A DNA stretch of 44,925 nucleotides. Source: a virus. Location of the stretch: the IMG/VR virus record IMGVR_UViG_3300031643_000637, positions 1-44,925 of that record. One strand, 5' to 3'. The notes beneath the pieces were generated by a model, which saw only the letters and a list, made by a program, of their open reading frames with translations, was not told where the DNA came from and made no database searches. A program made the translations under genes and the position numbers. This document shows, piece after piece, positions 1 through 44,925 of this stretch (positions are counted from its first letter, which is position 1; the number at the start of each line of letters is the position of its first letter).

Positions 1-411
1 ATGGTATTCGCGTACTCAATAAGTGACGATAAGAATTACTGCGATGTAACTCAGGTAGACCTGAATCCGAGGCTTCCCGTAGGCACAAGGTTGGTGAAAG
101 AAGATTTTGGTGTCTATCATTATGCACGTGCCGGCGAGGACCTACCCCAGGAAGTCTTTGTAGAGCCTGGTCTATCAGATGAGGACAGGTTCACATTGGC
201 CTTCTCTCAAAAGATGGAGAAATTCGCCGATATCGTTTACGGGAAAGTCAAGGCTATCATTGGAGATCCCAGAGGCAAACCAGGGCTTCTAGGGTGGGCG
301 GTGGTCGAGGTTAAGAAGGGCTACTACTTTTGGATCCGAGAGATACCCCTCGGAGCTACCCTTGTTAAAGAAGATGAACTAGAGGCGGCACATGAAAAGA
401 ACAAGATTTAG
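1..411 (+). CDS. Small virion-type protein with GYYFWI motif (possibly 5'-truncated)
   Basis: The 136-residue frame begins with an ATG at the very first base, so the true start could lie outside the window. The C-terminal part (about residues 98-115: WAVVEVKKGYYFWI) resembles the 'G-YYFW-Q' strand seen in phage head-decoration and fibre-base proteins. The N-terminal part has a GVYHYARAG motif that echoes RVFHYSYAQ in the structural protein at 25827-26681. This suggests a shared beta-rich virion fold; that is an inference from short motifs only. No enzyme motif is visible. It is co-oriented with the operon that leaves the right edge, so on a circular map it could be the last gene of that operon. 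Confidence 0.45.
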   Translation: MVFAYSISDDKNYCDVTQVDLNPRLPVGTRLVKEDFGVYHYARAGEDLPQEVFVEPGLSDEDRFTLAFSQKMEKFADIVYGKVKAIIGDPRGKPGLLGWAVVEVKKGYYFWIREIPLGATLVKEDELEAAHEKNKI

Positions 412-434
412 AATCATATCTGCATCGGCTAAGC

Positions 435-508
435 TGGCTGGGGAAGAAGGATTCGAACCTTCCCTACCTGGTCCAGAGCCAGGCGTCCTACCGCTAGACT
501 ATTCCCCA
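435..508 (-). tRNA. tRNA-Gln (anticodon CTG), CCA encoded
   Basis: On the minus strand a full cloverleaf can be drawn. The acceptor stem is TGGGGAA/TTCCCCA, the D arm is GTC...GAC, and the anticodon arm is CCTGG-CTCTGGA-CCAGG with anticodon CTG (Gln). The T arm is GAAGG-TTCGAAT-CCTTC, with discriminator G and a genomically encoded CCA. The 3' end points left and the integrase gene starts 140 bp to the right of the 5' end. It is either the integration target or a phage-borne copy. Confidence 0.95.
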
Positions 509-648
509 GCGAGAGACCTCACAGAATCAAAATCTAGCCCCCTTCCCGGGCTTTTGAATACTACTGGACCTCTGACTTTTACTCCTAGGAAAGCAGCGGA
601 ATTGGACAACAAATGGTGCATTAACTGTCCAAAGGGGGGTTTAATAAA

Positions 649-1545
649 ATGCTAACCCGAGATGCCATCGAAGAGTTCATGCTCAGCCGGGGGGGCCTCG
701 CCCCCAGGTCACAGAAGGAATACCGAAAACACCTGGAACTCTTCTTGCGGTCCTTCCCCGACTTGCCGGAGACCCCTCAGCCCGTCCAGTCATGGCTGAA
801 CAATATGGGAGTGACTCCTGAGACCGTCCACGCCCGCTTCCGCACTATCAGGGCCTTCTACAAGCAGCTATTTATCTTTCACAATATCCCCAACCTGATG
901 CTCCAGGTCAGACCCCCAAAGCTAAAACGCAAGGCAATGAGGACGTTTACCGACCAGGAGCTTTTCACCCTCTTTTCTCTCTCCCTTACCCAAAGGGAAT
1001 CGGCTCTGCTTACCCTCCTGCTGGACATCGGCCCTCGGGCCGGGGAGTGCGTGAACCTGGCCTGGGAAGATATCACCCCGGGCTTTGTCACCCTCCGGGG
1101 TAAGACTGGCGAGCGAACCGTCCCGATTAGTGAGACCACCTACCGACGTCTCGCAGCGCTTGAGAACGGTTCAAGCCATGTCTTTCTAGGGAAGCGCGGC
1201 CCCCTGACCTACCAGGGTATTTACAAGATGGTGCGGCATCTGTGCCAGAGAGCGGGCATAAGCGGCCGGCGGAGCTCGCCCCATACCTTTCGCCATAGCT
1301 TTGCCACAAATTACGCCGCTGCCGAGGGCTGCGACCCAAAGGTCCTGCAGGACATCATGGGTCACCGAGACTTCAAATCGACCCTCAGGTATATACAGAA
1401 TAACCCCAGGCGCATGGCCCGGAACCATCAGCGCTGCACGCCGCTGAAGGGGCTGGCCGGCGCCGCCCAGGGCTTCCTGTTCACCGATGAAGGCCAGGTC
1501 GTTAAAGAGGCTGAAGCAATTCTCGCCAGAAAGGAGGCAAACTAA
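649..1545 (+). CDS. Tyrosine recombinase / phage integrase
   Basis: This 298-residue protein has the size and layout of XerC/D-type recombinases. An N-terminal SAM-like core-binding domain (about 1-90) is followed by a catalytic domain. The catalytic residues are visible: R130 in the GPRAGE motif, K152 in the beta-hairpin (RGKTGE), H212-x-x-R215 in HTFRHSFA, H239 in the GHR motif and the nucleophile Y248 in LRYI. All are intact, so it should be active in site-specific integration and excision. The start follows a GGGGGG-type ribosome site. Its position beside tRNA-Gln is typical of a temperate phage or integrative element. Confidence 0.95.
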   Translation: MLTRDAIEEFMLSRGGLAPRSQKEYRKHLELFLRSFPDLPETPQPVQSWLNNMGVTPETVHARFRTIRAFYKQLFIFHNIPNLMLQVRPPKLKRKAMRTFTDQELFTLFSLSLTQRESALLTLLLDIGPRAGECVNLAWEDITPGFVTLRGKTGERTVPISETTYRRLAALENGSSHVFLGKRGPLTYQGIYKMVRHLCQRAGISGRRSSPHTFRHSFATNYAAAEGCDPKVLQDIMGHRDFKSTLRYIQNNPRRMARNHQRCTPLKGLAGAAQGFLFTDEGQVVKEAEAILARKEAN

Positions 1546-1708
1546 TGTCAGTTGAACAGCAAGCAATGTATTCCCAAGTGCAGAATAGTGACACTACATG
1601 AGACTCCTTTCGCCAGCGACCCTTCTCTAGGTTGGTTTTGCACTGTCTGTGGCCAAAAGAATAAGTAAAAGGAGCAAGCTATGGGAGATTGCGCTACCAA
1701 GGAGAGGT

Positions 1709-1912
1709 ATGGAAGAAAAAGAGATAAAGCAACTGATTAGATACCACCAAACCGGGCTGAACCAGCATCGGCAGCATATGAATCCTTCTTCCGAGTACCT
1801 CGAGGAGCAGACGGTCAATGCCCTAAAAGAGTTGTTGATGCTAAGAGAGTTAGGACCGCGCAAAGATTTCAAGCACGGCCCGGAGAGAATCAGGGACCAA
1901 CAAGTTCGCTAG
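1709..1912 (+). CDS. Small hypothetical protein
   Basis: This 67-residue, charged, probably helical protein is not recognised. The frame is open from a GTG at 1649, but the ATG at 1709 lies just behind AGGAGAGGT and is the better start. A second ATG at 1681 in another frame, with a good AGGAG site, opens a 19-codon peptide that ends at 1740, so a short leader peptide is possible. It lies between the integrase and a run of small zinc-binding proteins. Confidence 0.45.
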   Translation: MEEKEIKQLIRYHQTGLNQHRQHMNPSSEYLEEQTVNALKELLMLRELGPRKDFKHGPERIRDQQVR

Positions 1913-1928
1913 CTAAATAGAGGTAGGC

Positions 1929-2330
1929 ATGAATATCAAATGTATTGGTTGCTACGATTTACTCCGGGAGGAACTTGAACTTGAAGGGCGGCCTCTCGTA
2001 GTCTATAACTGCCCTCGCTTCTTCCCCTATGCCTGCGCCTTAAGCGGTCTGCTCCGGCCTGGGAGCGGAATCATTGAGGCGGTAAGAGATTGCAACGAAG
2101 ACCCTCTGAGCCACTGTGTTCTTTGTTCTAATACTAAAATCACACACTATGGCCAGGATATCGTTAGTATCTGCAAGGAACATGACGCCGCCTGGGGCAA
2201 GTGGCTAGATGAGCACCCGGAGCGGAGAGCCCACCTGGCGCCACGGGGCCGGTCTGTAAAGGCAAACTGGGTTGAGGTTTTCCGGGAGTTTATCGAGGAC
2301 ATGCGACGACAGGCTGAGGGGGAGCCGTAA
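1929..2330 (+). CDS. Cysteine-rich hypothetical protein
   Basis: This 133-residue protein is preceded by GAGGTAGGC. Its N-terminus (MNIKCIGCYDLL) holds a C-x2-C pair. Further cysteines (YNCPRFF, CAL, RDC, HCVLC and ICKEH) suggest one or two structural zinc sites. No catalytic motif is evident. The first dozen residues recur almost exactly at 3264, where the gene copy is broken, so this family was duplicated locally. Function unknown. Confidence 0.7.
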   Translation: MNIKCIGCYDLLREELELEGRPLVVYNCPRFFPYACALSGLLRPGSGIIEAVRDCNEDPLSHCVLCSNTKITHYGQDIVSICKEHDAAWGKWLDEHPERRAHLAPRGRSVKANWVEVFREFIEDMRRQAEGEP

Positions 2331-2332
2331 CT

Positions 2333-2512
2333 ATGATAGAGACATTAGATGACATCATTGAAGAGCTGGCGGATAAATTCGGGATATATGGAATAGGGCC
2401 AGAAGAAGGCGACCATCCCGCAGATTGTAAGTGTAGGATTTGCTTTTGCGCTTGGTTAAAGGGGCGTATAGAGAAGGCAGCCGAAGTCGAAAGGAGACTG
2501 ATGCAGCTTTAG
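2333..2512 (+). CDS. Small Cys-rich hypothetical protein
   Basis: A 59-residue frame starts at ATG 2333, 3 bp after the preceding stop, and ends at TAG 2510. The N-terminal half is acidic and helical (ETLDDIIEEL). The centre holds a compact CKCRICFC cluster likely to bind a metal. Translational coupling to the upstream gene is likely. No family recognised. Confidence 0.55.
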   Translation: MIETLDDIIEELADKFGIYGIGPEEGDHPADCKCRICFCAWLKGRIEKAAEVERRLMQL

Positions 2513-2528
2513 CTAAGTGAAGGAGGCT

Positions 2529-2759
2529 ATGATGCTAGTTTGGATTGAGGGAATTATGAAGTCGCCAGCGAATCCTGTCTGCCCAGAGTGTAATAAACAC
2601 ATTGCTGGTAGGCATATTCACGGTGGGGAGACATGCCATATTTTGTTACGTCTTACATCTGAAATTAAGCATGAAACGGATGCCTCGAAGAGTGAACCTT
2701 CCTCAGTCGAAGTGGTCAAAATACTCTGTCACACATGCTATCGGCAGGGGAAGGAATGA
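2529..2759 (+). CDS. Small zinc-ribbon hypothetical protein
   Basis: A 76-residue protein starting at ATG 2529, just after AAGGAGGCT; an in-frame GTG at 2517 lies before the ribosome site and is unlikely to be used. C-x2-C (CPEC) near the N-terminus and C-x2-C (CHTC) near the C-terminus, with several histidines (HIAGRHIHGG) between, suggest a zinc-binding fold. Function unknown. It is one of several tiny zinc proteins in this operon. Confidence 0.6.
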   Translation: MMLVWIEGIMKSPANPVCPECNKHIAGRHIHGGETCHILLRLTSEIKHETDASKSEPSSVEVVKILCHTCYRQGKE

Positions 2760-2799
2760 TTAGCGTATAAGGGCTGTTATGCAAAGGTCAAGGAGAGTC

Positions 2800-3066
2800 A
2801 TGAAAGAGGAAACTAAACAAAAAAGGGAAAGGCAAAAGCTTGACCTCGGGATGAGGGCTGAACTACTCGAGAATGAGGCGTTTCACCGATTCTTGCGGTA
2901 TATGCATACGAATGCTGGCGAGGTTAAGCAATTCGGTGTAGGCAGTTGGCTGCCCGGCTGGATTGTGACCGGTTGTGAGCTGTTCTTTACTGATACTCAA
3001 GGTCGTGTGAAGGAAATCGTCAAAGAGGATGATGGGAAGTGGTGGTTTGCCTTAGCGATATTTTGA
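2800..3066 (+). CDS. Hypothetical protein
   Basis: An 88-residue protein; ATG 2800 is chosen because AAGGAGAGTC precedes it, though ATG 2779 is in frame. The N-terminus is very basic and helical (EETKQKRERQKL). The C-terminal half is beta-like and aromatic (KWWFALAIF). No motif recognised. Confidence 0.55.
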   Translation: MKEETKQKRERQKLDLGMRAELLENEAFHRFLRYMHTNAGEVKQFGVGSWLPGWIVTGCELFFTDTQGRVKEIVKEDDGKWWFALAIF

Positions 3067-3123
3067 TAAGTGCACTTACTACGGGGGAACTTCAACAGTA
3101 GATACTGTGAGGGAGGAGTTCAA

Positions 3124-3261
3124 ATGGGAACGAGATTAGAAGTAAGATGGTGCCCTAAATGCAAGCTGTGGACACATGTTGAGATGCCTGGCGGCAGATG
3201 TCCTAAGTGTCGCGCAGCTACCATGAAGCATATAAACAGTATCGCAATACCGTGGAGGTGA
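3124..3261 (+). CDS. Tiny zinc-ribbon protein
   Basis: A 45-residue protein with two C-x2-C knuckles (CPKCKLW and CPKCRAA) separated by about 18 residues, a classic zinc ribbon. ATG 3124 follows GGGAGGAGTTCAA. It probably binds nucleic acid or protein; nothing more specific can be said. Confidence 0.6.
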   Translation: MGTRLEVRWCPKCKLWTHVEMPGGRCPKCRAATMKHINSIAIPWR

Positions 3262-3263
3262 GC

Positions 3264-3532
3264 ATGAATATTAAGTGCATCGGCTGCTACGAACTGCACC
3301 GGTGAAAATGGAGAGGAGTTACCCGGGGCAGACAAGATACATGCACTTTGATAGTCCCTGCCCCTTCCTGCTCTGCTTTGCTGATGGGCCGCACGACCAT
3401 CCCATTTGCCCGAAGTGCGGGGCCGTTGGTTATGGAAATATCTCTTGCGATGAGTGCCGGCGGAACGTAGACATCCATAGAGAGCTGGCCATTATCGAGC
3501 TACAGGCTAATAAGGCTGGGGAAGAAGGCTGA
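3264..3532 (+). pseudogene. Broken paralogue of the 1929 gene plus a downstream zinc-binding frame
   Basis: ATG 3264, behind GGAGGTGAGC, encodes MNIKCIGCYELHR and then stops at 3303-3305. This repeats the N-terminus of the 1929-2330 protein. The next frame opens at ATG 3308 and runs to 3532 (74 residues). It has a CPFLLCFADG stretch resembling CPRFFPYACALSG of the intact paralogue, then CPKCG and CDEC knuckles. The simplest reading is a duplicated gene broken by a small indel. The 3308 frame may still be translated on its own by coupling (start 2 bases after the stop). Confidence 0.45.
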
Positions 3533-3572
3533 TATGGGGGCAGAATGGACACTAAGTGATTGGAGGTGACAA

Positions 3573-3815
3573 ATGAAACACGCAAGAGCAGACTACAGCC
3601 GGATTCAAGACCCGGAGGGGAAGATTCCAAAGGACGAGCCAGTATTTCTAATAAGGGCGCAAGATGTTACAGGGCCAGATGTTGTGAGATATTGGGCAAT
3701 GAAGGCTAGGCAAGCTGGCGCTGCTAAAAACATAGTAGAGGCAGCTGAGGCTCATGTGGCAGCCATGATTGAGTGGCAAAGGCAACATGGGATGAAGATA
3801 CCTGATATGCCTTAA
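3573..3815 (+). CDS. Conserved-type small phage protein
   Basis: An 80-residue protein behind a strong GGAGGTGACAA site. The layout (IPKDEPVFLIRAQDV...VRYWA...AAEAHVAAMIEWQ) matches small proteins common in phage early regions that predict as a beta-strand followed by an alpha-helix. Biochemical role unknown. Confidence 0.65.
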   Translation: MKHARADYSRIQDPEGKIPKDEPVFLIRAQDVTGPDVVRYWAMKARQAGAAKNIVEAAEAHVAAMIEWQRQHGMKIPDMP

Positions 3816-3827
3816 AAGTAGTTAGGA

Positions 3828-4991
3828 ATGGTAACCATGATAGCCACCTCATATGAGGAGGGTAAGTGGATTCAAGACCACTGCCTCTGTGGGGAGTGTG
3901 GGGCCAACCTGGTGTGTTGCTGGGGAGGAGCTTTCGGTCGTGATAGCTACATCGTGAGGTGTACCAAGGATATTAACCACCAACGATTGAGGGAGGAAAA
4001 GAGCTTAACCAGGATGTGGAGAGATGGAGAAGAGCTGCCTTGTTTCATCAAGGATAACATAGAGCGAAAATTGAGGAGGCAAATCATGGAACAGAATAAT
4101 GTAAAGGCAATGGTGGTAAAGCAAGATGCCGGCAAGCTGTCAACCTATCTTCAGGCTCGCTTCTCCAAGGACTTAGTCAACCAGCAGGCAGCCCTGGACT
4201 TCGCCAAGTGGTGCATTGCTCACCAGCTTGAGCCAATCAGGGACTGTATCCCTTATCATGGTAATCCGTTTATCACCGTCGAGTGGCTGGACCGTAAGGC
4301 ATCAGGGGACGAGAAGTTCAAGGGCTACAGCTACAGGGTCTACAGCGAGCAGGATAAGGTCTCCCTCGACTTTGACCCCAAGGACCTGGTGGTTGAGTGT
4401 CAGGCTGACTTTGAGGGCCTAAAGAAACCCCTGGTCGGCTTGGGAGTAGTCACCAAGGTGGAAAGGGAGTCCAGAACCGGCGGCGAGATCGACGAGGTAA
4501 CGGCGAAGGGCTATCGCTCCCCAGTGGTTCACTCGAAACCTCAGCAAATGGTCTTCAAGCGGTCTCGGTCGGCAGCCCTGAAGCAACGCTACCATATCCC
4601 AGCCCCTATCCTCGAGGAGCTTCCCTACACCACGGTAATTGAGGCTGAATATAAGGTTATCGAAGACAAACCTTCTCAGCCCGAAAGTGTCGGCAGCGAG
4701 GCTAATTCGGCGATTGCCGCCGAAGAGAATGATCAAATTGAAGGCGAAGGCTTCAATATTACCCTAACCTGGCTTAAAGAATCCTTAAATGAACTCAAGT
4801 GGACAAGTGACACAGCCAAGACCTGGCTAGTAGGCCAATATAAGGTTAGCCCCCAGGGCACCCTGGGGGATGTCATTCAGAGGCTTACCCGGGAGCAGGC
4901 AGAGGAATTTGTTAAAGAAATCCAGGAGAGAACTGCCAAAAAGCAAATGGAATTGTTTGGGATGGAGAGCGAACCTGAAGTTAAGGAGTAA
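3828..4991 (+). CDS. RecT/Bet-like single-strand annealing protein candidate
   Basis: 387 residues. The first about 90 residues carry several cysteines (CLCGECGANLVCC), which suggests an added zinc module; an in-frame ATG at 4086 behind GAGGAGGC could give a shorter form. The central region has the RecT-like order: FAKWCIAHQLEPIRDCIPYHGNPFI (residues sought: 'gLnP...y.vpy'), a phage-like beta core, then a 'P..M..K.sR..alk.ryhIP' stretch (PQQMVFKRSRSAALKQR). The C-terminus is a separate helical domain ending in a charged tail. RecT proteins anneal homologous ssDNA. The assignment rests on motif order only; an alternative is an unrelated early DNA-binding protein. Confidence 0.4.
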   Translation: MVTMIATSYEEGKWIQDHCLCGECGANLVCCWGGAFGRDSYIVRCTKDINHQRLREEKSLTRMWRDGEELPCFIKDNIERKLRRQIMEQNNVKAMVVKQDAGKLSTYLQARFSKDLVNQQAALDFAKWCIAHQLEPIRDCIPYHGNPFITVEWLDRKASGDEKFKGYSYRVYSEQDKVSLDFDPKDLVVECQADFEGLKKPLVGLGVVTKVERESRTGGEIDEVTAKGYRSPVVHSKPQQMVFKRSRSAALKQRYHIPAPILEELPYTTVIEAEYKVIEDKPSQPESVGSEANSAIAAEENDQIEGEGFNITLTWLKESLNELKWTSDTAKTWLVGQYKVSPQGTLGDVIQRLTREQAEEFVKEIQERTAKKQMELFGMESEPEVKE

Positions 4992-4997
4992 ACCAAA

Positions 4998-6401
4998 GTG
5001 GCAGTGGAAAGGGTTAAGCTTGAGCTGATTTATCACGACCCTGCAATTTACCCCAGGAAGAGAGGGGTAGACCCTCACCGCGTTGAAAGATATGCCGCCT
5101 GCATGAGGGATGGCGAAAAGTTTGACCTCATTGAGGTTGAGCGCAGCGATGGTAAATATCGTCTCCTCGATGGGCTCCACCGATTGAAAGCCCTCCAGGA
5201 GATTGGGGTGGATGAGGCGGATGTTCGTGTTGTCAATTTAGATGGAAGGAATCCACTCCTCTACGCTGCCAGACAAAATCGGGTTGGGAAGGATCTGACT
5301 GACCAAGATGCCGAGGACGTTGCCCAGAGGGCTTTCCAAGAGAACCCAAAAGTGACGAACAGGGAAATCGCACTTGCCATAGGCCGGAGTGAGGCCACCG
5401 TGTCACGTTACCTGAGTGACCTTAGGGCAAGGCATGAGTTGGCGCAAGACCTAAAAATCTTCAAGATGGGGGCCTTGGGCATCTCCCAGGAGAGGATTGC
5501 TATGAGGCTGGGGATGGAGCACCAACTTGTCAGCTACCATTTGCAAAAAACTTCAGAGTTGAAGAAGTTAGCAAATGAGCAGCTTGAACGTGGCTTTTTT
5601 GCAAATAGCATTGCCGAGAAGCTGGGGTGGCCGGAGCCCCTTGTCTGGGCAGTAGCGCTCAAGGGCAAGGATGACAAGGAGCGCTTCGCCGACCTTAAGT
5701 GGAATATCCGGGTATGGGACTACTGGAACTGGGGGGATGTTGACCATCGGTTTGGTGATGACTGGCCCGGACGCATCCCAGCTCAGCTAGTAGCACACAC
5801 TCTCTATTTCTTCACGCAACCCACCAACCTTATCCTAGACCCGATGGCAGGTGGGGGAGTCACTCCTGATGTTTGCCTAGCACTCAACCGCCAATGCTGG
5901 TCCTTCGACAAAGTTGATAAGCCTGATAGCCGCCCCGAAATCGAGCCCTATTTTTGGGACCCCAATAATCTTACTTGGGCAGTGACAGGCAAGTCCAAGC
6001 CAGACCTTATCTTCTTTGACCCACCATACTTCAAGAAAAATGAAGAGGAGTATGGGGAAGATTCTATCAGCGCACTTCCCCGGTCAGAGTACCTCAAGTT
6101 CTTCCGAGAGTGGGCTATTTTGGCTACCGAGAATACCAAGGCATCGACCCGGCTTGCACTCCTGGTTGCTGATTGGCGTGATTTTCAGTCGACAGCAGCT
6201 GTGCACGAAAAACCACAGAATGCTATCACAATCTTTGACTACGTAAGAGAGGTTAGCCAGGGTGGCTGGGAGCTAACCCATCGCATTGAGGCGCCACTAT
6301 CCTCTGAGCGGTTTACAGGGAATATGGTAACCGCTATGCAAGAGCGGCGCAGTCTGGGGACAGTAAGCAGAACACTTCTCATGTTTCAAAAAGCCAAGTA
6401 A
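4998..6401 (+). CDS. ParB-like / HTH / DNA methyltransferase fusion
   Basis: A 467-residue protein from GTG 4998 (AAGGAG nine bases upstream). Residues about 5-95 form a ParB/Sulfiredoxin-like domain (LLDGLHRLKAL near 57-66). Residues about 100-215 contain HTH-type segments (NREIALAIGRSEATVSRYL, then ISQERIAMRLG). Residues about 235-465 are an amino-methyltransferase: SAM motif DPMAGGG (281-287) and catalytic DPPY (341-344). It should bind a DNA site and methylate adenine-N6 or cytosine-N4. Such fusions occur in phages, where they may guard viral DNA or control transcription. No matching restriction enzyme is seen nearby. Confidence 0.85.
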   Translation: MAVERVKLELIYHDPAIYPRKRGVDPHRVERYAACMRDGEKFDLIEVERSDGKYRLLDGLHRLKALQEIGVDEADVRVVNLDGRNPLLYAARQNRVGKDLTDQDAEDVAQRAFQENPKVTNREIALAIGRSEATVSRYLSDLRARHELAQDLKIFKMGALGISQERIAMRLGMEHQLVSYHLQKTSELKKLANEQLERGFFANSIAEKLGWPEPLVWAVALKGKDDKERFADLKWNIRVWDYWNWGDVDHRFGDDWPGRIPAQLVAHTLYFFTQPTNLILDPMAGGGVTPDVCLALNRQCWSFDKVDKPDSRPEIEPYFWDPNNLTWAVTGKSKPDLIFFDPPYFKKNEEEYGEDSISALPRSEYLKFFREWAILATENTKASTRLALLVADWRDFQSTAAVHEKPQNAITIFDYVREVSQGGWELTHRIEAPLSSERFTGNMVTAMQERRSLGTVSRTLLMFQKAK

Positions 6402-6412
6402 AAGGATTGATA

Positions 6413-7198
6413 GTGAAAGGCGTTGACCTAGTAATTGCATTTGACCCTGAATATGTTCGGCAGTTTGCGGCACTGGCCTCCTTTGAGTATCCAGCCGTTG
6501 CCGAGCAAGAACTTTATAAAGGCTGGAGTAAAGTGGCAGTCTGGCCACAATTATGGGAGTACGCGACTTCTACCCTCAAAACAGGCAGGGGTGTTTTTGC
6601 TACCCCTGACGATATGGTCGAGTTTCTCTTAGACCTAGCTGATAAGGAGGCTAGAAAAGTTGATCCTGACCGAATAAAGCATCGAGCGCGGAAACTGGTA
6701 ATGGATTTCCTTCGAGAGATGCATGCCTATTCTCTTCTAGATCACTCGGGGGGATTCCATTACGTGAGCTATCAGCGGATCCTAGACTTTCAGTACAATA
6801 TCGACTTTGAGGTTTTGCCAAAGGAGCAACAAAGCCCAGTGGGCATTCAGACTGCGATGCGCAAGGATTGGAAAGCAGATACTTGGCGCCAAATCCATGA
6901 AGCGCGCCGGAGCCGTCGTGGTGCAAAAGATTGGAAGGGGCCTATCTTTTGGATGACCAATAGGAGGATTGCAGCTGAAAAGCTGCCAAATAAACTTTGG
7001 CTATTTAAGATGTACCATGTGCAGGAGGTAATATTGGAAATCAAGGGGCAGATTAAGGAATTCAACATTCCAAAGAAAGGTACCTGCCCTGCTTGTGGTT
7101 CCAGTGACTGGTGGTGGCGGCCAGCCAGTGGGCTTGGCGGTCCTGGCGGGTGGGTCTGCGGTCGCTGCCACCCAAATCCGAATAAGGAGCCATCATGA
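6413..7198 (+). CDS. Hypothetical protein with C-terminal zinc ribbon
   Basis: 261 residues from GTG 6413 (AAAGGA six bases upstream; TTG 6407 is also possible). The middle is helical and rich in charged residues. The last about 40 residues form a clear zinc ribbon (CPACGSSDWWW ... CGRCHP). The gene overlaps the next by ATGA, so the product is probably co-translated with the replication-initiator-like protein and may act in the same process. No family recognised. Confidence 0.65.
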   Translation: MKGVDLVIAFDPEYVRQFAALASFEYPAVAEQELYKGWSKVAVWPQLWEYATSTLKTGRGVFATPDDMVEFLLDLADKEARKVDPDRIKHRARKLVMDFLREMHAYSLLDHSGGFHYVSYQRILDFQYNIDFEVLPKEQQSPVGIQTAMRKDWKADTWRQIHEARRSRRGAKDWKGPIFWMTNRRIAAEKLPNKLWLFKMYHVQEVILEIKGQIKEFNIPKKGTCPACGSSDWWWRPASGLGGPGGWVCGRCHPNPNKEPS

Positions 7199-8109
7199 GA
7201 CGAGCCGTTGCCAGGGGGAGAATAGTCCCACAAAGCTTGTCAACAGACCCTAGATATGGGCGCCTGTCGCTTAAAGCCCAAGTGCTTTACCCCCTGTTGT
7301 GGATAAACTGTGATGACCAGGGGCGCCTCTCTGGCGACTCCGATGAGATAAAGTATGCCGCTTGCCCTAGTGTTAGAGAAATTACCGCTGACGAGATCCC
7401 TAGCCTTCTTCAGGAAATGGAAACAAGGGACATGATAAAGGTATACACCACCTCAAAGACGAAAGCCATTCAGATGCTTGACTGGTGGGAAGAGCAAAGA
7501 TTGCAATGGGCTTATCCCTCTAGGTACCTGCCACCGGAGGGCTGGACCGACCACCTGCGCTATCACCCCACGCCCAAGGAGATAATAACCGAAAACTGGC
7601 CGCCATCAAGCGAATTACTACCTAGTAAATTACCTAGTGCACCACCTAGTGCACTACCTAGTGCACCACCTAATGCACTACCTAGTAAATTGCAATCAGA
7701 GGTTTCTCAGACTCTTCCTACTGAAAATAAAAAGGAAAAAGAAGGAGGAAAGAGAAGAGGAAGAGGAATATTACCTAGTGCACTAGGTAGTCCCTCACCC
7801 TCTCCTACTAATTTATCCACAGATAAAAAAGAAATTTTACATAGACTCACGGAGTGTTTTAAGAGAGAGTGGGGTCGAGTGCCAGCTGAAAGTCCCTATG
7901 AGATTATACCCCGCGAGCCGGATGCGAGGGAATCGGCTCAGTTGAGGGATTTGGCTGAAGAATTATCCGCAGGCGGCGGCTGCCCGCTCGAAACGATTGA
8001 GGAAGCTTTCCGGCATGTCGCTGGATACCCCGGCAAGATGCACATTAGCTATCTTCGGGAGGTGTTGCATGCCTGGCTGGGCCGCGAGAGGGCGCCGCCG
8101 GCGAGTTAG
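7195..8109 (+). CDS. Replication-initiator-like protein (phage O/DnaD type), carries internal origin
   Basis: 304 residues. The N-terminal about 120 residues resemble the winged-helix replication proteins of phages (SLSTDPRYGRLSLKAQVLYPLLWINCDDQGRLSG, here split: residues 14-46). A low-complexity Pro/Ser/Ala linker (about 142-165) follows; it is encoded by tandem 12-bp repeats. A basic GGKRRGRG patch and a C-terminal helical domain (about 210-300) complete it. As in lambda gene O, the repeats inside the gene look like iterons that the protein itself would bind. Start ATG overlaps the stop of the upstream gene. No helicase or loader gene is recognisable next to it. Confidence 0.7.
   Translation: MRRAVARGRIVPQSLSTDPRYGRLSLKAQVLYPLLWINCDDQGRLSGDSDEIKYAACPSVREITADEIPSLLQEMETRDMIKVYTTSKTKAIQMLDWWEEQRLQWAYPSRYLPPEGWTDHLRYHPTPKEIITENWPPSSELLPSKLPSAPPSALPSAPPNALPSKLQSEVSQTLPTENKKEKEGGKRRGRGILPSALGSPSPSPTNLSTDKKEILHRLTECFKREWGRVPAESPYEIIPREPDARESAQLRDLAEELSAGGGCPLETIEEAFRHVAGYPGKMHISYLREVLHAWLGRERAPPAS
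7298..7306 (-). promoter_or_regulatory. DnaA box (perfect consensus)
   Basis: The minus strand reads TTATCCACA, the canonical DnaA box. It lies inside the initiator-like gene, about 310 bp upstream of the iterons, and is paired with another perfect box at 7813. Confidence 0.6.
7620..7691 (+). repeat. Six tandem 12-bp iterons (candidate origin)
   Basis: Six consecutive 12-mers, each beginning ACCTAGT or ACCTAAT: two end in AAATT and four in GCAC(C/T). They encode the PSKL/PSAP/PSAL linker of the initiator-like protein without shifting frame. A seventh half-site forms the palindrome at 7772. The arrangement (iterons, then a purine/A-rich tract at 7712-7770) mirrors the lambda-type origin inside gene O. 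Confidence 0.8.
7772..7789. repeat. 18-bp perfect palindrome containing the iteron core
   Basis: TACCTAGTGCACTAGGTA is its own reverse complement and contains the ACCTAGTGCACT iteron on both strands. It lies beyond the purine-rich tract and may be a head-to-head initiator binding site bounding the unwinding region. Confidence 0.7.
7813..7821 (+). promoter_or_regulatory. DnaA box (perfect consensus)
   Basis: TTATCCACA, followed directly by an A/T-rich run (GATAAAAAAGAAATTTTA). It lies 23 bp past the palindrome. Two perfect boxes within about 520 bp support host DnaA participation at this origin. Confidence 0.65.
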
Positions 8110-8111
8110 GC

Positions 8112-8264
8112 TAGGTCTGGCGTGGGTATGGCCCAGTTAGGTAAGGCACGGTAGGGCAAGCGAGGAATAATCTAAGGGTGATAATATGTAGCATGGCGAG
8201 GTTTGGTTGGGTGAGGTCGGCTGGGGCTTGGTCCGGTACGGTGAGGTGGGGTAAGGTAAGGAAT
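8112..8264 (+). repeat. GGYNN pentamer array, block 1
   Basis: This intergenic stretch has no gene. Bases 8112-8166 are an irregular run of GG-initiated pentamers. Bases 8195-8261 are 13 successive pentamers plus a final GG (67 nt); all but one begin with GG, mostly GGT or GGC. The two runs are separated by AATAATCTAA and an AT-rich spacer. The period is strictly five over the second run. Confidence 0.85.
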
Positions 8265-8277
8265 TAAGGGGGAATAA

Positions 8278-8856
8278 ATGGAAGTATTACATGCACCACT
8301 CAATGGGACATCACCTTTACTAATGCACAGCCCACAAGGAATGGCAGGACGGTCAGAGGGGTTATCAACTAAAAGTATTCCCGCTCCAGAGGAAGAGGCA
8401 GCAAAGGGGCGTTATCTTCTACCTGATGGCAACTTTTTCATTCCCAGTGTAGCGGTAAGAAATGCACTAATTGCCGGTGGCATAGGGTATCGCATTGGCA
8501 AGGTTGCTGCTGCTGGTGTTCTATCGGGAGCCATTGGACTGTTAAAGGGAGAGTTTCCCTTACTAGATGGTGGCAAAAATCCGATACCTGGAGAGAAGTA
8601 TATTATTGATACTCGTCGGGTACAATTACTGTCCGGCCGCCAAAGAGTTGCTGTTTTAAGGTCAAGAGCTAAGATAGAGCTACCCTGGATGATTGAGGCA
8701 ATCTTTGAGTTTAATAGCGAGATTTGTAGCTTGGAAAATGTTAAAACTGCTCTGGTTAGAGCGGGACAGGCTATTGGGCTATTAGACTATAGACCGGCAA
8801 ATAAAGGGTGGTTTGGTAAGTTTGAGGTCAAGGATATTTGGACTGAGATTCAGTAG
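8278..8856 (+). CDS. Conserved-type phage protein of unknown function, enclosed by pentamer arrays
   Basis: 192 residues; ATG follows AAGGGGGAATAA. The order of motifs is GTSPLLMHS near the N-terminus, then FFIPSVAVRNALI, DTRRVQLLSGRQ, RSRAKIELPW, and a C-terminal IGLLDYRPANKGWFGKFEV. This glycine-flanked 'G..DYRP...GkFGkFeV' ending recalls phage proteins found near recombination genes. It also loosely recalls RAMP/Cas7-type folds, but I cannot establish homology. The gene stands alone between two G-rich pentamer arrays that share end motifs, so it may bind or be regulated by them. Confidence 0.6.
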   Translation: MEVLHAPLNGTSPLLMHSPQGMAGRSEGLSTKSIPAPEEEAAKGRYLLPDGNFFIPSVAVRNALIAGGIGYRIGKVAAAGVLSGAIGLLKGEFPLLDGGKNPIPGEKYIIDTRRVQLLSGRQRVAVLRSRAKIELPWMIEAIFEFNSEICSLENVKTALVRAGQAIGLLDYRPANKGWFGKFEVKDIWTEIQ

Positions 8857-8862
8857 ATTGCA

Positions 8863-9106
8863 AGGCGGGGTTAGGTGTGGCATTGCGGGTTCGGCGAGGC
8901 ATGGCAAGGCTTATTTTGGGCAATTAAGTTAAAACTATCGTATGGCAGGGCGGGGTTAGGCATGCCCGGGTAAGGTAGTGTGGGGAAAGGTGAGGCTCGG
9001 TAAGGCAAGGCAGGGTTCAGAATTGTGATTTGATACCGAGGCATGGCGAGGTTCGGTGTGGTCAGGCAGGGTACGGTGTGGTACGGTATGGTCAGGCGAG
9101 GCAAGG
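8863..9106 (+). repeat. GGYNN pentamer array, block 2
   Basis: This gene-free stretch holds three pentamer runs: about 8869-8920, 8944-9018 and 9040-9106. They are separated by AT-rich spacers. The last run is 13 unbroken GGYNN pentamers plus GG, again exactly 67 nt, and ends in GGAATAATCTAA like block 1. No promoter or coding signal is apparent in the runs. Confidence 0.85.
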
Positions 9107-9128
9107 AATAATCTAATTGGAGGCAGAT

Positions 9129-9809
9129 ATGAAAGAAACAGCACAAGAAGTAAAGGTATCAACTTTAGTATTAGACTATGACTTTTATCCTAGGGAACAA
9201 ATTCAATCATTTCATGTTAGGCAGATGGTTGAGGCAATGGAAGCTGGAGTCATCCTGCCGCCTATCATTGTTGATAGGAAAAGCAAGCGAGTGGTTGATG
9301 GCTTTCACCGGGTACGAGCATACCAGAAACTATACGGGAAAGACGCTACTATTCCTGCCATTCTCAAAACTTATAAGACAGAAGCGGATATGTTTGCTGA
9401 TGGGATAGCTCTTAATACTACACATGGTAGGCCTTTAACGCCCTACGATAAAGCCAGGTGCATTGCTCGTGCTGAGGAATTAAAGATGGAACCCCAGATG
9501 ACAGCTAGAGCTCTCAATATGACGCCAGAACGTTTAGGTGAGCTCAGAGCAAGTCGGATAGCTACCTATAAAATGAAACCAGTAACGCTAAAACAAACAA
9601 TGGCTCACCTAGCTGGAGGGGAATTAACTGATGACCAGTATGCGTATAATCGTAAAGCCGGGGGTCCGAACCAAACCTTCTTCATTAACCAGATTATTGC
9701 TATGATAGAAGCTGATGCTGTGAATTGGGAAAACGATAAGGTGGTTAGTGCCCTCGTAAAATTATATGATTTATTAGATAAGGTAATTAGCCCTATTAAA
9801 GTTGGCTAG
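9129..9809 (+). CDS. ParB-like nuclease-domain protein
   Basis: 226 residues from ATG 9129 (TTGGAGGCAGAT upstream). Residues about 8-110 form a ParB N-terminal domain: ILPPIIVD, then the RVVDGFHRVRAY motif. Next comes a helical HTH-like part (MTARALNMTPERLGELRA). The C-terminal third is helical without known motifs. It is the second ParB-type protein in the operon but lacks a methyltransferase domain. It probably acts as a sequence-specific DNA-binding or CTP-switch protein. The neighbouring pentamer arrays are possible targets, which is inference. Confidence 0.75.
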   Translation: MKETAQEVKVSTLVLDYDFYPREQIQSFHVRQMVEAMEAGVILPPIIVDRKSKRVVDGFHRVRAYQKLYGKDATIPAILKTYKTEADMFADGIALNTTHGRPLTPYDKARCIARAEELKMEPQMTARALNMTPERLGELRASRIATYKMKPVTLKQTMAHLAGGELTDDQYAYNRKAGGPNQTFFINQIIAMIEADAVNWENDKVVSALVKLYDLLDKVISPIKVG

Positions 9810-9870
9810 AGTAGAGGTGCGAGCTATTGACGGGGTGAAGCCTATGAAATGTGAAGCGAGGAGGTGAAGA

Positions 9871-10077
9871 ATGAAAGCTAGATTGGAAGAAACATCGGTC
9901 CAGTACCGGGGTGTAGTTTTGGTATCGGAGACCGAGGAGGAAAAGAAGGTGTTGTGGGATATCTGGGAAAACAGGGGTAGGCCGGTAACAGTGGGCAGGG
10001 TTGACGATGGTAATGCGGAGCTTGTCGTGGCTCCCACACCGGAAGAGGAGGAGAAAATTGGAACTAAGGAAGGCTAA
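9871..10077 (+). CDS. Small acidic hypothetical protein
   Basis: 68 residues, strongly acidic, behind GAGGAGGTGAAGA. No motif is recognised. Its 3' end overlaps the start of the next gene (TTG 10058), which points to translational coupling. Confidence 0.6.
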   Translation: MKARLEETSVQYRGVVLVSETEEEKKVLWDIWENRGRPVTVGRVDDGNAELVVAPTPEEEEKIGTKEG

Positions 10078-10543
10078 AGTTATAGCGGATACCGTAGTCA
10101 AGGCATTAGAGCCGTACTGCGATAAGATTGAAGTTGCCGGCAGCATCAGGCGCCAAAAGCCTACGGTCAATGATATTGACCTGGTGCTCATTCCCCGCGA
10201 CCGGTGGAACTTGGACGTGGCTCTGATGAAGATGGGCAACTATAAGATGTCGGGGATGAAAATAGCCAGGGTTGATATGGACAGCATCCCCCTGGATATC
10301 TACTTTGCAACGCCTGAAACTTTTGGCACCCTGCTGCTCATCAGGACCGGTTCTAAAGAGAATAATATCCGCCTGGCTAGCCTGGCGAAGAAGAGAGGGT
10401 GGCACCTGGCCGCCTCGGGTGATGGGCTGTTTAACGAGAAGGGGGAAAGGATCGCCGATAGCGAGGAGTCAATATACCAAGCACTGAAACTGCGCTGGCA
10501 GGAGCCTGGGAGAGGGGGTGAGACCAGGCTCGAAGGTGCGTAG
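10058..10543 (+). CDS. Minimal PolX-type nucleotidyltransferase
   Basis: 161 residues from TTG 10058, directly after GAGGAGGAGAAAA. The pol-beta superfamily signature is plain: GSIRRQKPTVNDIDLVLI (G28, S29, RR31-32, D39, D41) and the third metal-binding Asp in LDIYF (D80). The C-terminal TGSKENNIRLASLAKKRGW and a GLF...SEESIYQALKL stretch match the fingers/thumb of PolX. The 8-kDa lyase and helix-hairpin-helix domains are absent. It may add or fill nucleotides at DNA ends. Confidence 0.85.
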   Translation: MELRKAKVIADTVVKALEPYCDKIEVAGSIRRQKPTVNDIDLVLIPRDRWNLDVALMKMGNYKMSGMKIARVDMDSIPLDIYFATPETFGTLLLIRTGSKENNIRLASLAKKRGWHLAASGDGLFNEKGERIADSEESIYQALKLRWQEPGRGGETRLEGA

Positions 10544-10568
10544 AGACTAAGAATGGAGGTAGCTAGAT

Positions 10569-10958
10569 ATGGCTGAGGTGAAAGTTACTTTATCAGAGGA
10601 GATGGTCAAATTTCTGGAGGGGATCTACGAGACGCAACAAAAGCTGGCGGTGGCTGCCGAGCACATTAACGCTGCCTCTCAGGCGCTAAGTAAGCTCGGG
10701 CTGAAACAGGAAGATGTAGCCTCTATAGTGGCGTCCAGGGCAGGGGTATCCAAGACGGCGGTTAAAAACATCATGTCGGTACTGCGCCGGCGGGATTTGG
10801 ACGTCTATGAGATTCTGGCCATGTTTATCGCTGCTAAGGAGAATGTCGGCAGAGACCAGGCGAGAAAGTCGCTTCGCTGCCTCATGGAACTGGTTACCCA
10901 GGTCCAGGGGACAGAGACAACAGAGCTAGCCAAAGTAGAAGGGGGGAAAGATGCCTGA
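10569..10958 (+). CDS. Hypothetical helical protein
   Basis: 129 residues after AATGGAGGTAGCTAGAT. Almost wholly helical. The N-terminal half may form a coiled coil (EEMVKFLEGIYETQQKLAVAAEHINAASQ, given here in part: residues 9-28). The middle AGVSKTAVKNIMSVLRRRDLD resembles an HTH. Overlaps the next gene by 8 bp. Function unknown. Confidence 0.6.
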   Translation: MAEVKVTLSEEMVKFLEGIYETQQKLAVAAEHINAASQALSKLGLKQEDVASIVASRAGVSKTAVKNIMSVLRRRDLDVYEILAMFIAAKENVGRDQARKSLRCLMELVTQVQGTETTELAKVEGGKDA

Positions 10959-11463
10959 GCCGTCATTTATCAAAACAAGCAAGACAGTTAGCCAGACATT
11001 GGCTGACCTGCGCCAGCTATTTTCCAAATGGGGAATACAGGACTGGGAGCCGATACCGGTGGAGAAAGGGCCTGGTTATAGCGTGCGCTATTTTAGGAAC
11101 AGGAGTTGGACAGAGATTAGCTCCTATTACCAGCCAACCAAGGCAATGAATTTAAGAGTTTGCTACCAGGTCATTGACAATATGTTTCGGTGGGAAGCAA
11201 GAGGGGTTGGTGGAGTAGTTAAGGGGACAGCCTTTATGGGTGGGGAGCTGGTGGCCACCAAAGGAGGCGAGAGGGAATCCTTTGACGAGGCTTGTGCCAT
11301 TATTGGCGTTGAACCTGATACCTCCTGGGAGGAGATTGACAGGGTATACAAGGTCAAGGTCCAGTTTGCCCACCCCGATAAGGGCGGAGACCCCCAGAGG
11401 TTTAAGAGGATTCAGAAGGCCTATGACTATCTGAAGAAGGTTAAAGGGCCAAAAGGGGGATAG
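10951..11463 (+). CDS. J-domain (DnaJ-like) protein
   Basis: 170 residues. The last 60 residues form a J domain: the loop tripeptide H141-P142-D143 sits in AHPDKGGDPQRF, with helix II before it (SWEEIDRVYKVKVQF) and helix III after it (RIQKAYDYLKKV). J domains stimulate host Hsp70 ATPase. The N-terminal 110 residues (RNRSWTEISSYYQP...) are of unknown fold. Known viral J proteins recruit Hsp70 to replication or assembly complexes; here the operon favours replication, by inference. Confidence 0.85.
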   Translation: MPEPSFIKTSKTVSQTLADLRQLFSKWGIQDWEPIPVEKGPGYSVRYFRNRSWTEISSYYQPTKAMNLRVCYQVIDNMFRWEARGVGGVVKGTAFMGGELVATKGGERESFDEACAIIGVEPDTSWEEIDRVYKVKVQFAHPDKGGDPQRFKRIQKAYDYLKKVKGPKGG

Positions 11464-11470
11464 GTTTGTC

Positions 11471-11782
11471 ATGAAAAAAGATGTAACCGAAACCAAGGTA
11501 TTCTGTGATTACTGTGAGGAGCCAGGGTATACCAAATGTTTAATGTGTGATAAGGACCTGTGTCCGAATCACCGGCTGGAGCTGCTAATATACCTCGAGC
11601 GCCAAAACTACCCATTTCGTGCTAGCCTGTGCCCTGTAGATGCCCAGCCACTATTGCCCCTGCTAGAGTCGTGGAAGGCGAAGAGCACTACTTGGGAGAA
11701 AGCAGGACAAAATCCAGAGTTCAATGAGGCTAGGCTGGCAGAGATACTGGACTTCCTGAAGAAGGCGGTGCCGGCGGCATAG
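11471..11782 (+). CDS. B-box-like zinc-finger hypothetical protein
   Basis: 103 residues. Residues 12-36 hold C-x2-C, C-x2-C and C-x2-H (CDYCEEPGYTKCLMC...CPNH), a B-box/LIM-like zinc arrangement. The rest is helical. Possibly a protein-interaction module; role unknown. It starts 8 bp after the J-domain gene. Confidence 0.65.
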   Translation: MKKDVTETKVFCDYCEEPGYTKCLMCDKDLCPNHRLELLIYLERQNYPFRASLCPVDAQPLLPLLESWKAKSTTWEKAGQNPEFNEARLAEILDFLKKAVPAA

Positions 11783-11783
11783 A

Positions 11784-11990
11784 TTGAGAAGCAAACTATA
11801 TTACTGCAGAATGAGTCAGTGCTTAACCGAGATAGTTTGGCGGGAGGACGGCCAACCGATATGCTTCTGGGGTCATTCAGGAACCGGGAATGTCTGTCAG
11901 GAGCCAGAGAACAACTTTGTTTCGCTACCGCTAGAGCCGCTCTTGTGGCGGATATACGGATTGGTTAAAAGGATGAGGGTAATTAAGTGA
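11784..11990 (+). CDS. Small Cys-rich hypothetical protein
   Basis: 68 residues if started at TTG 11784, which touches the previous stop; ATG 11811 is an alternative but lacks a ribosome site. Cysteines at YYC, SQC, ICFW and VCQEP could hold one zinc. No family recognised. Confidence 0.4.
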   Translation: MRSKLYYCRMSQCLTEIVWREDGQPICFWGHSGTGNVCQEPENNFVSLPLEPLLWRIYGLVKRMRVIK

Positions 11991-12076
11991 TGGCTAAAGA
12001 GAAGCAGAACCAGGAAGAACCAGAAAGAACCAGGAAGAGGCAGGAGCAGGGAAAAGTTGAATGTCTAAAGAAGTAG
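11990..12076 (+). CDS. Possible short leader peptide
   Basis: A 28-codon frame (start ATG 11990, one base overlapping the preceding stop) is built almost only from Lys, Glu, Gln and Arg. Its DNA is a purine-rich AACCAGGAAGA-type run. It overlaps the next start, so its translation could control initiation there. It may equally be a non-coding purine-rich leader. Confidence 0.25.
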   Translation: MAKEKQNQEEPERTRKRQEQGKVECLKK

Positions 12077-12882
12077 CCTGGACTGGACAAAGTCTTGCCG
12101 AAGACCTGGCTAAATCAAAAGACTCTGAAAAGTGCATGACCTGGTTGCAGATACCACTCGGCTCAGTGGTCTTGTCAAATAGTCCCAGGGCTGATGTTGT
12201 AGCAATTCTGAAGAGTTTCACTAATCCATCGTTCACAATCTACGAAGTTAAAGTGTCCCGGTCTGACTTCAATGGTGATGTCAACCGGGGTAAGTATAGA
12301 CAATACTTTGATTATTGTTCTCAGTTCTATTTTGCGGCACCATCCGGGCTTATTAAAAAAGACGAGGTGCCAGAGGAGTGTGGTTTAACAGTCAGGGGAG
12401 TTAATGGCTGGCGTGTTGTCAAGGTTGCACACCGACGTGAATATACGCCTGATGTTATGTTCTTACTGAAGCTCTTAATGCGCGGCTATGAAGTGCGCTT
12501 GGATGATTGGAAGCAATATAACCGGATAAAGGGGCTGGAATATAAGGGGCTCAAGGAAGCATCATATCGGTTCGGGATTAGCGTGGCTCATGACTTGGGG
12601 CAAGCAGAGGAGCTGATAAGGACAGCCGAGCAGCTAAAGGATAAGGTAGGAGAGGTGTTAGGCAAAGAGTATAAAACGGTGTGGGAGGCAGTGTTTGCAT
12701 TAAAGGCAGACATTGACTCCTTATTATTCCAAAAGAGCTATCAATCGGAAGCCGTACAGCTTGCAGACATAGTAATGCGTTTATTTGAGGGAACCAGATT
12801 TTTTGCGGATGGCGTCCCAAGACGATTAAGGCTTATTGCTGATAAACTTGAGGCAGAGTTTGCCAAAGAAGAAGGCGGCTAG
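12061..12882 (+). CDS. MmcB-like PD-(D/E)XK nuclease-fold protein
   Basis: 273 residues. The N-terminal about 130 residues match the MmcB/VRR-NUC-like endonuclease core: RADVVAI (D45), then YEVKVSRSDF (E62, K64), and KYRQYFDYCSQFYFAAP, typical of the family. The active-site D-ExK residues are present. Residues about 150-270 are helical and unassigned. MmcB relatives act in DNA repair; here the gene closes the early operon, so a role in processing replication or recombination intermediates is likely. Confidence 0.75.
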   Translation: MSKEVAWTGQSLAEDLAKSKDSEKCMTWLQIPLGSVVLSNSPRADVVAILKSFTNPSFTIYEVKVSRSDFNGDVNRGKYRQYFDYCSQFYFAAPSGLIKKDEVPEECGLTVRGVNGWRVVKVAHRREYTPDVMFLLKLLMRGYEVRLDDWKQYNRIKGLEYKGLKEASYRFGISVAHDLGQAEELIRTAEQLKDKVGEVLGKEYKTVWEAVFALKADIDSLLFQKSYQSEAVQLADIVMRLFEGTRFFADGVPRRLRLIADKLEAEFAKEEGG

Positions 12883-12917
12883 GGCTAGCTGCATCTACTC
12901 TAGTAGTGAGGGAATTC

Positions 12918-13670
12918 CTATAAGAAAGTAACGTCGGCGTGCCAATAAAACCTGTTAGTAAGCCATCGCGTTTCAAGGTATCCGGTTATATTACCACCAG
13001 ATACTAATGGCTGCCCCCAGTCATCCATAGGGACACCATCAACATAGATTTCCTGAACGGTGGTCCCGATAAAGTATTTTCCTGGATTATGGTAGCCAGA
13101 TATGTCGCTGGCATCATCTATCCTGATAGTGGCTGCTAATGCTGTTGAGCCTATTCCCCATGGTAAATAATACAGGCTAGTTATATATCCGGTGAGTAGG
13201 CAGCGATTTGCCACATTCGGTAAATCTACACAAGAAATCCCATCTATTCTGCTTCCCTTTGAGTTCCAGGTGTATGAGCCAAGTTTAGGAATAGTAACTA
13301 CATACGGACCATACCAGAAGGTCGTAATGTCAGCGTAGGCTATCACCTTAGGTGCATACTCTTCAACCCTGAGTAGAAAGGTGGTATCTGTGGGGTAAAA
13401 GGTGCAGGGAACGTCTAGCAGCTTTAGTCCAATAGGGTCTGCATGTAGCCATCTATGGGTTGGCACATCATAGAGTATAGCGTCCCACATTCTTGCAATG
13501 TGGATAGGATTACTATGCCTAAGAACTAGTCCTAGCTTGACCGCCTTGAAGCTCCCCGTTAAGCCATTAACTCGGACAATGTATGTCCTGGCCTCGTGGG
13601 GGACAGCCTCAAAGGAAATAGGCTTGCTCTCACCGGGGGCTAGTTCAACAATTTCGTGGGATACTGGCAC
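12918..13670 (-). CDS. C-terminal part of a CARDB-containing virion protein (frame-shifted from the next gene)
   Basis: 250 residues from GTG 13670. Its first 40 residues (ELAPGESKPISFEA ... VNGLTGSFKA) are the second half of a CARDB beta-sandwich. The first half of that domain ends the upstream frame (13670-14182). The remainder is a beta-rich domain with many aromatic residues, ending in WHADVTFL, and resembles receptor-binding or tail-tip modules only in general character. Last gene of the - strand block; converges with the nuclease gene at 12882. Confidence 0.6.
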   Translation of the reverse strand: MPVSHEIVELAPGESKPISFEAVPHEARTYIVRVNGLTGSFKAVKLGLVLRHSNPIHIARMWDAILYDVPTHRWLHADPIGLKLLDVPCTFYPTDTTFLLRVEEYAPKVIAYADITTFWYGPYVVTIPKLGSYTWNSKGSRIDGISCVDLPNVANRCLLTGYITSLYYLPWGIGSTALAATIRIDDASDISGYHNPGKYFIGTTVQEIYVDGVPMDDWGQPLVSGGNITGYLETRWLTNRFYWHADVTFL

Positions 13671-14182
13671 TATACAACCTCACAGGTCACAACTTTAGAA
13701 CCACTCGCGTCGCCGTAGTTCTTGGCGGTGACCGAGATAAGAACTGGCTCATCTACATAGACCTCACTGGGGGTGACGGTTAAATTCTCCACTCTTATAT
13801 CCGGCGCCGGCTTCCTGGTCGCGGTAAAGCCGCCAGATAGTCCGTCTACGGTAACGCTATAGCCCTTAGCTACTGTTGGGGTTACCTCAAACGAGACAAC
13901 CTTTGATTCGCCCGGCTCCAGGGTAACCACCTGAGTAGCCATAAAATCACCTCCTAGCTTCAGCGTGTAGCTACCTGCCGCATCACCAGCGTTTTCTACC
14001 GTGCATGAAATTAAGACAGGTTGCCCCTCCTCAACCTCACTGGGGGCAATAACCAGGTCGCTGACCTTAAACTCGGCAGCGGGCTCGTACCACCACCAAT
14101 ATACTTCCAAGCGCCGCGGTAGTGGTGGCCCCTTATCCGGCGGCATTGGCAGCCAATCTTCTAACTCAAAGTCGTCAGCCAC
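13670..14182 (-). CDS. CARDB-domain virion protein with N-terminal PPLPR module
   Basis: 170 residues from GTG 14182, which follows GGGAGAAGGCA; an ATG at 14233 lacks a ribosome site. Residues 15-32 carry the shared GPPLPRRLEVYWWWYE motif. One full CARDB domain (VSDLVIAPSEVEEGQPVLI ... VTLEPGESKVVSFEV) follows, then the first half of a second (LTVTPSEVYVDEPVLISV ... CEVV). The stop TAG overlaps the next start (TAGTG), where the domain continues in the -1 frame. CARDB domains are adhesive beta-sandwiches of surface proteins. Confidence 0.7.
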   Translation of the reverse strand: MADDFELEDWLPMPPDKGPPLPRRLEVYWWWYEPAAEFKVSDLVIAPSEVEEGQPVLISCTVENAGDAAGSYTLKLGGDFMATQVVTLEPGESKVVSFEVTPTVAKGYSVTVDGLSGGFTATRKPAPDIRVENLTVTPSEVYVDEPVLISVTAKNYGDASGSKVVTCEVV

Positions 14183-14459
14183 TGCCTTCTCCCTTGTTGG
14201 TGCGCTTCTTCTCGTTGTTCTTTCTGTCCTCATTCATCCAATTATACATAAGCTCAACCTTGGTAGAGACCTTCGCCATGTGCTCCTTTATTTCGGAGAA
14301 CAGCTCAGCACACTGGGGCAAAATGACCGGGTCATTAAACTTACTCTCCAGATTGTTGAGCCGGGTGTTAACTTTTCCACCCCTCCAGCCCCAGAGGTAG
14401 AGCCAGACAAAAGCGTTGATCAGAACCAAGCCTATTAACGGAATAAGCCACTCTGGCAT
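14175..14459 (-). CDS. Small membrane protein with coiled coil (holin-like candidate)
   Basis: 94 residues. One N-terminal membrane segment (residues about 4-24, LIPLIGLVLINAFVWLYLWGW) is followed by a heptad-rich stretch (VNTRLNNLESKF ... IKEHMAKVSTKVELM) and a very basic tail. One TM plus coiled coil resembles holin-associated or XhlA-like proteins, though their TM is usually C-terminal. Its place near the end of the virion block would suit a lysis gene. Function unproven. Confidence 0.45.
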   Translation of the reverse strand: MPEWLIPLIGLVLINAFVWLYLWGWRGGKVNTRLNNLESKFNDPVILPQCAELFSEIKEHMAKVSTKVELMYNWMNEDRKNNEKKRTNKGEGSG

Positions 14460-14513
14460 ATTATTCCCCCTTTTGACCAGGTATATATTTCTTTCCCCAA
14501 GTTCATCGCTTTG

Positions 14514-14975
14514 CTACCAGGTCTTGAACACATTAGCTATCACAATCGCCTGGTCGGTATCACTTTCCAAAAAGTGGGCGAGAACAAAGTCACCAATTAC
14601 TACCTCTCCTGCTTGCCACTGGTCTTTCATAGACTGGGTGACAAAACAGTCATAGGTGTATTCTTTGCCAGTCTCGGGCCAGATAGTGGTAACTCCATCG
14701 TCTGTGAACCATAGCCTGGTTACGGTTACCGGTCTTAATAGCTGCGGGTCAACAGCATCAAGCCTTGCTAAATGGATAGATAGGGAAGGGATTGGCTCAG
14801 GTATCGGTTCAGGTGCTGGCTCCTCATAGGCACAGGGCAACATACCCTCGGTTATTATATCTGCCAGTGCAGGTGGTATGCCATTGGCTATCTCAGGACA
14901 ATCGTTAGCCTGAGCATCATTAAAGTCTGCCTGCTCTAGCTCATCTTTTTTAGCTACTACCCATACTCTACGCAT
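14514..14975 (-). CDS. Hypothetical virion-block protein with Pro-Glu linker
   Basis: 153 residues behind AGGAGACTTAA. A proline/glutamate linker (EPAPEPIPEPIPS, about 52-64) separates an N-terminal helical part from a C-terminal beta-rich domain. No family recognised. Confidence 0.55.
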   Translation of the reverse strand: MRRVWVVAKKDELEQADFNDAQANDCPEIANGIPPALADIITEGMLPCAYEEPAPEPIPEPIPSLSIHLARLDAVDPQLLRPVTVTRLWFTDDGVTTIWPETGKEYTYDCFVTQSMKDQWQAGEVVIGDFVLAHFLESDTDQAIVIANVFKTW

Positions 14976-14984
14976 TTAAGTCTC

Positions 14985-15971
14985 CTATACATTGACTATC
15001 TTTATTACGGTGCCATCTGTGCCATCAACCCCATTAGCGCCGTTATCACCAGTGCCGGTAGTGGTAGCGCCAAGCCCACCAGTCCCCCCTGTTCCTTTAC
15101 TGGCCGTTTCAGTTCCTGAGGTTAAACTATTATAAATCAGGACAAGTAAGCCGCCACCACCACCTCCGCCACCTCCGCCACCGCCAGTGCCCTGGTTAGC
15201 ATAGCCAGTATCTTGAAACCCATTACCACCATTGCCGCCACTTCCGCCATTTGCAGAGATAGTTCCAGAGCTATTTGCAATGGTCTTTGCTGCAATAAGT
15301 AATACCCCACCAGAGCTTGCTCCACCACCACCGCCACCACCCTGGCTGTTGCTACCTCTGCCAGTAGCGCCACCGCCTCCACCAGCTCCACCAGCTCCGC
15401 CTAAGATTTTGGCGACCGTTGTTTCAATCTCTTTGAGAATAGCAGCAAACGGCTCTGCTCTAAATCCACCCTTAACTGCCGTTGGTGCTGTTACTGCGCC
15501 ACCAGTCCCAGCAGCACCCCCAGTTGTGGTTTGACCGTTTCCTCCCTTGCCAGAGTTACCACCATTACCGCCTAAACCAGGGTTTGTGCCTCCTCCATTA
15601 CTACCAGCACTGCCGTCGATAAATTCTCCATTACCACCAGCACCACCAGCACCACCCGCTGCGGCACCGCCGAGAGAACCTGCTACTAAGGCAGCCCCAG
15701 CAGCGCCACCACCTGGTCTTCCGCCATTGATACCATTATTACCATTCCTCTGAATAGTATCGGTATTAGTAAGCGTCTCCTTGACGAATATCCGGTAACC
15801 AGCGGTATTTATGTTATTCCCATTTGTGGTAAGGTTGTTGTAGAACATATCCCTGGTGAGGGTAAGGGGGGCGCCAAGGGTTACATCACTATCCGAGCCG
15901 TCACCAAAGAAAGCAAAACCACCACCACCGGCTGGTATTTCCAACCCATCTATCTTAGCTATCTCTGCCAT
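14985..15971 (-). CDS. Glycine-rich fibre-like protein
   Basis: 328 residues. The N-terminal AKIDGLEI tag is shared with the two following paralogues. Residues about 30-75 look like a beta-helix lead-in (LTLTRDMFYNNLTTNGNNI, first part). The remaining two-thirds are Gly/Ala/Asn-rich with long GG and GGAGG runs, suiting a polyglycine-II type or collagen-like fibre tip as described for phage adhesins. Ends VIKIVNV. Starts by TAATG overlap with the gene upstream. Likely host-recognition fibre; inference from composition. Confidence 0.65.
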   Translation of the reverse strand: MAEIAKIDGLEIPAGGGGFAFFGDGSDSDVTLGAPLTLTRDMFYNNLTTNGNNINTAGYRIFVKETLTNTDTIQRNGNNGINGGRPGGGAAGAALVAGSLGGAAAGGAGGAGGNGEFIDGSAGSNGGGTNPGLGGNGGNSGKGGNGQTTTGGAAGTGGAVTAPTAVKGGFRAEPFAAILKEIETTVAKILGGAGGAGGGGGATGRGSNSQGGGGGGGASSGGVLLIAAKTIANSSGTISANGGSGGNGGNGFQDTGYANQGTGGGGGGGGGGGGLLVLIYNSLTSGTETASKGTGGTGGLGATTTGTGDNGANGVDGTDGTVIKIVNV

Positions 15972-16168
15972 TATCTACTTTCCAGCTTCTCCACCCTTGC
16001 TTTCAAGTCATCCAACTCGGAAACTACATCTTCCAAACGGCTAAAGTCCCTGCTAACTACTTCGCCATCCTTTTCAAAAAGCAGGTGGTTGCCATCAAGG
16101 TGGTATTGAACCTCTACGAGAGAGTAACCCTGCTCTTCCATCAGGGCTATAATTTTATCCTTTGTCAT
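15971..16168 (-). CDS. Small coiled-coil protein
   Basis: 65 residues from ATG 16168 behind AGGAGGTGGCA (an ATG two codons earlier is less well placed). Ends with a clear coiled coil (VVSELDDLKARVEKLESR). Possibly an oligomerisation partner or chaperone for the neighbouring fibre proteins. Confidence 0.55.
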   Translation of the reverse strand: MTKDKIIALMEEQGYSLVEVQYHLDGNHLLFEKDGEVVSRDFSRLEDVVSELDDLKARVEKLESR

Positions 16169-16177
16169 TGCCACCTC

Positions 16178-16648
16178 CTAGGGGTCTTGGTTGGTTGCAG
16201 CGAATGGGTGCGTTATTGTCGGCTCTGTAAAGTATATCCTGAACTCCTTAACATAGGTGGTTTCACCAGGGTTGTTGGTATATGCCCATATTTGGAGTAA
16301 GTCATTTATTGCCAGTAGCTGCCCGCAGAAGTCCTCGGAATATGTGACCCATCCTGGTCCATTTGATTGAGATGTTCCAAACACGACACCATTTACCCTT
16401 AACCTTGCTCCGGCAAGCCCAACAGTAACATCCAGGGCAAACTTTGCCCTAAAACATGCGATTTCGGCATCTATTCTTATCTCCTTTATCTTGACCCATC
16501 CAGTGGAACCAGTGTCCCTCTGCGGATCATTTGAGTGAACTAGATTATCCGAGGCATAGCGGTCATAATAGGCACCTGCTACATCCAGCCCATCTATTTT
16601 AGCTATGTCTGCCGAATCAATACCATCCACTTCTTTTGCTGTTGCCAT
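16178..16648 (-). CDS. Beta-rich virion protein, tandem paralogue 1
   Basis: 156 residues. Carries the N-terminal tag IAKIDGLDV. The body (YDRYASDNLVHSNDPQR ... GWVTYSEDFCG ... ITHPFA) is about 75 percent identical by eye to the adjacent 16658-17095 product. Compared with it, this copy has an extra N-terminal segment. Beta-sandwich-like pattern; probable fibre or head-surface protein. No known family named. Confidence 0.6.
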   Translation of the reverse strand: MATAKEVDGIDSADIAKIDGLDVAGAYYDRYASDNLVHSNDPQRDTGSTGWVKIKEIRIDAEIACFRAKFALDVTVGLAGARLRVNGVVFGTSQSNGPGWVTYSEDFCGQLLAINDLLQIWAYTNNPGETTYVKEFRIYFTEPTITHPFAATNQDP

Positions 16649-16657
16649 TACTATCCC

Positions 16658-17095
16658 CTAAGGGTCTTGATTGTTCGCAGCGAATGGGTGCGTTATCGCC
16701 GGCTCTGTAAAGAATATTCTCATCTCCTTAAAATAGGCGGTAGTGGCAGGGTTATTGGTATAGCCCCATAGTTGAAGCAAGTCGCCTATTGCCAGTAGTA
16801 ACCCACAGAAGTCCTCAGAATAAGTAACCCATCCAGGACCATTTAATTGAGGTACTCCAAAAAAAGCACCATTTACCCTTAATCTCCCACCAACTTGTCC
16901 AACAGTAACATCCTGGGAGAACCTTACCCTAAAACATGCGATTTCGGCATCTATTCTTATCTCCTTTACCTTAACCCAGACATTAGAGAGCGTTTGCCTC
17001 TGTGGATCATTTGAGTGAACTAGATTATCAGAGGCATAGCGGTCATACGAAACACCCACGATATCCAGCCCATCTATTTTTGCTACGTCTGCCAT
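16658..17095 (-). CDS. Beta-rich virion protein, tandem paralogue 2
   Basis: 145 residues, the tandem duplicate of the 16178 gene. It starts with VAKIDGLDI and keeps the YDRYASDNLVHSNDPQR and PGWVTYSEDFCG blocks. Differences cluster in surface-like positions (TGSTGW/LSNVW; SQSNG/PQLNG), as expected for diversified receptor-binding copies. Start overlaps the upstream stop. Confidence 0.6.
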   Translation of the reverse strand: MADVAKIDGLDIVGVSYDRYASDNLVHSNDPQRQTLSNVWVKVKEIRIDAEIACFRVRFSQDVTVGQVGGRLRVNGAFFGVPQLNGPGWVTYSEDFCGLLLAIGDLLQLWGYTNNPATTAYFKEMRIFFTEPAITHPFAANNQDP

Positions 17096-17559
17096 TATGC
17101 TATCTCAATTACGGTTGCGTCGGGGCAGAACCAGAGGATATGCGAAGTAGCGCCGTGCCCAAAACCGATTTTCCTGGCAAAGTCGCCGCTGCCCGGAGCA
17201 ACATTAGCAATTGCACCTGCGGTAACTGACACCCATGCCGGCTCTCCATCGGTGAGTGAAAAGTCGTCATCCCTCATGAAGCCAATCAGGAGCAGGAGAC
17301 CGGTGCTGCCTTCGCTGATATCCTCACAAACCATGGCCAGCATCGGCCTTGTTGACACCTCGGCGTCGGCGTCAGCCAGATACCATTCCCCGTCTGCTGG
17401 TAGCCGGTAGACAAGGTTGCCGAAGACCAGCGTCTCCCCGGCCGTCCCCAGGCAGGTAAAGCCAGTATAGGTATGGTCAGTGCCCAGGGTTTCCTCGAGG
17501 TCTTCTGCCTGGGCCTCTATCAGGTCAAACCCACTGTGCAGTTGGTTCGTGTGCGCCAT
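17095..17559 (-). CDS. Beta-barrel virion protein (fibre or decoration type)
   Basis: 154 residues behind AGGAGTATAATAA. The order 'G-LVYRLPADGEWYLADADAE...PMLAMVCEDIS' followed by 'G-IGFMRDDDFSL...VSVTAGAIANVAPGSGDFARKIGFG' matches the pattern of phage proteins with repeated short beta barrels that describe a surface state. Probable virion protein; no enzymatic motif. Confidence 0.55.
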   Translation of the reverse strand: MAHTNQLHSGFDLIEAQAEDLEETLGTDHTYTGFTCLGTAGETLVFGNLVYRLPADGEWYLADADAEVSTRPMLAMVCEDISEGSTGLLLLIGFMRDDDFSLTDGEPAWVSVTAGAIANVAPGSGDFARKIGFGHGATSHILWFCPDATVIEIA

Positions 17560-17562
17560 TTA

Positions 17563-17805
17563 TTATACTCCTTTGAGGAGGTTACCCAAAGAATCGGGGA
17601 TGGTCATTTCCACCTCGCCCTCGGCTGAGACTATCCTGGAGATGTTGGTTCCCTGAACTGTGCCGACAAAGGAGAGGTCCATGGTATCATCACCGCTGTT
17701 GTCTCCTTTACAGTCGACTTTCAGGCTCTTCAGTGCGGTCACCACCTCACCGTCAACCTTTACCACTGTTGCCCCGTTTTCGACCTTAATGTTTAGCTTT
17801 GCCAT
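17563..17805 (-). CDS. Small beta-rich hypothetical protein
   Basis: 80 residues behind GGGGGTAACA. Beta-strand pattern (LNIKVENGATVVKVDGEVV) with no cysteines or catalytic signature. Likely structural by context. Confidence 0.5.
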   Translation of the reverse strand: MAKLNIKVENGATVVKVDGEVVTALKSLKVDCKGDNSGDDTMDLSFVGTVQGTNISRIVSAEGEVEMTIPDSLGNLLKGV

Positions 17806-17983
17806 TGTTACCCCCTATCTCCAGCTTTACCGGATGCCCCGAAGGGCAGTTAACGCTCATTGATACTGAGGAGGAGCGGATGAGGTTCAGCAGTGTTCCC
17901 CTGCCCTGGATAACCTTTATCATATCCTCAGTTTCCTCAATCCTGTATGCCTCCTTGTGGCACTTTGGACAGAACTTTATCAT
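17786..17983 (-). CDS. Small zinc-binding protein
   Basis: 65 residues. CPKCHKEA at the N-terminus and NCPSGHPVKLEIGG near the C-terminus provide a C-x2-C and a C-x3-H pair. Overlaps the genes on both sides. Function unknown. Confidence 0.5.
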   Translation of the reverse strand: MIKFCPKCHKEAYRIEETEDMIKVIQGRGTLLNLIRSSSVSMSVNCPSGHPVKLEIGGNNGKAKH

Positions 17984-20388
17984 ACCGTTATGTTGTGTCC
18001 TATCTCGGTATCGGTGCCTCCGTCAGTCAGGGCTGCCCCAGTATTACCCAGCAACTGGTTGCCGATGATGATGCACTTGGTAGAGGTAGCCACCAATACT
18101 ATGCCGTCATCACCATTGCCGGTGCAGACATTCCCCGAAACCGTACAGTAGTCACAACCGTTCAGGTTTATGCCATCGGTAGTGTCACCGGTGTTCCCGT
18201 TACAGATATTGCCCACGATGGTACAGTAGTCATTCGCGTTAAGGTAGATTCCGTGATTGGCGTTGCCATAGCACTTGTTGTTGTTGATGAGACACCGGTC
18301 GGCACCGTCCAGGACCTCAATCCCGTAGTCGTCGCAGTTGCGCACGTAGTTGCCGCTGATTTCGCAGTCCAGGTTGTCAGCCGCCAGGCAGATTCCGGAG
18401 CCCATCATATTGTAGATATAGTTATCATTTATCTGGCAGTCGATGGCTCCGCTTTCAAGGTGAATACCGTCCTCGGTGGCATCCCCGTTGCCGTCAATGT
18501 GGTTCCCGTTTACCTGACACCTGTCAGCGGTACCCGCCAGGTCTATCCCGTGATAAGTGCCGGGAGTCTTCTGGCCATTATCGAAGCACCAATTGCCGGA
18601 TATTATAGTATCGGCTCCGGCGCAAATGATGCCCTCCAGTTGATTGGTGTTTACCTGGTTATTTGAGACAATGTGCCGAGCTCCGCCCATGATATTGATG
18701 CCGTATCGGTGGTTACCATTGACGATATTGGCGTCGAGCAGGCATTCATCGCAGTCGGCATTTACATTTATCCCGTCGTAATTCGCCGGGGTGATGTCCC
18801 CGTTATCATTGCAGGTGTTCCCCACCACGCTGGCCCGGTCGGCATTTCGCAGGTAGATGCCGTGGTGCTTATTCGAGTTACAGTGGTTCCCGTTGATGTT
18901 GCAGTCGGTTGAGTCTTGAACGACTATCCCATTCTCATCATTCATGTCCCAGCAGTTGTTTCCCTCGATAAGCGTGCCGGTATTATTGCCAGCCAGGTAA
19001 ATACCGTCACCTAGCAGGTCGTAACAGTAATTCCCGATTATGGAGCAGTTTATTGCTCCATCAGAAAGGTGAACGCCATCCTCGGTATAGGCGGTGACCG
19101 AAGCGTCGGCCCAGATGAAATTGCCAACCACGCTTGAGCGGTCGGCATCGGCCCCTAAGCATATCCCATGGTAAGTGCCGGCGGAAGTAGTGCCGTTGTT
19201 GTCACAGTAGTTGCCCTCAATGAGGGACTGCAGAGCCCCGGCATATATTCCGTGATAGCCATTTTCGTGAAGGTAATTGCCTGTTATCTTGGTGAAGGTT
19301 CCCGTGGCATGTATCCCAGTCTGGCCGTTGGCGCGGCAGTAGTTTTCGCCAATGCTGTTTCCTGCACCACCTGCCATTATGCCGTAGCGGTCATTATTAC
19401 AGCAGTGGTTGGCAACGATATTGCACATGTCCGAGTCCCCATCGACGTTTATTCCGTCGTAAGTTCCACTATCAGTGGAGTCATTTCCTGTGCAGGTGCA
19501 GCCCCCAACCTGGCACTCATCAGCAGAGTTCAGGTAAATACCATGCCTGACATTGAGGGAGGCGTTGCAGCCCTCACAATTACAGTGAGTTGTACCGGCA
19601 ATAATTATCCCATGCTGAGTATTAAGGACGCTGATGCAATTAGAAATATCGCAGTGGGAGCAGCTATCCAGGACGAAGCCGCTCTGGGTGTTCAAAGCAG
19701 AGACGCTGTTGGAGACCTCGGAGTACCGGCAATCGCCCAGCCTGATGCCTATGAGGCCGGCACCAAGAACCAGGGCGCCATCTACCATAAGCCGGTCGCA
19801 GAAATTTGCCCCATCCATCCCCACGTAGATGCCGTAATCGTCAACATCGTCAACACGAAGACCGCGGATGTGTATATCAAAAACATTTGTTCCCTCAATA
19901 TGAATGCCGTCACTGTCACTATCGACTATAGTTACATCGTGGATAGAGAGATTGTTACAGCCATCATCGGCAAAGATACAATGGCAGGTTTTGCCACCGC
20001 CGGTTTGAGTCTGGATGGTGAGCTTTTTGATAGCGCAGCCGGTTCTGCCGGTAAGAGAGATAGCATGGTTGCCCGTAGTAAGGGCATCGCCATCAATTAG
20101 GGTTGGCCTTCCCATGCCCCTGAGCCAGATGTTGTTCGCTGGGAAGACAATAGGGGCAGCCAAGACAAAGGTGCCCTCGGAGAGCATCACCCTACCGCCG
20201 GAAGCGGGAAGGATATTAAGGGCAGCGTTTATTTCAACATCGTCGGCAACACCATCGCAAACAAAGTCTGCCTGCGCCCTGGCTTGCAGAGAGGCGTCTA
20301 CGGCGGCGATAACAACGGTAGCTGTCCGCCCTGGGGAGACTTCATCCAGGTATTTTGAAGGGTCAAGCGCCCTGAAATCATTGTACAC
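17980..20388 (-). CDS. Right-handed beta-helix (NosD-like) tailspike-type protein
   Basis: 802 residues. Residues about 15-110 match the pectate-lyase/tailspike opening (DFVCDGVADDVEINAALNI; LPASGGRVMLSEGTFVLAAP, in two parts). The rest is more than 20 imperfect coils of about 22-24 residues, with 'HGIYL...ADxCxVxGNxCxGNG' type units rich in Asn, Cys and Gly. Such parallel beta-helices bind or cut surface glycans. No catalytic residues can be picked by eye. Start is probably GTG 20388, overlapping region of the upstream stop. The many Cys at inward-facing turns are unusual and could stack. Confidence 0.85.
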   Translation of the reverse strand: MYNDFRALDPSKYLDEVSPGRTATVVIAAVDASLQARAQADFVCDGVADDVEINAALNILPASGGRVMLSEGTFVLAAPIVFPANNIWLRGMGRPTLIDGDALTTGNHAISLTGRTGCAIKKLTIQTQTGGGKTCHCIFADDGCNNLSIHDVTIVDSDSDGIHIEGTNVFDIHIRGLRVDDVDDYGIYVGMDGANFCDRLMVDGALVLGAGLIGIRLGDCRYSEVSNSVSALNTQSGFVLDSCSHCDISNCISVLNTQHGIIIAGTTHCNCEGCNASLNVRHGIYLNSADECQVGGCTCTGNDSTDSGTYDGINVDGDSDMCNIVANHCCNNDRYGIMAGGAGNSIGENYCRANGQTGIHATGTFTKITGNYLHENGYHGIYAGALQSLIEGNYCDNNGTTSAGTYHGICLGADADRSSVVGNFIWADASVTAYTEDGVHLSDGAINCSIIGNYCYDLLGDGIYLAGNNTGTLIEGNNCWDMNDENGIVVQDSTDCNINGNHCNSNKHHGIYLRNADRASVVGNTCNDNGDITPANYDGINVNADCDECLLDANIVNGNHRYGINIMGGARHIVSNNQVNTNQLEGIICAGADTIISGNWCFDNGQKTPGTYHGIDLAGTADRCQVNGNHIDGNGDATEDGIHLESGAIDCQINDNYIYNMMGSGICLAADNLDCEISGNYVRNCDDYGIEVLDGADRCLINNNKCYGNANHGIYLNANDYCTIVGNICNGNTGDTTDGINLNGCDYCTVSGNVCTGNGDDGIVLVATSTKCIIIGNQLLGNTGAALTDGGTDTEIGHNITV

Positions 20389-20391
20389 AGT

Positions 20392-21042
20392 TTAGAATTT
20401 CCTCCCAATATTATCTATCTGGTAGGTGGCGTGCGTGAGAAGAACGGTGTCAATTACCTGGACGATGACCCGAGCGTAGTGGTTATTGAGTGCTACCCGG
20501 GCCTGTGCTGCTGGCGCCAGTGTGGCTGCGGCTACCTCGGTAAAGTTCTGCCCGGTATAGTAAGCCCTGGTGTATACCCTGTAATCAAGGCTGTTGGCAC
20601 CGTCAGTATTGGTCAGGAGAATGGTCTTGTCGCTCAGCTCCCTAGTATTCCAGTCCAGGGCGTCTGCCCAGGCATTGGTGGTGGTACCAGTACCGGTATC
20701 CTCCTCATAGCCAGCAGGCTCCACCCCCCTGATGGTGTAAGGGCATCCGGCTACGACTGGCACTGGGAGCGGATGGGTAGTAAAATCCAGGGTGTCAGCG
20801 GTATTACTGTCTACTTCTCGGTGGTACTCAATGCCACCAATCTCAACGGCAACAATACTGTGTGCCCATATATCAACCTGCCACCCTTTGGTGTTGTCCT
20901 CCAGAGTGGTGAGACTTCCGCCAGTGGCCACGCCTTGTTCCAGGGCTGCCCCACTGGTTACCGGCAGGGGGTTGGCAGCACTTATATCAGCGCCGCTGCC
21001 AAAGACGGCTCGTAGTAATCTTCTAGCTACAGTTTCAAGCAT
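20392..21042 (-). CDS. Virion-block hypothetical protein
   Basis: 216 residues after GGAGAAACTAA. Beta-rich (VEIGGIEYHREVDSN ... YRVYTRAYYTGQNF). Ends in TYQIDNIGRKF. Probably a baseplate- or fibre-associated protein by position; no family recognised. Confidence 0.5.
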   Translation of the reverse strand: MLETVARRLLRAVFGSGADISAANPLPVTSGAALEQGVATGGSLTTLEDNTKGWQVDIWAHSIVAVEIGGIEYHREVDSNTADTLDFTTHPLPVPVVAGCPYTIRGVEPAGYEEDTGTGTTTNAWADALDWNTRELSDKTILLTNTDGANSLDYRVYTRAYYTGQNFTEVAAATLAPAAQARVALNNHYARVIVQVIDTVLLTHATYQIDNIGRKF

Positions 21043-21055
21043 TTAGTTTCTCCAT

Positions 21056-21928
21056 TTACCTCGTCCCTCTGAATCGAGATAGGTCATAGAACATATTTAG
21101 CTGTCCACATTTCGGGCATATCCACTTTACAGTTTCCTGCGGGACAACCTCTTCATTCCCACACCATTTACACCTTACTGTTTTTGTTGTTGGTAGCGGT
21201 TTTGTACCCACCGCTTCCAGTATCCCGGTCAAGTCTGTGCCACCCTCTAGGTTTCCTACTCCCCGATTGGTTATCTGGACGTCGACTGTATGGGCCGAGG
21301 CTCCTGTCGGGTCTATTGTTGCGGTAGTTATACTGACGATTCTGTTTTCATAGGCTACATTTCCTCCAGCGAGGACTCCTCCGCTTATAGCCAAAAGACC
21401 ATCGAAGTACACCCACATTATGGTATCTTCCGTAAATGAACCACCTCCTGCTATGAGGCTTATGGTATAGCCTTGAGGAACAGTAAATGGCATGGCTAGT
21501 CCAGTTACATTGTCAACCAAGTGGGCAGTGGCTCCTGGGGCTAGTGGTGTTGTGACCCAAGCAAAGGGTGATGGTATAGTGTAAACATCTCCGGTATTCC
21601 ACTGATTGGAGATGCCACCAGTCAGGGCAACTACGGTAACCGTATTGACAGTATTGGCTATGATGATGCCGAAGCTACCGTCGGTAACATTGAATATAGG
21701 TAACAATACCAGTGCATTGACAGCAAAGTTGGCGGCAGCATCGGTCATTACTGTTAGGTTGACGGCTGCGGTGTGTACGCCAGTGTTGATGGCGGTAAAG
21801 ACAATACCAAATATTTTAAGAGTCTGGTGGTATGCAAGTGTAAGGCCAGCCCTTTCTTTACCCGAAGAAATCTCCTTGGAGTAATCAGGCTTACCTATAC
21901 CTCTTGTTTCAACAGGGAATATTGCCAT
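21056..21928 (-). CDS. Virion-block protein with C-terminal zinc ribbon
   Basis: 290 residues from ATG 21928, which shares bases with the upstream stop (TGATG). The first 230 residues are beta-rich (VALTGGISNQWNTGDVYTI typical). The last about 50 residues form a zinc ribbon: CKWCGNEE ... CPKCGQ. A zinc ribbon on an otherwise structural protein is unusual. Role unknown. Confidence 0.6.
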   Translation of the reverse strand: MAIFPVETRGIGKPDYSKEISSGKERAGLTLAYHQTLKIFGIVFTAINTGVHTAAVNLTVMTDAAANFAVNALVLLPIFNVTDGSFGIIIANTVNTVTVVALTGGISNQWNTGDVYTIPSPFAWVTTPLAPGATAHLVDNVTGLAMPFTVPQGYTISLIAGGGSFTEDTIMWVYFDGLLAISGGVLAGGNVAYENRIVSITTATIDPTGASAHTVDVQITNRGVGNLEGGTDLTGILEAVGTKPLPTTKTVRCKWCGNEEVVPQETVKWICPKCGQLNMFYDLSRFRGTR

Positions 21929-22404
21929 CACTCTACTCCTATAACGGTTGCAGTAACGGTTATGGCGTGCGTCTCTCTCCCGTCCGCGTTCCTTACTATC
22001 ATCCAGATTTGCTCACCTTTGGTGATAGGCTCGTCAACGGTAAGCACCGGAGTAGCATCATTTAGAGCGACGAAGGTATCTACCAGGTGAGGGTAAATCC
22101 AGGTATCTTTGTGCCCAACGGCAACGTCCACAAGGGCATTGCAGCCCTCAGGCCAATGCGGGATGAGCTGGACGATTCTTCCCGTCACTGGAGAGGGCAA
22201 AGATACCCTGGTGCCTGTGTTGGGTTCGAGCACAGCTCTTAAATTAACATCTCTGGTAACTACAGCCATAGGTGGCATACCCTCCTTTGCCAGCAGTTGG
22301 TTCAGAGCAAACTGGGCGGTGACGAGCTGGTTGTGGACATAGTCCACCCGCTCATCAATAGTGGTCAGCTCCTCAAAGGGGAGCCGGTACTCTGGATATA
22401 CCAT
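21928..22404 (-). CDS. Beta-sandwich virion-type protein
   Basis: 158 residues. A helical N-terminus (IDERVDYVHNQLVTAQFAL, about 16-34) precedes a beta-sandwich with PSPVTGRIVQLIPHWPEGCN and a Thr/Val-rich end. The helix-then-jelly-like arrangement suggests a fibre anchor or head protein. Tightly coupled to the downstream gene. Confidence 0.5.
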   Translation of the reverse strand: MVYPEYRLPFEELTTIDERVDYVHNQLVTAQFALNQLLAKEGMPPMAVVTRDVNLRAVLEPNTGTRVSLPSPVTGRIVQLIPHWPEGCNALVDVAVGHKDTWIYPHLVDTFVALNDATPVLTVDEPITKGEQIWMIVRNADGRETHAITVTATVIGVE

Positions 22405-22414
22405 TTAGCCCCCC

Positions 22415-22750
22415 TTATTGGTAGTGCCAGGCTACTGTTGCGTGGCAGTCTTCATCCTCCGTTGCGATAACCAGCTCCATCTGCCCTAGGATGTCAATGT
22501 CCTTGAGTTCGTCGCGGAGGGAAACGCAGGCGTTTAGGGACACGTTTATCCGCAGGCGGTCGATGGTCCGGAGTGCCGCTGCCGCGCCATTGCTGGCTGA
22601 AGTCCAAAACCGGTCCTGGAGAGTGATAATCGCATTCTGAGCCGGTATCACGTTGTCCACCATGATGAAAGTGGGCTTTATCTTGGCGTTCGGCTTCTCA
22701 GCGGCGAACACGGTCGTGGCGTTGTCTAGAGTTTTTGCTATACTGGGCAT
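22415..22750 (-). CDS. Small beta-rich virion-type protein
   Basis: 111 residues behind AGGAGGTAAA. Pattern NAIITLQDRFWTSASNGAA, then RLRINVSLNACVSLRDEL and a HATVAWHYQ end. No catalytic motif. Lies directly downstream of a gene with a hairpin leader. Confidence 0.5.
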   Translation of the reverse strand: MPSIAKTLDNATTVFAAEKPNAKIKPTFIMVDNVIPAQNAIITLQDRFWTSASNGAAAALRTIDRLRINVSLNACVSLRDELKDIDILGQMELVIATEDEDCHATVAWHYQ

Positions 22751-22766
22751 TTTACCTCCTTTTCAC

Positions 22767-23414
22767 CTACCAACGAAGCTGTGAGTAATATAGTAGGCAT
22801 TTGCTCTTCGCCCACTGCTCTGCGGTCGGTGCCTTTATCTCCTCTAAGTAGCACTTGTTCACGGTCAGGCCAACGACTACCTTTTCGAAGCCGGCATCAT
22901 CACCATCCGAGGGCTGCCCGGAGTCAATGTAGACCCTCATGATAAAGGGCTCCAGGTCCTTTACAAAATAGAGGAATATCCGCTTGTCGTCATAAGGGCT
23001 GTCCTCGGGCTTCCTGGCACCAAGATAGCGAAGGGTGGTTAAGGCAACGTTGGGCACCATTCCTGCCTGCTCCAGCCGGCTCACATACTCACCGGCAGGG
23101 ATGTAGAAGTGAAACAGGGCATTGGCTAGCTTAAAGCCCATGGCCACTTCATAGAGGGTCTTGGTGTTCTCGGGGTAGATGTTCTCGCCGCCAGCACTGT
23201 TGGAGAAGTCCACATCCCGGTAGTCATTTATGGGCAGGATGTAGTGCAGGTCATAGGGGACCTCATTGGTCCTGGCAATCCGGAAGAACTTACCCGAGAC
23301 ATGGGGCAGGGTGACCGGCCAGACATCGGTGAAGCGGACGAAGAAGCCTTCCTGGAGCAGTTTAGGCTGGCCGGGAGTCACCGTGGCTTCCGGCATAGGT
23401 CGTAGTTCTATCAT
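22767..23414 (-). CDS. Virion-block protein preceded by a hairpin leader
   Basis: 215 residues. Start ATG 23414 follows GAGGAGGTAAGT. The frame is open further upstream, but only through the hairpin repeat, so the longer reading is not credible. Alpha/beta protein with long aromatic strands (FFVRFTDVWPVTLPHVSGKFF, first part) and a C-terminal SKCLLYYSQLRW. Its own leader element and strong ribosome site suggest high or regulated expression, as for a main virion component. Family unknown. Confidence 0.55.
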   Translation of the reverse strand: MIELRPMPEATVTPGQPKLLQEGFFVRFTDVWPVTLPHVSGKFFRIARTNEVPYDLHYILPINDYRDVDFSNSAGGENIYPENTKTLYEVAMGFKLANALFHFYIPAGEYVSRLEQAGMVPNVALTTLRYLGARKPEDSPYDDKRIFLYFVKDLEPFIMRVYIDSGQPSDGDDAGFEKVVVGLTVNKCYLEEIKAPTAEQWAKSKCLLYYSQLRW

Positions 23415-23458
23415 ACTTACCTCCTCTTCTCTCCTCTCTCCAAGGAGAGTAAGTCTTT

Positions 23459-23536
23459 GGGCAAGCAACCCTGCTAAAAAGGAACGAGGCAAGCCGTTCA
23501 AACCTTCTCAGCGAAGGTTGCTTGCCCCGTTTTTTG
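23459..23536 (-). promoter_or_regulatory. Leader hairpin element, copy A
   Basis: On the minus strand the arms AACGGGGCAAGC (23531-23520) and GCTTGCCTCGTT (23494-23483) enclose an inner hairpin ACCTTCGCTGAGAAGGT. A U-run (23480-23476) follows, like a terminator. Further on, GGTTGCTTGCCC (23470-23459) can pair over 12 bases with GGGCAAGCAACC of the 5' arm, excluding the terminator stem. No TTGACA-type promoter is visible upstream here. The start codon is 45 bases downstream. Confidence 0.75.
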
Positions 23537-23577
23537 TTGGGCGAGTTTCTGCCCCCGCCCAGGGCTGTTTATTAGGA

Positions 23578-24540
23578 TTAAGTGCTAGTTGGGTTCTCCA
23601 TTACTGGTCCAACCCCCGCATTAGTTACGCAGTTCCAAAAAACCCTCTCTTTATTGGCAGCCGGATAAATAATTGCATCTTCAGCGTTAATCCGATTATC
23701 TGCAATTACGGGAAAGTCCCCAGCCATAAATTCTATCCCGGCAACACTACAGCCATTTTGCCTTTTCATAGAATCTATCAGGTTGCGCCTTATAACACAG
23801 TAGTCGGCATTTGGTGTACCAACGCAGAAATACATGCCGTAATTAGCTGCGTAAATTACGTTGTCCTCAATGGTAGTGCCAACTATCTGCTTTGCACCAC
23901 CTCCAGCACCACCCACTGCGCCTATCTTAATCCCAGCGTAGCACTCAGAGTTATGCCCAAACCAGGTGTCAAAGCGGTTATTCCTGATAATACAGTAGTC
24001 AAGGTGACACTCAGTATCATCATCAGCCGTCGGGCCAATTTGGATTCCAGCTTCTGAAGGCGTTTCTGTTCTGCCAACAAAGTGGCAATCCTCGATAATA
24101 GAGTATCGGGCATTATCCAGTAGCACTACTGGATACTCTGGATGCGTCGACTCTGCACTCAGGAAACAGATGTTCTTGATAAGAGCTTCAAAGAGAGTCC
24201 CATTATAGGCATAACTTTCGGGTGGTCTAACCGAGGCAATGTGCCAGGGATAGTTCCCAGGAACACCAATCAGGGCAACCCTGGTCAGAGTTCCGGTAAG
24301 GCTCTCAACGTAATTGCCGGGCGCAATCCAGATGACATCGCCCTTGCCTGAAGGAGCTGCCACCTGGACGTCAATGGCATGTTGTATGGTCTTAAAGGCA
24401 TAGTCCCAGGTTCGCCCGTTATTGGTGTCATCACCGCTAGCCCCATCAACATAATATTCCAGGCCTTCGTTGTAGTGGGGCATGACAAAGCCAGTTTCAC
24501 CTGATATCCGCCGTCCCAAGTTCGATATTTCAAGAGCCAT
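23578..24540 (-). CDS. Beta-helix virion protein, paralogue 1
   Basis: 320 residues behind GGGAGGTTAAT. Residues about 28-95 match the DUF1565/pectate-lyase opening (YYVDGASGDDTNNGRTW; IQHAID; IWIAPGNYVESL). Next come right-handed beta-helix coils (SIIEDCHFVGR, YCIIRNNRFDTWFG, YCVIRRNLIDS). About 60 percent identical by eye to its neighbour at 24552. Probably a spike or surface component. Confidence 0.75.
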   Translation of the reverse strand: MALEISNLGRRISGETGFVMPHYNEGLEYYVDGASGDDTNNGRTWDYAFKTIQHAIDVQVAAPSGKGDVIWIAPGNYVESLTGTLTRVALIGVPGNYPWHIASVRPPESYAYNGTLFEALIKNICFLSAESTHPEYPVVLLDNARYSIIEDCHFVGRTETPSEAGIQIGPTADDDTECHLDYCIIRNNRFDTWFGHNSECYAGIKIGAVGGAGGGAKQIVGTTIEDNVIYAANYGMYFCVGTPNADYCVIRRNLIDSMKRQNGCSVAGIEFMAGDFPVIADNRINAEDAIIYPAANKERVFWNCVTNAGVGPVMENPTST

Positions 24541-24551
24541 ATTAACCTCCC

Positions 24552-25550
24552 TTATGTCAGCGCCGGGTTCTCGGTTGCCATCACTCCGTTATTGGCTACC
24601 CAGTTGCCCAAGACTCTCTGAGGTACAAGCGCGCTAGCCGTTACCATGATGGCATCAATTGCGTTTATCCGGTTATTCAGAACCATCGGCCAGCCGCCAT
24701 AAAACTCTACGCCCCTGGTGGTGCACCCCTTCTCGTGCTCCAGGGAATCTATTGCGTTGCGCTGGATTACGGAGAAGTCGGCAGTGTAGACGCCAATGTA
24801 GACGCCATACTCCTTGGCATAGATGAAGCAGTCCTCAATACTGGTGCCTACCATGTACTTGACCGAGCAGCCAGCATCGTAGCCGACCCTGCCCAGCTTG
24901 ATACCAAAGGTAAACTGGGAGGCGGTGCCGTACCAGGTATCAAAGCGGCAGTTTCTGACGATGCAGTAGTCGAAGTGGGCTATGGTAGCTACCGCGTCAC
25001 GGTTACCGATTTGCAGGCCCTCGACGCAGGTCGGGTCTCTACCGACAAAGTGGCAGTCTTCGATAATGGAGTAGCGAGCATTGTCAAGCTCGACCGCCGG
25101 GTAGTCCTTGTTGAGAGTATCGGCACTCACAAAGCATATGTTCTTGATAAGGGTCTCAAACAGCGTGCCGTGAAAGGCGTAACCGTCGGTCGGTCTCACC
25201 GAGACGATGTGCCAGGGGTAATCTCCCTTGACGCCGATTACTGATACCCTGGTCAGGATTCCAGTGGTCGCACCCCCAGTCAAGCTTTCAGCGTAATTGC
25301 CGGGGGCAATGTAGATAACGTCACCAAGGTTGGTATTGTTGGCATCCTGGACGTCAATGGCATGTTGTATCGTCAGAAAGGGGCACTGCCAGCTCTTGCC
25401 ATCGTTGGTATCGTCACCATTGGTGCCGTCAACGTAGTACTTTATTCCTAGATTTTCAGGCTGGCCTTTGAACCACCAGAGCCACAGGTCTCTAACCCAT
25501 CTAAAGACGGCTCCTAGTCCTCCGGCGCCACCCGCTCCATCGCAAGCCAT
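24552..25550 (-). CDS. Beta-helix virion protein, paralogue 2
   Basis: 332 residues behind AGGAGGTTAGAGAA. Has an extra N-terminal segment (GAGGAGGLGAVFRWVRDLWLW, first part) before the shared YYVDGTNGDDTNDGKSW opening and beta-helix coils. Tandem duplicate of the 23578 gene. The aromatic N-terminus could anchor it to the particle or a membrane. Confidence 0.75.
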   Translation of the reverse strand: MACDGAGGAGGLGAVFRWVRDLWLWWFKGQPENLGIKYYVDGTNGDDTNDGKSWQCPFLTIQHAIDVQDANNTNLGDVIYIAPGNYAESLTGGATTGILTRVSVIGVKGDYPWHIVSVRPTDGYAFHGTLFETLIKNICFVSADTLNKDYPAVELDNARYSIIEDCHFVGRDPTCVEGLQIGNRDAVATIAHFDYCIVRNCRFDTWYGTASQFTFGIKLGRVGYDAGCSVKYMVGTSIEDCFIYAKEYGVYIGVYTADFSVIQRNAIDSLEHEKGCTTRGVEFYGGWPMVLNNRINAIDAIMVTASALVPQRVLGNWVANNGVMATENPALT

Positions 25551-25632
25551 TTCTCTAACCTCCTTTTATAGGTTAGGACTCAGCAGGTGCTAATTAGCAC
25601 CCCTGGCTCAGCACAAAGTGCTGGATAGTTTG

Positions 25633-25818
25633 CTATTCAATTTCAGGTTCGGGCTCTGGCTCTCTAACCACTGAAGAAACCAAAGGATGTGCCTTACCGC
25701 AATCTGGGCAATAACCCATAGGTATATTACCCTTCATCCCAGCCACATCAGCCTTCTTACCGATTAGGTCACACCCACACTCACACTGAGGTGGGCTAAA
25801 AGCTAACTTCTTAGCCAT
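25633..25818 (-). CDS. Small zinc-ribbon protein
   Basis: 61 residues after AGGAGATATG context. C-x-C-x-C (CECGCD) and CPDCGKAHP provide a likely zinc site. The C-terminus is an acidic Pro-Glu tail (EPEPEPEIE). Role unknown. Confidence 0.55.
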   Translation of the reverse strand: MAKKLAFSPPQCECGCDLIGKKADVAGMKGNIPMGYCPDCGKAHPLVSSVVREPEPEPEIE

Positions 25819-25826
25819 ATCTCCTC

Positions 25827-26681
25827 CTACGGTTGTAGTTGCAACATGTAGAGCTGGTCGCCAGCGCCAAGTGATGTCCTCGGGAGCAGGTATCCAGCAA
25901 GCTGTTGGCCGGCGCCGATGTTAGCATCTGCATTGGAAATAATATTACCGGCGGTCGAGAAGGCTACCCATCGGTTATTCGGCGTAGCACCAGGTACAGT
26001 ATGCCCGGCAACCCCATAGCACGGCCCCCAGGTCTGACCCCAGAACCAGTGCGCATTGTCTACCATTATCCATGGTACAACGACAAACGAGATATAGTCG
26101 GGGTCTGGCGCAGGTGGGCAACGAACATTACCGTAGATGCTCGGATAGCCAGTGACCCAGGTCCCGATAACGCCAGTCCCCTCCCAGGGTCCATCAAGGT
26201 ACAGGATTGCTTCAGCCCCATCGCTGGCGTCGTTGCCGAGGATGCGCCGCATCTGTAAAGGGGCGGTGAACATTACTATCCAGCCGCCAGCGTAGTCATC
26301 AGCAGCACAGGTCAACTCTGGCACGCTTATCCAGTAATTGCCGGCAGTGGCCTGTATCGTCAGGGCAGCATTGATAGGAAACTGGTTGTGATTGTAGCCG
26401 CCCATCATCTTGATGAGGGCTTCCTGGGCATAGGAATAGTGGAATACTCTATCATCGACCACCATTCTGGCACCTATGCGGAAGTTCTGGGTCTCGCTCT
26501 GTGTGTAGATATCCTGCCACACACCACCAGGTAGCAAGCCTCCTGGAGTCATTATGCGAGCCCAGTCCTTTGCATAGGTCGCAGCCCGAATCTGCTTGAT
26601 GCGTCTCGGCTCCAGCCCCAGGTCAAGGTCACCCCCCAGTCTCCTGGCATACACTTTACCTCTTGCCTGTTGTCCTCTCAT
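25827..26681 (-). CDS. Virion structural protein with FWGQTWGP motif
   Basis: 284 residues behind AGGAGGTCCTA. Basic N-terminus (GKVYARRLGGDLDLGLEPRR, part). Centre RIGARMVVDDRVFHYSYAQ, then alternating beta-strands, DDYAGGWIVMF, and an HWFWGQTWGPCYGVAG block near residue 215. This strand pattern recurs in abundant environmental phage virion proteins I know only as uncharacterised. A shorter version is encoded at 1-411. Candidate head-surface protein. Confidence 0.5.
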   Translation of the reverse strand: MRGQQARGKVYARRLGGDLDLGLEPRRIKQIRAATYAKDWARIMTPGGLLPGGVWQDIYTQSETQNFRIGARMVVDDRVFHYSYAQEALIKMMGGYNHNQFPINAALTIQATAGNYWISVPELTCAADDYAGGWIVMFTAPLQMRRILGNDASDGAEAILYLDGPWEGTGVIGTWVTGYPSIYGNVRCPPAPDPDYISFVVVPWIMVDNAHWFWGQTWGPCYGVAGHTVPGATPNNRWVAFSTAGNIISNADANIGAGQQLAGYLLPRTSLGAGDQLYMLQLQP

Positions 26682-26766
26682 TAGGACCTCCTGAAAATTA
26701 TTAGCTGATTCCCCCCATTTTCAGGGGGGCGTTACCTCCCGTCAGCCTACGGTAGCTTAGTTAGCT

Positions 26767-27531
26767 TTAGCTCGAGGCCAAAAGTCTGAGGTTCTGGCTC
26801 ATCTTTATCCAGAGTCCAACCGGCTGGAGCTCGTCATCGCCGTCCTGGTTGTAGCGGACATCCACCCTGCCACTCTCCCGCGGATAGAGGATGAAGGGCT
26901 CTTTTAGCTCTACCAGGGGGAAGTGGTCCCAAATCTGGGCTAGGTCAAAGTCAGCGTTCTGGATGTTGTATACCCTGCCGAGGTAGGTATTCTGGATGGC
27001 GCTGGTGATTGGCGTCCAGGCAGGATTGGCGAAGCCGAAAATCAGGATGGACTCAGTGGTGCCCATGGTCAGGTCGCCGTGGATGAAGGCACCTAAGGCA
27101 TCAGGATGGACGATGAACTGGCGGTTTACTGGTGCCGCAGCCTCGTTGTAGGCCCAGGTATTCCTGGTGGCAATACCAGCCGCCGATGGGTCCTGGAACT
27201 GCTCGGCGCGGAACCTCAAGACATCCAGCTGGCGACCGCTGCCGACTGCGCCCTTGAAGCCAGAAGCGCTCTCGACGTTGACCGTCCGGACGGCGTTGGC
27301 GATAGCCACCGCGTTCTTGGCATAGAGGGCCTGAATCCAGGGGTTCTCCTGGGCAATGAGAATTTCCAGTTCGTCGCCGAGGGTTTTGAGGTCGTAGTAG
27401 TCAATCTCGGCCATCAGGTGCTCGGTGATTTGCCCGTCGGGCAGGATGGTCTTGAGCGTTTGCTCAGCCATGCGGCCAGTCTCTCGATAGAGTCCAGCCT
27501 TATTCAGGGTTTCAATAACTGATGTGTTCAT
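26767..27531 (-). CDS. Virion protein, best local candidate for a major capsid-type component
   Basis: 254 residues behind AGGAGGTATT. Helical N-terminal third (LNKAGLYRETGRMAEQTLK; HLMAEIDYYDLKTLG), then mixed strands ending in KMSQNLRLLASS. No HK97 signature can be recognised by eye. The case is contextual: it lies third in an operon started by a consensus promoter plus hairpin leader, close after a caspase-fold peptidase gene. Could equally be another abundant particle protein. Confidence 0.4.
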   Translation of the reverse strand: MNTSVIETLNKAGLYRETGRMAEQTLKTILPDGQITEHLMAEIDYYDLKTLGDELEILIAQENPWIQALYAKNAVAIANAVRTVNVESASGFKGAVGSGRQLDVLRFRAEQFQDPSAAGIATRNTWAYNEAAAPVNRQFIVHPDALGAFIHGDLTMGTTESILIFGFANPAWTPITSAIQNTYLGRVYNIQNADFDLAQIWDHFPLVELKEPFILYPRESGRVDVRYNQDGDDELQPVGLWIKMSQNLRLLASS

Positions 27532-27559
27532 AATACCTCCTTAGTATTTGGTGGGATTA

Positions 27560-27937
27560 TTACATCCCCCTTCTTACTTGGACTGTGCCCACCACCCCTT
27601 CAATAGGCTGGGTATATGCCTGCTGCAGGGGTGTTACTGGGGGTGATGTTGGGGCAATCGCTGGTGTTGGGGCCGGTAGCCTCTCCACCGGGGTTACCGT
27701 GACACCGGTGACATACCTTCTGAGTTCAGTGCCGCCTGGTGGTGTGGGTAATGCGGGAAGCTCAGGGGGTGCTGGCAGGGCTGGCACATCTATGGGAAGG
27801 TCAGGTATCTCCGCTGGAATCTTGCTTGCCGCGTCAAGCAGCATGGTGGAGATTTTCGGGGCGCCTTCCGGCAGCTTGGCTTCTATTGCCGCCGGGTACT
27901 TGGTGGCGTCAGCGAGGATAGCTCTAATGTTCTTCAT
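27560..27937 (-). CDS. Proline-rich hypothetical protein
   Basis: 125 residues behind AGGAGGTAAAT. Helical N-terminus (IRAILADATKYPAAIEAKL), then a Pro/Ala/Leu-rich middle (PAPPELPALPTPPGG) and a basic end. Its start is 13 bp from the upstream stop. May be a linker or internal head protein; unknown. Confidence 0.5.
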   Translation of the reverse strand: MKNIRAILADATKYPAAIEAKLPEGAPKISTMLLDAASKIPAEIPDLPIDVPALPAPPELPALPTPPGGTELRRYVTGVTVTPVERLPAPTPAIAPTSPPVTPLQQAYTQPIEGVVGTVQVRRGM

Positions 27938-27949
27938 ATTTACCTCCTC

Positions 27950-28264
27950 CTATAAAACTCTGTTGATTTGGGATTTGACTGCCTCAAAAGTGTCCATGAC
28001 ACCTCTACCGATGCCTTCAAACATCCCAAGTCCGGCCTTGACTGTTTGACCCGCTGCCTTTATCGCCGCATCGGGGATGACAGCGGGGTTGTCAGGCATC
28101 TGGTTTTTGACGGTGTCCATGTTGGCCTTCACCTCTGCGGCAAAGACAGCGGCAACTGCGGCAACATTGGTTGCCACCCGGGCTGGTCCTTCGGCTGCCT
28201 CAATCACTCCATCAGCGACGCTGTCGACAAGGGTCTTCGGGTCGGGTAATCCTACTACTGCCAT
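27950..28264 (-). CDS. Small helical protein, first gene after promoter and hairpin leader B
   Basis: 104 residues from ATG 28264 (AAGGAGGAAAAC). The frame stays open upstream only because it runs through the hairpin repeat. Helical, alanine-rich (VAAVAAVFAAEVKANMDTV), with VDSVADGVIEAAEG. Comparable in character to scaffolding or internal proteins. Function unknown. Confidence 0.55.
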   Translation of the reverse strand: MAVVGLPDPKTLVDSVADGVIEAAEGPARVATNVAAVAAVFAAEVKANMDTVKNQMPDNPAVIPDAAIKAAGQTVKAGLGMFEGIGRGVMDTFEAVKSQINRVL

Positions 28265-28280
28265 GTTTTCCTCCTTCTTT

Positions 28281-28425
28281 GGGGTAGCAACCTCCGCCAA
28301 AAAGGAACGGGGCAAGCCGTTAAACCTTCTCAGCGAAGGTTGCTTGCCCCGTTTTTCTCGGGTAGTCACCGAAGCAAAAGTAAAGGCGGGTAGCCAAAAC
28401 CCAATGTTTCAGCAACTACCCGCCT
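28281..28425 (-). promoter_or_regulatory. Leader hairpin element, copy B, with extra 5' hairpin
   Basis: First hairpin: AAAGGCGGGTAG/CTACCCGCCTTT (28425-28414 with 28394-28383), containing a CTGAAAC...GTTTTGG inner stem. Second, terminator-like hairpin: AACGGGGCAAGC/GCTTGCCCCGTT (28353-28342 with 28317-28306) with the same inner ACCTTCGCTGAGAAGGT stem, then U5 (28303-28299). The tail GGTTGCTACCCC (28292-28281) can partly pair with GGGGCAAGCAACC. Start codon 17 bases beyond the tail. Confidence 0.8.
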
Positions 28426-28437
28426 TTCAGTAATTTA

Positions 28438-28467
28438 ATTGTAGACACAAAATAGAGGAATTGTCAA
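28438..28467 (-). promoter_or_regulatory. Consensus promoter (TTGACA-18-TACAAT)
   Basis: -35 TTGACA at 28467-28462 and -10 TACAAT at 28443-28438, spacer 18. Transcription would begin about 28430, at the foot of the first leader hairpin of copy B. No other space exists for a promoter between the hairpins and the 28264 start. Confidence 0.75.
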
Positions 28468-28525
28468 GGTATCCTTACAATGTGTAAACTATTTCTTCCT
28501 GTACATCACCTCCTTATCTAAATTC

Positions 28526-29194
28526 TCAAGTGATAGGTATAAGCATCGGGGGAGGCGGGATGGGGAATATTATTCTCGGTCTTGCTTTAACTCTGGCCTC
28601 AGGGTCGCCGAGCAGGACAGCGTTGTCGTGATTAAACTCAATGCAGGACCTTACCAGCTCATCATCCTCCACACTGGCGTTCCTTAAATACCCCTCACGC
28701 TCTATTTCCATAGCCTCTCCAGCCGTTTTACCATCAAGCAGGGCATTGAGCCCATCAATTACTGGTATTAGGCACGGTGCCGCGTACTCGCTGTCTGCCC
28801 AGGGGGTGAAGGCTAAATCGGCATCCACGACCCAGACGTAGTCATCTACATAGGCAAGGACGGCTGAAGCCCCATTTCTCACCATGTCTGGTCCGAGGGC
28901 CACCCCACACTGGCAAGACAGGAGCTTTATTACTTTCCCTTCAACCTCCCTGGGGGCATATCTTCCTATCTCAAGGATTATTACCTCGTTCTGCCCGGTA
29001 AAAGCATCTTCTGACCCATGCCCGGTCCCGATGATTATATCAGACTGGGGGGCAGCAAGCTCAAAGGGTAGCCTGCGGTCGAGAAAAGACAACAGGTGGA
29101 CCGGCTCCAGGCGAGGCGCTACCCACCTTAAAAGGTAGCCTGAGGCCGAGCGAGTGGGCAAATCAAAATCGGCCATGCAAACGGTAGCAGGCAC
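28526..29194 (-). CDS. Caspase-fold (C25/CHAT-like) putative peptidase
   Basis: 222 residues from GTG 29194 (AAGGAGAAATAATA). The fold signature is the paired motif IIIGTGHGS (His59) and KLLSCQCGV (Cys94), as in clan CD peptidases (C25, CHAT, metacaspases: 'HG' then 'LSAC..G'). The following GASAVLAYVDDYVWV and a helical C-terminal part also fit. The C-terminus is Pro-rich (IPPPPMLIPIT). In the virion block, just before a promoter-led structural operon, it may process particle proteins; this is inference. Confidence 0.65.
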   Translation of the reverse strand: MPATVCMADFDLPTRSASGYLLRWVAPRLEPVHLLSFLDRRLPFELAAPQSDIIIGTGHGSEDAFTGQNEVIILEIGRYAPREVEGKVIKLLSCQCGVALGPDMVRNGASAVLAYVDDYVWVVDADLAFTPWADSEYAAPCLIPVIDGLNALLDGKTAGEAMEIEREGYLRNASVEDDELVRSCIEFNHDNAVLLGDPEARVKARPRIIFPIPPPPMLIPIT

Positions 29195-29196
29195 TA

Positions 29197-30003
29197 TTAT
29201 TTCTCCTTCACGAATTTTTTAACTTTCGTGACTATTTCTTCCTCACTCAATTCTTCTAGTTCATGTTCCCATATGACAAGGCATTTCCATCCCAGTGAAT
29301 TGTAAACCATTATTTTGCCTAACTCACTACCTTGCCACCTATCTCCTAGAACTTCAGGTGAGTGGTAATAATCTCCGAAAACCTCAATTAAGTCTTTCTT
29401 ACCATTAACATTGGGGAAATCAGGAGTCAAACCGCCTAGGGTAATCCCAAGCCTACCATCACCATTGTATTGGTACTGGGGGGAATGTTTATTGAGAATA
29501 GCCTCTAACTGCTTTTCAGGCTTTGTAGGGCTTCTTTGCCATGATGCAACCATTTTAGCTACAAAGTCGGGGTCTTGCCAATTTCTTTTATTTGATTCCC
29601 TTTGTCGCTCTATGAACCGGGCATATTGCCGAGGGTTCAATTTGAGCCTAGCCCGCCATGCTTTAGTATTTTGCGAGAGGACCTTTCTAGTTTCTTCGGG
29701 GATAAACTTATCTTTGTTTGCCTTTGATATAGCTTCCCTGCCACTTTCAGTGAGAAAGTCTTTACCAATATGGGCTTTGGCTAGCTTCGCTTTCGCTTCG
29801 TCTGAATGATGTTTACCCTTAAAAGCTGAGATGTTTCCCATCAAGCTTGCTGATATTTTCCTTCTCCGTGCTTCAGATAAGGGTTTACCTACCTGAGATT
29901 GATGCAAGCAATCTAGGGAACAATATTTAGCCCGTCCCCTTTTAACATCATGAGGTCTAGCAAGGAAACTCTTACCGCACTGTTGGCAAATTCGCTCAAT
30001 CAT
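29197..30003 (-). CDS. Free-standing homing endonuclease (NUMOD3 + Vsr/DUF559-like nuclease)
   Basis: 268 residues. Zinc motif C-x2-C...C-x3-C (CQQCGKSF, CSLDCLHQ) near residues 6-33. Two or three NUMOD3-type DNA-reading repeats (RRRKISASLMGN, SDEAKAKLAKAHIGK). C-terminal nuclease domain: LTPDFPNVNGKKDLIEVFG, DYYH, W..SELGKIMVYNSLGWKCLVIWEHEL, as in Vsr-like phage homing enzymes. Overlaps both neighbours by ATGA-type junctions, so it rides in the operon without disrupting it. Confidence 0.8.
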   Translation of the reverse strand: MIERICQQCGKSFLARPHDVKRGRAKYCSLDCLHQSQVGKPLSEARRRKISASLMGNISAFKGKHHSDEAKAKLAKAHIGKDFLTESGREAISKANKDKFIPEETRKVLSQNTKAWRARLKLNPRQYARFIERQRESNKRNWQDPDFVAKMVASWQRSPTKPEKQLEAILNKHSPQYQYNGDGRLGITLGGLTPDFPNVNGKKDLIEVFGDYYHSPEVLGDRWQGSELGKIMVYNSLGWKCLVIWEHELEELSEEEIVTKVKKFVKEK

Positions 30004-30260
30004 TTTTTAGTTTTCCCTATCACACGAGAGAGTAATTCAAAAAAGGCAGGATTTCGTTCAAGCTCTTTGGGAATATCTTTAAGTTCAATAGCAGTAGGGT
30101 AAGGTGCCTTAAATTTTAAGCTCACCAGCGTTGGCTTGGACCGCTTTTTAGGCTTAGCCTCCTCGTACTCCTTGAAGCGCTCGGCGGCTTCCTTCATCGC
30201 CTCTCTGGAGACCGGCTTCTTTAGCGCCTCTTTTAATCTCTCAAACTCTTCTTTGGGCAT
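30000..30260 (-). CDS. Small basic hypothetical protein
   Basis: 86 residues behind AGGAGATACG. Helical, highly charged N-terminal half (FERLKEALKKPVSREAMKE) and a KPKKRSKP patch. ATGA overlap with the homing endonuclease. Function unknown. Confidence 0.5.
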   Translation of the reverse strand: MPKEEFERLKEALKKPVSREAMKEAAERFKEYEEAKPKKRSKPTLVSLKFKAPYPTAIELKDIPKELERNPAFFELLSRVIGKTKK

Positions 30261-30268
30261 CGTATCTC

Positions 30269-32839
30269 CTAAAGTGGTCCATAGACCATACCCGAGGCAA
30301 TATCGTATTGATACTCTTCACCATCCACGGCACCAAAGGGATTACTCCATTTCTGCTCTCCCCATTCACCGGTTATTGAGCTACAGCAGAAGCAGGAAAG
30401 TATGCCACCACTAGCGGCGGTAACGCGTATTTTGTCGGCAGGCGGGTGCATAATACCATCTTGCCAGTCCATGTTGCCGTGCGTATCGTAGTGGTAAAGC
30501 AATATATAGCTAGTAGCAAACGGTTCACCTATGGTATCAACAAGGAAGGTAACAATCGTGTCTGGCCCAGGCATCTTTGACTTGAAGTGGGCAGTAACGT
30601 CTTTATTGCTATTCATATAGACGCCTGTTTGCGCGGTGATGCCACTGGCGTCGCCACTCCAATGGTCAAAGTCAAAGTCGCCGGCGGGTGTAGCAACTAA
30701 GGTGACATATTCGCCATCAGGATATTTGCCGCTGCTCGGAGTAACTGTTCCCCCATTGTATGGCTCCACGTGAGTGGTCAGGGTATAGGTTGTAATCTCC
30801 CTGAAGTGACACTTGACTGCTTTATGAGAGTCCATCACCCCCGAGACATAAGCAGTCTCATAGTAACCCCCGCCCTCTATTTCATCAGACCAGTGGTCAA
30901 AGACATAGTTTGGATTGGCATGGGCGGTTACCTGGACTCTTTCGCCATACTTAAATTTCCCGGTTGAGCCGTTATACCACTTCTCTGGTCCCACTTCAGG
31001 TGGAGGGTTGGTGGTTACATAGCCGCCCTCGGCGGGTGTAATGTCCACCTCCAGGGTCTGCAGCTCTTGTTCAATCTCCCTGAAGTGACACTTGACTGCC
31101 TTGTGCTCAGTCATCGCTCCGGAGACATACTCGGGGTTGCTGTAACTCGTCCCGCCCTCTATCTCGTCAGACCAGTGGTCAAACCGGTAGCCTGGGTTCG
31201 GGTGAGCTTCTACTCTGACCTTTGTGCCATAGATGAACTTGCCGGTTGAGCCGTCGTACCACTTTGACGGGCCAACTTCGGGCGGAGGGTCGGTGGTTAC
31301 ATAGCCACCGCCTGATGGGGTAATATCAATCTCCAGAGTCTGTAGCGCCTCCTCAATCTCTCTGAAGTGGCACTTGACCGCTCTGTGTTCATCCATCACT
31401 CCAGCAACATTCTCAGGGTTGTTGTAACTCACGCCACCTTCTATCTCGTCAGACCAGTGGTCAAACTCATAGCCTGGATTTGGGTGAGCTTCTACTCTGA
31501 CCTTTGTGCCATAGGTGAACTTGCCGGTATCATCGTTGTACCACATCTCTTCAGGGTGGCCTTCTGTTGCCTGGGGTTCAGTGGTTACATACCCTCCTTC
31601 AGAGGGTGTAATATCCACCTGCAGGGTTTGTGGCGCTGCCTCTTTAGTGCTGTAGACATTCCAGATGCGGCTGATGTAGTCGTCAAAACCATCTATCTTC
31701 AACACTACCTCTACCGCGCCGTCGGTTAGCCCGCCGCAGGCAACCAGCGGAACTATTATTGGCTCATCAAGGGTTTGCTCGGTGAACTTTTCCAGCGATT
31801 CAGGCAGCCTAAAAGAGTGTGTGTAAGCTCCCGACTTTGGGGTAAAGGCACCTGCCCAGTCCCTATAGCCGGCCTTTATGCTTATGGTGGCTGCCTTTTC
31901 CATGCCTCTCCACTCATGTGTCGGCTTTATTGCGAGAGAGTCGGCAGTAGTCTTTTTAAGTAACAACCCGGCGTCGGCATCCTTGTTGGTTAATTCTATT
32001 CCGTGGCCGTCAATGGTTATCACGGTGAATCTGAAGGCAGGCTTTAGCGCAGGCGTTGTCCGGTAGACATTCCAGATATGGGAGATGTAGTCAGGCATAT
32101 CCGGGAGCTTGGCCACAATCTCCACTGCACCATCGCTAATATCGCCGCAAGCAGTAAGCGGGACCTTTATCGCCTCCGCCAGTTCACCACTGTAGGGGAC
32201 TGTCGGTGATTCAGGCAAGGTGAAGGTGCGAGTGTAGGCGCTAGTCTTGGGGGTAAAGCCGCCCTTCCAGTCTCTAAAGCCAACCTTTATGCTTATGGTG
32301 GCACTCTTGCTGGGGCCCGTCCACTCAAAGGCGGGGACTATGTCTAAAGAGTCGGTGGTTTTCTTATCCAGAAGCAAGCCTGAGTCAACATCATGGTCGC
32401 CCAGTGATATGTCGTTCCCATCAATCCTTATACCCGCGAACCTGAATACTGCCGGTGGCTTGCTACCGACGTCAATCTTCATCACGTCGCTTTCACCCAC
32501 TTCCGGGGACACCCCAATGACAGGTAGAGGTAGTAGTGCTGGCGTAGCTACTATAGTAACCTCGTAGTCGCCCTCCTTCTCCGGTTTGAAGTCAATGGAG
32601 AAGTCGCCAGTTACCGGCTTGGGGATAGCACGCTCATACTTTACCTCTTCGGCAAATTCAGGCTTGTACCATTCCTTAAATCTTATCCTGGCATAGACGA
32701 AGGGCGGAGCACCTATGCCAAGGACCTTGACTGAGCCTTCAATCTTGTAGGTGCTGTCAGCAACACCGGTGCTGGGGAGAGGCTCGGTTAGCTCAATGGC
32801 AACCATGTCGCCAAATTCTCCTAGTTTAGCTTGCGCCAT
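30269..32839 (-). CDS. Large modular surface protein with InlB/Flg_new-like repeats
   Basis: 856 residues behind AGGAGGTCTGAA. N-terminal beta-sandwich (about 1-125). Two copies of a 140-residue domain follow (about 130-270 and 275-410; each has 'DxGLLLxKKTxDSL', 'AAtISIKxGxRDW' and 'xFTPKxxAYTxxF'). Then come four repeats of about 85 residues with 'NPxYxFDHWSDEIEGG ... AVKCHFREI', the divergent InlB B-repeat pattern. The C-terminal domain has a CFCCSS cluster. Such proteins are extracellular adhesins. No signal peptide is seen, consistent with a virion protein. Confidence 0.75.
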   Translation of the reverse strand: MAQAKLGEFGDMVAIELTEPLPSTGVADSTYKIEGSVKVLGIGAPPFVYARIRFKEWYKPEFAEEVKYERAIPKPVTGDFSIDFKPEKEGDYEVTIVATPALLPLPVIGVSPEVGESDVMKIDVGSKPPAVFRFAGIRIDGNDISLGDHDVDSGLLLDKKTTDSLDIVPAFEWTGPSKSATISIKVGFRDWKGGFTPKTSAYTRTFTLPESPTVPYSGELAEAIKVPLTACGDISDGAVEIVAKLPDMPDYISHIWNVYRTTPALKPAFRFTVITIDGHGIELTNKDADAGLLLKKTTADSLAIKPTHEWRGMEKAATISIKAGYRDWAGAFTPKSGAYTHSFRLPESLEKFTEQTLDEPIIVPLVACGGLTDGAVEVVLKIDGFDDYISRIWNVYSTKEAAPQTLQVDITPSEGGYVTTEPQATEGHPEEMWYNDDTGKFTYGTKVRVEAHPNPGYEFDHWSDEIEGGVSYNNPENVAGVMDEHRAVKCHFREIEEALQTLEIDITPSGGGYVTTDPPPEVGPSKWYDGSTGKFIYGTKVRVEAHPNPGYRFDHWSDEIEGGTSYSNPEYVSGAMTEHKAVKCHFREIEQELQTLEVDITPAEGGYVTTNPPPEVGPEKWYNGSTGKFKYGERVQVTAHANPNYVFDHWSDEIEGGGYYETAYVSGVMDSHKAVKCHFREITTYTLTTHVEPYNGGTVTPSSGKYPDGEYVTLVATPAGDFDFDHWSGDASGITAQTGVYMNSNKDVTAHFKSKMPGPDTIVTFLVDTIGEPFATSYILLYHYDTHGNMDWQDGIMHPPADKIRVTAASGGILSCFCCSSITGEWGEQKWSNPFGAVDGEEYQYDIASGMVYGPL

Positions 32840-32840
32840 T

Positions 32841-33170
32841 TCAGACCTCCTTAAAACATAATGTCCTAGCCAGCGCTAGGGCGGAAGGCAGACTCTTGTT
32901 ATAATTAGCGAATTTCCGGTATTCCTCAGCGGTGAGGATGTTCTTTATCTCGACATGGTGCATGTCCTGGAGAGCGTCCTCCACAATCTCGCCCACCCAG
33001 GGGATTAAACCAATAATAGCCGCCGCATCCTCACCAACGCCATGCCCAATAGCCTTCCTGCCGCGCTCGTCGGGCACTGCGGGTAGCTTGAGCGGGGGAG
33101 TTTCCAGGTCAGGTAACTTTATGCTACCTCCAAAAGGCGTGGGTACTGTAGGGCCAGTAAATATCCTCAA
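32841..33170 (-). CDS. Hypothetical protein with amphipathic helix
   Basis: 109 residues from TTG 33170 overlapping the upstream stop. Pro-rich start (GPTVPTPFGG, LETPPLKLPAVP), then a hydrophobic stretch AAIIGLIPWVGEIVEDAL that could insert in a membrane, then a helical end with EEYRKFANYNKSLPSALAL. Family unknown. Confidence 0.5.
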   Translation of the reverse strand: MRIFTGPTVPTPFGGSIKLPDLETPPLKLPAVPDERGRKAIGHGVGEDAAAIIGLIPWVGEIVEDALQDMHHVEIKNILTAEEYRKFANYNKSLPSALALARTLCFKEV

Positions 33171-33532
33171 ACTACTACCTTCGCTTCGTCTAACAGTATT
33201 TCTAGGGGGATAAGCCCTACTCGCAATTCTATTTGTGCTGGGCTGGTAGTGTCAAGCGTGAGCCTCCAGTTGTCAACAGAGAACGGGCCGATGTGGTCAG
33301 TTTTCTCAATGTAATCAACGAATGAGTCATAGGTAGCCTTGGCATAAATACCATACAGGAGTGGTAGAGGCACTCCGTTTCTAACCGCAAAGAGCAGATG
33401 CCTTTTGCCGTCGGCTGTCTCAGTGGCAAAGTCGCTGTAGAAGCGCAGGATAGGCTGAGGAGGCTTGGCCAGATACTCAGCTAGTTTCTTCCCAAGGGAT
33501 TTTGGTCTATCAACCTCTCTTAGTAATATCAT
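33167..33532 (-). CDS. Hypothetical protein
   Basis: 121 residues; weak ribosome site (GGGGAATT). Alpha/beta pattern (KRHLLFAVRNGVPLPLLYG), ending VVV. Overlaps the next gene. No family recognised. Confidence 0.5.
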   Translation of the reverse strand: MILLREVDRPKSLGKKLAEYLAKPPQPILRFYSDFATETADGKRHLLFAVRNGVPLPLLYGIYAKATYDSFVDYIEKTDHIGPFSVDNWRLTLDTTSPAQIELRVGLIPLEILLDEAKVVV

Positions 33533-33547
33533 TTGAGGAATTCCCCG

Positions 33548-33748
33548 TTAATATGCCAGTGGATATGGTCTTTTACCTTCCTTTGTTCCTTCCTGATTTC
33601 CGGGTTCAGGAGGTCCGTGATGATTAAGTACTATCATCGGGTGGTCTTTACCGCAGGTTAGGCAGTCAACTATGGTAACCCTGTTATCGGAGTAGTACTC
33701 TCTGGTTACCACTTTACCTCTGACCAGCTCGCACAGTTCACAGGTCAT
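33548..33748 (-). CDS. Small Cys/His protein (HIT-like end)
   Basis: 66 residues from ATG 33748 behind GGCAGGAGGCT, overlapping the upstream stop by ATGA. CELC pair, then VTIVDCLTCGKDHPMIVLNHHG, which recalls the zinc-bearing HIT-like 'H-PMIV---HH' ending. Too short for a full HIT domain, so possibly a structural remnant. Low certainty on function. Confidence 0.5.
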   Translation of the reverse strand: MTCELCELVRGKVVTREYYSDNRVTIVDCLTCGKDHPMIVLNHHGPPEPGNQEGTKEGKRPYPLAY

Positions 33749-33981
33749 AGCCTCCTGCCGGCACCTCTCATCTTCACGATGAGCCAACGTGGTAGCGGTG
33801 GCTGGAGCTTACCGTCAGGTCCGGTTGGTGATGCCGGAAGCCATGACCAGAGCACCTCAGCTGGGGTGCTCATGCTGGGTCCGAGTCTCTGTCTTATTTC
33901 GGGTGGCAAGGTATCAGCCCCAAATATTGATTGGTGCCTGGCTAATCTCTCGCTTTCCGACCTCGGAACTCCAAAGGGCAT
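33745..33981 (-). CDS. PPLPR-module small protein
   Basis: 78 residues behind AGGGGAGGTGTAGAT. PRSESERLARHQSIFG at the N-terminus and PPLPRWLIVK at the C-terminus align with the last 59 residues of the 34248-36212 protein. It thus appears to be a free-standing copy of that terminal module. Function unknown. Confidence 0.55.
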   Translation of the reverse strand: MPFGVPRSESERLARHQSIFGADTLPPEIRQRLGPSMSTPAEVLWSWLPASPTGPDGKLQPPLPRWLIVKMRGAGRRL

Positions 33982-33983
33982 AT

Positions 33984-34241
33984 CTACACCTCCCCTCTTT
34001 TCTTTAGACCTTTAGTAATCCTTTTAGCTAGTTTCTCTGCTACATCTTCCCCCCATGGCCACTTGATACCCCATCCCCGGGGCAAGGGTGGTCCTTCTTG
34101 TGGTGCGGCAGGACGCACCTGGCTCAGGTGTTTGGTGACGATATGAGCCAGCAACATATCAGTTCTACTAACCCTATCGTACTCTGTGACCTCTAGCACC
34201 TCGCCGCATAGGGGGCATTCAACAGTGACCTTAGTAGCCAT
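33984..34241 (-). CDS. Zinc-finger protein with PPLPR module
   Basis: 85 residues. N-terminal C2H2-like finger: CPLCGEVLEV ... LLAHIVTKH. Then GPPLPRGWGIKWPWGEDV and a basic helical tail (KLAKRITKGLKKRG). The second half repeats the motif of neighbouring proteins. Possibly a linker between nucleic acid and the particle; inference. Confidence 0.55.
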   Translation of the reverse strand: MATKVTVECPLCGEVLEVTEYDRVSRTDMLLAHIVTKHLSQVRPAAPQEGPPLPRGWGIKWPWGEDVAEKLAKRITKGLKKRGEV

Positions 34242-34247
34242 AGTTAC

Positions 34248-34427
34248 CTACTTCTTCCATGGCCAGCGGAGTCCCAGTGCGCGGGGTAGCGGGGGACCAC
34301 TTTCTGGAGGCATAGGCAAAAGGTCATTGACTGTCTGCCCTCTCCCCAGTCTCTCCAGCGGGGGTGTTGAGCCCTTGCCGAATATCCGCTCGTGAAATGA
34401 TAGACGTTCAGATTCTGTTCTAGGCAT
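34248..34427 (-). CDS. Possible internally initiated 59-residue C-terminal module
   Basis: Inside the preceding gene, in frame, ATG 34427 lies behind a near-ideal AAAGGAGGTAATCC. It would yield MPRTESERLSFHERIFG... ending GPPLPRALGLRWPWKK. This matches the layout of the separate 33745-33981 protein. The ribosome site may be a relic of a gene fusion or may give two products. Confidence 0.35.
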   Translation of the reverse strand: MPRTESERLSFHERIFGKGSTPPLERLGRGQTVNDLLPMPPESGPPLPRALGLRWPWKK

Positions 34428-36212
34428 TGGATTACCTCCTTTTAGAATACGCAGCCTTTCCTCTTCGGTCCACGGACCATGCTTGCCGACTCTTGCGAGC
34501 ATAATGGCTGCCTCTTCCACAGTGTATCTGTGCTCTTCTATAGGAGAAGCCGCGATGTTAAAAGCCTCGCGAGTAAAATACTTTCCGGTCTCGGGCTCCC
34601 AGATAAACCCAGTTGGTAACTCAACCCAGGCATGTCCTATTCTTTTACCTTTGCTTTCAACTATCCCGTGAATTAGGTCTCCTTCTTCCTCTTTGATAAC
34701 GAATCTCCAAGCATCCTCGTAGCAGGTGCCGACTTCTGGGTGGGGATCCCCCCCTATTTGTCTCTTTAGGAAAGTTGCTACTTCACCTTCGCTACGAGCC
34801 ATTACAATTTGGGGGTAGGGTTGAGTGGGGTCTGCTTTTGATAAGCGATAACGGTAGCCTCTCGCATAGTCTTCCTTGTCTACAACATCCTTGGGAGACA
34901 ATCGGTGAACCTCATACCCCCATTGCTTAGCTACCCTAAGTGGCTCAAGTTCAATTGCTACCTTGAATAACCTCTCATCTCCCGGATTACTCTTGGCTAA
35001 ATCAGGATAGTCCTTCAATACCTCTGGCGGTACCGGCTTGCCTTCAGAGAGGGCCAATCTTACCTTTGCCTTATGCCCCCAGCCAGCCATGTCAGTGAAG
35101 GTTAGTTGCGTCAGCCCTGTTTCTTTCTTTAGTTGACTAAATGCCCTTTGTTCTGCTTCTCTACCAACAGGTGATTGTGGGTCAACAGGTCCTCCCAATA
35201 TCTCATTATATCGCTTCTCCAACGAGCTAGCCCACTGGCTATATTCAGCTTGCGTCATTTGCCAGGGCTCTTTAACCTCGTGAGTAACAGCCTCGGCTTT
35301 GTGGATTGCCTCAGATTGGGCATCTTCTAACTTAGCCAACTGCAACTCTAGCGCATCCCTCCGTGTTTCCAATGCAGCGGTATCCCTTCCAGCACTCTCC
35401 GCTTCATCTATGGATGTTAGCAAATCAGCTAATTTGTCTTCTAATTTATCAATCTTCTTTTGAAGGACAACTTCAGGACTAATCTTACGACCAGGCATCT
35501 TTTCAAGCGTTGGTTGCCAGCCTGTTGGGAGAAATGGCCATTCAAAACCTTCCCTAGCCATTGCTTCTCTCAAGGTCTCTCCTTCTTTGAAGTTATGACC
35601 TGGGAATTTGGAGTTCATATAAGCAGCTTCTTCTACTAATAACCTCTCATCTCCCGGGTTACTCTTGGCTAAATCAGGATAGTCCTTCAATACCTCAGGC
35701 GGGACTGGCTTGCCTTCGGAGAGGGCTTTTTGGACTCCGTACTTGTGCATAGCAGGAGAACGAACGTGCCCATCAACATACTCCGCTTTCGTCATCTGCC
35801 AGGGCTCTTTCCCCGGGTTACTCTCCGCTGGGGGTTCACGGAATACTGGGGGAGCTGCTGGAGCAACAGGTGATTTTACCGGAGGAACGCCAGCCTTAGC
35901 CACTGGTCTCCTAGTTGCAAGCCCCATGGACTGCTCATGTAATTCACCAGGCATACGAATCAGGAGGTTATTCTTTGCCTCTCTATCTGGAGCGAATATA
36001 AACGGACTCTTCCCTCCCATTTCAATTAGTCCTTCTACCCTGTTCTTGAACGCTGGGCTGTTAAAATCCATACCAAGTTCTTTAGCAATTCCACGGAGAC
36101 CTATAGCATGGTCAGGAGGAGCTTTAGGAAACCCAGCAAATGCTTTGGTATAGCTTCTATCAAAGGCAGCAATAAATTCTGCCTGGGGATTTGGGGGTTC
36201 ACGGAAATTCAT
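34248..36212 (-). CDS. Large polyvalent-type protein with papain-like and PPLPR modules
   Basis: 654 residues. N-terminal region with AFDRSYTKAFAGFP; two EPWQMT(K/Q)AEY boxes and two ALSEGKPVPPEVLKDYPDL boxes, the hallmark of large polyvalent phage proteins. A coiled coil at about 240-310. A possible papain/NlpC-like domain at about 490-560 (GTCYEDAWRFV with Cys, and GHAWVEL with His). The last 59 residues form a module also encoded separately nearby. Polyvalent proteins may be ejected into the host with the genome. Whether it is cleaved is unknown. Confidence 0.6.
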   Translation of the reverse strand: MNFREPPNPQAEFIAAFDRSYTKAFAGFPKAPPDHAIGLRGIAKELGMDFNSPAFKNRVEGLIEMGGKSPFIFAPDREAKNNLLIRMPGELHEQSMGLATRRPVAKAGVPPVKSPVAPAAPPVFREPPAESNPGKEPWQMTKAEYVDGHVRSPAMHKYGVQKALSEGKPVPPEVLKDYPDLAKSNPGDERLLVEEAAYMNSKFPGHNFKEGETLREAMAREGFEWPFLPTGWQPTLEKMPGRKISPEVVLQKKIDKLEDKLADLLTSIDEAESAGRDTAALETRRDALELQLAKLEDAQSEAIHKAEAVTHEVKEPWQMTQAEYSQWASSLEKRYNEILGGPVDPQSPVGREAEQRAFSQLKKETGLTQLTFTDMAGWGHKAKVRLALSEGKPVPPEVLKDYPDLAKSNPGDERLFKVAIELEPLRVAKQWGYEVHRLSPKDVVDKEDYARGYRYRLSKADPTQPYPQIVMARSEGEVATFLKRQIGGDPHPEVGTCYEDAWRFVIKEEEGDLIHGIVESKGKRIGHAWVELPTGFIWEPETGKYFTREAFNIAASPIEEHRYTVEEAAIMLARVGKHGPWTEEERLRILKGGNPMPRTESERLSFHERIFGKGSTPPLERLGRGQTVNDLLPMPPESGPPLPRALGLRWPWKK

Positions 36213-36242
36213 TTTCTACCTAAAATTTCTGGTTCTGCCATA

Positions 36243-36584
36243 TCACCAATCCCCTCTGCTTAGTTCTCTCACCCAGGAGAAGGCTGGCTTGTCTTCAGGT
36301 GGAAGCCAGATGGCGCACCAAGCTCCCGGCGATATTTTGCCATCTACTACCGTGCAGGAGTCTGGCGATTGCCAGAAACGGCACTTCCGGCACTTATAAT
36401 CCCAGAACACCGGAGGCGGTGAAAACGGCAGGTAGGCAACCTGAGACTTGGTAAATTTTCCTTTTTCAGCTACATGGGCGTTTATCTCAGCAACCCATGG
36501 CTGTAAGACTCCTGGGGACACAGTAGCATTGGCCGCGGCTTTGCTGATGGAATTGATAAGCAGGCTGGGGATAGATGCGTTCAT
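36243..36584 (-). CDS. Small protein with four-cysteine cluster
   Basis: 113 residues behind AGGAGATAAATT. Helical start, then FWDYKCRKCRFWQSPDSC and GAWCAIWLPP. The four cysteines (C-x2-C-x8-C-x14-C by eye) resemble HiPIP-like or zinc sites. Ends WVRELSRGDW. Could hold a metal or Fe-S centre; unproven. Confidence 0.55.
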   Translation of the reverse strand: MNASIPSLLINSISKAAANATVSPGVLQPWVAEINAHVAEKGKFTKSQVAYLPFSPPPVFWDYKCRKCRFWQSPDSCTVVDGKISPGAWCAIWLPPEDKPAFSWVRELSRGDW

Positions 36585-36587
36585 AAT

Positions 36588-36794
36588 TTATCTCCTTCTC
36601 ACCTCAGATAGAAGTTCTGGCTTGGTATAAACAAAACGGGGCAATGGCAAACCTTCCCATGGCAAGCAAGGTCTCAAATCGGCAAAGGTGAGTTTTGGCC
36701 CTGCTTTCTCGGCATAGATGAAAGCTGAGTAGGTTATTAGACCACCTATTCCTGATATTAGAAAGATGGCTAATCCTGTTTCGGGGTCAAGCAT
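36588..36794 (-). CDS. Single-pass membrane protein with PLPR motif
   Basis: 68 residues from ATG 36794, sharing bases with the upstream stop. A hydrophobic segment (ETGLAIFLISGIGGLITYSAF, about 4-24; first part shown) is followed by a basic tail with WEGLPLPRFVYTK, a variant of the PPLPR module. Probable membrane anchor. Confidence 0.5.
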   Translation of the reverse strand: MLDPETGLAIFLISGIGGLITYSAFIYAEKAGPKLTFADLRPCLPWEGLPLPRFVYTKPELLSEVRRR

Positions 36795-37096
36795 CACTCC
36801 TCCTTCAGACTCGTTACGAACTGCAGTAAGTCCTGGGGAGCATTTTTGAGCATCTTGTCAATTCGCTTGAGGAGTTTCTCCAGCTTCTCCAGCTTCTCAA
36901 CAGGCATTGAGTTGATTTCCCTGATAAGGCTGATAACCTGGTCAAGTTCAGGCGCGGATTGGGATACCCGTTCGGCTACTGTCAACACGTCCTTGATAAG
37001 CTTGAGCTGTCTGGAGTCGGGAAATTTCTCCATTGACTCGGCAATCTGGGAAAGCCGGGGGAGGCCGAGGGCCTTTTCTACTCTTTCCACTACCAT
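36794..37096 (-). CDS. Helical protein, first gene after promoter and hairpin leader C
   Basis: 100 residues from ATG 37096 (GGAGGTAAGAC). Nearly all helical with a coiled coil (VEKLEKLEKLLKRIDKML). Like the 28264 gene it stands first behind a consensus promoter and hairpin leader. Function unknown. Confidence 0.55.
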   Translation of the reverse strand: MVVERVEKALGLPRLSQIAESMEKFPDSRQLKLIKDVLTVAERVSQSAPELDQVISLIREINSMPVEKLEKLEKLLKRIDKMLKNAPQDLLQFVTSLKEE

Positions 37097-37107
37097 GTCT
37101 TACCTCC

Positions 37108-37151
37108 AAAAAGTAACGAGCCAAGTTACCAAGAAGGTCGCTTGCCCCGTT
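37108..37151 (-). promoter_or_regulatory. Leader hairpin element, copy C
   Basis: Arms AACGGGGCAAG (37151-37141) and CTTGGCTCGTT (37125-37115), with one mismatch and one G-U, enclose a degenerate inner stem (GACCTTC/TTGGTAAC region). U5 follows at 37112-37108. Transcription from the promoter at 37158 would start almost at the first arm. The start codon is 12 bases after the U-run, so no room remains for another promoter. Confidence 0.7.
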
Positions 37152-37157
37152 CTTAAA

Positions 37158-37186
37158 ATTGTAAGCTCTAGTTTACGCTATGTCAA
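37158..37186 (-). promoter_or_regulatory. Consensus promoter (TTGACA-17-TACAAT)
   Basis: -35 TTGACA at 37186-37181 and -10 TACAAT at 37163-37158. The -35 forms the last two codons of the upstream SDR gene. It drives the operon starting at 37096 through leader copy C. Confidence 0.8.
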
Positions 37187-38104
37187 GGCTTGATGAAAGG
37201 CTTCTCTTATAGTGTCGTGGATGAATTCTTTACTGATGGGCAGGCAACGCTTCAAGTCGCTGGGGAACTCATCTCCCCACATATATGGAGTGAAAGCACT
37301 TGTCATCTTCTGAAAACCGGCTTCAATTGGTGTCGGGTGGAAGTCATCCTTAATTACCATCCTGACCATAATGAACTCACCGACCCACTCTATCAGTTGT
37401 GCTAAAGTAGGTGGATTGGGGTGAGTAAGCCAGTAAGTGCCCGGTTTATCAATCCTGGCCATGGCATCGGCGACATCATCTATTGAGATGAGGTTCAATT
37501 TACCGCCAGGGTTAGCCCTGATTTGGAACACTGGCTCAATTATCGGCAGCCGCAGCGACCCCTCAATCCTGCGCCTTACGACCTCCGCTCTCTGATGTAC
37601 TTTGACTACCAGGGTGATAAACTGGGAAAAGTGGCCGGGGTAGAAGTGCTGGGGGGTGCCCATGATTATTGAGGGCTTGAAGATAGTAACCCTGGGAATC
37701 CTGGACTCACCTACCATTGACTCACAGAAAGCCTTGGACTGTTCGTAGGTGTTTCTCCCCTGGGTGTAGGCGGTCGAGGTAAAGTAGAGGCAGGGTATCT
37801 CATACCTTTCGCAGAAGTCAATGACATTCCTGGTACCCTCAACATTCGTTTGCCATATTGACCCGTCCCTATCCTCCCCCAGGCGGTGGATGCCAGCCAG
37901 GTGGTGGACGCAGTGGATATCCCCGGGCACATCCCCCAGTCCCAGGTTAGGTTCAGTGATGTCCCCAACCAGGGGGATGAGGTTTTCTCTAGCCTCTGGC
38001 GGGTGCCGTGAGAGACCGTAAACCTTATGTCCTTTTGCCAGCAATTTGGGAATAAGAGCTTGCCCCACGAATCCGCTTGCACCGGTGAGTAATACCGCGT
38101 TCAT
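37178..38104 (-). CDS. Extended SDR (NAD-dependent epimerase/dehydratase family)
   Basis: 308 residues from ATG 38104 (GGAGGTAGCA); the frame is open a little further upstream. Rossmann motif TGASGFVG (7-14), DIT and HLAG (69-72), and the catalytic YxxxK (Y120, K124 in TYEQSK). Complete length for the family. Substrate unknown; relatives act on nucleotide sugars, sterols or quinone-related compounds. Last gene of the cassette that includes UbiA and a CTP-dependent kinase-like enzyme. Its 3' end carries the -35 of the next promoter. Confidence 0.85.
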   Translation of the reverse strand: MNAVLLTGASGFVGQALIPKLLAKGHKVYGLSRHPPEARENLIPLVGDITEPNLGLGDVPGDIHCVHHLAGIHRLGEDRDGSIWQTNVEGTRNVIDFCERYEIPCLYFTSTAYTQGRNTYEQSKAFCESMVGESRIPRVTIFKPSIIMGTPQHFYPGHFSQFITLVVKVHQRAEVVRRRIEGSLRLPIIEPVFQIRANPGGKLNLISIDDVADAMARIDKPGTYWLTHPNPPTLAQLIEWVGEFIMVRMVIKDDFHPTPIEAGFQKMTSAFTPYMWGDEFPSDLKRCLPISKEFIHDTIREAFHQALT

Positions 38105-38178
38105 TGCTACCTCCTTATGAATACCAGCCAGACCATACATCAAACAGCCCCCAAATGAAGTAGTAAATATCAGCCAGT

Positions 38179-38694
38179 TTATCTACCATAGGTGCCCTCC
38201 CAAACAGGGTGTAGTTCTGGAACCGTAAGGAAGTCCTGTGGGAGCGGAGGCTTCGGGATTATGAAATCGTACGCCTCATCTACCAGCTCGGAGCAGATAA
38301 AGTGGGAGTTATGAAGGTAGCCGAAGCCAAACCTTCGCCTGGTCAGCTTGTACCAGATAAGCCTGAGAAGGATGTAGCGAGGGATAGCCCAATAGTCGTA
38401 CCACGAACTGGGGTTATCTGCTATTATTTCTGCTCGTTTTGCAGCCTTCATGGCTTTTCCTTCGTCCTCGTGCCTCAGAACCAGCATATACCTCCCTGCT
38501 GATGCAGTAAGCGCCCGGATTAGGACTCCACGACCGATGCTTTCAATTACCAGCGGTAGCCCGCGCTTTGTGGTAGCGAAGTAGATTGCTACGTGGCCCC
38601 ACTTGCTACCTAGCAGCCAGTCTTTGAGTTTCCGATAGATACCGGTCTCCTCGCTTCTCATTAAGATAACATCGCCCGGTTCTGGTTTATACAT
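38179..38694 (-). CDS. YiiX-like permuted papain-fold hydrolase
   Basis: 171 residues. Circularly permuted NlpC/P60 order: GDVILMR, then GHVAIYF (H34), IESIGRGV (E51) and HFICSELVDEAY (C134). This matches YiiX/DUF830 (amidase/thioesterase) proteins. No clear signal peptide. Could cleave lipid-linked or peptidoglycan-derived amides; close to UbiA and SDR genes. Confidence 0.8.
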   Translation of the reverse strand: MYKPEPGDVILMRSEETGIYRKLKDWLLGSKWGHVAIYFATTKRGLPLVIESIGRGVLIRALTASAGRYMLVLRHEDEGKAMKAAKRAEIIADNPSSWYDYWAIPRYILLRLIWYKLTRRRFGFGYLHNSHFICSELVDEAYDFIIPKPPLPQDFLTVPELHPVWEGTYGR

Positions 38695-38704
38695 TAGTGC
38701 ACAT

Positions 38705-39640
38705 CTAGTCCCCTACGATTTGGCCTACCAGAAGCAATATTGGGTAGCAGGCTGCCACCAGCACCACGAACCCCCCAACCTTCCTGAAGTTACCTCTTAG
38801 TAAAACAAGGGTGGCCATCAGTCCGGGGAAGGTAAAGAAAGTTATCGCTGTCATCGGGGCAAGGATGCCTAAATAGATGAGGAAGACTTGGTAAAGTAAC
38901 ACGAACAGGAACCACGACATTACATACCACTCCAGAGCAATACCATACTCCCAGACCTTGTAGGCCAGGCTCTTAACCCCCTTCTTGAGGTTTTGCTCAG
39001 CGTCGGGCCACTCATCAAAAGCCAGCCCGAGGTAGCAGAGCACTATAGCAGTAGGAACGCTTACTATTAACCCAACCAGCCAGGGCGGGTCCGGGTTTAC
39101 CGAGAACATGCCAATCAGAACAGCTATAGGCCCAACTCCAGCGGCAAGAGCTGTTTCATGAGTCCAGTTGAACTTTCCCCAGGAGTACCAGAAGGTAATC
39201 AGCATCCCGGCGATGGCCAGCGACAGCAGTACCCAGCTCACATTTATTGCCAGATAGATTATTGGCACCAGAGCCAGGACATACCAGCTGATAGCATTAA
39301 AGGCTACCTCTTTCACGCTGACTATGCCGTTTTCAATAAGATTCTGCCCTCCAGTGTAGTCCTTCTCAGCGCTGCGGTCCTCAACCTCTCCCTTGTCCAG
39401 ACCAGTCCAGGCATAATCAAGAAAGCTGTTGAAGGCATGTCCACCAGCCATAATTAATAGCCCAGCTACTAGAGCTATCCAGGCATGGGGACACAAGCCC
39501 CCGGCTAGCACCGCTCCTATCAAAAGTGAGCATCCAAAAAAGGGTGCTGCGAACCACCGGGGCAAGGTCCACAGGTGTGCTTTAACTTTGTCTTTCAAGA
39601 TTTCCCCTCCTCTTTCAATTCGTTCCTCAGTTGGCAGCAT
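38705..39640 (-). CDS. UbiA-family prenyltransferase
   Basis: 311 residues from ATG 39640 (AAAGGAGGG upstream). Nine or so membrane segments. First Asp-rich motif NSFLDYAWTGLDKG (N71, D75, D82), then YTGGQNLIENGIVS as in MenA-like members. The second Asp motif region reads YLGLAFDEWPDAEQNLKKG. UbiA enzymes join isoprenyl chains to aromatic or glycerol-type acceptors. The acceptor is unknown. Between a TnpB insertion and YiiX. Confidence 0.85.
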   Translation of the reverse strand: MLPTEERIERGGEILKDKVKAHLWTLPRWFAAPFFGCSLLIGAVLAGGLCPHAWIALVAGLLIMAGGHAFNSFLDYAWTGLDKGEVEDRSAEKDYTGGQNLIENGIVSVKEVAFNAISWYVLALVPIIYLAINVSWVLLSLAIAGMLITFWYSWGKFNWTHETALAAGVGPIAVLIGMFSVNPDPPWLVGLIVSVPTAIVLCYLGLAFDEWPDAEQNLKKGVKSLAYKVWEYGIALEWYVMSWFLFVLLYQVFLIYLGILAPMTAITFFTFPGLMATLVLLRGNFRKVGGFVVLVAACYPILLLVGQIVGD

Positions 39641-39747
39641 TTTTCTTAAAACCCTCCTTTAATTAGTGGTGCAAATACAAAATAGCCCAGTAGAAACGCC
39701 ATAATAAATTAGGGCAAGGGGACTGCCTGCTTTAGCTGGCAGAGGAA

Positions 39748-39776
39748 TTGCCCTACCTCCTTTCCTGTGGTATAAT
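39748..39776 (+). promoter_or_regulatory. Probable tnpB promoter (TTGCCC-17-TATAAT)
   Basis: -35-like TTGCCC at 39748-39753, spacer 17, -10 TATAAT at 39771-39776. The -35 lies within the left-end stem, 74 bp before the tnpB start. Confidence 0.6.
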
Positions 39777-39849
39777 AAGAATGTAGCCGTCCGATACCGG
39801 CTTTGTCATTGTATCGGGTGGCGAAGTCGGTAAAAGGATGGCTTAACTT

Positions 39850-41004
39850 TTGCGTAGGACTTTTAAGTATCGCCTTTACCCAAACAGAGAGCAGGCAAAA
39901 GCTCTTGAGCATCAGCTTAATGAGGCTCGCTCTCTGTATAATGCCGCTCTCCAGGAACGCCGCGAGGCGTGGCGAATGCAGAAACTGAGCCTTAACTACT
40001 ACGACCAATCTAACCAGCTCAAGGAGATACGAGACGCGGGTAACCTTGAACTGGCCAACTACTCCGCCTGCCAGGATATGCTCCGGCGGGTTGACAAGAC
40101 CTTCAGGGCTTTCTTCCGCAGGGTGAAGGCAGGGAAGAAAGCGGGATATCCTCGTTTCAAGTCCAGGGATAGATTTGACAGCTATGCTTTTCCCGCCTGG
40201 GGAGACGGCTGCCACCTGACGGACGCTGGCAGGCTTAAAGCCCAGGGAGTCGGCATCATCAGACTGAAGATGCACCGCCCTATTACCGGTGAGATTAAGA
40301 CCCTTACCTTGAAGCATGAAGCCGGGAAGTGGTACGCCTGCTTCAGTGTAGTTATCGATGTTGGTTCCCCCCTGCCGTCGCCGGAGGCTATAGGTATCGA
40401 TGTGGGGCTTTGTTCCTTCGCCGCCCTCTCCAATGGAGAGCTGGTGGCTAATCCCCGTAACCTCAAAGCGGGACTGGGGAAGCTGCGCCGGTGTCAGCGG
40501 AAGGTCGCCAAGCGTAAGAAAGGCAGCACCGGCCGGCGAAAGGCCGTCCGGTTGCTCCAGAAGGCCCACGCCCGCATCCGTAACCAGCGTTCGGATTTCC
40601 AGCATAAACTTAGCCGGCAGATTGCCGATAACTACGGCCTTGTCGCCGTCGAGGATTTGAATATCAAAGCGCTGGCCAGAAGTATGCTGGCTCAATCGGT
40701 CAGTGATGCAGGCTGGGGTTCTTTCCTTGCCAAGCTCGCCTACAAAGTGGAGGAAACTGGTGGGCAGCTGGTTAAGGTTAACCCCAACGGGACTTCGCAG
40801 GTATGCTCCCGCTGCGGGTGTCTGCCTAATGTTCCTAAATCTCTTGCTGACCGTATTCACTCCTGCCCTTCCTGCGGGCTGGTCATTGACCGTGATGTCA
40901 ACGCCGCCCGTAATATCCTTACTCGTGCGCTTGGACTGAGCGTTTGGGACGAAACGTGGCACAATGGTGCGAGCGTGTCCCAAGAAGCCGTCTGCTTTAG
41001 CTGA
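39850..41004 (+). CDS. tnpB: TnpB RNA-guided nuclease (RuvC type)
   Basis: 384 residues from TTG 39850. Opening RTFKYRLYPNREQ is typical. Intact RuvC triad: D184 (GIDVGL), E268 (VEDLNI), D349 (DRDVNAARNI). Zinc finger CSRCG (319-323) and CPSCG (339-343). Nothing is broken, so it may still cut DNA with a guide RNA made from the 3' end of the element. Opposite orientation to all neighbours; inserted within the cassette. Start codon and weak ribosome site suggest low expression. Confidence 0.95.
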   Translation: MRRTFKYRLYPNREQAKALEHQLNEARSLYNAALQERREAWRMQKLSLNYYDQSNQLKEIRDAGNLELANYSACQDMLRRVDKTFRAFFRRVKAGKKAGYPRFKSRDRFDSYAFPAWGDGCHLTDAGRLKAQGVGIIRLKMHRPITGEIKTLTLKHEAGKWYACFSVVIDVGSPLPSPEAIGIDVGLCSFAALSNGELVANPRNLKAGLGKLRRCQRKVAKRKKGSTGRRKAVRLLQKAHARIRNQRSDFQHKLSRQIADNYGLVAVEDLNIKALARSMLAQSVSDAGWGSFLAKLAYKVEETGGQLVKVNPNGTSQVCSRCGCLPNVPKSLADRIHSCPSCGLVIDRDVNAARNILTRALGLSVWDETWHNGASVSQEAVCFS

Positions 41005-41044
41005 CGGAGTAGTCACTATCGGCATCCACACAAACCAGTATTCA

Positions 41045-41701
41045 TCAAGCCAACGCATGTAGAACCCCCATTACCAGTGCACTCACTAGAGGAATGGTTA
41101 GGTTGTCATCCACGAACCTCGTTGTTTTGGTGTATTTCTCGGCAAGGGTAGCGGCTCCAGCACCTGCAGCTCCAATCCAATAAGGGTGAATGAAGTAGGC
41201 AAGAATTAAGCAGGCAGCCAGCATACCGGTGCTCCCCCAGGCACCTTTAACCTCTTTGCCATAGACAGCACTTCGGATGAGCCCGGTTATCGCGTCGCCA
41301 GCGCCCATAAAGCAGAGGGGAACGATAGCCAGCCAGGGTTGCCCCATTATTCCCCATAGGACGCCAATGAGGACAATACCCGTTGCCGGGAAGTGTATCT
41401 CAGCCAGCGCTTCAGGTCTTCCCAAGCCGCCGACTCCACGGAAGGTCTTTGGTCTCAGAAGCCTGGCGTAGAGGAGTAACAGAGTAAACCCGCTGGTTAG
41501 GATTAGTGGCCACCAGAAGCTCGAAAACAGTAGCGGGCAAAGCAGAAAGCCGATACAGCCACCCAGATGCCCCAGCTTCCTGCTTATATACTGGGGGATG
41601 CCGTAATCGTAAAACAGGTTTGCTAAGTACAGACCCACCAGTGCTGCCCCAGCGATAAGGATTACGTAGGGTATCTCAGCTACCAAGATATTTCGCTCCA
41701 A
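41045..41701 (-). CDS. Dolichol/phytol-kinase-like CTP-dependent membrane enzyme
   Basis: 218 residues, starting probably at TTG 41701. Six to seven membrane segments. Family motifs: ISRKLGHLGG (R41, K42, H45), GAGDAITGLIRSAVYG (D136), KGAWGSTGM and a DDNLTIPL end. These fit the SEC59/VTE5/CDP-archaeol-synthase-like superfamily, which transfers from CTP onto isoprenoid alcohols or phosphatidates. With UbiA next door, an isoprenoid or ether-lipid modification is likely. Exact substrate unknown. Confidence 0.8.
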   Translation of the reverse strand: MERNILVAEIPYVILIAGAALVGLYLANLFYDYGIPQYISRKLGHLGGCIGFLLCPLLFSSFWWPLILTSGFTLLLLYARLLRPKTFRGVGGLGRPEALAEIHFPATGIVLIGVLWGIMGQPWLAIVPLCFMGAGDAITGLIRSAVYGKEVKGAWGSTGMLAACLILAYFIHPYWIGAAGAGAATLAEKYTKTTRFVDDNLTIPLVSALVMGVLHALA

Positions 41702-41723
41702 TATAATGAGTATGGTCTCGCCA

Positions 41724-42161
41724 TTACCCTCCCCTCGCCATAGCGCTCAGCATCTTCTGGGCGACCGGCCTTAACTTGTTGCTCATCCACCTCTCAAAAA
41801 CGTCTATAATCTCAGCCGCGTCGTAAAGGCTCCTGTTGCCACTGAAAAGAACCTGGCCTCTAGCCCTTGCTGTCCTTGGGTCAAGCTCCCCTATCACTAT
41901 GTCGATAAAGGTGCTGTCGGTCATCCACACCTCGTTCCTGATGTCGCTGTCGGAGTCATCCCTGAAAACGCCGTGGGGGGTGAGTTTGATGGTGAAAACC
42001 CCCCCCTCGTCACCCTCAACAATCAGTTTTCCCTTTCTGCCGACGGCAGCCGCTAGTTTTTCGGTGGGAATCCTTGACATGACCGCCTGATGCTCCATCT
42101 TATCCTCGAGGGCGAAGTCAATCAGGGTTTCGGTAACTGTCTTTTGCTTTTCGTCAGGCAT
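41724..42161 (-). CDS. SCP2-like sterol/lipid-carrier domain protein
   Basis: 145 residues behind AAGGAGACTTTAGTT. Pattern: GKLIVEGDEGGVFTIKLTP, then EVWMTDSTFIDIVIGELDPRTARARGQVLFSGNRS and a helical end (FERWMSNKL). The 'dp..A..rGqv.fsGn' box and length fit SCP-2-type lipid carriers. Consistent with the lipid-enzyme neighbours. Moderately sure. Confidence 0.5.
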   Translation of the reverse strand: MPDEKQKTVTETLIDFALEDKMEHQAVMSRIPTEKLAAAVGRKGKLIVEGDEGGVFTIKLTPHGVFRDDSDSDIRNEVWMTDSTFIDIVIGELDPRTARARGQVLFSGNRSLYDAAEIIDVFERWMSNKLRPVAQKMLSAMARGG

Positions 42162-42163
42162 AA

Positions 42164-42970
42164 CTAAAGTCTCCTTACGGCTGCTTTTAATAACTTCCTT
42201 TTCCCTTCTCTCAATAGCCTCCTGGCTATGTCCTCCTTCAGGATGATGGGCTTTGCTCCATCCAGCCTTGAGGCAATCTGGTCAAAGGCTTGCTCAACCA
42301 CCTTCCTGTCCGGAGTCAGCGGTATCTCGCCAAGCAGGGTTATGCCAAACGCCGTGCAAATTCTAGCTAAATCAATCTCTGGCGATAGGAACGGCCAAAA
42401 CCTTTCACCGAGTGGGGAGAGGGCATAGGTCATATTGGCAATCAATCCCAGTATCGGCACCTTCTTGACCTTGAGAAAGTCAAGTGTCCTCAGCAAATCG
42501 GCGGCGGCCATATCGGTGGGTTGAAAGACGAGGATCACGCCGTGGAGGTCGGTGATGTACTCATAAAGGGCCTGCATTTCGCCAGACGAACTGGGAGGGG
42601 TATCCAGGATGAGCCAGTCGAGGTTAGCCCAGGCCACCACCCCCTGAAGCAACTGCCTGGCGGCGTCTATCTTCTCCTCTTCATTCCACAGCACTGCTGG
42701 GGCTTGCCCGAAGTGGCTGGCGAGGGTGATAAACTGGATGCCCCCGGCATCATAGGGGACAATCGCCCCCTTGCCGCCATCCGCAGTAGCATCCAGTCCC
42801 CAGTCGGGCGGCTTCTCCAGCCCAAACGCCTCGCTACCGGTTGGCGCGGTGATATCCGCATCCAGATAGCCAACAGTGAAGCCGATCCTTTTCAGGCTGC
42901 GAGCCAGGCTGGAGGATACCATTGTCTTTCCAACTCCACCCTTAATCGACGCTACTACTATCTTTCGCAT
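42164..42970 (-). CDS. Mrp/MinD-like P-loop ATPase
   Basis: 268 residues from ATG 42970 (GGGGAGAG). Deviant Walker A KGGVGKT (10-16), YLDADITAP, LDTPPSSSGE (switch II) and VFQPTDMAAADL. The Mrp/NBP35 CxxC is missing; only CTAFG near the C-terminal third. Either a MinD-like membrane partitioner or a metal-cluster carrier relative. It is the first gene of the cassette, behind leader copy D and a consensus promoter; possibly acts in phage partition. Confidence 0.8.
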   Translation of the reverse strand: MRKIVVASIKGGVGKTMVSSSLARSLKRIGFTVGYLDADITAPTGSEAFGLEKPPDWGLDATADGGKGAIVPYDAGGIQFITLASHFGQAPAVLWNEEEKIDAARQLLQGVVAWANLDWLILDTPPSSSGEMQALYEYITDLHGVILVFQPTDMAAADLLRTLDFLKVKKVPILGLIANMTYALSPLGERFWPFLSPEIDLARICTAFGITLLGEIPLTPDRKVVEQAFDQIASRLDGAKPIILKEDIARRLLREGKRKLLKAAVRRL

Positions 42971-42992
42971 CTCTCCCCACTTTTGCCTTTCC

Positions 42993-43064
42993 AAAAAAGA
43001 AAGGGCAAGCAAATATTGCTTGCCCCGTTTTTCCTGGGTGCCGAAACGAGAGTTTCAGCTACCC
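42993..43064 (-). promoter_or_regulatory. Leader hairpin element, copy D, with extra 5' hairpin
   Basis: First hairpin GGGTAGCTGAAAC/GTTTCGGCACCC (43064-43052 with 43047-43036). Second: ten-base perfect arms GGGCAAGCAA/TTGCTTGCCC (43025-43016 with 43012-43003) closed by a three-base loop, followed by U6 (42998-42993). The long inner loop of copies A, B and E is missing. Start codon ATG 42970 lies 22 bases beyond the U-run. Confidence 0.75.
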
Positions 43065-43154
43065 ACCTTTTCTCGTCTAGTCAGTTAATCTTTCCTGCTG
43101 TCTCCTTTGGACATTGTACCAACGAGTGGTGTGTCCTATTAGCTATAGCTAAAC

Positions 43155-43183
43155 TTGACAGGCATTGTCCTATATGATAGATT
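43155..43183 (+). promoter_or_regulatory. Rightward promoter (TTGACA-17-TAGATT)
   Basis: -35 TTGACA at 43155-43160, spacer 17, -10 TAGATT at 43178-43183. It drives the + strand operon via leader copy E. Its -10 overlaps that of the opposing leftward promoter. Confidence 0.65.
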
Positions 43184-43209
43184 GTAAATGATACCGACCA
43201 CATTGTCAA
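43181..43209 (-). promoter_or_regulatory. Leftward consensus promoter (TTGACA-17-TACAAT)
   Basis: -35 TTGACA at 43209-43204 and -10 TACAAT at 43186-43181, spacer 17; near identical to the promoters at 28438 and 37158. Drives the 42970 cassette. Stronger consensus than the opposing rightward promoter. Confidence 0.8.
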
Positions 43210-43223
43210 GGTAGGCAGACAAA

Positions 43224-43295
43224 AACGGGGCAAGCAACCTTCGCTGAGAAGGTCCGAACGGCTTGCCCCGTTCCTTTTTAGCAGGGTTGCGTCCC
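43224..43295 (+). promoter_or_regulatory. Leader hairpin element, copy E
   Basis: Arms AACGGGGCAAGC (43224-43235) and GCTTGCCCCGTT (43261-43272) around the inner ACCTTCGCTGAGAAGGT stem. U5 at 43275-43279. Tail GGGTTGCGTCCC (43284-43295) can only partly pair with the first arm. ATG 43309 follows GGGGAGGAG. Near identical to copies A and B but on the opposite strand of the window. Confidence 0.8.
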
Positions 43296-43308
43296 GGGGA
43301 GGAGTTAA

Positions 43309-43563
43309 ATGGTACAGGAGCAAACAGCCGAAGAGAAAGAAGAAGCAACACCAGAAACTGGTGAACCCAGCAAGGTCAGCCTCCACATCAACATGCCAAC
43401 TGAGGCATATGAGCAAATCAAAAAGTGGGCAAGGTATGCTGCCATTGAGGGACTGATTGAGAGGCACCCCAAGGGCAATTTTACCAACTACTGCAACTTT
43501 TGCTTCAACCTGGGAGAGCAGTATCTCAAACAATATATGCTGAAGAAAAGAGGGTATAAATAG
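43309..43563 (+). CDS. Small ribbon-helix-helix-like protein
   Basis: 84 residues behind GGGGAGGAG. Acidic N-terminal tail, then KVSLHINMPTEAYEQIKKWARYAA and a second helical part NFTNYCNFCFNLGEQYLKQYML. Strand-helix-helix layout suggests an RHH-type repressor. First gene of the rightward operon beside the overlapping promoters, a place typical for a regulator. Moderate certainty. Confidence 0.5.
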   Translation: MVQEQTAEEKEEATPETGEPSKVSLHINMPTEAYEQIKKWARYAAIEGLIERHPKGNFTNYCNFCFNLGEQYLKQYMLKKRGYK

Positions 43564-43601
43564 GCGCTAGCCCCGCTAGGTCACGGTATATCAGCAATTA
43601 A

Positions 43602-43832
43602 ATGCAGACAAAGGTTATAAAAGCGAATAAGCTCCAGGTTCTGGAATTTATAAAGGAGAGACAGCTCATCTGGGTGTATGAGCTAGTTCAAGAGTTTGGT
43701 TACACTGACCGCAGTGCTAGGGATAGACTTTACCGCTTAAAAAAGGCAGGGCTAGTGATAAACATGACAAGAGGTTGCTGGGAGCTAACTGAGGAAGGCT
43801 ACAGAAAATTAAGATACTACGGTAAAAGGTAG
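43602..43832 (+). CDS. Winged-helix DNA-binding protein
   Basis: 76 residues. Helix-turn-helix VLEFIKERQLIWVYELVQEF then YTDRSARDRLYRLKKAGLV, and the wing INMTRGCWELTEEGYRKL (parts shown). A one-domain wHTH regulator, likely controlling the switch region or late genes. Confidence 0.7.
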   Translation: MQTKVIKANKLQVLEFIKERQLIWVYELVQEFGYTDRSARDRLYRLKKAGLVINMTRGCWELTEEGYRKLRYYGKR

Positions 43833-43842
43833 GAGGTGTGTT

Positions 43843-44925
43843 ATGACAGGGGATAAGGTTGACGAATTAAAGATAGAAGGAAAAGGAGATTCCAAAGAAG
43901 CAGGGGAAGCTTCCGAAGCAGAAAGGGTAACTCCAGATGTAGAAGCAGATTTCCTGGGACTACTCAAGGACTATGGGGTTGCTGAGAAAGCAGCTAAAAT
44001 CATTACCAAACACATTGCTGACACTGGATCCCCTGACATCTTTGATGACCCAAGAGAATTGCTTGGGAAGATGGCTAAATTCCCTCGCCATGTCCCCCCA
44101 GTTACCAGGAAAAATATCTTGGACCACTGGGTATCTACCAGGAATATACCCATACCGGAAGGATTTGAGGAGGAAGCTGATCTGTCTGCTGAAGAACTGA
44201 AGACACGGAAAGGAAAGGGGACTGCACCGGAAAAATACTCAATTGACACCGATACCGGCGCTATCAAGGTAGCATCAACAACTGATAAAACGGCACTGAC
44301 CTGGGACGAGGCAGAGAAATTGTCAAGGGAAATCAAGAAGGATATTGAGGCAAGGGAAAAGAGGGAGGATGTCGGAAAGGAGCCGGCTTTCGTTGTGGGT
44401 GAGCATGGCGCATGGACATTAAACCCCAAGGCACCAATAGGCTTCGGAGAGTTTGCCGTCTTTCAGATGTACCAGGACTCCTTGAAGAGGGGTGAGCCGA
44501 TTGACCCGGTGGAGGAGCTGACCAAGAGGGAAGAGCAATCAGCTCGTTTGAAGGAGGCAATGGGTGTTAAGACAGGAGGAGAGGACACGGAAATGACCAT
44601 GCTGGATAAACTGGACAAGCTCGGGATGCTCAAAAAGGGCGAGGGGGAGGGAGGATTGCTAGCCCAGCTGGATTCACTGGGGCTACTACGGAAGTCAGGG
44701 GAGGAAGGGAGAGATACGCAGATAGATATGTTGTCTCAGCTGGACCAACTGGGGCTATTGCGAAAGACCGGAGAGGAAGGAGGATCCTCGCAGATAGCTA
44801 TGTTGTCTCAGCTGGACCAACTGGGGCTTCTGAAAAAACCGGGTGAAGGAGAGGGTTCCCAAACAATCTTGGCACTGCAGACGGAGGTCAAGGAGCTCAG
44901 GGAATCGCTGCAAAAGCAAGAGATG
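43843..44925 (+). CDS. Large acidic protein with C-terminal tandem repeats (cut by window edge)
   Basis: Open from ATG 43843 (GTAGGAGGTGTGTT) to the last base with no stop: at least 361 residues. Acidic N-terminus; helical domain around residues 40-100 (FLGLLKDYGVAEKAAKIIT, ILDHWVSTRNIPIPEGF). From about residue 255 come three imperfect 27-residue repeats: 'SQI(D/A)MLSQLDQLGLL(R/K)K(T/P)GEE(G)'. The last visible part is a coiled coil (LQTEVKELRESLQKQE). Possibly a scaffold or assembly protein; no family identified. Confidence 0.65.
   Translation, partial: MTGDKVDELKIEGKGDSKEAGEASEAERVTPDVEADFLGLLKDYGVAEKAAKIITKHIADTGSPDIFDDPRELLGKMAKFPRHVPPVTRKNILDHWVSTRNIPIPEGFEEEADLSAEELKTRKGKGTAPEKYSIDTDTGAIKVASTTDKTALTWDEAEKLSREIKKDIEAREKREDVGKEPAFVVGEHGAWTLNPKAPIGFGEFAVFQMYQDSLKRGEPIDPVEELTKREEQSARLKEAMGVKTGGEDTEMTMLDKLDKLGMLKKGEGEGGLLAQLDSLGLLRKSGEEGRDTQIDMLSQLDQLGLLRKTGEEGGSSQIAMLSQLDQLGLLKKPGEGEGSQTILALQTEVKELRESLQKQEM

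Follow-up and report, generated by a model that had tools for sequence, protein, structure and literature searches.

A conserved viral gene cassette, possibly for a prenylated, quinone-like membrane lipid, in a probable virus of Dehalococcoidia

In cannabinoid synthesis, the phenolic head comes from a type III polyketide synthase (PKS) and is prenylated by a UbiA enzyme (PMC11380790). A giant algal virus offers a documented case of lipid synthesis by viral enzymes: the sphingolipid enzymes of Coccolithovirus (EhV) yield virus-specific membrane lipids that are needed for assembly and egress (PMC9561107). Among prenol kinases, the tested CTP-dependent enzyme PfPolK has eight helices and a clamp formed by R29, K30 and H33 (PMC10849223). 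Literature searches for UbiA in phages, type III PKS in viruses and viruses of Dehalococcoidia yielded no relevant paper, and we came across no report of a prokaryotic virus in which a prenol kinase, a UbiA enzyme and a lipid carrier, joined in relatives by a type III PKS, form a conserved unit.

The window analysed here is the whole 44,925-nt stretch of the uncultivated virus record IMGVR_UViG_3300031643_000637. Its minus strand carries a cassette of six genes encoding, in order, an Mrp/NBP35-type ATPase, an SCP2-like protein, a prenol-kinase-like enzyme, a UbiA prenyltransferase, a C92 (YiiX-like) hydrolase and an extended SDR (Table 1). A preliminary description of this DNA had listed the same six genes, all of which were recovered at the position and on the strand it gave, but it had overlooked the TnpB-bearing insert between the kinase and UbiA genes. 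The insert breaks no cassette gene; the corresponding kinase-UbiA gap is about 10 nt long in two related contigs, L017 and L018, and transcription in the window virus may be disturbed by the inserted DNA. The six genes had also been placed behind one promoter. This is unproven: a good sigma-70-like site exists, but eight such sites were found where chance alone predicts about 5.3, and a terminator-like hairpin intervenes between that site and the Mrp start codon.

Table 1. Positions of the cassette genes and of other features in the window
Feature	Position	Strand	Evidence or remark
Integrase	649-1545		
Viral genes downstream of the cassette	28526..37096	-	several with homologues downstream of the cassette in G001-G003 and L017
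Extended SDR (NAD(P)-dependent oxidoreductase/epimerase), last cassette gene	37178..38143	-	PF07993 E 9e-22, PF01370 E 7e-16; likely ATG 38104
C92 permuted papain-like (YiiX-like) hydrolase	38179..38694	-	PF05708 E 1e-7
UbiA-superfamily (MenA-like) prenyltransferase	38705..39640	-	PF01040 E 3e-8, 33.8 bits against a 34.2-bit cut-off
TnpB-bearing inserted DNA, between kinase and UbiA	39641..41044 (TnpB 39850-41004, +)		NCBIfam guided_TnpB E 1e-88
Prenol (phytol/farnesol/dolichol-type) kinase-like membrane enzyme	41045..41701	-	RKxxH clamp and 8 predicted helices
SCP2-like lipid carrier	41724..42161	-	PF02036 E 5e-4, 20.8 bits, just under the 21.3-bit cut-off
Mrp/NBP35-family P-loop ATPase, first cassette gene	42164..43012	-	PF10609 E 5e-40; likely ATG 42970, as in the preliminary description
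Terminator-like hairpin, possible attenuator	43002..43026	-	11-pair stem and T run; z -2.9
Promoter-like site upstream of the cassette	43181..43209	-	TTGACA-17-TACAAT, 11/12, sigma-70-like; consensus match only
Divergent viral flank: HTH protein (43602-43832) and 361-aa protein (43843 to contig end)	43602..44925	+	homologues beside Mrp in L005, L018, L021 and L054

The enzyme classes are well supported. The Mrp-like ATPase, whose relatives in the PDB are CFD1, ApbC and Mrp, has the deviant Walker A motif KGGVGKT of the ParA/Mrp type, and a KGGxGK P-loop and a basic C-terminal tail are present in 9/9 copies. The C-terminal CxxC Fe-S motif is missing from the window protein and from seven of the nine copies. 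For the SCP2-like family, every PDB structure matched by a nine-member profile was an SCP2 structure (best E 0.004), and three of the nine members individually gave a weak match to the SCP2 domain.

The kinase-like protein resembles the prenol kinases VTE5, farnesol kinase and PfPolK in its eight helices and in the Arg-Lys-x-x-His clamp with the same spacing, but differs from them in having no Pfam match at all, and its activity is putative. The RKxxH clamp and the GD-x2-TG and DDN motifs are kept in all 13 homologues. An AF2 model of the protein (pLDDT 89.4) contains eight helices. Foldseek returned nothing significant for this model against the PDB; in a ranking of PDB structures the CDP-DAG synthetase 4q2g came first with a weak Z score of 7.6, tied with unrelated helical bundle(s), and the single match among viral models was a Yasminevirus giant-virus protein of unknown function (TM 0.68, E 0.005).

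Among NCBIfam models, 1,4-dihydroxy-2-naphthoate polyprenyltransferase fits the UbiA protein best (E 1.5e-13), and both Asp-rich motifs of the UbiA superfamily, shared with MenA-type enzymes (N71-x3-D75 with D82, and D209-x3-D213), are unchanged in 11/11 sequences; a homologue on contig L002 scores 36.0 bits against PF01040. However, the window protein reaches 50.6 bits where the MenA equivalog cut-off is 277 bits, so that its substrate may differ from that of MenA. The TGxxGFxG and YxxxK motifs of the SDR are present in 8/8 copies, and the protein matches a PHROG family of nucleotide-sugar epimerases (E 4e-21).

Most relatives' cassettes include a type III PKS, with the Cys-His-Asn triad present in all seven copies. 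The copy on L002 has the chalcone-synthase domains PF02797 and PF00195, and the best PDB match of the viral enzyme is Pks11 (E 5e-33). No PKS gene was found in the window, and L018 likewise has none between UbiA and SDR. The position held by the PKS gene in L017 is taken in the window by the C92 gene, which has no homologue in the other cassette-bearing records compared; a core place in the cassette for the hydrolase, which the preliminary description had counted with the rest, is not supported. Related PKS proteins, about 30% identical, occur in bacterial alkylresorcinol/alkylpyrone clusters such as L058, but there the gene adjoins a geranylgeranyl-reductase-like flavoprotein instead of kinase, UbiA, SCP2 and Mrp genes.

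The same cassette was sought in other viruses and found, whole or in part, in four further IMG/VR contigs (G001-G004, making five with the window) and in six contigs belonging to three MAGs of Dehalococcoidia (L017; L018, L031 and L032; L054 and L055). Where the sequence suffices, the order Mrp-SCP2-kinase-UbiA-(PKS)-SDR is kept, save for insertions and for the relative order of PKS and UbiA. The cassette is the best-conserved part of these viral genomes, UbiA, kinase and SDR being mostly 50-80% identical. Between the window and G001-G003, conservation is highest for UbiA, the kinase, the SDR (52-63% identity) and the protein encoded at 28526-29194, and the replication genes differ. Values of dN/dS, where measurable, lie between 0.055 and 0.19 and denote purifying selection. 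In L021, L031 and L055 the same cassette contains a distant UbiA, 25-37% identical to that of the window, so a UbiA is retained despite a change of sequence type. Among 50,697 GenBank phage genomes there was no good match to the cassette, and UbiA, the kinase, the SDR (at a limit of E 1e-20) and the protease had no match; two weak PKS matches in Staphylococcus records (22% identity) were set aside.

These contigs also bear on whether the genes are host flanking DNA captured at a prophage edge, which the preliminary description had named as the outcome that would overturn its proposal. Two Dehalococcoidia contigs, L019 and L020, do hold a kinase-UbiA pair in a chromosomal setting, with UbiA about 61-64% and kinase 42-46% identical to those of the window, but these pairs have no Mrp, SCP2, PKS or SDR gene beside them. 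Viral homologues lie on both sides of the cassette in several contigs and, because the same viral neighbours recur in this way, an origin as host flank is hardly credible. Both genes are rare in the class (UbiA in 3/294 and the kinase in 2/294 genomes, viral contigs among these), and the UbiA and kinase trees are compatible with derivation of the viral pair from the chromosomal one or the reverse.

On L019 a UbiE/MenG-like methyltransferase comes after the pair. This arrangement, the proximity of UbiA to MenA models and the absence of a head-group synthase from the window version would fit an ordinary auxiliary metabolic role, in which the cassette boosts or modifies a menaquinone-type quinone of the host and sustains electron transport during infection. 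We regard such a respiratory role as unlikely: the PKS of most relatives is foreign to menaquinone synthesis, the cassette has no other recognisable Men/Mqn gene, and the genome G119, in addition to its chromosomal pair, has three UbiA genes that may already supply its quinone route.

The host of the window virus is probably a member of the Dehalococcoidia, since all four genome matches of UbiA are MAGs of this class. A tRNA-Gln gene, 96% identical to its match in one Dehalococcoidia genome, agrees with this host, but tRNA conservation is too high for proof. G001 encodes an XPF-like nuclease and helicases that hinted at an archaeal host; this idea was dropped in view of the four UbiA matches. 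Dehalococcoidia cells are believed to be coated with glycoprotein and to lack peptidoglycan (PMC4959651), which would suit a prenyl-phosphate sugar carrier made by the kinase, UbiA (compare decaprenylphosphoryl-phosphoribose synthase) and an SDR epimerase, and used for glycosylation of surface or virion proteins. Extended SDRs do include sugar epimerases, as the PHROG match recalls, and G001 has a large glycosyltransferase block. That block is not conserved alongside the cassette, however, UbiA resembles MenA models and the PKS is left unexplained, making a sugar carrier quite improbable.

The integrase indicates that the window virus is probably temperate. Retention of a membrane-active cassette by such a virus could point to superinfection exclusion or surface alteration, with the product or the membrane proteins barring the entry of competing viruses. 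We consider this very unlikely: the cassette lies inside the viral gene array and not among recognisable accessory genes, and PADLOC defence profiles gave no match to the cassette enzymes save a weak P-loop similarity of Mrp, the only other hits being Cas12f-type matches of TnpB.

Could the elements be integrative plasmids instead of viruses, with a lipid that serves plasmid or host maintenance? No terminase, portal or HK97-type capsid was recognised in these records, which are fragments, among the best 25 families listed and with two PHROG families searched; these two cover part of the terminases and portals, and a lambda control was assigned to different ones. One capsid candidate (26767-27531) was rejected: neither viral contigs nor GenBank phages contained a relative, and its structure model had a pLDDT of 33. 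On the other hand, all five contigs are listed as viruses in IMG/VR, tail-spike and tail-fibre-type matches are present, and there are long arrays of short, co-oriented structural-type genes. We consider a plasmid nature distinctly unlikely.

We slightly favour reading the cassette as a virus-borne pathway to a prenylated, quinone-like membrane lipid; the reaction order, product and purpose are what we infer from the enzyme classes. The kinase-like enzyme would phosphorylate a prenol, for example geranylgeraniol or phytol, and a host enzyme would complete the diphosphate, because a second kinase was not recognised in the cassette. UbiA would prenylate an aromatic or polyketide head, supplied by the viral type III PKS in most relatives and by the host in the window, and the SDR would reduce or epimerise an intermediate or the product. 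The lipid might then be carried by the SCP2-like protein, and the Mrp-like ATPase, with its Fe-S motif mostly lost and its basic tail, could act in membrane delivery or positioning. The most likely effect of the lipid would be a changed membrane, either in the infected Dehalococcoidia cell, which has no wall, or in the particle.

The pathway is supported by a conserved unit, by viral linkage and by intact catalytic residues in UbiA, PKS, SDR and kinase. By analogy, type III PKS plus UbiA suggests the chemistry of cannabinoid synthesis, the motifs of both being intact in most relatives, but the plant pathway lacks kinase, SCP2 and Mrp partners and the window lacks the PKS. The RKxxH spacing and eight helices of the kinase likewise agree with the tested prenol kinase, and the methyltransferase on L019 is consistent with a quinone-like product. 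Arguing against the pathway are the cassettes without PKS (window and L018), the scores of SCP2 and UbiA just under the Pfam cut-offs, the weak structural match of the kinase and the lack of a recognised second prenyl-phosphate kinase. The preliminary description had proposed that the genes together make or alter a prenylated lipid or quinone: a virus-linked unit with that look is indeed present, the prenol kinase and the MenA-like UbiA are now firmer, and the PKS has been added from relatives. The uses it suggested for the lipid (a changed host membrane, a particle component, a block on superinfection) are conjectural.

A bolder and rather doubtful possibility is that a new, perhaps non-tailed lineage of viruses infecting Dehalococcoidia synthesises a meroterpenoid (prenylated polyketide) lipid of its own and incorporates it in the particle or in an exit membrane of this peptidoglycan-free host. 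Like Coccolithovirus, these viruses encode lipid enzymes, but EhV is a eukaryotic giant virus with sphingolipids, whereas here a prokaryotic virus has predicted isoprenoid/polyketide enzymes. The cassette is a compact enzyme set for expression in a laboratory host. If the product is made, bacterial viruses can bring their own membrane lipid, and the cassette would help in approaching the viruses of Dehalococcoidia, about which little is known.

Four more virus records with cassette genes came out of pattern scans for UbiA, the kinase and a type III polyketide synthase (PKS) across 2.9 million viral contigs: G001 (IMGVR 3300032170_000078), G002 (3300038427_000339), G003 (3300020171_000005) and G004 (3300038417_000475). 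An SDR scan recovered G001–G003 again, and the SDR of G004 was found by direct search. In 84,980 genomes, a UbiA scan gave four matches, all in Dehalococcoidia MAGs: the viral fragments L017 and L018, and kinase-UbiA pairs in a chromosomal setting (L019 and L020). Further viral fragments in MAGs of this class are L031 and L032 (MAG G006, with L018) and L054 and L055 (MAG G259). The preliminary description had named host DNA at a prophage edge as the reading that would overturn its own. Several contigs carry the same viral neighbours on both sides (homologues of one or both features of flank 1, and of genes of flank 2; Table), and the cassette is thus not host flank.

The window record (44,925 bases) is classed as linear. 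The six genes of the preliminary list are all present as minus-strand open frames, with Mrp, SCP2 and kinase consecutive (gaps of 2 and 22 bases), but a TnpB RNA-guided nuclease gene on the opposite strand, between kinase and UbiA, had been overlooked. L017 and L018, two near relatives, have about 10 bases between kinase and UbiA; the DNA carrying TnpB was therefore inserted here, and it leaves every cassette gene unbroken. No adjacent TnpA was seen beside this antisense gene. An endonuclease-like gene of the virion block has a homologue between kinase and UbiA in G004; it is mobile and entered the same spot as TnpB. The promoter-like site of the cassette matches the consensus, and a hairpin lies behind it. 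A hairpin repeat (ACGGGGCAAGC ... GCTTGCCCCGTTCCTTTTT) is dispersed in the window, with strong predicted folds and 9 matches where 1.2 would be expected. Its copies lie upstream of the cassette as well as of virion-type gene blocks, and it recurs in L017 and L054. It is possibly a terminator or attenuator common to viral transcription units.

Features in the window and in related contigs
Feature	Location	Strand or remark
tRNA-Gln	435-508	
Integrase	649-1545	
Motif carriers	13670-14233, 33984-34241, 34248-36212	
Hairpin repeat	23485-23529, 28308-28351, 43226-43270	half copies near 37149 and 43027
222-aa protein	28526-29194	
Endonuclease-like gene	29197-30003	homologue at L021 10645-11442 (G004)
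Flank 2	28.5 to 37 kb	
SDR, C92/YiiX-like hydrolase, UbiA, kinase-like membrane protein, SCP2-like protein, Mrp-type ATPase	37178-43012	minus
TnpB	39850-41004	opposite to cassette
Flank 1	43602-43832, 43843-44925	
Ferritin-like protein	L002 9747-10013, L006 8959-9258	G001 and G003
Interrupted UbiA	L032 1276-2163	contig G006:C59
Sugar-enzyme block	L004 1-13325	G001 37000-50324

The PKS is encoded in all four related records and in L017, L031 and L032, where it lies between kinase or UbiA on one side and SDR on the other. It matches chalcone-synthase domains and type III PKSs of solved structure, with Mycobacterium Pks11 as the best match; the NCBIfam DpgA model is matched too, far below its cut-off. 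None was found in the window, where the PKS place of L017, between UbiA and SDR, is taken by the C92 gene, which has no counterpart in the other cassette copies. L018 likewise has no PKS between UbiA and SDR. Because these two lack the PKS and most others carry it, we define the core as Mrp-SCP2-kinase-UbiA-SDR with a frequent PKS. Between PKS and UbiA, G001 and G003 encode a ferritin-like protein of small size, in which an ExxH-type motif can be seen by eye.

UbiA, kinase and SDR share 48–77% identity in all pairs among the window and G001–G003, whereas most other window genes have no homologue in these three records; G001 and G003 have replication genes in common. The dN/dS ratio was 0.055–0.19 in the 13 of 15 pair comparisons where it was measurable, the other two being saturated. 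Residues were intact in all copies tested for UbiA (N71/D75/D82 and D209/D213, 11), PKS (Cys-His-Asn, 7), SDR (TGxxGxxG and YxxxK, 8) and kinase (RKxxH, GDxxTG and DDN, 13). The UbiA of L032, outside those 11, is interrupted by one in-frame TGA. These sequence comparisons argue that the cassette is kept by selection. A distant UbiA type (25–37% identity to that of the window) occupies the same place in L021, L031 and L055, while in the tree the window kinase clusters with those of L021 and L031; the UbiA gene has thus been swapped, yet a UbiA kept.

A conserved exception outside the cassette is a 222-aa protein, 50–67% identical in three of the records just compared and 50–69% across related viruses. 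Its conserved GHG and SC motifs look peptidase-like by eye, and it had no match in PDB, PADLOC or GenBank phages; it is a possible maturation protease. Limited tests recognised no capsid, portal or terminase. A short motif, roughly LLPxxPxxGPPLPRxLGIxWPW, begins or ends about 11 proteins that differ in the rest of their sequence. Four of the five viruses share it (the window, G001, G003 and G004), and it might act as a tag for sorting or assembly. About 10 glycosyltransferase, sugar-enzyme and methyltransferase genes form a block in G001, absent from the window.

For UbiA, MenA models are closest, with scores not near the equivalog cut-off. The kinase matched no Pfam family. Its AF2 model has eight helices (pLDDT 89), as does that of a tested CTP-dependent prenol kinase with an RKxxH-type clamp (PMC10849223), whose clamp spacing it shares; the best structural match, CDP-DAG synthetase (Z 7.6), is within noise for helical proteins. 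SCP2 matches are weak but consistent. Mrp clearly belongs to the P-loop family, and its Fe-S-holding CxxC is missing in 7 of 9 copies. Its C-terminus is basic in all copies, and since amphipathic stretches are only borderline against shuffles, membrane binding by Mrp would be a guess. The SDR has its active-site motifs.

MAG binning and a tRNA match, rather than an isolate, point to Dehalococcoidia as the probable host. The tRNA-Gln matches a Dehalococcoidia genome at 96%; the integrase next to it is found on the 5′ side, an uncommon arrangement when the attachment site is a tRNA 3′ end. The kinase-UbiA pair is rare among Dehalococcoidia: of 294 genomes, 3 have UbiA and 2 the kinase, and some of these are viral contigs. 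On the trees, chromosomal pairs may have given rise to viral pairs or the reverse.

We propose that a prenyl chain would be activated by the kinase and a host step, and that UbiA would then attach it to an aromatic head, which the viral PKS would supply in relatives having one; the SDR would adjust redox or stereochemistry, and SCP2 and the Mrp ATPase would serve the membrane side. Cannabinoid synthesis uses the same pairing of type III PKS and UbiA (PMC11380790). The chromosomal pair of L019 is followed by a UbiE/MenG-like methyltransferase gene, a neighbour that points to a putative quinone-like product. The cassette genes had no good match among 50,697 GenBank phages, and our literature search turned up no description of a cassette of this type. 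Because a giant algal virus also encodes lipid enzymes (PMC9561107), the kind is already known, but its chemistry here and its occurrence in a prokaryotic setting look new. Dehalococcoidia reportedly have no peptidoglycan (PMC4959651), so the virus would face a membrane beneath a protein coat. For a virus in such a host, a membrane-altering lipid is plausible and would make sense.
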